From positions 1 to 40,771 of the forward strand of contig JAFGRO010000081.1 in the NCBI GenBank assembly GCA_016935095.1: a stretch of 40,771 nucleotides of DNA. The letters run 5' to 3'. The notes below the pieces were generated by a model. The model searched no databases. It saw only the letters and a program-made list of their open reading frames with translations, and had not been told where the DNA came from. Shown piece by piece: positions 1 through 40,771 of the stretch. The translations under genes and the position numbers were made by a program. The stretch is from Candidatus Woesearchaeota archaeon. GTDB taxonomy: Archaea > Nanobdellota > Nanobdellia > Woesearchaeales > GW2011-AR15. The stretch's first letter is position 1. Each line of letters begins with the position of its first letter.

Positions 1-79
1 CCGCTGAGTGAGATACGTCAACTTTGAAAAAGTTGACGAGGAACGAAGCGGAAGGGGATTATAAGGGGTGTCCCCTTAT
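1..79. repeat. Left-edge inverted repeats (hairpin cluster)
   Basis: Two perfect inverted repeats are visible. GTCAACTTT (17-25) pairs with AAAGTTGAC (29-37) across a 3-base loop, enclosed by an outer CCGCT (1-5)/AGCGG (47-51). ATAAGGGG (61-68) pairs with CCCCTTAT (72-79) across TGT. The second lies directly downstream of the minus-strand mgtC-like gene and could act as its transcription terminator or mRNA 3' end, although no T-run follows it on that strand. The first may be a dispersed intergenic repeat cut by the window edge. The base pairing is certain; the roles are inferred. Confidence 0.55.
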
Positions 80-80
80 T

Positions 81-608
81 TCATTTTGTTTTGTCAACTT
101 CACTGTAAATCAATTTAAATCTCTTTAGACTTACATTGAGTATGTTTTTAATTTCTTTTTCATTTATGATCCTGTTTGTTGTAATGCCTACTCTCTTTTG
201 ATATGAGCCTATACCTTTTTTTTCAAGGTATATATCATAGAAAGTCACAATCCATATAATCACATAGCTGATTAATCCTATAATATATTGGCCTGTGCCT
301 ATTGATAGTCCAAATATTGCGAAAATCCAGATGCTTGCTGCACTAGTAAATCCAAAAATCTTATCAGTTGTTTTTATTAAAGCTCCTGCTCCTAGAAAAC
401 CTATTCCGGTTACAATAGCACTTAATAGAGGCAGAGGGTTTTCTGCATTTAAATCCAGTGCGATTATTGCAAGACTGCATGAGCCCACTGCAACAAATAT
501 GAATGTGCCGAAGCCAATGGGCTTATGGGATTTTTGTCTTTCAACCCCGAAAATAACTGAAAGAATAAAAGTAATGGTGAATCTTGCGACAATTGTTATG
601 ATATTCAT
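81..608 (-). CDS. MgtC/SapB-family membrane protein
   Basis: A 175-residue integral membrane protein of the MgtC/SapB family. The N-terminal part shows the family pattern: a first helix ending near GVERQ, then a glycine-rich helix (GFGTFIFVAVGS), then VTGIGFLGAGALIKT and the FTSAASIWI segment with an acidic/basic break between helices. About four to five membrane segments fill residues 1-125, followed by a short cytosolic tail of about 50 residues. The tail is shorter than the ACT-like domain of long MgtC proteins. MgtC proteins are linked to growth at low magnesium and to control of P-type ATPases or F-ATPase; which role applies in archaea is unknown. It is the last gene before the left-edge hairpins and is transcribed in the same direction as uppP, 63 bp away. 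Confidence 0.85.
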   Translation of the reverse strand: MNIITIVARFTITFILSVIFGVERQKSHKPIGFGTFIFVAVGSCSLAIIALDLNAENPLPLLSAIVTGIGFLGAGALIKTTDKIFGFTSAASIWIFAIFGLSIGTGQYIIGLISYVIIWIVTFYDIYLEKKGIGSYQKRVGITTNRIINEKEIKNILNVSLKRFKLIYSEVDKTK

Positions 609-671
609 GATGATTTCTTATTTTAATTACCTATTTAAAGCTATGCTCCCTTATATTTCTAATAGTATATT

Positions 672-1433
672 TTAATGGGCTGTGATTATAATTATTCCGA
701 GAATCAGACAATAAAGACTGAACCAGCTGAACTTTTTTTCTTTTATAATCCTTAATAATAACCTCAATGAAAAATAACCTGCAATTATTGTTGTTAATGT
801 TGATATAATTAATGGAGTGAAATTACTTATCTGAGATAAATTCTTCATCTCGAAGACAGTCGCTCCGATAATAGCGGGAATTGCCAATAAAAAAGAAAAT
901 TCAGCAGCATCTTCTCTTTTTACGCTTTGAATTAACCCAGCTGAGATTGTTGCTCCTGATCTTGAAACTCCCGGTAAAATAGCCAGAGCCTGCGCTATGC
1001 CAATTAAAAAAGTGTTTTTAAAATCCAGTTTTTTGGTCTTGTTTTTAGGGAATCTGCTTAAAAAAAGAAGTGCTGAAGTAATCAATAAAGAAATTCCCAC
1101 AGTCAGGTTATTATTGAAAATGGATTTAATTAAATCATTAAGGAAAACACCAATAACTGCAATAGGGATTGATGCAAACAAAAGCATTAGCACAAGATTA
1201 ATGGATTTTTTATCCTTTTTCAGGAGGCCTTTAATCAGAGCAATTATCCTCTTCCAGAAAACTAATAGGATGACAAATAAGCTTCCGAAATGCAAAACAA
1301 CATCAAAAACAACAGGCACATCAGTATTCATCAGGTTCTGCATCAAGACAAGATGGCCTGATGAGCTTATTGGAAGCCATTCAGTTATGCCCTGCACAAT
1401 CCCTAAAATAATTGCTTCAAAAACTGAGACCAT
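672..1433 (-). CDS. uppP: Undecaprenyl-diphosphatase-like polyprenyl pyrophosphatase (UppP/BacA)
   Basis: An integral membrane phosphatase that removes one phosphate from polyprenyl diphosphate to recycle the lipid carrier for glycan export. Both signature motifs are present: GITEWLPISSSGH near the N-terminus and LPGVSRSG in the middle, with about eight hydrophobic segments and a family-typical length of about 253 residues. In archaea the substrate is presumably a dolichyl-type or C55-60 polyprenyl diphosphate used for protein glycosylation rather than peptidoglycan (inference). I chose the ATG at 1433 (MVSVFEA) over the in-frame ATG at 1451 because an A/T box centred at 1460 lies 27 nt upstream of it, fitting leaderless transcription. 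It fits functionally with the dolichol-kinase-like gene at 18361. Confidence 0.93.
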   Translation of the reverse strand: MVSVFEAIILGIVQGITEWLPISSSGHLVLMQNLMNTDVPVVFDVVLHFGSLFVILLVFWKRIIALIKGLLKKDKKSINLVLMLLFASIPIAVIGVFLNDLIKSIFNNNLTVGISLLITSALLFLSRFPKNKTKKLDFKNTFLIGIAQALAILPGVSRSGATISAGLIQSVKREDAAEFSFLLAIPAIIGATVFEMKNLSQISNFTPLIISTLTTIIAGYFSLRLLLRIIKEKKFSWFSLYCLILGIIIITAH

Positions 1434-1455
1434 TCTTATAATTAAAATCAATAAT

Positions 1456-1466
1456 AATTTAAATTT
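1456..1466 (-). promoter_or_regulatory. Probable TATA box of uppP
   Basis: An AAATTTAAATT stretch on the minus strand is centred 27 nt from the ATG at 1433. It overlaps the end of the upstream lipoprotein gene. The spacing supports a leaderless mRNA and the shorter UppP start. Confidence 0.5.
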
Positions 1467-2442
1467 ATTGTCTTATTTTTTTATATGCAACATAAATGTC
1501 AGCTTCTATCATATTTCCGTCTTTATAAAAATGATGGACAAAATAAATATTTCCCTCTTTGTCAAGAGTCGGCTCACCTGCAAACTGAGATATAATTAAC
1601 TCAGGTTCAGACCATTCCCCTTTGATTTTTTTTGACCGGAAAACAGCAGGGGTTCCTTTATACCACCTGTTGATCCACATCTCATTACCTTCAGGTGTGA
1701 TATAAGGGTAGCCATCACTTACTTCGCTGTTAACTGCTTCTATATTAACAGGATTAATCCATTTGCCATCAACTTTAGTCAGCATCCATATGTCATTTTC
1801 TCCTTTGCCTCCTTTTTTATCGGAATGATAGTAGAGTTCATTTCCTTTTATGTGCAATTCACCGACTTCAAATTCAGGATTAAAATCAGCGAGTTTCCAG
1901 TCAGTCCATTTTCCATCCTTGAATTCAGCACTGAACCAGTGTAGCCCTGTATACCCTTCTCTTGCAGTGCAGAATAACATTTTATTTTCATGAACAAACT
2001 CACAACCCTCCAGGGAAAGTTTTCCTGGTTTTTGTAAGAATATGCGTTCTGGCTTCTGCCATGCGCCGTTAATATTTTTTGAAACATAGATTCCTGTAAC
2101 ACCATCAAAGATCTGTTTCTCAACCGGGACTCTTACATCAGGTGTAAAAAAGAAATAAATCTCATCTCTGTTTTCAGGAATAAAAGGAGAATCCTCTGCA
2201 CCAGCTGTGTTAATCACAGCCAATGGCACAGGCTCTTCAAACTCATCTGAATGCAATATAGGAGGAGATAAATCCTCTTCAGGCATAACCTTCACAGCAT
2301 CAATTGGTATTTTGCTTTCCCTTTCAATCAACTGGTGTTCTTCTTCTGAGCAACCTGCCATAAATAAACTTATTAAAATTAATGTAAAAACTAAAAAAAG
2401 CCTGTGTTTATATTTTCTGGATATTGAGCTTATTCCAGCCAT
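1465..2442 (-). CDS. Secreted lipoprotein with PD40/TolB-like beta-propeller repeats
   Basis: A 325-residue protein with a charged N-terminus, one hydrophobic segment and a lipobox-like FMAGC at about residues 27-31, followed by an acidic linker (SEEE). The mature part contains repeated blocks of the WD40-like/PD40 type: SPFIPENRDEIYFF, the CEFVHENKMLFCTA block, a GKGENDIWML block, DGYPYITPEGNEMWINR and PTLDKEGNIYFVHHF. These match the TolB-type repeat in which a reported value is followed by a new beta strand. It is probably anchored outside the membrane and binds a ligand or another protein; no enzyme motif is seen. A lipidated cysteine is inferred, since archaeal lipoprotein processing outside haloarchaea is poorly known. 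Confidence 0.75.
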   Translation of the reverse strand: MAGISSISRKYKHRLFLVFTLILISLFMAGCSEEEHQLIERESKIPIDAVKVMPEEDLSPPILHSDEFEEPVPLAVINTAGAEDSPFIPENRDEIYFFFTPDVRVPVEKQIFDGVTGIYVSKNINGAWQKPERIFLQKPGKLSLEGCEFVHENKMLFCTAREGYTGLHWFSAEFKDGKWTDWKLADFNPEFEVGELHIKGNELYYHSDKKGGKGENDIWMLTKVDGKWINPVNIEAVNSEVSDGYPYITPEGNEMWINRWYKGTPAVFRSKKIKGEWSEPELIISQFAGEPTLDKEGNIYFVHHFYKDGNMIEADIYVAYKKIRQ

Positions 2443-2484
2443 ATTAAATTTAAATAAAAAAAATTTTAATTTAAATTTTCTGTT

Positions 2485-2943
2485 TTATAACAATCTTTTT
2501 GCTGTTTTTGACCTTCCGAAAAGAATTCCTAGATATCCTGCGATTAAGCCGATAATCATCAGTACAAAAATCCTTGAAAATATTCCAATCCAAATACCTT
2601 TTGAAAATATGATATTAAACTCCCACAAGTTAAATCCGACAAAGAGTCTTACTGCAACTAAATATTCTATCAATGCAAAAACTAAAATAACAATTGTCTG
2701 GTATAAATATTCTTTAATAATTTCCTCTTGTTTTTTTTTGAATATCCTTTGAGGTATGGCATAACTTACAAAGAAGATAATAAATGTAAATAAGCCGGAA
2801 AAAAATAAACTATATGCGCCTCCTAAAATAAAAACAACAATATTTCTGTTGATTAATGCACTGAAACTGTAGACAACAATCAATAATATAAACCATAAAA
2901 CCACTCCTGTAATTATTCTTTTTTTAATTTTAGTCATTGACAT
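2485..2943 (-). CDS. Small four-helix membrane protein, unknown function
   Basis: A 152-residue protein I do not recognise. After a basic N-terminus (MTKIKKR) it has about four hydrophobic segments, at roughly residues 10-32, 36-62, 80-100 and 118-142. A lysine-rich cytosolic loop (IFKKKQEE) lies between segments 2 and 3. The C-terminus is basic (GRSKTAKRLL). It overlaps the end of the preceding PKD/coiled-coil gene by 14 bp, so the two are probably cotranscribed and translationally coupled. This makes a membrane partner of that secreted coiled-coil protein possible (inference only). Confidence 0.7.
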   Translation of the reverse strand: MSMTKIKKRIITGVVLWFILLIVVYSFSALINRNIVVFILGGAYSLFFSGLFTFIIFFVSYAIPQRIFKKKQEEIIKEYLYQTIVILVFALIEYLVAVRLFVGFNLWEFNIIFSKGIWIGIFSRIFVLMIIGLIAGYLGILFGRSKTAKRLL

Positions 2944-4480
2944 TTTCAGCTCTCATTTCACATTCAGCTTTAATCTCATTAAATTCGGTTATTTCTCTTT
3001 TTAATGCATTGATTTTTTTTTCTAATTCATCAAGTTTTTTTTCAAGAGATATCTTTTTTGTTTCTGTGCCAGATTCCTGTTTATTAAGATCATCCAGAAT
3101 ATCTTCTGTTTTAGAGATTTCTTCTTTAAAATCAGATATCTCATTTTCTAATTCGTTCTTACTGTTTTCCAGCCTGGATTTTTGTTTTCTTAGCTTTGTC
3201 AGTTCTTTGCCCAGTTTTTTAGCTGATTTCTTTTCTTTAGAATACTTCTGGAGATTTTTGATTAAATTGAAAATTCCTGCACCGCCCTTCCCTGTAATCC
3301 ATGTATTGCCTCCGTCAAAACTAAGAGCGCCTCCTGATTCCAAGCCAAGCAAGGGGTTATTTTTTTTATTTGTTTCAACATAATCTCCTGTAGAAAGTGT
3401 ATCTAATACCAGGTCAAATTCTTTCTGCTTTTCAATGATTTTTGTATTGACTTTTTCAATCTCTTTATTGATTTCTGAGGTCTTTTTTTCAATTTCTTCT
3501 AAACCCTTATTGTTTTTATCGAGATTTTCCTGTCTCTCTTTTATTTTACACTCGGATTTATCTAAACTATATCCCGATTTTTCCATCTCAGCTTCAGTTT
3601 CTTTGTATGTCTTTTCTGATTCATCAATCTCAGATTCATATTCGGCTTTCCTGTTTAATAGTTTAGTAAGATATCCCTCTGGACAAAGTTCATTTTCAGC
3701 TAACAATGTTCTTCCTTCCTGGACTAGTGAAATATCAATTAAAACCTTTTCAGTAACTGAATTTTCAGCTCCGTAAATATCTCTTACAGTCAGGACTGCA
3801 GTGTATTCCCCTGGCTTTTTATAGTCATGAATTGGATTTAATTTATCTGACGAAAGCCCATCGCCAAATTCCAGATTTAAAGATATTTCATCTCCATCCT
3901 GATCTGAGACAATAGTCTCAAACATTACAACAGAGCTTTTTAAAACAATATGCGGTCTTAATTCAGCTTCAGGAGCATGATTATCCACAACAACAATCTC
4001 GATCTTGTCCTGAGCCTGGTTATTTTCACTGTCTTTTACAGTCAAGGTAATATCATATTTGCCTGGTTTTTTGAAAGTATGAGTTGTCTTATGTTTGGTG
4101 CTTACAACATAATCCCCGAAATCCCAGTAATATTCAACAGCTTCACCTTCTATTATTTCAGAATCAAATTCAACTGTCAAAGGAGAAGCACCTTTTGTTT
4201 GAGAGGCTTTTGCCTTGATTTTTAAAACAGATGAAATGCTTTCGTCATGACATATCCCGTCAATGCATTCTTTGCAGGAGACTGCCCTTATCTTGCACCT
4301 GTCTTCTTCACAAAAATACTCAATTAAAAAATCCCCCTGGCAATAATCTGTGCCCTGGTTGTCATGCGTATCATAGCAATATCCCTGCAATAAGTAATTT
4401 ATCCCGTTGTCGGAATCAACGCATGCAAGAGCTGATGAAACCAGGAAAAAAAGCAATAAAGAAACAGAAATCTTTTTCAT
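2930..4480 (-). CDS. Secreted protein with two PKD domains and a long coiled coil
   Basis: I start this at the ATG at 4480 (MKKISVSLLLFFL). It begins a clear Sec signal peptide with cleavage near SALAC, and a TATA box lies 28 nt upstream. The longer frame upstream runs into a repeat and is unlikely. The mature protein (about 516 residues in all) has a short Cys-rich segment at 20-75 and two PKD-type Ig folds (YYWDFGD and DGDEISLNLEFGDG, each followed by a KPGxY-TLTVxD motif). A second half of heptad-rich Glu/Lys/Leu sequence is interrupted by a Gly-rich stretch (LGLESGGALSFDGGNTW). PKD domains are typical of archaeal surface proteins and bind proteins or sugars. The coiled coil suggests an extracellular stalk or oligomer. 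No membrane anchor is visible. Confidence 0.85.
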   Translation of the reverse strand: MKKISVSLLLFFLVSSALACVDSDNGINYLLQGYCYDTHDNQGTDYCQGDFLIEYFCEEDRCKIRAVSCKECIDGICHDESISSVLKIKAKASQTKGASPLTVEFDSEIIEGEAVEYYWDFGDYVVSTKHKTTHTFKKPGKYDITLTVKDSENNQAQDKIEIVVVDNHAPEAELRPHIVLKSSVVMFETIVSDQDGDEISLNLEFGDGLSSDKLNPIHDYKKPGEYTAVLTVRDIYGAENSVTEKVLIDISLVQEGRTLLAENELCPEGYLTKLLNRKAEYESEIDESEKTYKETEAEMEKSGYSLDKSECKIKERQENLDKNNKGLEEIEKKTSEINKEIEKVNTKIIEKQKEFDLVLDTLSTGDYVETNKKNNPLLGLESGGALSFDGGNTWITGKGGAGIFNLIKNLQKYSKEKKSAKKLGKELTKLRKQKSRLENSKNELENEISDFKEEISKTEDILDDLNKQESGTETKKISLEKKLDELEKKINALKREITEFNEIKAECEMRAENVND

Positions 4481-4503
4481 TTTAGTGTAGTAAAGTAATT
4501 GAG

Positions 4504-4512
4504 TTATAAAAA
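4504..4512 (-). promoter_or_regulatory. TATA box for the PKD/coiled-coil gene
   Basis: TTTTTATAA on the minus strand is centred about 28 nt upstream of the ATG at 4480. This fits a leaderless transcript and decides the start of that gene. Confidence 0.6.
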
Positions 4513-4548
4513 CTTTTTTAAAAAATACGTGAAAAATAAGCTTACACG

Positions 4549-4618
4549 CAAAAAAGCAGAAAACACCTCCCTTTAGGGTGTGAGATGAATTCATTTAGCA
4601 TAATTTTCTGCTTTTTTG
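4549..4618. repeat. Long inverted repeat enclosing an IS200/IS605-right-end-like hairpin
   Basis: A perfect 15-bp inverted repeat (CAAAAAAGCAGAAAA at 4549-4563 with its complement at 4604-4618) encloses a smaller hairpin, ACACC..GGTGT, with CCCTTTAGGG in the middle. This is followed by GAGATGAATTCATTTAGCA. A short GC stem with a CTTTAG loop followed by GATGAATTCA is what I know from right ends of IS200/IS605-type elements, which also form the 3' end of TnpB guide RNAs. No tnpA or tnpB gene is present, so if related it is a solo end or a small palindromic non-autonomous element. The pairing is seen directly; the family link is inferred. Confidence 0.5.
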
Positions 4619-4623
4619 GTGTC

Positions 4624-4699
4624 CTAAAATCCGCGAAAAAGAAAACGTGCGTAAGCTTCGGCTTTTAAGCGGAAGTAGTGTGTTTTCAGCGGATTTTAG
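4624..4699. repeat. Second nested inverted repeat with UUCG-type hairpin
   Basis: CTAAAATCCGC (4624-4634) pairs perfectly with GCGGATTTTAG (4689-4699). Inside, GAAAAC (4641-4646) pairs with GTTTTC (4682-4687), and AAGC-TTCG-GCTT (4653-4664) forms a small stem with a UUCG tetraloop. The outer repeat extends to GTC/GAC with one unpaired base. It lies between divergent genes, ending just before the TATA box of the broken response-regulator gene. It could be a small palindromic mobile element or a structured RNA; the sequence alone does not decide. Confidence 0.5.
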
Positions 4700-4704
4700 T
4701 GACA

Positions 4705-4714
4705 TTTAAATATA
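4705..4714 (+). promoter_or_regulatory. TATA box of the response-regulator gene
   Basis: TTTAAATATA is centred about 28 nt upstream of the ATG at 4737. The promoter spacing is intact although the gene behind it is interrupted. Confidence 0.55.
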
Positions 4715-4736
4715 AAATCATTTTACTTCTTCAAAA

Positions 4737-5123
4737 ATGAGCGAAGGTTTACTGGGAAAAGTCTTATTAGTGGATGATGATGTTTATCACCTTGATTTAT
4801 ACAGGAGAATTTTATAAAGTGAAGGAATAGAAGTTGAAACAGCAAAAAGTGCACAGGAGGCAATAGACTATTGCCAAAATCACACTGATGTTGGATTAGT
4901 TGTGCTGGATATTGTAATGCCTGAAATGGATGGCTATTATGCTACAAGAAAAATTCTAGAGATAAGACCTGATTTACCTATAATTGCAGTTACTGCGGTT
5001 ACTGAACAAGCAGATCCTGATATAATTGAGCACTGCCGTGAAGCCGGGATAAAAGATTATCTTTCTAAGCCTATAGATGTTGATAAGTTTCTAGAATATA
5101 TCAGGGAGCATTTGCAGGCATAG
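4737..5123 (+). pseudogene. Stand-alone CheY-like receiver protein interrupted by an in-frame TAA
   Basis: Reading from the ATG at 4737 gives a complete receiver domain of about 128 codons with every key residue. These are the acidic pair in LLVDDD, the phospho-acceptor Asp in VVLDIVMPEMDG, the Thr in TAVT and the Lys in LSKP. Codon 27 (4815-4817) is TAA, in the alpha-1/beta-2 turn where related proteins have a residue such as Glu (ILxSEGIEV), so one G-to-T change could explain it. The part after the next ATG (4902) lacks the acidic pair and the phospho-acceptor and would not work alone. It is a recent pseudogene, a sequencing error or, less likely, a readthrough gene. No histidine kinase lies nearby. 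Confidence 0.85.
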
Positions 5124-5139
5124 GCTTAGGCAAATAATC

Positions 5140-5178
5140 TGATTCTGCACAAAAAATAGTGATTCTGCACAAAAATTC
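5140..5178. repeat. Direct repeats TGATTCTGCACAAAAA; third copy downstream
   Basis: The 16-base unit occurs at 5140-5155 and again at 5160-5175, a 20-base period. The 14-base string CTGCACAAAAATTC (5165-5178) recurs exactly at 5507-5520, so the small gene 5234-5494 is bracketed by direct copies. An inverted TTGTGCA sits at 5539-5545. The repeats lie about 50-90 bases before the small gene's start and just before the rpl1 promoter, so either operators or an insertion footprint are possible. Confidence 0.6.
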
Positions 5179-5233
5179 GTCATTTATATAGTGTAACATA
5201 TATTTATAAGTATATAAATAATCTATTTTTTTT

Positions 5234-5494
5234 ATGAAATCAAACATTAGTAAAAAACAATTTGAGATTGATAAACTAAAATTTCTAAAAAGGTCTGCTG
5301 GTGTACCTATACCTGATGAAATAATAAAAGGTCAAGAAAACTCCTTGGAACATGAAAAAAAAGTGCAACTTGAAGAAGCAAAGCATGGAAAGAGGAAATC
5401 CTGGCAGGATAATATCAGCTTGCATATTGCAGTTGGAATTCTTATAGGTGTACTATCAACATTAATTGCACAAGTGATTTTAAAATTGTTTTAA
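5234..5494 (+). CDS. Small single-helix membrane protein, unknown function
   Basis: An 86-residue protein I do not recognise. Residues 1-60 are hydrophilic and highly charged (Lys/Glu-rich, probably helical). Residues 63-86 form one hydrophobic segment (HIAVGILIGVLSTLIAQVILKLF) that reaches the C-terminus, so it would be tail-anchored with its bulk in the cytosol. An A/T-rich promoter with TATA-like strings lies at about 5200-5220, upstream of the ATG. It stands alone between the broken response regulator and rpl1, is bracketed by direct repeats, and may be a recent arrival. Coding is supported by amino-acid pattern and promoter only. Confidence 0.6.
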   Translation: MKSNISKKQFEIDKLKFLKRSAGVPIPDEIIKGQENSLEHEKKVQLEEAKHGKRKSWQDNISLHIAVGILIGVLSTLIAQVILKLF

Positions 5495-5565
5495 ATATTC
5501 ATGAAACTGCACAAAAATTCCCTGCTTAGTAATATTTCTTGTGCAAAGCCCTCTTTGCCGTAACC

Positions 5566-5575
5566 TTTTTAAATA
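5566..5575 (+). promoter_or_regulatory. Promoter of the rpl1-rpl10-rpl12 operon
   Basis: TTTTTAAATA preceded by TAACC (BRE-like). Transcription should begin near 5595-5602, leaving a leader of roughly 45-50 nt before the rpl1 ATG. This is unlike most genes in the window, which appear leaderless. Confidence 0.6.
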
Positions 5576-5613
5576 CCTTCTTCTTCCTAGCAATAAGACA
5601 GTATTCCCGTAAA

Positions 5614-5635
5614 CTACAAGGCTTTTGTAGGAGGG
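5614..5635 (+). promoter_or_regulatory. rpl1 leader hairpin next to the Shine-Dalgarno sequence
   Basis: CTACAA (5614-5619) pairs with TTGTAG (5625-5630) across a 5-base loop. The last G of the stem is the first base of GGAGGG (5630-5635), a strong ribosome-binding site 10 nt before the ATG at 5646. L1 is a known autogenous translational repressor of its operon in bacteria and methanogens. A hairpin touching the ribosome-binding site could serve this, but I do not see the full conserved L1-binding motif. Confidence 0.35.
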
Positions 5636-5645
5636 TTGATCAACT

Positions 5646-6293
5646 ATGGATGACAAATCAATTAAAGAAGCATTGAATAAATTAAAAAAGGATTCTCCTA
5701 AGCGCAATTTTAAGCAGACTATTGACATAGTATTTAATCTCAAAGATATTGATATGAAAAAACAGAATATAGATTTCTTTATTCACCTGCATAAATCAAA
5801 AGGCAAAAAAACAAGGGTCTGTGCACTTGTAGCTCCGGAACTGACAGAGCAATCCGAGAAGGTATGCGATACGACTATTCCGGATAGGGAATTTGAAAAA
5901 TACCAGCAAAATCCAAGACTCATCAAGAAGCTTGCTGATGAACATGATTTTTTCATTGCCCAGTCAACTATAATGCCAAAGATAGCTACTGCTTTTGGCC
6001 GGGTTTTAGGTCCAAGAGGAAAGATGCCGAATCCTAAAGCAGGATGTATTGTGCCGCCAAATGCAAATCTGAAGCAATTATATGAAAATCTCCAGAAAAC
6101 ATTGAGGATATATTCAAAAAATGATCCAGTAATCCACACGATTGTCGGAAAAGAAGATACTGAAGAGAATATTATTATTGATAACTTGAAAACAATTTAT
6201 GATGCAATAATTCCTCATTTGCCAAACGGAAAACATAACATCAGATCAATTTATATTAAATACACTATGGGAAAATCAATAAAAATCATGTGA
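5646..6293 (+). CDS. rpl1: Ribosomal protein L1 (uL1)
   Basis: A 215-residue large-subunit protein that forms the mobile L1 stalk and helps release deacylated tRNA from the E site. The signature is clear: an N-terminal helix, FNLKDIDMKK, the domain-II core with STIMPKIATAFGRVLGPRGKMPNPKAG, and a closing domain-I strand HNIRSIYIKYTMGKSI. Length matches archaeal L1. A Shine-Dalgarno GGAGGG precedes the ATG. It is the first gene of the stalk-protein operon; rpl11, which commonly precedes it, is not here. Its TGA lies 5 bp before the rpl10 ATG. Confidence 0.97.
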   Translation: MDDKSIKEALNKLKKDSPKRNFKQTIDIVFNLKDIDMKKQNIDFFIHLHKSKGKKTRVCALVAPELTEQSEKVCDTTIPDREFEKYQQNPRLIKKLADEHDFFIAQSTIMPKIATAFGRVLGPRGKMPNPKAGCIVPPNANLKQLYENLQKTLRIYSKNDPVIHTIVGKEDTEENIIIDNLKTIYDAIIPHLPNGKHNIRSIYIKYTMGKSIKIM

Positions 6294-6298
6294 TAATA

Positions 6299-7273
6299 AT
6301 GGCTCATGTTTCAGATAAAAAGAAAAAAATAGTAGAAGAATTAGCCAGGCTTTTGGACGAATACCCTATTATAGGGGCTGTAAATATGGAGAATCTTCCG
6401 GCAAAGCAGCTTCAGAAAATCAGGCAGCAGATAAGGGACAAGGCCAAACTGACAATGACTAAGAGGAGATTAATTAAGCTTGCTTTTAAACAATCCAATA
6501 AAAAGGACCTTGATAAATTAGTTCCTCATCTAGAGGGAATGCCTGCATTGTTATTTACAAAAGAGAATCCTTTTAAAATATTTAATGAACTGGAAAAAAA
6601 TAAGTCTAAGGCCCCTGCTAAACCTGGCCAGGTAGCTCCGAAGGATATAATAGTTGCTGCAGGTCCAACATCTTTTACGCCCGGACCTATAATCGGCCAG
6701 TTAGGTAAATTCAGGATAAAGACTGGTGTTGAAAAAGGAAAAATTGTAATAAAAGAAGATGCTGTTGTAGCAAGGAAAGGAGAAACAATTTCAGAAGACC
6801 TGGCTCAGATTCTGCTAAGAATGAAAATTGAGCCAATGGAGATTGGTCTTGATTTGGTTGCAGTATATGAAGATGGTTCAATATTTACAAAAGATATATT
6901 GAAAATAGACACAGCAGAGTATGAATCTAAATTTGTGAGTTCAGCATCAGAATCATTAAATCTTGCTGTTTATATTGTATACCCTTGCAAAGAAACAATT
7001 GAACTTTTGCTTAAAAAAGCACATACAGATTCAAAATCACTTGCATTGTCTCAGAATATTTTAACAGATGACACGCTTACGGATTTGATAGTAAAGGCAA
7101 ATAATCAGGCAAATTCATTGTCAGGCAGATTATCATCAGGGCCAGAAGAAAAAAGGTTTGATAAACCTGAAGAAGAAAAACAAGTGCAATCTAATGAAAA
7201 AGAGCACACACAAAGGCAGGAAAAAGACCCTGAAGAAAATATTGCTGCTGGTTTAGGATCATTATTTGGTTAA
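6299..7273 (+). CDS. rpl10: Ribosomal protein P0/L10 (uL10), stalk base
   Basis: The acidic stalk base protein, which anchors P1/L12 dimers to the ribosome. I use the ATG at 6299 (MAHVSDKKKK) because MAHV is the usual archaeal start and the GTG at 6290 overlaps the rpl1 stop. Residues 1-100 are the rRNA-binding L10 domain (MTKRRLIKLAF). Residues 105-180 contain the archaeal/eukaryal insertion (GPTSFTPGPIIGQLGKFRIKTGVEKGKIVI). A helical spine for P1 dimers follows, and then an acidic tail ending AAGLGSLFG that binds translation factors. The length of 324 residues is typical for archaea. Confidence 0.97.
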   Translation: MAHVSDKKKKIVEELARLLDEYPIIGAVNMENLPAKQLQKIRQQIRDKAKLTMTKRRLIKLAFKQSNKKDLDKLVPHLEGMPALLFTKENPFKIFNELEKNKSKAPAKPGQVAPKDIIVAAGPTSFTPGPIIGQLGKFRIKTGVEKGKIVIKEDAVVARKGETISEDLAQILLRMKIEPMEIGLDLVAVYEDGSIFTKDILKIDTAEYESKFVSSASESLNLAVYIVYPCKETIELLLKKAHTDSKSLALSQNILTDDTLTDLIVKANNQANSLSGRLSSGPEEKRFDKPEEEKQVQSNEKEHTQRQEKDPEENIAAGLGSLFG

Positions 7274-7288
7274 TGAGGAGGAATAAAA

Positions 7289-7600
7289 ATGGAATATATA
7301 TATGCTGCAATGCTATTACATAAAGCTGGAAAAAAAGTTGATGAAGACAGTATTAAAAAAGTACTGGCTGCCGCAGGGTTTAATCCAGATGAGTCTAGAG
7401 TAAAAGCTCTTGTTGCGTCTCTAGAAGGGGTTAATATTGATGAAGCAATAAAAACTGCTCCTTCAGTTGTTTCTGCTGCAGCGCCTGTTTCAGGAGAATC
7501 AAAAGGCACTAAAGCTGAAGAAAAAAAGGAAAAACCCAAACAAGAGGAAAAAGTCTCTGAAGAAAAAGCTGCTGCTGGACTTGGAGCTTTATTTGGTTAA
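7289..7600 (+). CDS. rpl12: Ribosomal protein P1/L12 (archaeal L12)
   Basis: A 103-residue acidic stalk protein that recruits elongation factors. The N-terminal dimerisation domain ([30 protein letters not shown]) and the [14 protein letters not shown] segment match archaeal P1. An Ala/Pro hinge follows, then a Lys/Glu tail ending [10 protein letters not shown], the same GTPase-binding tail as in P0. GGAGG lies 8 nt before the ATG and the gap after rpl10 is 15 bp, so the genes are cotranscribed. A hairpin follows the stop. Confidence 0.97.
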
Positions 7601-7627
7601 TTTTTTACCCTTTTTTTTGAAAAAGGG
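7601..7627 (+). terminator. T-run plus hairpin after rpl12
   Basis: TTTTTT (7601-7606) is followed by CCCTTTTT (7608-7615) pairing with AAAAAGGG (7620-7627) across a 4-base loop. It may end or attenuate the ribosomal transcript. The coiled-coil gene starts only 20 bp later, so partial readthrough would be needed to express it from the same promoter. Confidence 0.5.
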
Positions 7628-7647
7628 ACAACGATGCAAGTGAGATT

Positions 7648-8640
7648 ATGATTAATGATAACAATAAAAATATATCAACTAAGGAAGTATTGCAAAAAAT
7701 ATCTTTGATTAGAAAAGAGATTACTGAGCTTAGAATAAAATTAAATGAGATTGATGATAAAAAAGAGACTGCTTTTGAAGAAAAAAATGTTTATTCAAAA
7801 GATATTTCTTCTGATTTAAGAAAACTCAAGTCTTTAAAACATGAAAGAGATAATTTAACAAGAGAAGTAAAACAACTCAAACAAAAAAGAGAACAGCTTA
7901 ATTCTAAAGTAAAAGAATCAATTGAAAAAATAAAAGGATTGAACCAGGATAAATTTGACTTGTTTAAAAAGTATAACATAAAAGTCAACCCTTTAAAAAT
8001 TTCTGAAGAGATTGAGAAACTGGAATACAAGATTGAAACGGAAGCACTTTCATTTAAGAATGAAAAGACAGTCATGAAAAAGATTAATGAATTAAAAAAG
8101 AAACTCAAAGGGTCAGAAGAAGTTACAAATATAGTTAATGACTCCAACAGAATTTCAAATGAAATTAAAAACCTAAAACAAGAAGCAAACTCAGCTCACC
8201 AGGAAATTCAGGAAAAGGCAAAATTAAGCCAGAAAAAACACGAAGAGATGATTTTGTTCTCAAAACAGATAGACGAACTTAAAAAAAAGGAAAAAGATGC
8301 CTTTAAAATATTCTCTGATTATAAAGATGAATTTAATAAAATAAACCTCCAGCTTAAAGAAAAATTAGTTGAGATGAATAAGCTTAGTGAAAAAGCAACA
8401 AAATCGAAAGAGGCAATTAAAAAGGCTAAGAAAAAGAGACAGGAGCTAAGTTTAAAAGAAAAGAGTGATGAAGTCAAAGAAAAAATTAAATCCAGAAAAA
8501 AATTAACAACAGAAGATATCCTTATTTTCCAGAGGACATTTACAAAAGAAAAAGATATGCCTGACAATAAAGATTCAGATAAACCAATTCCAGAACCTGA
8601 GAGTATAGCTGAAGACTCTTCTAAAACACAAAATAACTAA
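7648..8640 (+). CDS. Coiled-coil protein, COG1340-like
   Basis: A 330-residue hydrophilic protein that is almost entirely heptad-patterned coiled coil (residues about 15-280, rich in Lys, Glu, Leu and Ile). An AEDI-type segment follows (KKLTTEDILIFQRTF), then a disordered acidic tail. The length and layout resemble archaeal COG1340 coiled-coil proteins, which often sit near translation genes and whose function is not established. It is cytosolic, with no signal or membrane segment. It follows rpl12 by 47 bp with a hairpin between. It converges on rps27ae 30 bp downstream. Confidence 0.8.
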   Translation: MINDNNKNISTKEVLQKISLIRKEITELRIKLNEIDDKKETAFEEKNVYSKDISSDLRKLKSLKHERDNLTREVKQLKQKREQLNSKVKESIEKIKGLNQDKFDLFKKYNIKVNPLKISEEIEKLEYKIETEALSFKNEKTVMKKINELKKKLKGSEEVTNIVNDSNRISNEIKNLKQEANSAHQEIQEKAKLSQKKHEEMILFSKQIDELKKKEKDAFKIFSDYKDEFNKINLQLKEKLVEMNKLSEKATKSKEAIKKAKKKRQELSLKEKSDEVKEKIKSRKKLTTEDILIFQRTFTKEKDMPDNKDSDKPIPEPESIAEDSSKTQNN

Positions 8641-8670
8641 CTAACTGGTTTTGTTATCTATTATCTAATT

Positions 8671-8862
8671 CTATTTTTGAGTTTTAAACTCTGTATAAGA
8701 ACACTTGCCGCAGGTCCACCTGTCTTTATGGTTTGCCATAAAAACACCCAGGCCGCATTTTGGACATGATTTATTCTTGGATTTACTTCCTTCAAAAATT
8801 GTATGGATTTTTACAGGTTTTCTGTTAATATGTTTTTTTTCTCTTTTTCTTGGTTTAGCCAT
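8671..8862 (-). CDS. rps27ae: Ribosomal protein S27ae (eS31)
   Basis: A 63-residue zinc-ribbon protein of the small subunit. The basic N-terminus ([16 protein letters not shown]) is followed by Cys-x2-Cys (CPKC) and Cys-x2-Cys (CGKC) pairs separated by about 14 residues, which bind one zinc. The [11 protein letters not shown] ending is typical of archaeal S27ae. It lacks the ubiquitin fusion found in eukaryotes, as expected. The ATG is 2 bp after the rps24e stop, so it is the last gene of the operon that starts with the PIN gene. Confidence 0.96.
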
Positions 8863-8864
8863 TT

Positions 8865-9254
8865 TTATTCTTCCTTATTGGATTCTCCTTTTTTTTCAGT
8901 TGCTGGTTTTTCCTCTTTTATAGATTCTTCTTTTTTTTCTTCTGGCAGAGGCTGTTCACCTGTTTTTTCTTTTTCATCTTCATAACTATGCTTCTTAATT
9001 AAGCTTTTATGCTCAAAAAATTCCATTTTACTTTTATCTGCATAAAGATGTGCTATAATTTTTGTTTTATTTTTTCCAAACTGGGGGTAAATATGTTTGA
9101 TTATTATCAGGTCTTCTTTGGTTTTGAACATTTTTGCCAGTTCTTTAACCAGGTTTTTTCTGCTTGGAGTAGCGCTTTTTTCATTGTACCAAAGAGAAAC
9201 TCTTTTTCTTGATACGAGTGGTAATTCTTTTTGCTTTATTATCTCTAGATTCAT
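8865..9254 (-). CDS. rps24e: Ribosomal protein S24e (eS24)
   Basis: A 129-residue small-subunit protein. The fold is recognised from [22 protein letters not shown], then the [17 protein letters not shown] motif and the [21 protein letters not shown] core. The C-terminal third is a low-complexity Glu/Lys tail (residues about 92-129) that most archaeal S24e proteins do not have at this length. It is probably disordered. The gene is 6 bp downstream of spt4. Confidence 0.95.
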
Positions 9255-9260
9255 TTAATT

Positions 9261-9449
9261 TCACCGCACTTTTAGTGCATATTTTCCTTTGATAGATATC
9301 TTAAGTTTTTTTGCGATTTCTGATCTTTCAGCATCAATTATATTAATCTGGCCCTGCCAGTTTGTGGAGAACTGATTACTCTTGCAAATAGGACATTCAT
9401 TTCCCTCAACAAAAATTTTACATTTTTTACAGACTTTTTCCTTTACCAT
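9261..9449 (-). CDS. spt4: Transcription elongation factor Spt4 (RpoE'')
   Basis: A 62-residue zinc-finger protein that pairs with Spt5/NusG to raise RNA polymerase processivity. CKKC at residues 8-11 and CPIC at about 20-23 form the zinc site. FSTNWQGQINIIDAERSEIAKKL and the KGKYALKVR ending are the Spt4 signature. The gene follows the CBS gene by 3 bp and belongs to the rpoE-spt4-rps24e-rps27ae series common in archaea. Confidence 0.95.
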   Translation of the reverse strand: MVKEKVCKKCKIFVEGNECPICKSNQFSTNWQGQINIIDAERSEIAKKLKISIKGKYALKVR

Positions 9450-9452
9450 TCT

Positions 9453-9836
9453 TTATGCAGACATCATTCCGATAATATCTTTTGCTGTTATTAAACCGAC
9501 CAGTTTTCCGTCCTTGACAACAAGCAATCTCCTGAAATTATTTTTGCTCATCAATCTTGTAACTTCCAGCAGAGATGCGTTATGGTTTACAGTAACGGGA
9601 TTTTTGGTCATAATTTTTTCTATATTTGTTTCATGGATATTAAGTTCATGACATACAACTCTTCTCAGGATATCTCTCTCAGTTATTATTCCGATTGGTT
9701 TATCTCCTTCCACCACAGGAATTACACCAATATTATGCTTGTCCATTAGCTTAACAATATCATATACTTTTTTGTTTTTATCAGTACTAATGACAGGCTT
9801 AGACATCCATTCTTCAATTTTAATTATTTTTACCAC
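9453..9836 (-). CDS. CBS-domain pair protein
   Basis: A cytosolic protein made of two CBS domains (WMSKPVISTDKNKKVYDIV with IGVIPVVEGDKPIGIITERDIL; IMTKNPVTVNHNASLLEVTRLM with RRLLVVKDGKLVGLITAKDII). Such pairs bind adenine nucleotides or S-adenosylmethionine and usually regulate a partner; no effector domain is attached. The start is uncertain. An ATG at 9872 would overlap rpoE by 53 bp. I prefer the GTG at 9836 (VVKIIKIEEW), because the first CBS strand needs the residues before the ATG at 9806. Its place between rpoE and spt4 suggests cotranscription with core transcription genes. Confidence 0.85.
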   Translation of the reverse strand: MVKIIKIEEWMSKPVISTDKNKKVYDIVKLMDKHNIGVIPVVEGDKPIGIITERDILRRVVCHELNIHETNIEKIMTKNPVTVNHNASLLEVTRLMSKNNFRRLLVVKDGKLVGLITAKDIIGMMSA

Positions 9837-10380
9837 CTTTTTTTTCACCAGAATCTTTCTGAATCCAGTCAATTCTTCCTAAGGAAGGTTGTCTCATTGT
9901 TAAACCGAATTTAGGATTAGTGGGGTCTTTGTAGCTTACAGCAATTATTCTGGCACGGCATTTATCCCCTATTTTCAATGATTTTTTGCTTTCTTTTCCC
10001 AGCAGGACTTTGTCCTTGCTGAAACTAACAAAATCATCCATGGTCTGGGAAATGTGGATCATCCCCTCAATTGGACCCAATGACATGAAAGCGCCAAAAT
10101 CAGCCATGTCTTTTACCTGGCACAGGACAACTTCCTGTAACTCTGGTTTATAAGTCAGTAAGATGAATTTTGTCTTATAAAAAGCAGCACCGTCTTCAGG
10201 GATAATTATGCCATCACTTATATCTTCAATTGAAGAGACATCAATTACAACACCCATATCTTTTGAAATATAGCCCTCATATTGCTTCTTAATCTGGAAT
10301 AATAAGGCTTCTTTTACTGGTTTGCTAAATTGGTTAGGCGGTACTCTTATATGGTCTTCAATTAAAGTTTTATAAAACAT
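9820..10380 (-). CDS. rpoE: RNA polymerase subunit E' (Rpb7 homologue)
   Basis: A 186-residue subunit of archaeal RNA polymerase that joins with RpoF to form the stalk and binds emerging RNA. The N-terminal RNP-like domain starts MFYKTLIEDHIRVPPNQF. The C-terminal S1/OB domain shows VLCQVKDMADFGAFMSLGPIEGMIHISQ and GDKCRARIIAVS. The short Lys/Gly tail (GEKKGGKNN) is not conserved. The ATG lies immediately after the PIN gene stop, so the two are coupled. Confidence 0.96.
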   Translation of the reverse strand: MFYKTLIEDHIRVPPNQFSKPVKEALLFQIKKQYEGYISKDMGVVIDVSSIEDISDGIIIPEDGAAFYKTKFILLTYKPELQEVVLCQVKDMADFGAFMSLGPIEGMIHISQTMDDFVSFSKDKVLLGKESKKSLKIGDKCRARIIAVSYKDPTNPKFGLTMRQPSLGRIDWIQKDSGEKKGGKNN

Positions 10381-10806
10381 TTAAATCAACTCTAGATATT
10401 TTTTATTTCTAAGCACAATCAAATTAATATTTTTTTTCTTTAATTTTTGTTTTAATTCTTTGTCTTGTGTTGCGATAATTGTGTTTTTATCCGCAATATT
10501 CAAGATTATTTCATCTACTTCAATATGCTTTTGGGAATTATCAGCCATATATAAGCTTTTTTGTTTTTTAAGAGGAGAACAAAGGATATTTACTTTTTTT
10601 TTCTTTATAAGTTCAAGAGCCATTCCAGCTGCATACTTATGCTTTCCGCGCTGTTTTTCAATTATATTCTCAAGTTCTTTAACTGTTCCTTTTAGAACAT
10701 AAATCTCATATAATGTGTCCATTATTCTGTCTATTTCAGAGAAGATATCTACTTTAAAAGTATAAGGTATTAACAAAAAATTTGTGTCCAGTATTATTGT
10801 TTTCAT
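10381..10806 (-). CDS. PIN-domain protein, Fcf1/Utp24-like
   Basis: A 141-residue PIN-fold nuclease-like protein. The first catalytic Asp is in IILDTNFLLIPY, a central Glu/Asp is in VDEIILNIAD, and the late Asp is in TIIATQDKELKQKL. This archaeal family is related to Fcf1/Utp24, which cuts pre-rRNA in eukaryotes. An rRNA-processing role is an inference strengthened by the operon with rpoE, spt4 and ribosomal genes. It is the promoter-proximal gene, with a TATA box about 30 nt upstream. Confidence 0.88.
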   Translation of the reverse strand: MKTIILDTNFLLIPYTFKVDIFSEIDRIMDTLYEIYVLKGTVKELENIIEKQRGKHKYAAGMALELIKKKKVNILCSPLKKQKSLYMADNSQKHIEVDEIILNIADKNTIIATQDKELKQKLKKKNINLIVLRNKKYLELI

Positions 10807-10833
10807 GACTAAACCTTAGAAAATAATGAGTTG

Positions 10834-10842
10834 TTTATAAAA
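10834..10842 (-). promoter_or_regulatory. Promoter of the PIN-rpoE-CBS-spt4-rps24e-rps27ae operon
   Basis: TTTTATAAA on the minus strand lies about 30 nt upstream of the ATG at 10806. All six downstream genes follow with gaps of at most 6 bp or with overlaps, so this is probably their main promoter. Confidence 0.55.
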
Positions 10843-10876
10843 AAATTTATTATTTTTTAACATGTTTTAATGCTTT

Positions 10877-12121
10877 TTATTCTTCATCAACCTTTTTTCT
10901 TATGAAATACTTTGAAAACTTAGTGGAGATTGAAGCCAGTATCATGCTGTAAATTATGAAAAGAATCATTAATGTTATCAGCGTGCTTGTACCATTGATT
11001 TCAATTAGGTCAAAGCTGGTTAATGTTCTTACACCGTCCTGTAAAATATATTTAGAAATCTTTTCTTTGCTGAGGATAAAGGCGACTACGGCAACAGCTA
11101 TCCCTTTTGTGGCATTCAGGCTCATGAATATCTTCTCTTTTAAATTTATATGGTCATTGAGATATGCCAGATAAATTGCAATAAATCTCAGGAAAATCAA
11201 TAATATGAAAAGCAACATAGATTTCAGGAAAAAATCAACCCCTATTGAAATCGGGACTATAAACCCTATCAGAATAAAAACTAATATCTCCAGTGAACTT
11301 GCGAGCATAGATGAAAATTCCTGGAGGACTTCCTTCTCTTTGACATAAAAATTACCGAAAAATATCCCCAGGATGGATACGCCGAGAACACCATTGCCGC
11401 CTAAGCTCTCCGCAAGGATATAGGTAAGCAATGCAGCAGTGATTAGTATAAGTGGTGACAAATTCTCTGAATAAAATTTTTTCATAGCTCTGAAAACAAT
11501 AATACCAATTACAATGCCTGTGCCCACACCTGTTATTATCTGCTGTAAGAATGGATTAACCTGCTCGACAAAGGTGGAGAAAACATTTACATTCAACTCC
11601 ATCAGGTCCAATATAATAAAAGGGATTAAAACAATTATTGGTGTGTTCAGGACAGATTCAATTTTAAGCAATTCTATTACTTTGTTCGTACTGTTTTTGA
11701 ATAATGTTAATACTGCTCCCGGGTCGGTTCCTGACATTACTGCGGCAAATATTAAGCAGAGAAAAACATTTTTTATATTGAATAAATAAGAAGTCGCAAC
11801 ACCTAGAATTGTCAGATTTAATATTAGGAATATTATTACAACCTTGAGTGCGAACTTGGAAAAAGTGTTCAGCTCTTTTAATTTGAACCTGCTGCTGCCA
11901 TCAAAAACAATCATTACCAAAGTTAAAACACTTATGCTGATAAGAAATCCATGGGAAAAATCAAAAACAAGGTTACCGTTGTATTTTAGTCTGCTTAAAC
12001 CCATGCCGGCAAGAAGCAGGAGGAGCATATTGGGGAGCTGTAATTTTCTTGAGATCATTCCGCAGATTAATCCGATTAGGAGCACAACTGTTAAATCAGT
12101 GAGATATTGTAGGGGGTTCAT
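10877..12121 (-). CDS. Monovalent cation:proton antiporter, CPA1/NhaP type
   Basis: A 414-residue membrane protein with about 11-12 hydrophobic segments spanning the whole length. The conserved core is visible: LLLLAGMGLSRL in the second helix, the AVMSGTDPGAVLTLF ion-binding helix with Thr-Asp-Pro, VLGVSILGIFFGN, and NATKGIAVAVVAFIL late in the protein. These fit the CPA1 Na+(K+)/H+ antiporters, which expel sodium and control pH. There is no cytosolic TrkA or CBS domain. It is divergent from cca. TATA-like boxes at 12138-12146 and 12156-12163 precede the start. Confidence 0.88.
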   Translation of the reverse strand: MNPLQYLTDLTVVLLIGLICGMISRKLQLPNMLLLLLAGMGLSRLKYNGNLVFDFSHGFLISISVLTLVMIVFDGSSRFKLKELNTFSKFALKVVIIFLILNLTILGVATSYLFNIKNVFLCLIFAAVMSGTDPGAVLTLFKNSTNKVIELLKIESVLNTPIIVLIPFIILDLMELNVNVFSTFVEQVNPFLQQIITGVGTGIVIGIIVFRAMKKFYSENLSPLILITAALLTYILAESLGGNGVLGVSILGIFFGNFYVKEKEVLQEFSSMLASSLEILVFILIGFIVPISIGVDFFLKSMLLFILLIFLRFIAIYLAYLNDHINLKEKIFMSLNATKGIAVAVVAFILSKEKISKYILQDGVRTLTSFDLIEINGTSTLITLMILFIIYSMILASISTKFSKYFIRKKVDEE

Positions 12122-12180
12122 TTTTCTTTTTTTGACATTTTAATATGAAGAGATGTTTATAAAATTTTCTTAAAGAAATC

Positions 12181-12188
12181 TTTTTATA
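12181..12188 (+). promoter_or_regulatory. TATA box of cca
   Basis: TTTTTATA is centred 27 nt upstream of the ATG at 12211, giving a leaderless transcript. The divergent antiporter promoter lies 20-40 bp to the left. Confidence 0.6.
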
Positions 12189-12210
12189 GAACATCTGATT
12201 AGTCTAGCCT

Positions 12211-13461
12211 ATGGATAATAAATTCAGCTTTTTGGAAAAAATTAAGGAAGAGATTACGCCCGATAAATCTGTCCTGAAAAAAGTAGATTATTTTGTAAAG
12301 GAAATTAATAATCAGATTAAGAGAAACAAGATTAAGGCAGTCTGTGTTAAAGGAGGCTCTGTTGCCAAGGGAACTTTTATTAAAAATGATTATGATATTG
12401 ACCTTTTTGTTAAATTTAATTACTCATATAATAATCAGGACCTGTCTTTATTACTAAAAAAGATTCTTTCAGGGTTTAAGAAGTTAGACCTGGTTCATGG
12501 CTCGAGGGATTATTTCCAGATCAAACATCAGAACTTAAATTGTGAACTTGTCCCTGTTCTCGATATTAAAGAGCCGGGTAAAGCTTTGAATGTAACAGAT
12601 ATGAGCCCGATGCATGTTGACTGGGTAAAAAAGAATATTAAAAATAAGCAGGAAGATGAAATCAGGTTAACGAAAAAATTCTGTAAGGCACAGGGAATTT
12701 ACGGAGCTGAATCTTATATTAACGGATTTTCCGGTCATGTGATAGATATTTTGATTATATTTTACGGGTCTTTTTTGGAACTATTGAAAAACTCAGTAAA
12801 ATGGAAGCAAAAGGTGATAATTGATATTAATTCTTATTATAAAAATAAAAAAATACTTTTTGAACTTAATAAGTCAAAAACACACGGTCCCTTGATTGTG
12901 GTTGATCCTGTTTTTCCTGATAGGAATGCGGCAGCAGCATTAAGCCTGGAAAAATTCAATTTATTTAAAAAAAAAGCAAAGGAGTTTTTAAAAAACCCCT
13001 CTGAGGAATTTTTTGTCAGAGAAAGGGTTGATTTAGAGTCTCTGAAAAAAAGAGCCAGAAAGAATAAATTAATCTTTTTAGATGTAATCCCTGTGAAAGG
13101 GAAAGAAGATGTTACAGGGAGTAAATTATTAAAAGCTCACAAGTATATTGAGGAGGAGCTGAAAAAGAATGATTTTAAGTTAATTGATTCCGGCTGGGAT
13201 TGGGATAAAAAAAATAAGGCTGTATTCTGGTACATTGCTGGAAAGGAAAATCTTCCGGAATATAAGGAGATAACAGGACCCCCAACCAAGATAACTGAGC
13301 ACTGCAAAGTTTTTAAGGAAAAGTATTCTGATTGCTCTGTAAAAAATGGAAAATTATATGCGAAGATAAAGAGGGAATATAAAACACCTGAAAAATTAAT
13401 CAGGAATCTGATTGGGGATAGTGATTATTTAAAAGAAAAAGTGAAAAAAATAAAAATATGA
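12211..13461 (+). CDS. cca: CCA-adding enzyme (class I archaeal tRNA nucleotidyltransferase)
   Basis: It adds or repairs the 3'-CCA of tRNAs using CTP and ATP without a template. The head domain has the polymerase-beta signature GGSVAKGTFIKNDYDIDLFVKF, with the two catalytic aspartates in D-I-D and a third carboxylate in LNCELVPVLDI. The central segment YGAESYINGFSGHVIDILIIFYGSF, with the later LIVVDPVFPDRNAAAALS, is typical of class I archaeal enzymes. The C-terminal tail domain binds the tRNA elbow. The length of 416 residues is normal. It is monocistronic, with an inverted repeat just downstream. Confidence 0.96.
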   Translation: MDNKFSFLEKIKEEITPDKSVLKKVDYFVKEINNQIKRNKIKAVCVKGGSVAKGTFIKNDYDIDLFVKFNYSYNNQDLSLLLKKILSGFKKLDLVHGSRDYFQIKHQNLNCELVPVLDIKEPGKALNVTDMSPMHVDWVKKNIKNKQEDEIRLTKKFCKAQGIYGAESYINGFSGHVIDILIIFYGSFLELLKNSVKWKQKVIIDINSYYKNKKILFELNKSKTHGPLIVVDPVFPDRNAAAALSLEKFNLFKKKAKEFLKNPSEEFFVRERVDLESLKKRARKNKLIFLDVIPVKGKEDVTGSKLLKAHKYIEEELKKNDFKLIDSGWDWDKKNKAVFWYIAGKENLPEYKEITGPPTKITEHCKVFKEKYSDCSVKNGKLYAKIKREYKTPEKLIRNLIGDSDYLKEKVKKIKI

Positions 13462-13465
13462 TCTA

Positions 13466-13495
13466 CGATTTTCTAAAATCGCAACCTTTATATAA
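13466..13495 (+). promoter_or_regulatory. Palindrome plus TATA box before the pilin-like gene
   Basis: CGATTTT (13466-13472) and AAAATCG (13475-13481) form an inverted repeat with a 2-base centre, so it suits a dimeric DNA-binding protein better than a hairpin. CTTTATATAA (13486-13495) follows and is 27 nt from the ATG at 13518. It may be an operator for the two-gene secretion operon or part of the cca 3' end. Confidence 0.5.
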
Positions 13496-13517
13496 CTTAA
13501 TATAAATAAATAATTTA

Positions 13518-14264
13518 ATGAAAAAAAGGGCCCAGCTTACACTGATGATTATTATGGGGTTAGTAATTCTTTTAGTTGTTGTGGTTGTTGTTTTTAATAT
13601 TTATTTCTCCGGAAAAAGGCAGATTATAAATGAGCAGCCGGATGATATCCAGAAGTTATCTCCTGTAAAAAATTATGTTGAACAATGTCTTCAGACCACG
13701 GCAAAACAGGCGCTAATTAAACTCGGGAAACAGGGGAGGATTTATCCTTCATTATTCCTGCAGTCAGATGATGAAATAATTACTTATTTTTATTATAGAG
13801 GCGAGGGTTTTTTCCCAGCAAGCATTGATGTTCTTGAGCAGGACGTCTCAACTTATATAGAACAGAACATCGGATACTGCATTAATGATTTCTCTTTGTT
13901 TGCTTATGAAATTAATCATGAGAAAGAAAACATGAACATCCTGACAAATATCAATGAAAAAGATGTTACTGTATTAATGAAATATCCTTTGACTGTGGAT
14001 TTTGATGACACTCAACTTTCAATTTCTGATTTTAATGTAAAACTGAATCTGAACTTCCTGGATATATATGAGCTGGCTAATGAGATTTTTACAAAAACAA
14101 TGCATGAACCCGAATGGATTGATATAGAGTTTTTATCAAAACAGGCATATGAGATAAGATTAATAAGAATCAATTCAAATACACTTGTCTATGAAATAAA
14201 TGATAAAAAAGGAATTGATGGTGAAGATTTTATTTATAGATTTGCAATGAAATACGTGATGTAA
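13518..14264 (+). CDS. Pilin-like membrane-anchored protein, shares a module with the 18969-21719 protein
   Basis: A 248-residue protein with a short basic start (KKRAQLTL) and one long hydrophobic helix (residues 8-27). This N-terminus resembles class III (archaeal pilin-like) signals. The rest is extracellular in that model. Residues about 50-200 contain a Cys-bearing helix (YVEQCLQTTAKQALIKLG) and a later YIEQNIGYCINDF block, and both have clear counterparts in the N-terminal 130 residues of the 916-residue protein at 18969. The stop is 1 bp from the next ATG, so it is in an operon with the glycosidase-like protein. It could be a minor pilin, an adaptor or a membrane anchor. No catalytic motif is visible. 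Confidence 0.72.
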   Translation: MKKRAQLTLMIIMGLVILLVVVVVVFNIYFSGKRQIINEQPDDIQKLSPVKNYVEQCLQTTAKQALIKLGKQGRIYPSLFLQSDDEIITYFYYRGEGFFPASIDVLEQDVSTYIEQNIGYCINDFSLFAYEINHEKENMNILTNINEKDVTVLMKYPLTVDFDDTQLSISDFNVKLNLNFLDIYELANEIFTKTMHEPEWIDIEFLSKQAYEIRLIRINSNTLVYEINDKKGIDGEDFIYRFAMKYVM

Positions 14265-14265
14265 A

Positions 14266-17200
14266 ATGAAAAAAACAAAGTTAATTTTAGGAATTATTTT
14301 ATTTGCTTTAGTAATGAATCTGTCAAATGCAGAAGTAGATGATACTGAATGCGATACAATCCTTGCAGGGTATTCTTTTACCGGCTCCGGATATGGAAGC
14401 TGTACAGAGCTGGGTTTTGAGGGAAACAATTATCTCTGTAAGGAAAACACCAATTCCTATTTTTGTACAGGTTCAGAACAAGGTTTTTCAGAGGATAATA
14501 AAATATGCTTCCTTGTTTGCAGCAGCGGGTGCAGGGACGACGGCACATGCATTAATGGTCCGGTTCACATTGAAAAACCAGATGAATTAATCGATATTGA
14601 AGAATCAGTTTATACTGACATGGGGAATATTTACCTGTTTTTTGATTATTCAACATTCGGGCTTGAGGATTATTCAGGTTTTGCTTTATACGACGGCAAA
14701 GATCTGGAAATTGAATATAATGATAAAAAAATGATTATTAATATTGATTCTTTTAAAGAATATGCTCTGTCTTATTTTGATAGGATCTTAGTTTCAATTG
14801 AAGATGACTCGCTAAAAATAAGCTTAAAACAAGGATATAATAATGAAATCCTTTCATTCAAGCCTTTGGATAATATCCCAACAACAATTTATTACGGAAA
14901 ACAAAATCCTGACGAGCATACAGAAGATTCAATTGTTTATGTTGTTGAGCATGAAAGAACAGGAGATGATTCAGGAAATTATTTAGATGCAATCTCAAAT
15001 AAAAAAGCAGATTTAATCATTACAAATAACGGCATTAAATTAAAAATACTGAAACAGGGTGAGGTCCGGCTTTCAATAGAGACTATTTTGAATAATAAAT
15101 ACCTTGAAGAAAATTTCAGGGAAATTAATGTGATTAATGTAATTGATAATGCAAGGGGTGTCCTGGAATTCTTTTCCAATGACCTTAGCAGGTTGGTAAT
15201 TTTAAGATTTACAGATTACCTGATCAGTGAAGTTGCAGACAGGTATTTTATTGCACAGGAAGAATCCACTCCTCTTGTAATATTTAATTCTGAAGATGAA
15301 TTCAGGGATGCTTTTTCAGGAGAAGAGATAACAGAATGCAATGGAAGCTTTAAATGCTATATAAGGATAGATGCAGATGAAGAATTATGCTATTGCAGTG
15401 CAGAATATGATTCAGAGGATAATCTGAAATGGGCATGGAGAACAAAAGACAATACAGAATGCACTCTTGAAGGGATAAGCCCTGAAGATTACCAGGATGC
15501 TTCCCAGGAATGGCCTGTTGATTGCTGTACACAGGAATTAAACTGCAGGGAGTCTGTTTGTCCTGTTTTTGATAAGCCGGATTATATGATTGCCTCTCAA
15601 CATGAATGTTCAGAAAGCTGGTGCTGTGACCTTAATGATAATATTATCTGTTATGAAAGAGATGATAAACTGGTTGTAAGAGTTGAATCTTATAGCCCTT
15701 ATGCATGGGTGATTACCAGGCTAAATGAAGAAATACAGGATGAAACTAATCCCGGAAGAGGAATTCCCCAAGATGATCAGAAATTGATGGGCAGAGAGGA
15801 CATTGGGGATATTAAAAGATGGTGGTGGGAATGGGAAATTGATAAAGCAGAGCTGGAGCAGGGACAGAACTTAATTTATTTTTTTAAGGATGCAGATAAT
15901 GATATTTTGGATTATGATACAAAAAATTGTCTGAGAACAGGGTTTTATTATGAGGAGGGTGTTTTTTCATCTTTGGAAAAGGATTTTGATTTTCCTGAAT
16001 ATGAATATGACATTGAAGAGCCAGAAGAAGAGCAGCCTGAGGAAGGAACATTAGTAGGTTATATTGAAGGCATAGCTTTAGGAGGGCAGGTAGTAAGTGA
16101 AACTAATTATCCTGCTGATGCTATGAAATATAGCTGTATGAACTGGGTCAAACATCAGGTAATATATACTAATAATGATTATGAGAGGGCAATTGACAGG
16201 CAACATTTAATTAACAGAACACATGAAAATGGTATGAAAGTACTGTTAAGTGTTGTAGGTACAGACCATGATGTTATGAAACAGGATTTTGACACTTATT
16301 TTGACAATTATGCAGAGTTTGTTGCTGATTTGGCAGCTATGGGAGCTGATGCAATTGAAATATGGAATGAGCCTAATATTGATAATGAGTGGCCTTCAGG
16401 ATACATCTCTGCAGAGTTGTTTAGCCAGCTTTTGCAGAAATCCTATTTCAGAATAAAATCAGCAAATCCCGATACAATTGTTATATCAGGGGCACCCGCG
16501 CCGACAGGGTTTTTTGGCTCAATATCCGCAAACGGCGCTGATGATAATCTCTGGATACAGGCATTAGAAGATAATGGTGCAGATAATTACCTTGATTGTG
16601 TAGGAGTTCATTATAACCAGGGCGCCACATCCCCTTCTTCAACAACAGGGCATCCTTATGGTGACCATTATTCGTATTATTTTTCAGAGATGGTTGAGCT
16701 ATATTCAAATACTTTTCCAGGAAAGCCTTTGTGCTTTACAGAACTGGGATATGTTTCCAAAGATGGATATGCAGATAGTCTTCCTGAAGGATTTTCCTGG
16801 GGCAATCACATTACTGTAGATGAGCAGGCAAACTGGCTTAAGCAGGTTGTGGAAATTTCATCTTTAAATGATAAAATAGATATGCTCATTGTATGGAATG
16901 TTGATTTTTCTGATTTTGGAGATGATCCTAAAGGAGGATATGCTATAATCAGACCAAGTGGCTCTTGTCCTGCCTGTGATGAGTTGAACGGCATTTGTGT
17001 TTTTGAAGAGGATCAAGGGTCTTCTGAAATGTCTGGAGAAGACACTTCAACTGGAGAAGAAGAACCAGTAAAAGGGGATGACTCATTACAAGGTCCAATG
17101 TATTTGCCCGTTGAATTAATTCCGGATGTTCCGGACTGTGAGCCATTGTCAGGAGGAGCTGACTGCAGCAATCGATGCAACTATGACTCAAGATGCGACC

Positions 17201-17622
17201 CAAACTGGGACGGGAGAAAACATTTTAATTTATGTGCTAAATCAGAAGGTCATTGTGTGCAATGTGTTGATTATGCAGATATAGGCATAAATTGGAAGAT
17301 GGGTTGCGAGCAGGGTATTACCTGCCATTCTATATTTAACTGGTGTGAAGGCACGCATTATCATCAGGAATATTATAACGGCGAATGGATTACACTTTTG
17401 GGAGACGGATGCCTCAGAGATGATGAATGTGAATGGAAGTTTTCAGATGGGTGGTCTAGAACATGTGATTCAGGAAGAGGGTTGTGCATTGAGCATTGTA
17501 CAGGTGCAACTGAAGGCCCTGATGAGGCATGCAGGATCCATTTTGGTGAAGGATGGGCATGCGACCATGAACTTGATATGTGCATTAAGGAAGGGAATAA
17601 AAAAATGTCTGTGACTGATTAA
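14266..17622 (+). CDS. Large secreted protein with clan GH-A glycosidase core and Cys-rich regions
   Basis: An 1118-residue protein with a Sec signal (MKKTKLILGIILFALVMNLSNA). Residues 25-100 and 350-480 are Cys-rich. Residues about 600-900 form a TIM-barrel glycoside hydrolase of clan GH-A. The acid/base is Glu702 in IEIWNEPN and the nucleophile is Glu826 in CFTELGY. This spacing suits GH39- or GH5-like enzymes, which act on beta-linked sugars. LIVWNVDF provides the last barrel strand. The C-terminal 160 residues are a second Cys-rich module with spaced Cys pairs (CSNRC, CVQC, CRDDEC-like), probably disulphide-bonded. The substrate cannot be told. Pairing with a pilin-like protein suggests surface display. 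Confidence 0.82.
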   Translation: MKKTKLILGIILFALVMNLSNAEVDDTECDTILAGYSFTGSGYGSCTELGFEGNNYLCKENTNSYFCTGSEQGFSEDNKICFLVCSSGCRDDGTCINGPVHIEKPDELIDIEESVYTDMGNIYLFFDYSTFGLEDYSGFALYDGKDLEIEYNDKKMIINIDSFKEYALSYFDRILVSIEDDSLKISLKQGYNNEILSFKPLDNIPTTIYYGKQNPDEHTEDSIVYVVEHERTGDDSGNYLDAISNKKADLIITNNGIKLKILKQGEVRLSIETILNNKYLEENFREINVINVIDNARGVLEFFSNDLSRLVILRFTDYLISEVADRYFIAQEESTPLVIFNSEDEFRDAFSGEEITECNGSFKCYIRIDADEELCYCSAEYDSEDNLKWAWRTKDNTECTLEGISPEDYQDASQEWPVDCCTQELNCRESVCPVFDKPDYMIASQHECSESWCCDLNDNIICYERDDKLVVRVESYSPYAWVITRLNEEIQDETNPGRGIPQDDQKLMGREDIGDIKRWWWEWEIDKAELEQGQNLIYFFKDADNDILDYDTKNCLRTGFYYEEGVFSSLEKDFDFPEYEYDIEEPEEEQPEEGTLVGYIEGIALGGQVVSETNYPADAMKYSCMNWVKHQVIYTNNDYERAIDRQHLINRTHENGMKVLLSVVGTDHDVMKQDFDTYFDNYAEFVADLAAMGADAIEIWNEPNIDNEWPSGYISAELFSQLLQKSYFRIKSANPDTIVISGAPAPTGFFGSISANGADDNLWIQALEDNGADNYLDCVGVHYNQGATSPSSTTGHPYGDHYSYYFSEMVELYSNTFPGKPLCFTELGYVSKDGYADSLPEGFSWGNHITVDEQANWLKQVVEISSLNDKIDMLIVWNVDFSDFGDDPKGGYAIIRPSGSCPACDELNGICVFEEDQGSSEMSGEDTSTGEEEPVKGDDSLQGPMYLPVELIPDVPDCEPLSGGADCSNRCNYDSRCDPNWDGRKHFNLCAKSEGHCVQCVDYADIGINWKMGCEQGITCHSIFNWCEGTHYHQEYYNGEWITLLGDGCLRDDECEWKFSDGWSRTCDSGRGLCIEHCTGATEGPDEACRIHFGEGWACDHELDMCIKEGNKKMSVTD

Positions 17623-17629
17623 TCCAAAC

Positions 17630-17640
17630 TTTTTTATACT
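17630..17640 (+). promoter_or_regulatory. TATA box of the DedA gene
   Basis: TTTTTTATACT is centred about 26 nt upstream of the ATG at 17661. A T-rich stretch (17641-17652) follows and may also help terminate the upstream transcript. Confidence 0.5.
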
Positions 17641-17660
17641 TTTATTTTTTATTTTAACCT

Positions 17661-18317
17661 ATGTTTTCAGAACTCACCCAAAAATTAATTGAAGCAATAC
17701 AGACGCACGGGATTCTTGCTGTAATAATCGGTGTTGCAATTGAAACAATAATTGTTCCGATTCCAAGTCCCCTGATTTTGATGGCCGCTGGCTTTATTAT
17801 GATAACAAGCGAAACAATTGCCAGCGCATTTTTGCATGCGCTCTGGATTTCTGTTGTTGCAGGTCTTGCACAGACTATAGGTAGCTATTTTGTTTACGGG
17901 ATTGCATATTACGGGGGTAAGCCTTTAATAGATAAATTTGAAAAGCTGCATGGCGTTTCCTGGAAAGAGATTGAAACCTTTCAGAAAAAGTTTGAAAAAA
18001 AAAGAAAAGAAGAGGTGACTCTTGGAATTTTAAGAGCTTTGCCGGTCATGCCTCTTTCTGTTGTTTCCGGTGTTGCAGGAATAATAAAAATGAATTTCAG
18101 GAAATTCACATTAGCAACATTCATAGGGGTTATTCCAAGAAATATATTCCTTGCATTACTTGGATGGCAACTAAAAGAAACTTATGAAAAAATGGCAATT
18201 TATATTGATAATATTGAATCAGTAATGACAATACTTGTTCTTATGGCAATTATTGCCTATATTCTTGCGCATAAGTTTGGAGTGATTGATAAAGTAAGGA
18301 AGAAGATATTGAGCTGA
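17661..18317 (+). CDS. DedA/VTT-family membrane protein
   Basis: A 218-residue membrane protein of the DedA (SNARE-associated/VTT) family. It has an N-terminal helix followed by PIPSPLILMAAGFI, a re-entrant glycine-rich region with YFVYGIAYYGGKPL, and the ILRALPVMPLSVVSGVAGIIKMNFRKFTLATFIGVIPRN block that carries the conserved Arg residues and the Gly/Pro core. A final helix precedes a short basic tail. DedA proteins act in lipid transport across the membrane, including recycling of undecaprenyl phosphate in bacteria. A similar role for the archaeal polyprenyl carrier fits the UppP-like and dolichol-kinase-like genes here (inference). Confidence 0.88.
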   Translation: MFSELTQKLIEAIQTHGILAVIIGVAIETIIVPIPSPLILMAAGFIMITSETIASAFLHALWISVVAGLAQTIGSYFVYGIAYYGGKPLIDKFEKLHGVSWKEIETFQKKFEKKRKEEVTLGILRALPVMPLSVVSGVAGIIKMNFRKFTLATFIGVIPRNIFLALLGWQLKETYEKMAIYIDNIESVMTILVLMAIIAYILAHKFGVIDKVRKKILS

Positions 18318-18331
18318 TTAAAACAAAAACT

Positions 18332-18339
18332 ATTTATTC
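18332..18339 (+). promoter_or_regulatory. TATA box of the dolichol-kinase-like gene
   Basis: TATTTATT is centred about 26 nt before the ATG at 18361 and only 8 nt before the alternative TTG at 18343. It therefore supports the ATG as the start of a leaderless mRNA. Confidence 0.5.
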
Positions 18340-18360
18340 TCATTGAATTATACTAATTAT

Positions 18361-18945
18361 ATGATCCGTGAATTAAGAAGACAGGCCTTTCACATGCTCC
18401 TTGGGGTTATTATAGTATTATTATTGAATAACCTGTCTCTGAATTTTATTCTGATTATCTTATCTTCTGTCCTGATACTGGGTTTTTTTGCAAGCATTCT
18501 AAGCAAAAAATTCAAAATACCAGTTATTATTCATTTTCTTGAACTGTTTGACAGGGAAGATCATAAAAAAAACTTTCCGGGCAAAGGCGCGTTTTTTTAT
18601 ATTGCAGGTAGCTTTTTTACAGTACTTCTTTTTGAAAAGCACATAGCTTCTGCTTCTATACTGATATTGGCATTTGGAGATTCAGTAAGCCATATTATAG
18701 GAAGATATTATGGAAGAACAAAGATGATTATTCACTCTGAAAAATTACTGGAAGGCACATTATCCGGAATAATTACAGCTACAGTTGCCGCGTCTTTTTT
18801 TGTTGAATTAAAATTAGCATTTGCAGCTTCTGTAATTGCAATGTTTTTTGAAGCATTTGAATTGGAGTTTTTTAAGGTTGATGATAATCTGACAATACCT
18901 GTTGTTGCTGGAATTGCTCTTGCAACAATCAAAAGATTTATTTAA
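18361..18945 (+). CDS. Dolichol kinase/diacylglycerol kinase-like CTP-dependent lipid kinase
   Basis: A membrane protein of the SEC59/DGK1/phytol kinase family (COG0170). MIRELRRQAFHMLLGV is the usual first motif. LAFGDSVSHIIGRYYGRTKM with KLLEGTLSGII is the nucleotide-binding signature. About six hydrophobic segments are present, in 194 residues. It would phosphorylate a polyprenol or lipid alcohol using CTP, giving dolichyl phosphate for glycosylation or a lipid precursor. The exact substrate is uncertain. I start at the ATG at 18361 because the TATA box fits it. Confidence 0.83.
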   Translation: MIRELRRQAFHMLLGVIIVLLLNNLSLNFILIILSSVLILGFFASILSKKFKIPVIIHFLELFDREDHKKNFPGKGAFFYIAGSFFTVLLFEKHIASASILILAFGDSVSHIIGRYYGRTKMIIHSEKLLEGTLSGIITATVAASFFVELKLAFAASVIAMFFEAFELEFFKVDDNLTIPVVAGIALATIKRFI

Positions 18946-18946
18946 A
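18937..18946 (+). promoter_or_regulatory. TATA box of the cell-wall hydrolase gene
   Basis: TTTATTTAAA overlaps the stop of the preceding gene and is centred 28 nt from the ATG at 18969. Confidence 0.45.
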
Positions 18947-18968
18947 CTAAGCAATCTTACATTTTAAT

Positions 18969-21719
18969 ATGGAAAAAAAGGGGCAGTTAGTCAGGTTTAT
19001 CCTTGTAGGGATTACAATCTTATTCCTGGGGCTTTTGATTATTAATTATTCACTTAAACAAAAATCAGAATTTATTAAATCCCAGCTTGCACGTGATGAT
19101 AAATTTTCATTAGATAAATTTAATCTGATGGAAACAATTAATGCCTGCCTTGAAAAGGAAACAAATAAAGCGATTTTAAATCTAGGGTTGGAAGATAACA
19201 ATAAAATAAAAGAATATCTTATTGATAATTTGCCTTCTTGTCTGGACCTGTCTTTTTTTGAATTAAAAGGTTTTTTTGTAGACCTTGATTTATTAGATGT
19301 TAAATCAGAAATAAATGATAAAGTCATCCTGGTTGAGTTATATGTCCCTTTGGAAATAAGAAGAGAAAATTCAATAAGCACACCTGTTGAAAAGATTTCC
19401 TATTCCCTGAAGATAAGCTCTTTGGAAAAGATCAATAATGGATATATTGATTCAGAGTCAAAGGTTTTTTCAACAAATAATAAACTTTCTCTGATTCTTG
19501 CATCTGGTTCAGAAGTGCAAGATAAAGAGGGCATGCCTGCAGATTCAATAAGCTGGAGACTTCTGGATAAGAATTTTGACGGAAAAGAACATAATCAGAT
19601 TCTGACACAGATTGTATATGAAGGAAATAGTGTCCGGTTCAGTTCTCCGGTTAGTTTAAGCATAGATTATGTTGATGTTGCTTTGCCTGATGGTTTTTAT
19701 GAAGAGAAATTAACAATAGCAGAATATAATCCGGCTACAAAAACATGGACACCTCTTATTTCAACAGTTGATGCGGGCGCAAAAACAGTTTCTGCTGAAA
19801 TTAATGAATTGGGTATTTACGGGCTGTATGTTAGCTGTGATGCAGAAGCATGGGATCCTGATGTTTCGGGTCATTATTCATCTATCTGTCCTCTTCCACA
19901 AACATGTGGCTGCCAGGAAGTGATAGACTTTGGAACTTTGTATGTCGGCGCACCTTATATAGATGTTGTTGATAGGTGCCCTGATCCGGCTGAAGTCCTT
20001 AGAGGAGAATGTGATCTTCAATGTGGAACCTTTGTTGGAAGTGTTTTTTTGGGTCTTTATGGAGATTATCTTACAGGAGATGGCGGTGAAAAATGTGATG
20101 ACCAGCCTGAAAAATTAATTCAATTGCCTTCTGATATAGACCTTATTCAGCCTGGAGATATATTTTCAGAACCCGGAATTCCAGGTCATACGGGATTCTA
20201 TGCAGGAAAAGGTTATGTTGAGAATCATCTTGGATCAATTATGTATGAGGCTTTTATTCCTGATCCTAATGGAGAAGATGTAATTCTTCATTCATTTCCT
20301 CCGAAACTTGGTTTTTCTTTACTATCAACTTATCTTATAATTAGAGGTAATCCTACTTTAAAATTTTGTCGATATAAACAATGTGAGAGTTCATCATCAT
20401 GTACAATTAACCTGTGTGGAACAAAGATCATAGAAATTGCACGGAGAGCATTAGGACATCCTTATTGTTTTAGACCCAATGAATGGCCTATTGAATCAAA
20501 TCCTCCCTTAAATGGATTATGTCCTGGTCATGTAACCAATGAGTTTTGTAGTGTTTCTGAATATGAATCATTAGCAGGTTCAACAGGAAAATGCCCAATA
20601 GACTGCAGCACATATGTAAAATGGGTAATTAATAATTATATAAAAGAAAATATTCAGGATGATTATGAAAGCCATAGTCTTGCACTCCATGGAATGCCTT
20701 CTTCTTTGGATTTAGGAAAAAATTATGGAATTACTGTTGACGGAGACCCGACAATAGGGCAATATTCTTCCTCGGATCATTATGATTTACATCTTGATAA
20801 TTTACAGGCAGGAGATTTAGTATTTTTTGCTAAGAGTTATTCTGGTTGGTTAATGGGACATGTTGCTATATATGCAGGCAGTGGAAAAATAATCCATGCA
20901 GCAGGTTCAGGTCCGGCAATTGGTGTTGTTGAATATGACTTAAACGATTACATTTCAATACTGGAAACAAGCGGTGAAGGGATATATGTAGGTGCAAAAC
21001 GGATTTGTCCTGAAGCAACAAGCCCCTCTGCTTCAGTAAGTACTGTTGATACAAGTACTTTTCCGGAATTGTTTTCATATTCATCAAAAAAAAATCAAAA
21101 CCTTGCAGAGGCATTATCGAATATTGGAACTGAATTCAGGAACAAGGGTGTGACTATTTCAAAAGAATTGCTGGCAGCAATACTATCAACATTGAGAAAA
21201 GAAGTAGGTGGCGCATTCCTTCCACAAGAAGAAACTGGTGATTATGGTATGGGGCCAGGATGCACCTACACAGGTTCATGCAGGGGCAGCCCTTATGATG
21301 CTTTTAAAGATGGGGATGGATTAGGTGGATTGGATTATAAAGGGAGGGGATATATCCAGATAACTCATAGGTATAATTATCTGGCACATTGTGGTGAGGA
21401 ATGTGTAGCAGACCTGGATTCTGACAGGAATTTATGCAAATGCAATAATAGAAAATATTGTGAAGTGACTGATGAAAATATTTGTCCAATGGTAAAAGCT
21501 ATGAAACCAGAATACGCAGGTAAGATTTTTGTTAGTTATTATTTAGAAAAAAACCTTGTAGAAAAATCTAATTCAAAGGATTATGTAGATGTTGGCTATA
21601 GAATTAATGGAGCTATGTCTTATGGATATGCATTCAATAATATTGCACAGGAATATATTACACTATTTGAAAATCATCCGGATAAAACAAATGCTCTTTT
21701 GACAATATTAAATTCTTGA
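18969..21719 (+). CDS. Pilin-anchored multidomain cell-wall hydrolase (two NlpC/P60-like domains plus GH19/lysozyme-like domain)
   Basis: A 916-residue extracellular protein. Residues 1-27 are a pilin-like start (MEKKGQL plus hydrophobic helix). Residues 40-140 match the stand-alone protein at 13518. Residues about 170-290 are beta-rich, ending NELGIYGLYVS. Two NlpC/P60- or CHAP-like domains follow: Cys352 in LQCGTFV with His407 in GHTGFYAG, then Cys546 in IDCSTYV with His631 in GHVAIYAG and His643 in IIHAAGSG. The C-terminal part (about 700-916) resembles GH19 chitinases and phage endolysins, with Glu745 in RKEVGG and YKGRGYIQITHRYNY at 790. This set cuts bacterial peptidoglycan, which archaea lack. 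It is probably used against or for attachment to bacteria (inference). Confidence 0.85.
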   Translation: MEKKGQLVRFILVGITILFLGLLIINYSLKQKSEFIKSQLARDDKFSLDKFNLMETINACLEKETNKAILNLGLEDNNKIKEYLIDNLPSCLDLSFFELKGFFVDLDLLDVKSEINDKVILVELYVPLEIRRENSISTPVEKISYSLKISSLEKINNGYIDSESKVFSTNNKLSLILASGSEVQDKEGMPADSISWRLLDKNFDGKEHNQILTQIVYEGNSVRFSSPVSLSIDYVDVALPDGFYEEKLTIAEYNPATKTWTPLISTVDAGAKTVSAEINELGIYGLYVSCDAEAWDPDVSGHYSSICPLPQTCGCQEVIDFGTLYVGAPYIDVVDRCPDPAEVLRGECDLQCGTFVGSVFLGLYGDYLTGDGGEKCDDQPEKLIQLPSDIDLIQPGDIFSEPGIPGHTGFYAGKGYVENHLGSIMYEAFIPDPNGEDVILHSFPPKLGFSLLSTYLIIRGNPTLKFCRYKQCESSSSCTINLCGTKIIEIARRALGHPYCFRPNEWPIESNPPLNGLCPGHVTNEFCSVSEYESLAGSTGKCPIDCSTYVKWVINNYIKENIQDDYESHSLALHGMPSSLDLGKNYGITVDGDPTIGQYSSSDHYDLHLDNLQAGDLVFFAKSYSGWLMGHVAIYAGSGKIIHAAGSGPAIGVVEYDLNDYISILETSGEGIYVGAKRICPEATSPSASVSTVDTSTFPELFSYSSKKNQNLAEALSNIGTEFRNKGVTISKELLAAILSTLRKEVGGAFLPQEETGDYGMGPGCTYTGSCRGSPYDAFKDGDGLGGLDYKGRGYIQITHRYNYLAHCGEECVADLDSDRNLCKCNNRKYCEVTDENICPMVKAMKPEYAGKIFVSYYLEKNLVEKSNSKDYVDVGYRINGAMSYGYAFNNIAQEYITLFENHPDKTNALLTILNS

Positions 21720-21720
21720 T

Positions 21721-21736
21721 TTATTTTTACAAATAA
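21721..21736 (+). terminator. Short hairpin after the cell-wall hydrolase gene
   Basis: TTATTT (21721-21726) pairs with AAATAA (21731-21736) across TTAC, directly after the stop codon. It is short and A/T-only, so it is a weak candidate. Confidence 0.3.
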
Positions 21737-21740
21737 GAAC

Positions 21741-21750
21741 CTTTTTATAA
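21741..21750 (+). promoter_or_regulatory. TATA box of the MoxR-VWA operon
   Basis: CTTTTTATAA is centred 26 nt upstream of the ATG at 21772, giving a leaderless mRNA. Confidence 0.55.
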
Positions 21751-21771
21751 TTACGCAGATTTTATTTTTCT

Positions 21772-22782
21772 ATGTTTACTAACTTCAAAGAATCACTCAT
21801 TACTGCAGAATTCAAAGACATTCTTGGCCAGGATTCTGTTAAAGAGCAGTTAAAATCCGCATTATTAATGGGCAGGCATGTTATTCTTGTAGGCCCGCCT
21901 GGATGCGGAAAAACAACTTTGGCAAAGAATGTTGCAAAGCTTCTTCCTGAAATCACTGTTAATGATTGCCAGTATCACTGCAATCCAAAAGAGCCGGTAT
22001 GCCCAGAATGCTTATCCGGAAAATCAAAAAAAAAAATCAGGATTAAGGGAGAGCAGAGATTTGTAAGGATACAGGGTTCTCCTGATCTGACAGCAGAGGA
22101 CCTTATTGGGGATATTGATCCTCTAAAAGCATTGAAATTCGGGCCGTTAAATATAAATTCATTCACACCGGGAAAAATATTCAAGGCAAACAACAAAATA
22201 ATGTTTTTTGATGAAATCAACAGATGTTCTGAAAAACTGCAGAATTCTTTGTTACAGGCACTTGAAGAAAAAAAAGCCACAATCTCAAGTTATGACATTG
22301 ATCTTAAAACAGATTTTCTTTTCATAGGCACAATGAACCCTCTGGATATTTCAACAGAGCCTTTGTCAGATGTTTTCATGGACAGGTTTGATTTAATATA
22401 TATGAATTATCCCGGAAAAGAGCAGACTGAAAAAGAAATTGTTTTGTTACAAGGAAAATCTATTTTGGAATTTTCAGACAGCTTATTAACTCTCATGGTT
22501 AAATTTATACATGAGTTAAGGGAAAATAAAGATTTGGAAAAAATTCCCAGTGTCCGCGCAAGCATAGGCTTGTATGAAAGGGCACAGGCCAATGCTTTGT
22601 TGGAAAAAAGAAAAAGAGTTTCTTTTGAAGATATTGAAAAAGCGATTTTTTCTGTTTTGGCCCACAGGATAAGGTTGAAGCCCTCTGTAAAATACCTGCA
22701 ATCAGCTGAAGAGTTATTGAAACAGGAATTAAAAAGATTTAAGACAGAGAATAATATAAATGAAGCAGGTGATATTCCCTAG
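21772..22782 (+). CDS. MoxR/Mg-chelatase subunit I-like AAA+ ATPase
   Basis: A 336-residue AAA+ ATPase related to ChlI/BchI and MoxR. Walker A is GPPGCGKTTLAKN, Walker B is IMFFDEINRC, sensor 1 is FLFIGTMNP, and the arginine finger region is DVFMDRFDLIY. An insertion after Walker A carries four cysteines (CQYHC and CPEC), a possible zinc or Fe-S site also seen in archaeal COG1239-type proteins. The ATPase would remodel a protein or load a metal together with the VWA protein, whose gene overlaps it by 23 bp. No tetrapyrrole genes are near, so a true magnesium chelatase is unlikely. Confidence 0.9.
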   Translation: MFTNFKESLITAEFKDILGQDSVKEQLKSALLMGRHVILVGPPGCGKTTLAKNVAKLLPEITVNDCQYHCNPKEPVCPECLSGKSKKKIRIKGEQRFVRIQGSPDLTAEDLIGDIDPLKALKFGPLNINSFTPGKIFKANNKIMFFDEINRCSEKLQNSLLQALEEKKATISSYDIDLKTDFLFIGTMNPLDISTEPLSDVFMDRFDLIYMNYPGKEQTEKEIVLLQGKSILEFSDSLLTLMVKFIHELRENKDLEKIPSVRASIGLYERAQANALLEKRKRVSFEDIEKAIFSVLAHRIRLKPSVKYLQSAEELLKQELKRFKTENNINEAGDIP

Positions 22783-23950
22783 TTCTTTTGACAAAACAAA
22801 AATTAAAAATAAAAAAAAGGAAAATCCTGAAAAATCAGATAATAACCTGGCTCATGGAAATAAACTAATGAATTCTATTTTAGAGAATGATAAAAAAATA
22901 ATTGATGACGGGCTCTTAATAACAAATGTAATTAATTATGGAGTTAATTTTACGCCTGACATGATGTTTGAAAGCATTGTTAAGAACTATGATTTTACAA
23001 AGCAGCTTTACGGAAAAACAATAATAAGGAAACTGACTGGCTATAATGATGGATTTATTAAGAAAAATCTGCCTTTGCCTGAATTCAAAAGGGAATTAAA
23101 AGAGGTAATTGAAAAAAGATTCAGTGAATTAAAAAAAGAAAATATTATTGATGCAGAAAACCAGATAACAGAACAGGGCTACAAATTAAGTTCATTAGTT
23201 CTTTATGCAGAGGAACTTGATAATTTAATTGCAAAGGGATATGGCGAGAAAATTCTAAAAAAAGAAGCTCTATATGGAGAAAAATCAGATATAAAAGATT
23301 ATAAAACAGGTGATTTATATAAAAATATATCATTAAAAAAATCAATCTGGCTTGCTTTAAAAAGAAACCATAAATCCCTGTTAAAAGAAGATTTAAAAAT
23401 CTCTGCCAGGAAAGCCAAGGGAAAAATCAACATTATTTATGCAATTGACAGCTCAGGAAGCATGCGGGGCAAAAAAATTGAAATGGCAAAAAAAGCAGGC
23501 ATTGCCCTGATGTATAAGGCATTAGATAATCATGATAAGGTTGGCTTAATATTATTCAGGACAGATATTACAGAAAAGATTCCCCCCTTGGATAACTTTT
23601 CTTTTTTACTGGAACAGATATCAAAAACAAAGGCATTAAAAGAAACAAATTTAACAAAAGCAATCTCTGAGTCAATCAGTTTATTTCCAAAACAAAAAAT
23701 CACAAAACATCTTGTGCTGATAACAGATGCAATGCCTACTGTTGGAAAAGAGCCTGAAAAAGAAGCTCTTGAAGCAATTGCCCTTGCCCGGAATAATGGC
23801 ATAACTATCTCTCTGGTCGGAATAAACCTAAATAAAAAAGGGACTGGATTGGCAAAGAAAATCACTGAATTGGGAAAAGGAAGACTGTATGTTGTTAGAG
23901 ACATAGAGAATCTGGATGTTGTTGTGCTGGAAGATTACTATCAGGTCTAA
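22760..23950 (+). CDS. VWA-domain partner of the MoxR ATPase (ChlD-like)
   Basis: A 396-residue protein. The first 230 residues are helical and basic and are not assigned. The C-terminal von Willebrand A domain starts NIIYAIDSSGSMRGKK, giving the DxSxS part of the metal-ion-dependent adhesion site. The Thr (ETNLTKAI) and the Asp (LITDAMPT) complete it. It ends with GRLYVVRDIENLDVVVLEDYYQV. MoxR-VWA pairs act as chaperone-like activators of enzymes or membrane complexes, and the target here is unknown. There is no signal peptide, so it is cytosolic. It is translationally coupled to the ATPase gene. Confidence 0.9.
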   Translation: MKQVIFPSSFDKTKIKNKKKENPEKSDNNLAHGNKLMNSILENDKKIIDDGLLITNVINYGVNFTPDMMFESIVKNYDFTKQLYGKTIIRKLTGYNDGFIKKNLPLPEFKRELKEVIEKRFSELKKENIIDAENQITEQGYKLSSLVLYAEELDNLIAKGYGEKILKKEALYGEKSDIKDYKTGDLYKNISLKKSIWLALKRNHKSLLKEDLKISARKAKGKINIIYAIDSSGSMRGKKIEMAKKAGIALMYKALDNHDKVGLILFRTDITEKIPPLDNFSFLLEQISKTKALKETNLTKAISESISLFPKQKITKHLVLITDAMPTVGKEPEKEALEAIALARNNGITISLVGINLNKKGTGLAKKITELGKGRLYVVRDIENLDVVVLEDYYQV

Positions 23951-23967
23951 TTTTTTATTAAATAAAT

Positions 23968-24528
23968 TTAAATTTCTAACTCTGCTGCTTTTTCAAAAAT
24001 ATTAGGAGCATGTTCTTCTAAAAGTTCATAGAAGTTTATCCAAGTGTTCCTGTTCCATAATTCAAAATAAGTTCCGCATCCAACTGCGAATAGCCCTTCC
24101 GGGAAAGTTGATGCTTCTGGTTCTTGATTAAATCTTTGACAAAGATATGCTGGAAATTCCGGTAAATAAATTCTAGTATCTTCAACTTCACATTGGAAAC
24201 TGAAACCAGAAAACATTCTCCTGATTACTCTCTCTTTGGGATTTCCCGCAACACCTGCATTTGGCACTATTCTTCTTCTTTCAGTAAGTTCTTCCATAAT
24301 ATTATCTGTTCCGAAAACAGCATAAGTATATACAGTATCTCCTATTCTGTCCCTCATGATATAAAGGTTAATTGTATCTGAACCTCCTAAATAATGTAAC
24401 CATTTATCCGGAATAAGGATATACTTTCTAGTTTGATCTCCTTCTAATTCTAATTCTAATTCTAATTCATACTGCCAAGTCAATTGCTCTAATGATCTTT
24501 TTTCATCCTCTGGTGCTTTACTAGTCAT
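23968..24528 (-). CDS. MraZ-like protein with duplicated AbrB/SpoVT-type fold
   Basis: A 187-residue protein whose two halves resemble the tandem domains of bacterial MraZ. The first shows KYILIPDKWLHYLGG, then RRRIVPNAGV and RVIRRMFSGFSFQCEVE. The second shows DTRIYLPEFPAYLCQRF with LFAVGCGTYFELWNRNTWINFYELLEE, very close to the usual MraZ GRIxIPxxLR...VxVGxGxxFEIWxxxxW pattern. MraZ is a DNA-binding repressor of the bacterial division and cell-wall cluster and is rare in archaea. I start at the ATG at 24528, since a TATA-like TATTTAAAT at 24551-24559 lies about 27 nt upstream. A longer start at 24546 is possible. Confidence 0.72.
   Translation of the reverse strand: MTSKAPEDEKRSLEQLTWQYELELELELEGDQTRKYILIPDKWLHYLGGSDTINLYIMRDRIGDTVYTYAVFGTDNIMEELTERRRIVPNAGVAGNPKERVIRRMFSGFSFQCEVEDTRIYLPEFPAYLCQRFNQEPEASTFPEGLFAVGCGTYFELWNRNTWINFYELLEEHAPNIFEKAAELEI
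24442..24468. repeat. Hexamer microsatellite inside the MraZ-like gene
   Basis: TTCTAA is repeated four and a half times. On the coding strand it encodes alternating Glu-Leu (ELELELELE) near residues 19-27. Six-base units keep the frame when the copy number changes, so it could vary in length without breaking the protein. Confidence 0.8.
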
Positions 24529-24614
24529 ATTGCCCTTGACAAACATTTTATATTTAAATCTATCTTCATTTTTCCCAAAACATTTTTATTTTCAATTCTG
24601 TTTGTCCTGATTTA

Positions 24615-24932
24615 ATGACTCAAATAATCTTCATCTACATTACCTTTCCAAGCAGAGAAGAGGCAAAAAAGATTTCAAAACATTTACTGGAAAAAAGATT
24701 AATTGCATGTGTAAATATATTTCCAATTGAAAGCATGTACTGGTGGAAAAATGAAATTCAGGAAGATAATGAATTTGTGATTATTGCAAAAACATCAGAA
24801 AAGAATTTTGAAAAGGTTAAGCAGGAAGTCAAAGAAATTCACACCTATGAAACTCCATGCATTGTTTCATGGAAAATTGATAATGTTAATTCAGAATTCT
24901 TAGACTGGATTAAAAAAGAAATAAAAAAGTAA
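24615..24932 (+). CDS. cutA: CutA-like divalent ion tolerance protein
   Basis: A 105-residue trimeric PII-like protein. IIFIYITFPSREEAKKISKHLLEKRLIACVNIFPIESMYWW, the WKNEIQEDNEFVIIAKTSEK block and IHTYETPCIVSWKI are the full CutA signature, at the usual length. CutA proteins are linked to copper and other divalent metal tolerance, but the biochemical role is not settled. A TATA-like TTTTTATT at 24583-24590 is 28 nt upstream of the ATG. Confidence 0.95.
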   Translation: MTQIIFIYITFPSREEAKKISKHLLEKRLIACVNIFPIESMYWWKNEIQEDNEFVIIAKTSEKNFEKVKQEVKEIHTYETPCIVSWKIDNVNSEFLDWIKKEIKK

Positions 24933-24934
24933 AT

Positions 24935-25294
24935 CTACTTTTTCTTCTTTTTAGAGGATTTTTTTTTAACTGTTTTTTTCTTGGCTGGCTTTTTTTTCGC
25001 TGCCTTTTCCTTAACAGGTTTTTTTTTTACAGCCTTTTTCTTAGCTTTCTTTTTAACCAGTTTCTTTTTTAATTTTGTAGCATGAGTCTTAAGTTTAATC
25101 TCCATCTGTTTTTCAAGTTCTTTTGCTTCATTAAATAATTCTTTTACCAGTTTTTCTCCTTCTTTGGCAGTAATCTTCCCTTTTTTCACAATCTCCTTGA
25201 CTGCTTTCTTTATCTTTTTTCTATGTGCAATTGTCAGTCCTGCTGCAGTGACTCCGGCTCCCAGAAGAAAAAATTTTTTTAACTTATTTTTCAT
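24935..25294 (-). CDS. Lysine-rich protein with N-terminal hydrophobic segment and histone-H1-like tail
   Basis: A 119-residue protein. Residues 1-25 carry a basic start and a hydrophobic stretch (FFLLGAGVTAAGLTIA). Residues 26-75 form a charged amphipathic helix (KELFNEAKELEKQMEIKL) similar to phasin-like small helical proteins. The last 40 residues are almost only Lys, Ala, Pro and Val in KKKPVK/KKKPAK repeats, as in histone H1 and bacterial H1-like proteins, and would bind nucleic acid or acidic membrane lipids. A Shine-Dalgarno GAGGTG precedes the ATG. It converges on cutA with a 2-bp gap. The function is unknown. Confidence 0.7.
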   Translation of the reverse strand: MKNKLKKFFLLGAGVTAAGLTIAHRKKIKKAVKEIVKKGKITAKEGEKLVKELFNEAKELEKQMEIKLKTHATKLKKKLVKKKAKKKAVKKKPVKEKAAKKKPAKKKTVKKKSSKKKKK

Positions 25295-25328
25295 TTATAC
25301 ACCTCATTTTCAATGGGGTACCAAAAAT

Positions 25329-25344
25329 CTAAAAAATTTTTTAG
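25329..25344. repeat. 16-bp palindrome in the 25295-25557 intergenic region
   Basis: CTAAAAAATTTTTTAG is perfectly self-complementary and lies about 35-50 bp upstream of the lysine-rich gene, near where its promoter should be. The rest of this 263-bp gap is A/T-rich with no gene-like pattern that I can see, apart from the promoter of the nucleotidyltransferase module at its right end. Confidence 0.5.
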
Positions 25345-25527
25345 GATTTCAGTACATCATTTTATAAAAATTATTTATTTACAATTAAATCTTGGATTTA
25401 ATCTATATAAATTTTACTTTTTTTCTTTTAAAATCTCGTTTTGCATATGTCTAAGACCAGTAGTCTAACTAGTTTTTCAATTGATAAAGACAAATAGTTT
25501 TTTAAATTTCTTTTAAAAATAGAAACA

Positions 25528-25560
25528 TTTATATATAACATAACCTTAATTAAGGTTATG
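25528..25560 (+). promoter_or_regulatory. TATA box and perfect 22-bp palindromic operator of the AbiE-like module
   Basis: TTTATATATAA (25528-25538) is centred 25 nt from the ATG at 25558. Immediately after it, 25539-25560 is a perfect palindrome with half-site CATAACCTTAA. The palindrome fills the space between the TATA box and the start codon, so a dimer bound there would block transcription. This is a typical layout for autoregulation by an antitoxin. Confidence 0.7.
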
Positions 25561-26238
25561 ATTAATTTAAATAAAGTGGATATGGCAATAGGGAAAATAC
25601 TTGGGAAAGTAGAGGTTAATACAATAATTAAACGAATAAAAGGCAAACCCTTAAAACAAACAGAACGTAATTATTTGTCAAGATCAATAAGGCCAAAATT
25701 ATTAGCTGCAAGAATCTTAACCCAGGAAAAACTCTTAGAAAAGATTAATAGGCCAGATAAATCATTAGAAAAAAAAATAATTTATAACTTAAATAAATAT
25801 GGATATACTTTAATTACAATTATGAAATTAAAAAAACAAAAAATAATTAAAATAGAGGACTTAATAGGCATTATTATAACTAAACAACCTAAACCAAGGT
25901 ACATAGAGGCTATTCCTGTTATCTTATTAAAAAATAAAATTGATTTGTTTAAATTAGCAGAAGTTGCATTTAAATATAATATAAAAAATCAGATTGGTTA
26001 TCTTGTTGAAACAGCGATTATTATTGCCAAAAAACTGAAGATAAAGCATGATTTAAATAAAATTTTAGAATATCTGCAAAACAACAAAGAAAAACATAAA
26101 GAGTTTCTTGGAGAAGAAAAAGATGATTTATATAAAAACTTCTTAATAAAAACAACACCTCCAAGAATGAAAAAATGGAACTTATTAGGAAGATATTTTG
26201 ATAATGATTTTATAAAAAACACTGAAGCATATCTATGA
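25558..26238 (+). CDS. Putative antitoxin/regulator partner of nucleotidyltransferase (AbiEi-like role)
   Basis: A 226-residue basic, Ile/Lys-rich cytosolic protein that I do not recognise by family. The N-terminal 50 residues (KGKPLKQTERNYLSRSIRPKLLAA) could form a helix-turn-helix. The middle has PRYIEAIPVILLKNKIDLFKLAEVAFKYNIKNQIGYLVETA, whose IGYLVE ending recalls the RLGYLLE region of AbiEi-type antitoxins. The C-terminus (PRMKKWNLLGRYFDNDF) is conserved-looking. It overlaps the downstream nucleotidyltransferase by 4 bp and is preceded by a perfect palindrome. The antitoxin role is inferred from this layout. Confidence 0.65.
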   Translation: MINLNKVDMAIGKILGKVEVNTIIKRIKGKPLKQTERNYLSRSIRPKLLAARILTQEKLLEKINRPDKSLEKKIIYNLNKYGYTLITIMKLKKQKIIKIEDLIGIIITKQPKPRYIEAIPVILLKNKIDLFKLAEVAFKYNIKNQIGYLVETAIIIAKKLKIKHDLNKILEYLQNNKEKHKEFLGEEKDDLYKNFLIKTTPPRMKKWNLLGRYFDNDFIKNTEAYL

Positions 26239-26744
26239 TAACAAAAAATAATTTAATTGAATGGCTAAAAAAAATTGACAAAAAAGTAAATAAAAAAATA
26301 ACCCTAATAGCAGTTGGAGGCACAGCAATGACTCTGTTAGGATTAAAATCATCTACACGAGATGTTGATTTTTGCATTGAATCAAAAGATGCAAATATAT
26401 TTAAAAAACACATAAAATCCGACTTATTCAAAGTAGACTTGTTTTATGAAGGATTTATTTTTTCAGAACAATTACCTGAAGATTATATAAATAAATCAAA
26501 TCAACTTAAGATTGGTTTAAAAAACATTGATTTAAGAACTCTGTCCTTGATTGATATCATAATAACCAAAGCAGCAAGATATAATGAACGCGATGAGGAG
26601 GATATTGCAGCAATAGCTAAGTTGAAAAAAATAAATAAGAATGAATTACTCAAAAGATTCAACCAAATTATAGATACCTATGCAGGAAGAAAACAGGATT
26701 TTGAATATCAGTTTGCATTAATAGTGAGAAGGCATTTTAGCTGA
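26235..26744 (+). CDS. Nucleotidyltransferase, DUF6036/AbiEii-like (putative toxin)
   Basis: A 169-residue protein of the polymerase-beta nucleotidyltransferase fold. GGTAMTLLGLKSSTRDVDFCIE carries the GG motif and a D-x-D pair. IDLRTLSLIDIIITKAARYNERDEEDIAAI is the second conserved region of AbiEii/DUF6036-type proteins, with the K-x-x-R/D-E-x-D pattern. AbiEii and related MenT toxins transfer nucleotides to tRNA or protein and stop growth. The ATG overlaps the upstream gene by 4 bp. Codons are even more A-rich than in the neighbours, which hints at horizontal origin. Confidence 0.82.
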   Translation: MITKNNLIEWLKKIDKKVNKKITLIAVGGTAMTLLGLKSSTRDVDFCIESKDANIFKKHIKSDLFKVDLFYEGFIFSEQLPEDYINKSNQLKIGLKNIDLRTLSLIDIIITKAARYNERDEEDIAAIAKLKKINKNELLKRFNQIIDTYAGRKQDFEYQFALIVRRHFS

Positions 26745-26755
26745 AAGCAGATTAT

Positions 26756-28498
26756 TTACTCAACTTCATCCTTAAGCAGAATCTCAATCATCTTTGAGAA
26801 AGCAGGTCTTGTTATTAAGACACCATTGGTTACGCCGATCATTGTTGTTATTGCAAATCCCCTTAACAAGCCTGCGCCTGCAAATAATAAAGGAAGCATT
26901 GATGCCATTGTTGCAGCATAAGCCGCAACCACTATGAAGAATGCCTTTTTTAATTTTTGTTTCCAGTTAAGATAAGATTCTTTTTCTTTTTTAAGTGTTT
27001 CATCTGTAATGACAATCTGGTCATCAACACCCGTGCCGATAGCAACAATGATTCCTGCAATCCCTGCTATATCAAGATTCTGACCAAGTAACGCAGCAAC
27101 CCCTAGAATCAATAAAATCTCAGATGTAATTACAATAATAATAGGAACAGCTATCTTAATCTTCCTGTATCTTATATAAACAATCAATGTAACACTTGCC
27201 ATTGACAATAGCCCTATCAATAGTGCATTGCTTAGAAACTCTTTTCCGAGTGAGGGAGAGATTGTGTCAGTCTTTATTATATCCAGTTTAACAGGCAGGC
27301 TTCCTGTAATGAGCACTGTCTGCAGTTTTTTCATGTTCTTGAGTGCATCATTCCTAGCTTCCTGCATATTAATGCCGGTGCCTGATCCGGATATTGCAAT
27401 ATCTGTTGAAGCCTGTCCTTTTAGGTCTGCAGAAATCTTTAAAGTATCCATGTGAATATCATCAAGATAAAGATTCAGGTCCTGGGATAAATATTCCTCG
27501 CCGGAAGGGTCATATACTACTTCTAAGTTTTGGGTTACATCAGCTTGTCTTTGTGCAGCTTCACTGGATAGGCTTATTGTAAACCTGAACCTGCATGAAT
27601 AACCTCCCTGGATTGATCTGCATCCTGCACTTGGATCAATGCCTGCGCATTGTGCACTCCTGCAGACATAAGTTATGTCATTCCCTCCTAAAAATACACT
27701 TTTATTGCCAATCTTGGCTTCAAACTTGCCTTGTTTGGCTAATAGCTCACGAACCTCTTCTTCAGTAGCTCCTGCTATCTCAACGATAATAAACTGGTTT
27801 CCGGATAAGTCACCTGCACTCCTGATAACAACATCGCTTAATCCGTAGATATTTAACCTTTGGCTCATGCTCTCAACAAGGGCTTCAATATCCTGGGAAG
27901 AGGTCTTTTCCTCTGGCTGGAGCACAACTCTTGTACCGCCTTGCAAATCCAGTCCAAGCTTAATATTTGTTGTAGGAGCAGTATATACCCTTATGCCGAT
28001 GTCCTGAATTCCTTCAGCAATATCTTCTGTTTTTTTCTGGGTAATATACTTTGTTTTATTAATGGTTTTATTCAATGATTCATCAAAATCCTCTTCAATG
28101 ACTTTTATTCTCTCTGTTTCATTTAACTCGATTGTCCTGATTTCCGGTTTTGTCTGCAGGATGTATGATTTTTTTTCAGAAAAAAAGAAATTTTTCCTTA
28201 TTTTTGTTTCAATATATATTGTCTGGTTTACTTCAAGAGTATCTATAAAATCATAATAATCCTTCTCATTGTCTATTTTTACATCATTTATTAATACAAT
28301 TGTTTCCCTGTTCATTGGCGGTGTTTTTGGAGAGGAGCTTACCATTCCGGCCAGATGGGCAGAACTGTTTGTTATTATGTTTCTTATTGTAGCCCCCTTA
28401 TTCCAAGGGTTAGGGTTAATGGCCATTAACATTAATATAAAAAAAACTAGATAAATTATAATTCTCCAGTTTGAGAATATCTGTTTTAGCTTATTCAT
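26756..28498 (-). CDS. secD: Protein-export membrane protein SecD
   Basis: A 580-residue subunit that uses the proton gradient to help release proteins exported by SecYE. It has one N-terminal helix, then a large external P1 region with the signature LGLDLQGGTRVVLQPEE, VESMSQRLNIYGLSDVVIRSAG and a Cys-bearing segment (CRSAQCAGIDPSAGC). Five C-terminal helices follow, with GLLSMASVTLIVYIRYR and the proton-path motif GTGVDDQIVITDE. It overlaps the end of secF by 8 bp. A strong demand for secretion fits the many exported proteins in this window. Confidence 0.95.
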   Translation of the reverse strand: MNKLKQIFSNWRIIIYLVFFILMLMAINPNPWNKGATIRNIITNSSAHLAGMVSSSPKTPPMNRETIVLINDVKIDNEKDYYDFIDTLEVNQTIYIETKIRKNFFFSEKKSYILQTKPEIRTIELNETERIKVIEEDFDESLNKTINKTKYITQKKTEDIAEGIQDIGIRVYTAPTTNIKLGLDLQGGTRVVLQPEEKTSSQDIEALVESMSQRLNIYGLSDVVIRSAGDLSGNQFIIVEIAGATEEEVRELLAKQGKFEAKIGNKSVFLGGNDITYVCRSAQCAGIDPSAGCRSIQGGYSCRFRFTISLSSEAAQRQADVTQNLEVVYDPSGEEYLSQDLNLYLDDIHMDTLKISADLKGQASTDIAISGSGTGINMQEARNDALKNMKKLQTVLITGSLPVKLDIIKTDTISPSLGKEFLSNALLIGLLSMASVTLIVYIRYRKIKIAVPIIIVITSEILLILGVAALLGQNLDIAGIAGIIVAIGTGVDDQIVITDETLKKEKESYLNWKQKLKKAFFIVVAAYAATMASMLPLLFAGAGLLRGFAITTMIGVTNGVLITRPAFSKMIEILLKDEVE

Positions 28499-29468
28499 TT
28501 TTCTTTAAGTAGTATTTTAATATGGCAACATTGCCAACCCAGCATGCTATAAAATTTATTATTAAGCCGATAACCAGGATCAGCATGATTTGTTTTAATA
28601 CAACATTGTTAGTTAATAAAAATGAAATTAAAGTTGCAGCAATACCGGCTGCGCTCATTGTAAGCCCTGTTTTCATTGCTTCGTGCAGTCCTGTTGTTAA
28701 ATTTACATTTTTCTCTTTAATGAGTTTTGTTGAGATTAAGATTGAGGAATCAATACAATATCCGATGAGCATTAAAAAAGAGGCAATTCCACCTGAAGTC
28801 AGCTTAACCTGCATTGCAGTAATAATCCCTAATGTAATGAAAATATCCAAAAACGCAGATAACAAAGCTGCAAATGTAGCAAAAAGATTCCTGAAATAAT
28901 AAATAAAAACAAGGCCCATGCATAGAAACGCGAAAAACAAAGCAATAAACATCTCCCTGAAAAAGCTTTTGCCGAGTGAGCTTCCCATTGTTTCAACTGA
29001 AATATTATCTTTTGGAATCTGATCAATCTTTGTTTCCATAAATTCAATAATCATGGGTTCATCCTCAGGATTTGAATCCTCAATAATTATTCCCTGGGCT
29101 TCGCCTGAAATCTGCAATGACCTTACATTAATTGAGCTTTTCCTAAATATAGCTGAGAGCTCGTTTTGTATCTGCTCTGTGTTTAATGGCTTGTCTGTAT
29201 TGATTGTGATGGAGATGCCTCCGCTTAGAGAAACATCTCTCTGGATTAAGTCTCCAGTCATAACAAAATTAAATATTAAGCTTCCAAAAGAAAAAACAGT
29301 CAACAATATTAAAATAATCAGGAATCTGTTGAAATTAGTGTCATAGAACTTTGTAATATTAGAATAAAAATCCTTTTTTTTAGGCTTTTCTTCAGAAATA
29401 ATCTCTTTAGATTTCTTTTTTTCTTTTTTAGTTTTTTTAAATTTCCTTTTCCTATTTTTCTTTGACAT
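28491..29468 (-). CDS. secF: Protein-export membrane protein SecF
   Basis: The partner of SecD. After a 35-residue Lys-rich cytosolic extension, it has one membrane helix (FLIILILLTVFSFGSL) and a short P1 domain (DVSLSGGISITINTD). Five further helices follow, with VFIYYFRN, GYCIDSSILISTKLI and the conserved AMKTGLTMSAAGIAATLISF. The 325-residue length is slightly long for an archaeal SecF because of the N-terminal tail. It precedes secD, an order common in archaea. A TATA-like stretch lies about 30 nt upstream, in the 52-bp gap to the Tat lipoprotein genes. Confidence 0.95.
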   Translation of the reverse strand: MSKKNRKRKFKKTKKEKKKSKEIISEEKPKKKDFYSNITKFYDTNFNRFLIILILLTVFSFGSLIFNFVMTGDLIQRDVSLSGGISITINTDKPLNTEQIQNELSAIFRKSSINVRSLQISGEAQGIIIEDSNPEDEPMIIEFMETKIDQIPKDNISVETMGSSLGKSFFREMFIALFFAFLCMGLVFIYYFRNLFATFAALLSAFLDIFITLGIITAMQVKLTSGGIASFLMLIGYCIDSSILISTKLIKEKNVNLTTGLHEAMKTGLTMSAAGIAATLISFLLTNNVVLKQIMLILVIGLIINFIACWVGNVAILKYYLKKNE

Positions 29469-29520
29469 ATGCCTCTTTGAAAAAGCATGGAATTAATAAA
29501 GTTTTCTGAGGAGGATTATT

Positions 29521-31443
29521 TTATTGAAGAAAAATTGGAGAAGTTTGAAGTACATTAACAAGGTCATAAAGAAATATATTAACACCATCTAAAAAGTAGG
29601 AATAAACTTTACTCATAGATGAATAAGTTCCTTCAGCAGATGGAATAATAAATTTTTTCCAAGTAGTATTAATATTTTTAGGTGTGTCATACCACATTGC
29701 TTCCATTACACTTATGCCTGACTTCCAGTTAATACCGTTTTTCATAAGGTTTGCTTCTAAATTTGGACCCATCATTTTAATTTTTGCTTTGCCAGGATCT
29801 ATTCCAGGGATATGAGAAAACCAAAGCCATGCAAATAAAAGAGGGTGATTATTTCCAAATTCCGCTTCATAACTTTCTTCATTTACAGTATAGATGACAT
29901 TTAGTCTTTTCTTTCCATATTTATCATAATTCCATTCAGGGATATAAAGAGCAGAGCCATCTGCCATATTAATTACAGCATATCTTTTTTCAGTAGCTAT
30001 TGCTCTAAAGTAACTTGACTGTTTTAAAAGAGGGATTTGTTGAGCAGGAGGCAGATCACGATAATAATGTTCTAAGTCCTCAAAAGTAGGATTATAAGGA
30101 TCATCAGGCATATGGTCTTTATATACAGGTACAGAGCAACCAGACGGCACGACCATCATTTCAAATGGGCTTGTTTGTTTTATTTCTCCTGAGAGAGTTG
30201 ATGAGGTAATGATATTTGTAATGAAGTCCTGATGGTAAAGTATATAATTAAGATACTCGCTGAAAGTAACTTCAGCAGGTCCAAAACGAAGCTGTCCATT
30301 AACCTCTCTAGATTGAGCCATGAATTCCTTTACAGCAAGATCAATCAAAGCAGTCATTGAAGCTGCTTCTAATGTATATTCTTGATCTCTTAAAATCACT
30401 CCCAAGAAAGGATCTGCAAGAATTTCATTGCTTCTTTCTTCATCAACAGAAATTAAATCAAAAAGCCCTCTAAGATAGTTCTCAATAGAAATTCTACTTT
30501 TATCATCGTATTTAGAAGCAGCAGACACATAATCTAATTCAAATTCCTTAATTAGCTCAGATGAAATTTTCTCAGCAAATGGGCTTAACATGGCTTGCAT
30601 ATATTGAGAATTAACCCAAACCTCATAGGTTTCTTCAGCAAATCTTCTTTGTTCTTCCTTAAAATCTTGATTTAGGGAGTCAAAAGGATTATTTGCAACT
30701 AAACTGCTTATACCATCATTTTTAAAAGCAGATTCAAGAGTATTTTGCCAAGTTTCTGAACCATATAAACCCATCATAACAGTTGCAGACCAGGTTTCTG
30801 CGTTATAAAAGCTTTCAAGAGCCCATGATTTATGGTAATCCTCATCTCCTAGAGATTCAATTACACCTTGCTTAAACCATAATTTACCTAAGATACTTAG
30901 GCAATTAACCACATAAGGAGAAAGACTGTCAGATTTTAAATTATATCTTTGACTTAAATCAATACTTATATTAGGTAGACTCGGCGGCAGATCATCATTC
31001 TTAAAATTCAAATTTGTGTGCTCTTGAGTGTTCACTTTAGTATTTGGATTATTAGATGAGACAACTTTAACAATATATTCAGACCACAGGCATAGCAAAG
31101 AGAAATTAATCAAGTCAACATTATCTCTGAAATAAACAGGCAAATCATCTTCCTGAATCTCGCTTGAGCTTAACTCATCCAAATACCTTTGGTATAAATC
31201 AACAGTATATTCAATTTTAGTAATCAATTCCTCAATAGAAGAGTTATAAGCTTCATCAGGAGTATAAGATTTAAATCCATGGACAATTTCATCTAAAGAA
31301 TAAGTAGTAGAAAAATTTCCCTTTGGGCCAGGAGCAACTAACGGATCAAATGCACTTGGACAGCATCCAGCTAATGTAGCACCTGCTGCTGTTAGAGCGC
31401 TTAATCTAAGAAAATCTCTTCTTGATAATTTTTTTTTTCCCAT
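29521..31443 (-). CDS. Tat-signal lipoprotein, small member of paralogous pair A
   Basis: A 640-residue protein of no family I recognise. It begins with a textbook twin-arginine lipoprotein signal: SRRDFLRL, a hydrophobic stretch, then LAGC. The mature protein is mostly helical in pattern (residues 60-400). It has a conserved C-terminal region, starting TSPFEMMVVPSGCSVPVY and continuing to NNHPLLFAWLWFSHIPGID, that matches the 810-residue protein at 34860 (HVIIRSGKRVPVY; KHPLLFGWMSYMTLPRLN). It probably folds in the cytosol and is exported by TatA/TatC, which are not in this window. The ATG is 15 bp after the 1053-residue gene, so they are cotranscribed. Confidence 0.8.
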   Translation of the reverse strand: MGKKKLSRRDFLRLSALTAAGATLAGCCPSAFDPLVAPGPKGNFSTTYSLDEIVHGFKSYTPDEAYNSSIEELITKIEYTVDLYQRYLDELSSSEIQEDDLPVYFRDNVDLINFSLLCLWSEYIVKVVSSNNPNTKVNTQEHTNLNFKNDDLPPSLPNISIDLSQRYNLKSDSLSPYVVNCLSILGKLWFKQGVIESLGDEDYHKSWALESFYNAETWSATVMMGLYGSETWQNTLESAFKNDGISSLVANNPFDSLNQDFKEEQRRFAEETYEVWVNSQYMQAMLSPFAEKISSELIKEFELDYVSAASKYDDKSRISIENYLRGLFDLISVDEERSNEILADPFLGVILRDQEYTLEAASMTALIDLAVKEFMAQSREVNGQLRFGPAEVTFSEYLNYILYHQDFITNIITSSTLSGEIKQTSPFEMMVVPSGCSVPVYKDHMPDDPYNPTFEDLEHYYRDLPPAQQIPLLKQSSYFRAIATEKRYAVINMADGSALYIPEWNYDKYGKKRLNVIYTVNEESYEAEFGNNHPLLFAWLWFSHIPGIDPGKAKIKMMGPNLEANLMKNGINWKSGISVMEAMWYDTPKNINTTWKKFIIPSAEGTYSSMSKVYSYFLDGVNIFLYDLVNVLQTSPIFLQ

Positions 31444-31457
31444 TTTAATTTTTTCAT

Positions 31458-34400
31458 TTACCTTCCATGATAAGTGACAAGTTCTTTAGATATTCCCTCA
31501 TATAAGCCAAGAGCAAAAATATCTGCCCAACCAGTATTAACACCAAATGTTCTAACAAATCCAAGAGCAGCTTTTCCAGTTGAACCAATATAAGGAGGTA
31601 ATAGTCCAATCAATGCATATGTGAAGAGGTAAGCTACAATAGAAATAGCATCTCTAGTAAGACCGGTTCCAAGCACTTCTTCAATCTTATTAACATTAGT
31701 GAATTTATCAACTTGCTCTTTTTTGACAGCATAAACAACATTAGCGTCATTTTCTCTGAATATAAGAGAATACTTATCAGCAGTAAAGGGTAAGAGAGCA
31801 GGGCTTTGGCTAATATCAGCAAGGACATAATATTCTTCGCCATAAGCATCTCTAATAGTTCTAGCTCCAGGAAAGTATCCTCCTAGGATGTTGAATGCTT
31901 GCTCACTGTCAATTTTAAATGGCAGAGGAGTAGCGATTTTTCCTTGATAATTAATAATTTTGCTGAAAAAACCGCCAGTATGTTCAGCAAAAGCATTGCT
32001 CAACGCATAAACTTGAATATCTTCTCTAAGAGGTTTTTGTGCAACTCCATCAATATTATAAATCTCTATTACCTCAGGTCTGCCGCCAAAATGTGTTTTC
32101 ATATTGTTGAGAAGCATTTGAGATTCAAAAGTAGCCTGTTGAAGAGGAGCATCAACTCTTTCAGCCCAAATTTCACCTGAGCCTGCTTTAACAGCTCTAG
32201 GTCCAATCATACAATGGAATGATTCTTTAAGTTCAGACATATCAGCAGAATATAATCCAGAATTAGCGTAGATTTCAGGTCCAAAATCAGAATCAGTAGA
32301 ATCTATTTCATCCAGTTTGATTCTTTTATTCTTATCATAAATAAAATACATACTAGGAGTTTTTTCATTTTTATTCCACACTATTATGCCAGTTTTAGGG
32401 GTTAGACTTCCATCTCTCTCTTTGAATGAGTATGTGGCGAATCTCACAAAAGAATATATATCAGCAGGTCCATCAAGCATACCTTCAAGAATATCTAGTT
32501 CAACAGCTTCTCTTCCAGAGAGATCAATTTCAAGATCTGAAGGTTTTTTCTGAATGCATAAAGCATTAGTTTTCCAGGCTTTTGCTTTACTTGGACTAAA
32601 ATTAAGATAATTTCCAAAATTATCTCTAAAAATCAGTTTTCCTAGCTCCATATTACCATTATGAGTCTGCAGTAAATTAATAGCAGATTCATCGCTTTCA
32701 TACTTTATTCCCCAATTCTCAGCTCCTTCTCCAAATTTGTCAAGAGTACCGTCAGACTTTCTTTTAGCTTTGCTAAACAGGATATCAATATTGCATAGAA
32801 ATTGAGATTGAGATTTTGTTTCATCAGCATATAAGACAGCACTGCCATCTCTTTTTTGCACTATTCTAGCATTATTATAAACAGTGCCATTATACCCTAT
32901 AGGGCCGATTAATTCAATTTCAAGTAAATTTCCATGCCATTGCATTGAATCAGCGATTCTTCCAGCAAAAGCAGACACATCTGAGTGAACAATAACTTCA
33001 TTATGATCGGTTATTGAAAACTCACCTAATTTTGATAGAGCGACACAATAATCAGCAGTAAGTTCAAGCAATCTATCAACAGTGAAATCTTCTGGAAGTA
33101 TTCCCTTAGCCACAAGCGGGTCAAATCTTCTATCACGCTTCATTTCTTCATAACATTCTCTTAATCTTTCCTGGACTAAAGGCTTCATGGTAAGAAAATC
33201 TCCTTCTCTATCAAAAAGAAGATTTTGCACTTGAGTTAACTGCTGCCTGTAATATTTAGTAAGCATAGCTTCAGAAATTGTTTTTGTAGCTCCTTTAATA
33301 TTAAACCTTCCTCTTAATAAAGCCCCTTTTTCTGGGGTGCCTTTTTTGTCACCCTTACTAAATCTGTTAGGCAGGTCTGCAATAATACTTTCAAGCACAA
33401 GCTTATTAACAATATTAGCTTCAAAATCAGCCTGGCTTAACTTAGAACTTGATAAGCCATTAAATCTAAGATAGTTATTATATGCTTCTACTTCCCCTCC
33501 TTGTTCTTGAAACCATTTGTTTCTTGTTTCAGTGAGCCAAATAAAAAAATTTGGATCTTTTTTAGCTAAAAAATCTTGGAAAGTTTCACCAGAACTACCA
33601 AACAATTCCTCTACCCATTCCCACATATTTAGATACCAGGGTTTACCTCTTTCTCCAACAGTATATTGTGCGCGGAGTTCTTCATCATATATATAATATA
33701 ACAGTTGATGAGTAAGGTCAAAAGCATCAATTTCTCTTAAGAAATTTTCATGGGCTCTAGTCATCTCTGTAGCCAAGTTTCCAATTTCAGCAGGCTCATC
33801 AGGGATTTGCTGGGTTTTGACACGTACAGCAGTAGTAGATATAAGAGTAGAGAGACTATCACCCATTTCTTTATTTATCATTCCACTTGGATTTGGTGGT
33901 GTTTTGCTTTCTTTATTTATCACCTCTAAATAATAATCATACTTTGGAACAGTGATTTCATCAGAAACATATGCATTCAATAATCTTTGGTTAAGGTCTT
34001 TATATACAAGCCCTGCTTGTAAGTTTCTTCCAAGCGATCTTTCAAAAACAGCAATACTCTCTCCAATAGACAATTGGCAGGCATATTCAAAAGCAGCACC
34101 AAGTTTAATTCTACGAAGTTTATGTTCACTTAAACCTTTTTCAGAGAGTCTTTGTTCAAGCCAATAAAGCCTTTTTAAATGAGCTGTATACTCGCGAAAG
34201 AGATATCTTTTTACTTGTTGTGATGTTAGTTGATAACCAAGTTCAGCATCACTATCAATATTCAATACTCTTTTAAACAAATCTTCTTTTTCATCCAGGC
34301 TGAGATCAGAAAGAGGTCTTACACTTGGAGCTTCGCTTGTTCCCTGGAGAAGGTCATAAAGATTGCTAATTCTATCTAATGTAGAATTACCGTTTTGAAC

Positions 34401-34619
34401 AATTGATTCCAAGCTTACAGAAGGAATTCTATCTAGGCCATAAATCTCAGCCTCTGAGCCATAAATAGCTTCAAGGACTGCATCTTCATCAGGCACAGGT
34501 GTTGCAATTGGCTTTGGAGTTGGAGATACTAGACCTGCAGGTACACAAGCTAATAATGGTAGACTTGCTACTGTTAAAGCACCTAATTTAAGAAAAAATC
34601 TTCTTGTTAATCTGGGCAT
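31458..34619 (-). CDS. Tat-signal lipoprotein, large member of paralogous pair A
   Basis: A 1053-residue protein with Tat signal (TRRFFLKLGALTVASLPLLAC). Residues about 130-600 are helical. Residues 625-960 look beta-rich and contain repeated lectin- or propeller-like segments (WHGNLLEIELIGPIGYNG; FGPEIYANSGLYSADM; GGYFPGARTIRDAYGEEYYVLAD). The last 100 residues hold a hydrophobic hairpin (AYLFTYALIGLLPPYIG) and an Asp/Phe-rich end. It aligns along its length with the protein at 37289 (SIGESIAVFERSLGRNLQAGLVYKDLN versus NESLAVFLKSLGKNYLSDTVYRDLN; FGPEI; GLY). A Shine-Dalgarno AAGGAGGA lies about 13 nt upstream of the ATG. It is large, exported and of unknown function. Confidence 0.8.
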   Translation of the reverse strand: MPRLTRRFFLKLGALTVASLPLLACVPAGLVSPTPKPIATPVPDEDAVLEAIYGSEAEIYGLDRIPSVSLESIVQNGNSTLDRISNLYDLLQGTSEAPSVRPLSDLSLDEKEDLFKRVLNIDSDAELGYQLTSQQVKRYLFREYTAHLKRLYWLEQRLSEKGLSEHKLRRIKLGAAFEYACQLSIGESIAVFERSLGRNLQAGLVYKDLNQRLLNAYVSDEITVPKYDYYLEVINKESKTPPNPSGMINKEMGDSLSTLISTTAVRVKTQQIPDEPAEIGNLATEMTRAHENFLREIDAFDLTHQLLYYIYDEELRAQYTVGERGKPWYLNMWEWVEELFGSSGETFQDFLAKKDPNFFIWLTETRNKWFQEQGGEVEAYNNYLRFNGLSSSKLSQADFEANIVNKLVLESIIADLPNRFSKGDKKGTPEKGALLRGRFNIKGATKTISEAMLTKYYRQQLTQVQNLLFDREGDFLTMKPLVQERLRECYEEMKRDRRFDPLVAKGILPEDFTVDRLLELTADYCVALSKLGEFSITDHNEVIVHSDVSAFAGRIADSMQWHGNLLEIELIGPIGYNGTVYNNARIVQKRDGSAVLYADETKSQSQFLCNIDILFSKAKRKSDGTLDKFGEGAENWGIKYESDESAINLLQTHNGNMELGKLIFRDNFGNYLNFSPSKAKAWKTNALCIQKKPSDLEIDLSGREAVELDILEGMLDGPADIYSFVRFATYSFKERDGSLTPKTGIIVWNKNEKTPSMYFIYDKNKRIKLDEIDSTDSDFGPEIYANSGLYSADMSELKESFHCMIGPRAVKAGSGEIWAERVDAPLQQATFESQMLLNNMKTHFGGRPEVIEIYNIDGVAQKPLREDIQVYALSNAFAEHTGGFFSKIINYQGKIATPLPFKIDSEQAFNILGGYFPGARTIRDAYGEEYYVLADISQSPALLPFTADKYSLIFRENDANVVYAVKKEQVDKFTNVNKIEEVLGTGLTRDAISIVAYLFTYALIGLLPPYIGSTGKAALGFVRTFGVNTGWADIFALGLYEGISKELVTYHGR

Positions 34620-34859
34620 TTTTTTCTAATTTTCCTCCTTCTCGCCTCTTTTAATCAGGAATTAGTTTTATTGAACTAATTATAACCGTTTGGTGGTTAA
34701 CAATATCTTATATTTAAATATATACATTGTTTAAACAATTTAAACATTAAGAAGCCTAGAGAATATTATTTTATATATAAAGGTCAGGTTGAAGTTTTTT
34801 AAACTAGAAAGTTTAATTTTATAACTAAAAAGAGAGAAAAAAGCATTTAAGGCAATCTT
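34620..34859 (-). promoter_or_regulatory. Intergenic promoter region between the two Tat pairs
   Basis: These 240 bp hold the pair A promoter. The Shine-Dalgarno is at about 34632-34640 and an A/T box TATATATTTAAATA (minus strand) lies around 34710-34724. Two inverted repeats are present: AATTAGTT/AACTAATT (34660-34667/34674-34681) and the perfect palindrome ATTGTTTAAACAAT (34726-34739) just upstream of the TATA box. TTAAACT/AGTTTAA (34799-34805/34810-34816) lies 50 bp after the pair B stop and could end that transcript. Confidence 0.5.
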
Positions 34860-37286
34860 TTATCTCCCAAGAAGAGCGCCCCACCAATAAAGAAATTCTG
34901 GAATGTTTTTTCCATACATTTCATGTAGTGTTTCTAGTGGCAAAGTCAATTCTGAAGGAACAAAATAAAGAGGATTAGTACCCAAAGGATCATAGTTTAC
35001 TCCCATACTATTTGCATAGTTTGCAGCTGCTTCATATGGTCTTAATACAGGTCTTGGACCTATTGTGTTTCTTATGCTGTAAAAAATAGATTCCCATGAA
35101 AAAAGAACTCCCTCTACTAATGCTTTTGCAGATTCAGGGCCAATTCCATGATCATATAATGCTTTTCTTATTGTTCCGGAAGCTGTTTCAGCGCCTTTGC
35201 CAGCAGCTAACTTATCAACGTTAAGTCTGGGCAGTGTCATGTAGGACATCCATCCAAACAGCAGCGGATGTTTTCTCCTGAAAAACTCACTATGGTTCAT
35301 TTGCTGTTCAAAGAACATGTCTTCATCACTTATAGGTATGTAGCAATAACTGTTGTCAGCGCGCTGGATTAATATGTATTTTTTACCTTCAGACCAATCA
35401 GTTAATGTATCATAAATTGGGATTATCTCTCCTCCAAGAAGTGTTTCAACTTGATTAACACCATTTGTAATTTCGCCTTGATCATCAAAATCAGGGATTC
35501 CGTCATAAACAGGAACCCTTTTTCCAGAACGTATAATTACATGCTCGAATGGGTCTTCTTCAGTGAGTTTCCCGTTTATTGCAGCTTTTGCAAAAGTATC
35601 CCTAAATCTGTTGCTTCCATATACTAAATAACGTGTATATTCTTCTGCAGTTAGCCTGTATTTTGTAAATCTAAATGCCTCCTGCATTTGTATATTTCTA
35701 TCTTGTCCATATGTTCCATCTGGTTTTTTTTCTCCATACCACCATATCCAGTTTTCTACAGATCCAGGGTCCATATATGATACAAAAGAAGAATTAGTAT
35801 TACTTGGGCTGCTTGCAAATACAAAATCAGCTCCTTCTATAAGCTCAGGCGGTTTTTCAAGAAAAGTAAACTTGTGTATACAACCATTAAGATCGCATGT
35901 TCTTGTAAATACACCTGGAACTATGATTTTTTTGCCATCTAGTTCAAACTCCGTGAACTTAGCTTCGACAATCACAGTATCTTTACTTACAGTTATACTG
36001 CCTGTTTCTTCTTGATATACATCTGTTGCGCTTGGCCAGCTATATTGAACTGTAATATAATCTCCTCTTGAGTTTCTACTTCTTTCTTTTACAGTTAATA
36101 ATTCTTCCATTGCCTTATCAATGCTATAATCATATATAGACTCAACCTGATCTGAGCTTAGGCCATTTTCTCTAACCTCTTCTTCCATTAGATTTGGCCT
36201 TAACATAGGAAGTTCAACTATCCTTGTCCTGAAATCAGGATCAAGATTTCCAATAGAAAATACTCTGGTTAGATAGCCTCTAACTTCTTCTTTTGAATTA
36301 AATTCAATAGAACCAGCTGCTTTAACAATATTGTTTTCAAAATGATTTACAAGAATATTGCTTATTTCATATCTTACAGGTGTTAGATCTATTTGCATTC
36401 TCATGCTATACAGCCAATAATTATATGCATACATAATATCTTCATCATCAGAAATTTCAAGAGAATATAAATCTGGAAAAGTGCCCTGAGCAAGCACATC
36501 ATTGATTTTCTCAACAAAAACCCATTTGCCCTCCTCTTGTTTTCCTAATTTCAGTTTTAAATAAAGCCCAGCTAATCTTTGGGCATTTGAAAAGCATTCT
36601 CTTGCATAACTTGTATGAAGCTCTTCAGGGCCATGTTTTTCAATAAGCCCGAGAACATTCCATTGATCCAGGAGCACAAGCAGTGCATCACTGAAATTCC
36701 TAATATTTATTTTTTTCCATGGGTGTGCCTCATCAGGCATTGTATATTTTTTTCCAGAGACATTTTCATAAGCGCCGACATATTCTTTTTTATAATCTTC
36801 TTCTAGAATCCCGAATAAGTGAAGACCAACCTGTTCAGCAAACCCTCCATCTGTTTGCATTAAGGTTCTTGCCTGGACAGTTTCACTTTGGATATTTACA
36901 TCTGCTAAGCTTGTATTTGCAAGAGCATATCTTCTTGCTAGTTCAGTATACAGCACTAAAAGCTGGTATTGGTGATATTCTATTTTAGCTCTTGTCTCTT
37001 CTGGCCAGCTGGATACACTTATGTAAGTGCCAGAGTCATCATCCTTTTCCAGCATTGCACCAAGATCTTTGAGCACTTCATTATTTTCTATTATTAATTT
37101 TTCAAGCTCTGAATTATCAAGATTTTCAGCAGAAGAAGGAAAGACATATTGAGAAACACCTAATGCACGCTGAATATATTCTGGCTCAGTTCCAGGAGCA
37201 GGACAACATCCAGCCAAGGCAGCAGCAGCAGCGGTTAGAGCACTTAATTTAATAAATTCTCTTCTTGTAAATTTTTTATTAGTCAT
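34860..37286 (-). CDS. Tat-signal lipoprotein, small member of paralogous pair B
   Basis: I start at the ATG at 37286 (MTNKKFTRREF), since the GTG at 37292 overlaps the upstream stop. TRREFIKLSALTAAAAALAGC is a strong Tat lipoprotein signal, near-identical in layout to that of the 640-residue paralogue (both continue SALTAA..LAGCCP). The 808-residue protein has a helical N-terminal half and a central beta-rich insert (TVSKDTVIVEAKFTEFELDG; CDLNGCIHKF) absent from the shorter paralogue. It shares the C-terminal region (RSGKRVPVYDGIPD; YCYIPISDEDM; HPLLFGWMSYM). The function is unknown. Its start lies 2 bp after the upstream gene, so it is coupled. Confidence 0.8.
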   Translation of the reverse strand: MTNKKFTRREFIKLSALTAAAAALAGCCPAPGTEPEYIQRALGVSQYVFPSSAENLDNSELEKLIIENNEVLKDLGAMLEKDDDSGTYISVSSWPEETRAKIEYHQYQLLVLYTELARRYALANTSLADVNIQSETVQARTLMQTDGGFAEQVGLHLFGILEEDYKKEYVGAYENVSGKKYTMPDEAHPWKKINIRNFSDALLVLLDQWNVLGLIEKHGPEELHTSYARECFSNAQRLAGLYLKLKLGKQEEGKWVFVEKINDVLAQGTFPDLYSLEISDDEDIMYAYNYWLYSMRMQIDLTPVRYEISNILVNHFENNIVKAAGSIEFNSKEEVRGYLTRVFSIGNLDPDFRTRIVELPMLRPNLMEEEVRENGLSSDQVESIYDYSIDKAMEELLTVKERSRNSRGDYITVQYSWPSATDVYQEETGSITVSKDTVIVEAKFTEFELDGKKIIVPGVFTRTCDLNGCIHKFTFLEKPPELIEGADFVFASSPSNTNSSFVSYMDPGSVENWIWWYGEKKPDGTYGQDRNIQMQEAFRFTKYRLTAEEYTRYLVYGSNRFRDTFAKAAINGKLTEEDPFEHVIIRSGKRVPVYDGIPDFDDQGEITNGVNQVETLLGGEIIPIYDTLTDWSEGKKYILIQRADNSYCYIPISDEDMFFEQQMNHSEFFRRKHPLLFGWMSYMTLPRLNVDKLAAGKGAETASGTIRKALYDHGIGPESAKALVEGVLFSWESIFYSIRNTIGPRPVLRPYEAAANYANSMGVNYDPLGTNPLYFVPSELTLPLETLHEMYGKNIPEFLYWWGALLGR

Positions 37287-37288
37287 CT

Positions 37289-40200
37289 TCACGGCCTTGC
37301 TGATCTTAAAGCATAATCAGCTAACTCAAAACCATAATGTGCAAAGAAATCAGGCATGCCTGATTTCATGAACCTGCTTCCCATTACAGCGCCTACTACA
37401 GCCTGCGCACCAACAGGAAGTCCTGGTGTAATTGCTCCAATAAGAGCAAATGCTCCAAGATATCCTCCAAGTATTAAAGCATCTTTAAGTGCCCCTGACT
37501 CCCATACCCTTTGCATTGTAGGAACAGTCTGATATACATCTACTTCATCTGCAGGCACGCCAATTGCAACAGAATATGAATCTCCTCTCCATAATATCTG
37601 GCCTATGCTTCCTATTGCTTCTAATAAATTAGGATTATTTTTTAATTGACCCTGGATATCATATACACTTATTGCATAGTATTTTGTTGTTTCAGGACGT
37701 CCTAATGGATCAAGTATTACTTCTCCGTTTTCATCAATTTTTGGTGCATAAAATATACCCTTATCTATTCCAATATGAGGCAGATCATAATGTTGTGAAA
37801 TAACAGGCACTACATCCCTGCCTCCATAAGGTATGTCTAAATATTCAGGAGCATTAAAATTATCATCTAGTAATTTAAACCATGATCCTGTTGAACTTCT
37901 TCTTGTATTGATAAATGAAAAAAGACGGCATTTTCCTCTTGTTGATGTTCTTCCACCTGTTAGATTATATGCTTCTGTCATATGAGGCATTGCAACAGAG
38001 GCTGTTTTAGTAAAAGGCCTATCTATTGCTCTCTGCAATGCATTTCTTAGTTCTACACCAGGCATTCTTCCGTATACGCTTGAGCCGCCTATTTGCACAG
38101 CATTGCCTCCTAGAATAAGAGTGAGGGCATCTTCAACACTTTGAACACCTAGTGTATAAAATCCGCCTGTATTTAATTGTATTTCAGGCCCAAATATAGC
38201 TTCAAATTCCTTTGTTTCAATTTGTCCAAAATAAGCACTTGGGAAAGTATCCTGCGTATACTTGACTACGCCTGTGCTAAGACCTGCTTTTCCATCCCCA
38301 TCTAAGTCTACATCTTTAGTATCCTGGTCACGGCATGCAAAATAATGGAGATTAGATTCATCTTCTAAAATCACTCCTGTCCTGAAATGATATTCTCCAG
38401 ACTTTCCTTTTTTAGGAAACACAGCAACCCTAACAAATTTTAGTTCTTCTCTTGTTAGTTTAAAATTATATATTAAATCACCAAGGCTTGAAGTTGTTAA
38501 CTTCTCCTTAAAATCATGAACTAACTTATAATCTCTTCCTTTAAGTGTGTTTGATAAGACTATTTCGATTTTTCCATCATTGAACTCTATTCCACTGTTG
38601 TTATTATCACGGATAAAAATCCAATCGCGGGCATGTGGTCCATATTGGCTTGAAAGATCAATTTTAAATTGTTCATCTCCACTTAAGTGCCATATTGTTC
38701 CACTAATAGGAGTAGAATCTGCACTTTCATAATATAATGCATGGTCTTCTCCTGCAACTTGCTCAATCCTCCTATTAGAAGAGTCTTCATAAAGAATCAC
38801 TTTTTTAACGCTTCCATGCCATTGCAGGCCTTCTCTGAACTTGCTTGTAAAAGTAGCTATTTCTTTATCAAGATTAACAGCTGATCCAAATTTTTGAGGG
38901 ACATTTTGCACTTTACTCATAAACAAATTAAATGCTTTTTCTGGACCATATTCCTCGCAGAATTTTGCAAAATATTCAAACCTTTCGGGAATTTTACCTT
39001 GTTCAACCATTGCATAAAACTTTGCTTCAATGTCTTCACGAACAGCCGGATCTTTTACAAGTTTTTGAAGTACATCCTCTTGGGTCATGGTTTCTCCTTC
39101 CCACTGCCATTCCTTGAACCAATCTAAAGCAACCCTGACTATTGATTCAATTGCATCATCAATTATCTCTTCGCTTGCTCCTTTTTCATAGAACAGTCTT
39201 TCAAGAATTCCTTTTTCAACAACCTCTGTCCTGAAATGAATAAGTGTTCTATCATATTCAGCTTTAGTTTCCGCGTCATCTTTATATCTAAGATCAAGCA
39301 GGCCATTTCTTTCAAGATAAGCTTCAAATGCTTGACTTTCATCTGAGAAACCGTTTGCATTGAGCCAATCCTGTTTTCTTTCAGCAAGCCATGTATTATA
39401 CTGCTCAAATTCAGAATAATTTGCTCTCATGTAATCTTCTACATTAAAGTTTGCATAAGGAGGATTTTCTAAAAGGCCTATTGCTTCAAGCCCCCTTAAA
39501 ACCCAGTCACCAGTATCTCTAATAACTTCTTGCCTTGTTGCCTTTTTTTTAACATCTTCTATTTTTTTATCATATTCTGCTTTTTCCCTTTCCCAGATTA
39601 CATGCAGTAAGCAACTTTCAAAATCATAAGCAGCCAGGCTGCGCACTAATCTTGCATGATTTTCAGCCATTCCTTGAGCAAGCTTTGCAATATCTTCAGT
39701 AGAAGTAATATCTCTATCTCTATCTGCTCTTACACGTGTTTCAGGTCCAGACATGCATAAAGGTGATTTAAAGGATTCAGCAGTTGGTAAATCCCATTCA
39801 ATTCCTTCAAGAGCCCTGAATAACTTATCACCATAAACTTCATCATAATATAATCTAATAGGCAGTGCATCAGGAGTTTTAGTTACAGTATACTCCATCA
39901 ACCCACTTTTTGTACCAAAATTCCATCTTTTAAAAGTATGGAGTAAATCATCAGGAGAAGTTATTTGAGTTACGTCTCCATTTGCAAAAGCATAATTACT
40001 TCTTCCAAAATGTTTTAATTCATCTACAATATGTGAATCTAGAATCCACATATTATAATTATATAAACCACTTTGCGCTAAATTGCTTGTAACAAGCACA
40101 GGAACATGAGCATAATTCAAATCTGGCTTTCCAAAATCAATATCTATAAATGTTGTGCCGACAATCTTTTGATCAGAAGTGTCTCCACTATTTTTTTTAT

Positions 40201-40663
40201 CAGATTTAATTGCACTTTTTCTAGTTTTTTCAGTGCCTCCTTTATCAACCCATGAGTAATTGAGTAATCTTTGAGCTGTTCTTCTTTTATAGAAATCATG
40301 CCATAATGTACTTTCTCTTTCTCTAAATCTTAATAAAGTGTTATTATTTATAAGTTTGCCGTCATCGCGCTCTATCTGTCTGTTTAAAAGATTATTTAAA
40401 TCCCTATAAACTGTGTCTGATAAATAATTCTTTCCCAATGATTTTAAAAACACAGCTAAACTTTCATTTAATACTAATAACCCGGAATGTGCCAGCATTG
40501 CGCCAGTTTCAGTCCAGTGCCTTTTGTTGCTATCAGTGATTCCCTCCATTAAATTTGCTTCAAAATCTCTTAATGCCCTGCTAAGGATATAAGCCTTATA
40601 TCCGAAATATGTCTCTGCAATTGCAATTGCATTTTCAGGAGTGTTAGGGTTATCTTCACTCAT
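37289..40663 (-). CDS. Large member of paralogous pair B, N-terminus apparently missing
   Basis: A 1124-residue protein homologous to the 1053-residue protein at 31458. Its first ATG (MSEDNPNTPEN) corresponds to about residue 125 of the paralogue, so a Tat signal and about 120 residues are absent. In-frame codons continue only 11 residues upstream to a TGA at 40697-40699, where inverted repeats begin. Helical segments dominate to about residue 560. A beta-rich part and an expanded C-terminal half follow (FGPEIQLNTGGFYTLG; ISQHYDLPHIGIDKGIFYAP). A hydrophobic hairpin (LILGGYLGAFALIGAITPGL) lies near the end, as in the paralogue. Either the gene was truncated by an insertion or the window edge is a repeat junction. 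Confidence 0.72.
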   Translation of the reverse strand: MSEDNPNTPENAIAIAETYFGYKAYILSRALRDFEANLMEGITDSNKRHWTETGAMLAHSGLLVLNESLAVFLKSLGKNYLSDTVYRDLNNLLNRQIERDDGKLINNNTLLRFRERESTLWHDFYKRRTAQRLLNYSWVDKGGTEKTRKSAIKSDKKNSGDTSDQKIVGTTFIDIDFGKPDLNYAHVPVLVTSNLAQSGLYNYNMWILDSHIVDELKHFGRSNYAFANGDVTQITSPDDLLHTFKRWNFGTKSGLMEYTVTKTPDALPIRLYYDEVYGDKLFRALEGIEWDLPTAESFKSPLCMSGPETRVRADRDRDITSTEDIAKLAQGMAENHARLVRSLAAYDFESCLLHVIWEREKAEYDKKIEDVKKKATRQEVIRDTGDWVLRGLEAIGLLENPPYANFNVEDYMRANYSEFEQYNTWLAERKQDWLNANGFSDESQAFEAYLERNGLLDLRYKDDAETKAEYDRTLIHFRTEVVEKGILERLFYEKGASEEIIDDAIESIVRVALDWFKEWQWEGETMTQEDVLQKLVKDPAVREDIEAKFYAMVEQGKIPERFEYFAKFCEEYGPEKAFNLFMSKVQNVPQKFGSAVNLDKEIATFTSKFREGLQWHGSVKKVILYEDSSNRRIEQVAGEDHALYYESADSTPISGTIWHLSGDEQFKIDLSSQYGPHARDWIFIRDNNNSGIEFNDGKIEIVLSNTLKGRDYKLVHDFKEKLTTSSLGDLIYNFKLTREELKFVRVAVFPKKGKSGEYHFRTGVILEDESNLHYFACRDQDTKDVDLDGDGKAGLSTGVVKYTQDTFPSAYFGQIETKEFEAIFGPEIQLNTGGFYTLGVQSVEDALTLILGGNAVQIGGSSVYGRMPGVELRNALQRAIDRPFTKTASVAMPHMTEAYNLTGGRTSTRGKCRLFSFINTRRSSTGSWFKLLDDNFNAPEYLDIPYGGRDVVPVISQHYDLPHIGIDKGIFYAPKIDENGEVILDPLGRPETTKYYAISVYDIQGQLKNNPNLLEAIGSIGQILWRGDSYSVAIGVPADEVDVYQTVPTMQRVWESGALKDALILGGYLGAFALIGAITPGLPVGAQAVVGAVMGSRFMKSGMPDFFAHYGFELADYALRSARP

Positions 40664-40703
40664 TGGATTATAAATCTCATATGGAACAGGGCAAAGTCAA
40701 CTA

Positions 40704-40760
40704 GCCCGTGTTTACACGGGCGTGCATTGTTCTGAGGTTGAAAAAGTGAAAGAACAATGC
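40704..40760. repeat. Right-edge inverted repeats abutting the truncated Tat-pair gene
   Basis: GCCCGTG (40704-40710) pairs with CACGGGC (40715-40721) across TTTA, and GCATTGTTCT (40724-40733) pairs perfectly with AGAACAATGC (40751-40760). The TTTA-loop stem resembles subterminal hairpins of IS200/IS605 elements. No transposase is visible, but the window ends 11 bp later. Confidence 0.5.
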
Positions 40761-40771
40761 AAAAAAAGAGC

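Follow-up and report, generated by a model that had tools for sequence, protein, structure and literature searches.

A predicted surface-anchored archaeal protein with three peptidoglycan-hydrolase-type domains in the Woesearchaeales

The window, by which we mean the whole 40,771-nucleotide stretch that was analysed, encodes a 916-residue archaeal protein in which a prepilin-like N-terminus is followed by two NlpC/P60-type domains (A and B) and a divergent GH19-like domain (C). We think it likely that this protein is tethered at the cell surface and breaks down the peptidoglycan of bacteria that it contacts; its activity, outward topology, bacterial target and purpose are what we infer here. 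The explanation is supported by the conservation of catalytic residues in all three domains and by the single membrane segment. The gene is one complete open reading frame without interruption, and every residue that a first-pass annotation of this DNA had picked out is in place in its translation (C352, H407, C546, H631, H643, E745 and the motif YKGRGYIQIT, which begins at Y790). That annotation had read the protein as a pilin-like anchor carrying two NlpC/P60-like domains and a GH19/lysozyme-like domain, a reading that the profile and fold matches described below bear out. The features of the gene and the basis for each are as follows.

18969..21719, plus strand: whole gene, 916-residue anchored, exported-type protein with three hydrolase domains (one unbroken open reading frame)
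18969..19049, plus strand: prepilin-like (class III) N-terminus, residues 1–27, MEKKG/QLVRF..., with one transmembrane segment (pattern judged by eye; hydrophobic peak window at residues 7–25)
18969..19844, plus strand: anchor plus a module common to many surface-type proteins, residues 1–292 (about 21–30% identity over residues ~1–300 in same-family genomes)
19899..20393, plus strand: domain A, residues 311–475, NlpC/P60-type cysteine hydrolase, C352/H407/H441 (profile, AlphaFold2 model, Foldseek, invariant triad)
20400..21038, plus strand: domain B, residues 478–690, NlpC/P60 cysteine hydrolase, C546/H631/H643 (PF00877 above cut-off; 56% identical copy in the same genus)
21039..21716, plus strand: domain C, residues 691–916, divergent GH19 endolysin-like, E745, E754, Q797, T799, I879-N880 (PDB profile, PHROG, AlphaFold2/Foldseek, conserved residues)

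The anchor and the two NlpC/P60 domains

The N-terminus, MEKKG/QLVRFILVGITILFLGLLII, matches the archaeal prepilin pattern as judged by eye, not by a signal-peptide predictor. Within residues 1–27 (MEKKG/QLVRFILVGITILFLGLLIIN) a prepilin-type site is followed by a hydrophobic stretch, which peaks at residues 7–25 and is the only strongly hydrophobic segment of the protein. Both marks of type IV pilin-like exported proteins, a prepilin peptidase motif and a hydrophobic helix, are present (KKG/QLVRFILVG...), and the sequence fits a prepilin-like protein whose pilin processing and assembly are putative. The N-terminal module as a whole (residues 1–292) has relatives in other genomes of the same family, in long proteins and often several to a genome. 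No Pfam family matches this region, and in the stretches of its relatives that were examined no Pfam family was found save for one marginal match. We read it as a module that serves surface display in general across the family. An impression that residues 166–292 resemble a ZU5-type sandwich found no backing in Pfam and is set aside.

Domain A is matched neither by PF00877 nor by any other Pfam model across residues 311–475. A profile built from seven sequences of the order matched CwlO NlpC/P60 structures (3.6e-4), and an AlphaFold2 model of the domain (mean pLDDT 89.5) retrieved the NlpC/P60 endopeptidases SagA, Acd24020, MepS and RipA in Foldseek with probability 1.00. The best ten Foldseek matches are all NlpC/P60-type peptidases, with TM-scores by target mostly between 0.57 and 0.75, and the fold matches include RipD, a non-catalytic NlpC/P60 protein. 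C352, H407 and H441 are invariant in all seven sequences, giving the Cys-His-His set of this fold; H441, the third member of the triad, was absent from the first-pass list. By sequence profile and predicted structure, domain A is an NlpC/P60 domain. It shares its fold and Cys-His-His residues with CwlO, SagA, MepS and RipA but differs from them in belonging to a divergent branch that escapes the Pfam model and that turned up in our searches in this archaeal order alone; the viral scans yielded no relatives.

Domain B is recognised directly by PF00877 (NLPC_P60; 42.3 bits against a curated cut-off of 23, E 7.9e-11) and resembles the CwlO, SagA, MepS and RipA endopeptidases in fold and in its Cys-His-His residues. 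Its triad of cysteine, histidine and polar residue is present as C546, H631 and H643; of four sequences aligned, one has serine instead of the cysteine. The closest relative, 56% identical and from a genome of the same genus, has this replacement of the catalytic cysteine; given such a loss within the genus, some copies of domain B may bind rather than cut. NCBIfam models added nothing beyond weak NlpC/P60 matches, and tblastn searches of phages and plasmids returned weak partial matches only. The same-genus relative with the Cys-to-Ser change, at L046:7835-9316, is fused to a Peptidase_C39_2 domain.

Domain C and the probable substrate

Domain C scores 15 bits against PF00182 (GH19), below the curated cut-off of 25.5, and its relatives reach 16.2 and 17.4 bits. 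Profile searches of the PDB placed a GH19 endolysin first (1.5e-5; best match 2.6e-4 with a seven-row profile), and the endolysin family phrog_181 was matched at 2.9e-7. The AlphaFold2 model has a pLDDT of 80.1 and is poor over about 30 residues (domain residues 66–97) directly past the second catalytic glutamate at domain residue 64. The top seven PDB structures retrieved by Foldseek are GH19-type chitinases and endolysins. The best of these, the endolysin 9ms7, was matched with probability 1.00 but with a modest E-value of 5.7e-3 and TM-scores of 0.50/0.61. Named viral fold matches are mostly GH19 lysins, lysozymes and predicted chitinases.

The active site can be compared with that of the muramidase PaGH19Lys, which comprises H50, E51, E60, Y103, Q127, T129, I187, N188 and R197 (PMC12329726). 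E745 and E754 of domain C are invariant in all seven archaeal members, and their spacing of nine residues equals that of E51 and E60 in PaGH19Lys (PMC12329726); E754, which the first-pass annotation had not named, is likely the second glutamate. When the remaining positions are mapped by motif and spacing, Q797, T799, I879 and N880 are retained and invariant in the seven archaeal sequences, while H50 is replaced by K744 and R197 by F889 in all seven; Y103 has no confident counterpart in this mapping. Because of these two replacements, the bond specificity of domain C could differ. Its predicted fold, glutamate spacing, Q-x-T motif and asparagine position are those of the GH19 endolysins PaGH19Lys (9EOI), SPN1S (4OK7) and PWe2 (9MS7), from which it is set apart by the His-to-Lys and Arg-to-Phe changes, by several conserved cysteines and by its fusion, on a chain with an archaeal anchor, to NlpC/P60 domains. 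Cysteines are also conserved in domain A, and in both domains they are as expected for an extracellular location. The domain so appears, on profile and model evidence, to be GH19-like with a clade-specific active site, below the Pfam threshold for GH19.

The GH19 assignment raises the alternative that domain C is a chitinase and that the protein degrades chitin or another glycan, the NlpC/P60 domains acting on other peptides or in binding, with a role in nutrition shared with a GH113-like enzyme encoded upstream. GH19 chitinases are indeed among the Pfam and PDB profile matches, and an exported glycosidase-like gene lies three genes upstream. Endolysins, however, head both the structural and the PHROG matches, the spacing of the two glutamates fits endolysins (PMC12329726), and the domains to which relatives are fused are peptidoglycan peptidases and amidases. 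Domain C is joined elsewhere to Peptidase_M23 (L043) or Amidase_3 (L065), domain A to M23 together with Amidase_3 (L052) or to SLT (L051), and domain B to M23 (L047). Since enzymes of peptidoglycan recur as fusion partners, peptidoglycan is favoured over chitin as the substrate, and we regard a chitin-degrading role as improbable.

Mur ligase domains are needed for the synthesis of both peptidoglycan and pseudomurein. The central Mur ligase domain (Mur_ligase_M) was not found in the host genome, which is 95% complete, and was present in 12 of 14 control genomes. Allowing for the 5% of the genome that is missing, the host therefore most likely makes neither polymer, and the substrate is probably foreign. 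The earlier claim that three peptidoglycan-hydrolase-type modules sit on one exported-type chain in an archaeon with no peptidoglycan of its own agrees with this result.

We give a slim chance to a display protein that has lost catalysis, its domains now being binders that keep the archaeon attached to bacterial walls. Consistent with this are the Cys-to-Ser copy of domain B in the same genus, the presence of RipD among the fold matches and the two active-site residues that domain C lacks. In the protein encoded in the window, however, A and B keep all their catalytic residues and C both its glutamates, and these positions are mostly conserved in the relatives.

Distribution, gene neighbourhood and a prepilin-like cluster

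Domain C was found in four of the 353 genomes of the order, that of the window included, and outside the order in a Micrarchaeota MAG, in another archaeon and on a contig binned as Methanothrix. In the contig scan a single 621-residue C-terminal query found no relatives, and an alignment of domain C found five loci in archaeal records. Among phages and plasmids, tblastn gave no match to domain C, and a viral scan gave one distant phage GH19. The copy on the Methanothrix-binned contig (L063:5902-7083) could reflect transfer or misbinning.

No other chain combining A, B and C was found among the 353 genomes. The protein is not an isolated oddity, however: 33 of the 242 genomes sampled from the order (~14%) have an NlpC/P60 domain, and several genomes bear other multi-hydrolase chains. 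The survey of related archaea that had been proposed recovers multi-hydrolase chains repeatedly and this exact arrangement once. In another genome of the order, one secreted chain (L052:4939-7011) carries an M23 peptidase, an N-acetylmuramoyl-L-alanine amidase and an NlpC/P60 domain, a second and distinct triple-hydrolase architecture. In the Micrarchaeota MAG (L065:4420-8160), Amidase_3 is fused to a copy of domain C, and the next gene opens with a similar amidase-like sequence. Three further secreted proteins (L044:5722-8409, L045:5017-7167 and L066:5731-7251) have domain C at the N-terminus and behind it a tract of numerous cysteine-rich repeats (CDPGYYLGTDGxCYP) that may be a binding tail.

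Eight genes on the same strand, separated by no more than 56 bases each, form the run to which the gene belongs. In order, these encode an archaeal-type CCA-adding enzyme, a prepilin-like protein, a 1118-residue exported protein, a VTT membrane protein, a small membrane protein, the 916-residue protein and a MoxR-VWA pair. Two of these neighbours are listed here.

13518..14264, plus strand: 248-residue prepilin-like anchored protein (MKKRAQLTLMII...; open reading frame translation, relatives elsewhere in the order)
14266..17622, plus strand: 1118-residue exported protein with a weak GH113-like glycosidase resemblance (PF22612, E 1.6e-4, under the cut-off), three genes upstream of the 916-residue gene

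The 1118-residue protein contains WNEPN and FTELG motifs of the type found in clan GH-A glycosidases. A homologue of its linker directly precedes the NlpC/P60 domain in the domain B relative L046 of the same genus (48% identity over 62 residues), which suggests, at the level of sequence, that domains are swapped on a common scaffold. Promoter- and terminator-like sites occur at about chance frequency. Elsewhere in the window, on the minus strand between 29521 and 40663, there are four large exported-looking proteins of 640–1124 residues that adjoin SecD/SecF-like genes and have almost no Pfam matches.

A further possibility is that the gene comes from a bacterial contaminant or that the assembly is chimeric. 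Such domains are typically found in bacteria and phages, and the genome (1.77 Mb) is a draft in 82 contigs. Among the matches found to the anchor module and to domains A, B and C, the closest nevertheless all come from the same archaeal order, from which we conclude that the gene is native, and it shares its same-strand run with the archaeal-type CCA-adding enzyme. Contamination is very improbable, and we rejected it on the kinship of all the domains.

Many hydrolase chains of the order are encoded by the gene that closes a cluster for small prepilin-like membrane proteins, and an RPA-like gene usually comes next (L047–L053, L057 and L058). A search of 338 genomes of the order recovered the terminal anchor subunit of this cluster in 255 (~75%), mostly in single copy, in listed open frames of 95 to 1770 residues, the shortest of which are perhaps clipped by contig ends. 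Its cargo is highly variable and may be absent, NlpC/P60, M23 or SLT-type; 28 genomes have an NlpC/P60 domain above the cut-off, and in at least 13 of them, by our own cross-comparison of the two surveys and of individual loci, that domain lies in the open reading frame of the anchor itself. In the genome of the window the cluster lies on contig C76 (G000:C76:42860-51416; L074:1864-10416), where the anchor frame is 199 residues long and lacks a hydrolase, and no significant Pfam family was found in this copy. The 916-residue protein, on which the catalytic domains sit instead, is encoded outside the cluster and has a different anchor; a relocation or an independent gain may account for this. 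Tentatively, and with considerable doubt, we suggest that the Woesearchaeales have a widespread surface machine, built on this cluster with its anchor of variable length in about three quarters of genomes, that would present wall-cutting domains to bacteria in some lineages and, in the lineage of the window, have them on a separate anchored chain. It would be a specialised archaeal apparatus for getting through the walls of bacteria that are touched.

Proposed mode of action and relation to known systems

In the model that we favour, a Woesearchaeota-type (DPANN) archaeon would export the 916-residue protein by its prepilin-type signal, and the prepilin-like N-terminal helix would keep it tethered in the membrane, from where it would degrade the peptidoglycan of bacteria that are touched. 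The GH19-like domain C would cut the glycan backbone as a muramidase and the two NlpC/P60 domains the stem peptides, so that together they might reduce the wall to soluble fragments or make a local hole. Tethering speaks for action at contact rather than as a diffusible toxin. Its purpose would most likely be to let a small cell that depends on a host prey on bacteria, or scavenge from them, on contact; feeding, killing and the opening of a passage are all possible. The roles of weapon, feeding tool and attachment device, which the first-pass annotation had offered together, are not separable from sequence. Its further suggestion of fusion with bacteria found no evidence in support and was dropped.

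Lytic transglycosylase and NlpC proteins of the VirB1 and CwlT type open the wall in bacterial conjugation. The same chemistry might here serve another purpose, the local opening of the wall for intercellular transfer or attachment, with a small gap letting a pilus, a DNA-uptake apparatus or a conjugation-like apparatus reach the membrane. Many NlpC/P60 relatives sit on the last subunit of the prepilin-like cluster, beside the RPA-like single-strand DNA-binding gene, and tethering would confine damage to sites of contact. Against this, the 916-residue gene is itself outside the cluster, the RPA gene may be a mere conserved neighbour, and among the window proteins that were scanned none was seen to be a secretion or conjugation ATPase. 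We hold such a transfer or attachment role to be possible but less likely than not. Bacterial plasmid proteins that join a lytic transglycosylase to a C40 (NlpC/P60) domain, such as those like CwlT, resemble the 916-residue protein in having glycan and peptide cutters on one chain; they differ in being bacterial, in having a lytic transglycosylase rather than GH19 and in having one NlpC/P60 domain.

DPANN archaea are considered dependent on other cells, with hosts known for few of them. A tethered protein with three catalytic domains suited to bacterial walls would point to bacteria as partners or prey of this group. It also provides testable candidates, in the single domains with clear catalytic residues and in the divergent archaeal GH19 branch, and a route to the order-wide surface cluster.

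Wall-cutting enzymes in archaea are already published, and the surprise at them implied in the first-pass annotation is outdated (PMC12352652; PMC9723730). Peptidoglycan hydrolases occur in ~5% of archaeal genomes and are prominent in Nanoarchaeota, a DPANN group, and two haloarchaeal enzymes kill bacteria (Strock et al., 2025; PMC12352652). Like those proteins, the one described here is archaeal and of exported type, and has peptidoglycan-hydrolase domains in a producer without peptidoglycan. It falls outside the modular definition used in that survey, which called for at least one wall-binding domain together with a catalytic one as recognised by Pfam (PMC12352652): no recognisable Pfam wall-binding domain was found in its 916 residues, where a prepilin-like membrane anchor is combined with three catalytic modules. 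GH23 lytic transglycosylases have been described in Woesearchaeota, the same archaeal group, where an attack on bacterial walls was likewise proposed (Vigneron et al., 2022; PMC9723730); the present protein differs in its families, NlpC/P60 and GH19-like, and in carrying several on one chain. What appears new, as far as the open-access literature was searched, is the anchored architecture with three catalytic domains and the archaeal GH19-like branch with its altered active site; the connection with a conserved cluster of pilin-like genes may be new as well. A parallel outside the prokaryotes is found in Trichomonas, which deploys against bacteria a set of laterally acquired NlpC/P60 endopeptidases and GH19 muramidases (PMC12612818), a non-bacterial pairing of the same two activities that is spread there over separate eukaryotic proteins and is here united on one archaeal chain.

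Follow-up and report, generated by a model that had tools for sequence, protein, structure and literature searches.

Paired genes for large and small proteins with Tat-type lipoprotein starts, duplicated as a unit in a woesearchaeal genome

Results

The genome of a Candidatus Woesearchaeota archaeon (GCA_016935095.1) has a matched gene pair, a large gene followed by a small one, in three or more copies; this unit has been duplicated as a pair, carries starts of the Tat-lipoprotein type, and had no detectable relatives in our searches. Two of these pairs lie in the window, that is, the whole stretch of 40,771 nt from contig JAFGRO010000081.1 that was analyzed here, and a third pair (large3 and small3) is located on another contig, C57. 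In the window, the four genes small1, large1, small2 and large2 are successive open reading frames (ORFs) on the minus strand, with the positions and the lengths of 640, 1053, 810 and 1124 aa that had been given in an earlier reading of the sequence alone (the sequence-only reading). These and the other features are listed in Table 1. When the first start codon of each ORF is used, small2 and the end of large2 share 4 bp, and the gap from large1 to small1 is 14 nt; the genes of the third pair are spaced by 9 nt. The order and coupling of the genes that had been noticed in the window extend to the pair on C57, with the large-then-small order and tight spacing kept in three of three pairs.

Table 1. 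Positions of the genes, signals and sequence elements in the window
Feature	Position	Strand	Description
secD	26756..28498	-	context gene
secF	28491..29468	-	context gene; on the strand of small1, beginning 52 nt after its end
small1	29521..31443	-	640-aa predicted Tat lipoprotein, second of the two genes in pair 1; ORF, homologous to small2 and small3
small1 segment aligned with the SH3b-like segment of small2	29896..30165	-	alignment only
small1 Tat lipoprotein signal peptide	31339..31443	-	RRDFLRLSALTAAGATLAGC; profile match and signal alignment
large1	31458..34619	-	putative Tat lipoprotein of 1053 aa, first of the two genes in pair 1; homologous to large2 and large3
large1 C-terminal hydrophobic stretch	31593..31649	-	residues 991-1009
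large1 Tat-type lipoprotein signal peptide	34518..34619	-	RRFFLKLGALTVASLPLLAC; assigned by alignment
near-palindromic motif	34730..34746	-	TGTTTAAATTGTTTAAA; upstream of large1
small2	34860..37292	-	810-aa predicted Tat lipoprotein, GTG start; ORF and family alignment
SH3b-like small beta barrel, small2	35307..35552	-	predicted, model residues 580-661; moderate confidence
small2 Tat lipoprotein signal peptide	37179..37292	-	RREFIKLSALTAAAAALAGC; profile match and signal alignment
large2, C-terminal part	37289..40663	-	1124 aa from the first ATG; open frame of 1135 codons
large2 C-terminal hydrophobic stretch	37424..37480	-	
target-site duplication, 9 bp	40681..40689	-	CTGTTCCAT; repeated at the end of C72
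right end of multicopy insertion element, 82 bp	40690..40771	-	window contig ends inside the element

After removal of the signal peptides, large proteins aligned with large proteins at z 43-75 against shuffles and small with small at z 23-73, with within-family identities of 24.7-30.2% over the aligned columns. The proposed correspondence of large with large and small with small was thus far above the shuffled background, and FGPE, HP[LI]L and SGxxxP[VI], which represent the shared strings noticed before, were found in the family alignments. All three large proteins also have a hydrophobic stretch near the C-terminus. The best-scoring pairs of the two families were large2-large3 (530) and small2-small3 (530). 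Because pairs 2 and 3 are the closest in both families, and order and spacing are kept in all three pairs, duplication of the whole, putatively exported two-gene unit, as had been suggested, is supported. Alignments of large with small proteins were confined to the signal when the signals were left on; with the signals removed, eight of nine comparisons gave z -0.3 to 1.7 and one gave 3.3. A kinship of the two families beyond the signal peptide was dropped on the basis of these values (z -0.3 to 3.3) and of a profile comparison (E 0.067, probability 0.8%). A 242-aa Tat lipoprotein on contig C9 was likewise dropped as a short family member, having only the signal in common.

R8, R9, F11 and L14 were invariant in seven of seven aligned starts and were followed by a hydrophobic stretch, which by eye is closed by a cysteine in all seven; the position of the cysteine is shifted in a fragment on contig C72, and the lipobox of small3 is atypical (LEGC). 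By alignment, a Tat-type lipoprotein start is present on all six family genes, the N-terminus on C72 being counted for large2, and both genes of the pair on C57 have twin-arginine lipobox starts. Profiles recognized the signals in only four of the six genes. The C72 fragment was the sole family start above the Pfam cut-off (TAT_signal, PF10518); small1 (E 3.8e-4) and small2 were below this cut-off and over that of NCBIfam TIGR01409, which was searched with the four window proteins only, and large3 had a Pfam match below cut-off only. No Tat match was obtained for large1 in Pfam or NCBIfam, or for small3 in Pfam. When the genome was searched with a profile built from the family starts, seven strong matches were obtained, of which six belong to the family itself. 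The lipobox-type starts predict lipid attachment of the family proteins. The assertion that Tat lipoprotein signals are kept in all four window genes holds for small1, large1 and small2, and fails for the 1124-aa large2 ORF, which starts with MSEDN, has no signal, and belongs to a frame that is stopped upstream.

The N-terminal part of large2, with its Tat lipoprotein signal, was found on C72 (L018:3283-3648). This fragment resembles large3 (z 7.5, 0 of 500 shuffles) and shows a weak likeness to small2 and small3 (z 3.5 and 2.7). The two halves of large2 are parted by an insertion element, with an 11-bp terminal inverted repeat (TTGACTTTGCC) at 40690-40700. Copies of the element were found at 15 right-end and 13 left-end places in the genome, and for seven of the eight left ends compared, one of the 15 right ends carries an identical 9-bp duplication. 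By its inverted repeats and target duplication the element is an insertion sequence; it is known from its ends alone, and the contigs end inside it. Matches to the element end reach into the flank at two other contigs. Since other genes make up these flanks and the insertion element is a general one, we dropped the reading of the element end as the mark of a system special to the paired genes.

TatC was not found in the genome, either with the Pfam profile at E 0.001 or with a same-genus TatC protein at E 10, and TatA was found below cut-off only. Therefore, Tat export in this cell remains putative. The genome is 95% complete and consists of 82 contigs, with one masked stretch seen, so that tatC could possibly lie in an assembly gap. 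A same-genus genome carries tatC with an adjoining tatA-like gene. A search of 60 genomes, among them the genome studied here, which was negative, detected TatC in five. The Tat/lipobox combination was stated in a 2010 survey to be extremely rare outside the haloarchaea (PMC2945643), which, together with the count of 5 among 60, supports the expectation of the sequence-only reading that Tat lipoproteins are uncommon in small-genome DPANN archaea. With their twin arginine, hydrophobic stretch and cysteine, all six family starts resemble those of haloarchaeal Tat lipoproteins, which are lipobox proteins exported by Tat; in contrast to the many substrates that haloarchaea export in this way, the present genome has the seven strong signal matches and no detected TatC. 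The presence of such starts on the six family genes and on one other gene in a genome of this kind raises a question of its own.

The AlphaFold models of small2 and of the large protein were poor (mean pLDDT 41.9 and 34.4, respectively), and the absence of a family from the structural match lists carries no evidential weight. Residues 580-661 of small2, with moderate local confidence (block means of 53-77), accounted for 12 of the best 15 structural matches, among them wall-binding SH3b proteins at Z 8.9, 8.8, 8.7 and 8.2. The top match (Z 8.9, rmsd 2.0 over 71 residues) is only modestly over background, because the typical best Z without a clear match is 7-8, and a designed helical repeat scored Z 8.7 in the same list. 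With Foldseek, the small2 model matched a phage 'SH3 domain protein' (probability 1.00, E 0.017); in the PDB, no match reached E 0.001. Long matches of this model, to clathrin among others, were set aside for query TM-scores of about 0.06, and long viral matches likewise. No SH3 profile model matched the three aligned small segments at E up to 10, in a search in which the HMMER filters drop weak matches. Conservation in the SH3b-like segment is hardly higher than elsewhere (12 of 72 versus 71 of 494 invariant columns). In the model, the predicted barrel superposes on the SH3b wall-binding domains of proteins such as lysostaphin, ALE-1 and phage endolysins (rmsd about 2 over 69-71 residues), and differs from them in its low identity (10-13%) and the lack of Pfam SH3 or lysin domain matches. 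The putative SH3b-like barrel in small2 has moderate support. Residues 37-304 of small2 were matched by designed-repeat, TPR and 14-3-3 chains, so that the N-terminal part may be a helical repeat; no significant TPR profile match was found in the family proteins.

In the sequence-only reading, finding the pair again in further archaeal genomes was to support a system. This was not borne out: the large protein was found in 1 of 60 and 1 of 371 genomes searched, the sole positive each time being the window's own genome, and no relative in the other genomes searched showed a co-occurrence of large and small. A protein search with large1 found no relative in two same-genus genomes. For the small protein, the 371 related genomes (its own included) gave no relative beyond weak partial matches, one in the same-family genome G008 (E 6.3e-5 over 105 positions), a 241-aa ORF without Tat signal that we took as chance, and a weaker one in G356 (E 0.007). 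In the genome collection and viral contigs, no relative was confirmed beyond matches of signal peptides. The description of the proteins as belonging to no recognized family stood in Pfam and PHROGs for all six, in NCBIfam for the four window proteins, the signal profile apart, and among PDB sequences by profile search. No description of such pairs was recognized in the open-licence literature searched, as judged by titles and the beginnings of abstracts.

Discussion

As the best explanation of these observations, we tentatively propose that the pairs encode co-expressed, co-exported, lipid-anchored and lineage-specific surface-binding complexes, perhaps serving contact with a partner cell. 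The large and small proteins would be expressed together, exported via the Tat-type signal, and held by lipid at the outer surface of the cell membrane, where they would most likely act jointly as a surface-binding complex. The large protein would form the main body, with an N-terminal anchor and, in the three copies, the hydrophobic stretch near the C-terminus; the small protein would probably combine a TPR-like helical scaffold with an SH3b-like barrel whose ligand is a wall polymer or peptide. This lineage-specific family would have spread by duplication of whole pairs. The insertion in large2 suggests that single copies are dispensable, and such a family would suit a role in contacting partner or prey cells or their walls, a setting in which variety pays and single copies can be lost. 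We infer the surface location of the pairs and the formation of the large-small complex; binding and partner contact are only faintly indicated, with the NlpC/P60 protein encoded in the window counted for surface binding.

How small-genome archaea recognize and hold partner cells is an open question, and large, putatively exported proteins that occur in one genome and are duplicated as a unit are good candidates for partner recognition. According to one report, non-synonymous SNPs in Nanoarchaeota are more numerous in hypothetical surface proteins, which are tied to host contact (PMC6142677). The pairs resemble the surface proteins of DPANN episymbionts (Nanoarchaeota and the nanohaloarchaeal SPEARE proteins) in being large, putatively exported and without known relatives. 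In contrast to the protease, adhesion and nuclease domains reported for SPEARE proteins (PMC9765267), no such domains were detected in the pairs, which form a two-gene, putatively lipid-anchored unit. The SH3b-like barrel offers a concrete and testable guess at a domain.

An unlikely alternative is a structural role in the cell's own envelope, with the pairs forming a lipid-anchored layer, sheath or S-layer-associated lattice and the paralogues serving as alternative coats. The large size, the several paralogues, the lipid anchor signal and the hydrophobic stretch that every large protein has close to its C-terminus would all suit such a role, and the adjoining SecF and SecD genes could equally suggest a housekeeping envelope role for the pairs as well. 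However, none of the proteins has a surface-layer, Ig-like or PKD match in Pfam, in contrast to the two PKD domains of the protein at 2930-4594, and one of the three copies is broken by the insertion element.

Nutrient capture is quite unlikely. Lipid-anchored binders, similar to bacterial SusD-type TPR or ABC substrate-binding lipoproteins, would pass polymers or peptides to a transporter, and the small protein is indeed a predicted lipoprotein with a helical-repeat-like N-terminal part. Any SusC-like partner would depend on an outer membrane, a structure missing from most archaea. The genome collection gave a single signal-peptide match (59% identity over residues 1-37), to an ORF of an Anaerolineae bacterium; by eye, this ORF reads as coding for an oligopeptide ABC-binding protein, but the likeness ends with the signal. 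Moreover, with the six family proteins as queries, Pfam gave no SusD match up to E 1, nor a substrate-binding or transporter family (Pfam; NCBIfam for the window proteins), and by eye only secF and secD, and no nutrient transporter, lie beside the pairs in the stretches seen.

We give a similarly small chance to the pairs being cargo of a mobile element or virus, that is, foreign genes that were retained for some time, multiplied and are now in decay. Such an origin would account for the lack of relatives of large1 in the two same-genus genomes and for the multicopy insertion element with one copy inside large2, but this element sits at many other loci too, and the G+C is near that of the window. 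No match was confirmed in viral contigs, phages (large3 as query), plasmids (large3 and small2 as queries) or PHROGs. Furthermore, three diverged pairs (about 25-30% identity) with five of six frames open imply long upkeep.

Returning to surface binding, we regard a far bolder version of it as very unlikely, namely that the pairs are a new two-protein, lipid-anchored contact apparatus with which a DPANN-like archaeon takes hold of peptidoglycan on a bacterial partner or prey cell, together with nearby secreted wall hydrolases (NlpC/P60) and Tat-type export without a recognizable translocase. Exported enzymes of an unknown type, folded in the cytoplasm before export, would explain the Tat signals, which usually mark proteins exported folded, but are the least probable reading, as no enzyme family was matched at a useful score and no catalytic motif is evident, by eye, among the invariant residues.

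Additional features

The NlpC/P60 protein of the window is encoded at 18969-21719, and the protein at 2930-4594 with its two PKD domains is another putative surface protein. In the same-genus genome G002, a twin-arginine, lipobox-like start was found on contig C71 (E 1.4e-4), which ends after 42 residues; it may begin any sort of Tat lipoprotein, including a relative. The near-palindromic motif upstream of large1, absent from the 20-kb stretch with the third pair, is found again, with C for T, upstream of large2 on C72 (L018:3146-3162).

Three pairs of large and small genes

The sequence-only reading described two tandem pairs of genes, each consisting of a large and a small gene for Tat lipoproteins. 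Both families are real and paired, but the count is three pairs, one of them broken. Pairs 1 and 2 lie in the window, which is an entire contig (C23, 40771 bases) of a 1.77-Mb genome. Pair 3, on contig C57, comprises large3 (1132 aa) and small3 (796 aa) in the same order as the window pairs, with a gap of 9 nt; each opens with a twin-arginine lipobox start, and small3 stops 110 bases short of the contig end. In the stretch of C57 used here (L008), the sequence is masked (N) from about 13600 to 20000, which could hide genes counted as absent.

Features of the paired genes and of the insertion element (L018, stretch of contig C72)
Feature	Position	Strand	Remarks
large2, C-terminal part	37289-40663	minus	first in transcription order
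small2	34860-37292	minus	second in transcription order
large1	31458-34619	minus	third in transcription order
small1	29521-31443	minus	fourth in transcription order; followed by secF, then secD
Near-palindrome sites	window 34730-34746; L018:3146-3162		upstream of large1 and large2
Element ends	window 40690-40771; L018:3629-3713		11-bp inverted repeats, 9-bp duplications

Paralogy was assessed by comparing local alignment scores with those of 60 shuffles after removal of the first 40 residues; large2, the window copy of which lacks the signal, was entered uncut. The three comparisons among large proteins gave z values of 46.7, 43.4, and 75.0, and those among small proteins 23.0, 31.7, and 73.0, with identities in aligned columns of 25.2-27.1% and 24.7-30.2%, respectively. 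No likeness between large and small proteins was evident in eight of nine comparisons (z from −0.3 to 1.7; 3.3 in the ninth; 60 shuffles). In both families, members 2 and 3 (large2/large3 and small2/small3) scored highest, which argues that the duplication probably acted on whole pairs.

Large1 and large2 are each preceded, at a distance of 111-127 and 121-137 nt, respectively, by the near-palindrome TGTTTAAA[TC]TGTTTAAA, which may be an operator. The pattern was derived from these two sites, and chance estimates are therefore after the fact. Further copies with up to two mismatches were found neither in the window nor in the 3.7-kb C72 stretch, and the motif is absent from the partly masked 20-kb stretch with pair 3.

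The window genes for the archaeal CCA-adding enzyme, the archaeal ribosomal protein P1, L10, and L1 passed the NCBIfam cut-offs. For SecD and SecF the best matches were below these cut-offs, and the Pfam SecD_SecF_C cut-off was passed. Judged by the archaeal CCA-adding enzyme and P1 models, the genes neighboring the pairs are archaeal.

An insertion element interrupts large2

The claim that all four window genes retain Tat signals does not hold for large2 as it stands in the window, where the signal peptide is absent and the upstream frame is closed; the missing start is encoded at the end of C72. The 121-aa ORF at that end has a Tat lipoprotein signal over the cut-off of PF10518 (Pfam TAT_signal), and its body resembles the N-terminus of large3 (z 7.5, 0/500 shuffles) and of large1 (z 4.3, 1/500 shuffles), with lower values for small2 and small3 (z 3.5 and 2.7).

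At the break, C72 reads CTGTTCCAT followed by GGCAAAGTCAA, and C23 reads TTGACTTTGCC followed by CTGTTCCAT. The left end of the element (85 bases) was located at 13 sites of the genome and its right end (82 bases) at 15. All 23 of these 28 ends that were examined as loci (8 left, 15 right) have a contig end within 5 bases, and an exact 9-bp duplication matches seven of the eight left ends to one of the 15 right ends, C72/C23 included. Thus, in the assembled population at least, large2 is interrupted by a multicopy insertion element, known from its ends. The element explains many contig breaks, which lets contigs be paired. Because contigs bearing ordinary genes likewise end in the element, it is very likely that C72, C23, and C57 are part of this genome and not foreign contigs in the bin. 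A search of 10 relatives yielded no copy of the right end.

Signal peptides and the Tat translocase

When seven starts of the genome were combined into a signal profile, the strong matches in that genome were these same seven (those of the three large proteins, the three small ones, and a 242-aa protein on contig C9); two further matches were weak (E 0.45 and 0.54). In 10 relatives the profile matched weakly, at best with E 1.4e-4 in a genome of the same genus. This best match (L045:2-127, contig C71), a twin-arginine start that includes a lipobox-like cysteine, is truncated by the contig end. General profiles gave a less clear picture. The TIGR01409 cut-off (NCBIfam Tat signal) was passed by small1 and small2; PF10518 stayed below cut-off for small1, small2, large3, and the C9 protein, and did not match large1 or small3. 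The C9 protein (L017:1994-2722) is a Tat lipoprotein that has the signal in common with the family and an unrelated body. On the same stretch, a 422-aa ORF (L017:56-1324) looks by eye like a LAGLIDADG-type homing endonuclease; in the window, a Sec-type lipoprotein signal is visible by eye at 1465-2442.

TatC was not matched in the genome (95.45% complete, 82 contigs) by profile or by a same-genus protein query, and TatA gave only a below-cut-off match. Among 60 genomes searched, five have TatC, including one of the same genus and one of the same family. Each of these two also encodes, at a distance from tatC of about 5 kb and 2.3 kb, respectively, a twin-arginine protein that we take to be a radical-SAM enzyme. 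In the same-genus genome, a 68-aa tatA-like ORF (by eye) lies directly before tatC (L027:1283-2166). TatC presence is patchy in Nanohaloarchaeota, too (PMC9765267), and a 2010 survey found the Tat/lipobox combination to be extremely rare outside haloarchaea (PMC2945643).

Search for relatives

In these searches the large family turned up only in its own genome, the single match both for the large1 protein (1/60 genomes) and for the large profile (1/371). The small profile matched 3/371 genomes, namely its own and two others with short, weak matches, one of which was inspected and taken as chance. Pattern-based scans of the genome collection, which relied on two conserved peptides each, so that distant relatives can escape, matched 79 stretches for large, none confirmed, and 120 for small, one confirmed: a signal peptide in an Anaerolineae bacterium, on an ORF that by eye encodes an oligopeptide ABC-binding protein. 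No relatives emerged from viral contigs (queries large2 alone, large, and small), phages (large3), or plasmids (small2 and large3). Pfam, NCBIfam, and PHROGs yielded nothing beyond Tat-signal and weak below-cut-off matches, in agreement with the earlier statement that no recognized family is involved; the best E values against PDB sequences were 0.036 (large) and 0.05 (small, on the signal peptide). What stands of the proposed undescribed system is a real, unusual, orphan gene family, but the system itself is unconfirmed because recurrence of the pair in other archaeal genomes was sought and none was found.

Predicted structure and proposed function

The small2 model has a mean pLDDT of 41.9, with better values around residues 51-80 and 591-620. 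For residues 580-661, structural comparison ranked bacterial SH3b cell-wall-binding proteins first (Ly7917, Z 8.9; PlySb, 8.7; lysostaphin, 8.2; rmsd 2.0-2.1 over 69-71 residues), and this segment takes 12 of the first 15 rows of the match list. Residues 37-304 matched designed repeat, TPR, and 14-3-3 proteins (best Z 8.7). Foldseek gave no PDB match at E 0.001 or better, with clathrin chains at the top; in the viral library, a phage SH3 domain protein came 8th, with probability 1.00 at E 0.017, and an SH3b protein annotated as endolysin 19th. SH3 sequence profiles did not match. The modeled barrel is likely to be real, and the putative SH3b function is a lead. The quality of the large1 model was too low for use; a hydrophobic stretch close to the C-terminus is common to the three large proteins.

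For these paired, paralogous genes with signal-like starts, a function can be proposed in steps of falling support. Both proteins would sit at the surface via a lipid anchor, large and small would function jointly, the small protein would bind a polymer or peptide, and the pair would make contact with another cell. One window protein (18969-21719, 916 aa) may be a secreted wall hydrolase, here in an archaeon: it combines a hydrophobic stretch at the N-terminus with an NlpC/P60 domain (E 7.9e-11), and one stretch resembles class I chitinase below the threshold (E 0.022). Degradation of bacterial walls by Woesearchaeota has been proposed (PMC9723730; PMC12352652); together with the NlpC/P60 gene, this would fit the proposed function without proving it. 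Elsewhere in the window, a 1118-aa protein (14266-17622) opens with a signal-like sequence and shows weak similarity to GH113 over one stretch (E 1.6e-4, below cut-off). The 554-aa protein at 2930-4594, in which two PKD domains accompany coiled-coil-like segments, may represent another type of surface protein.
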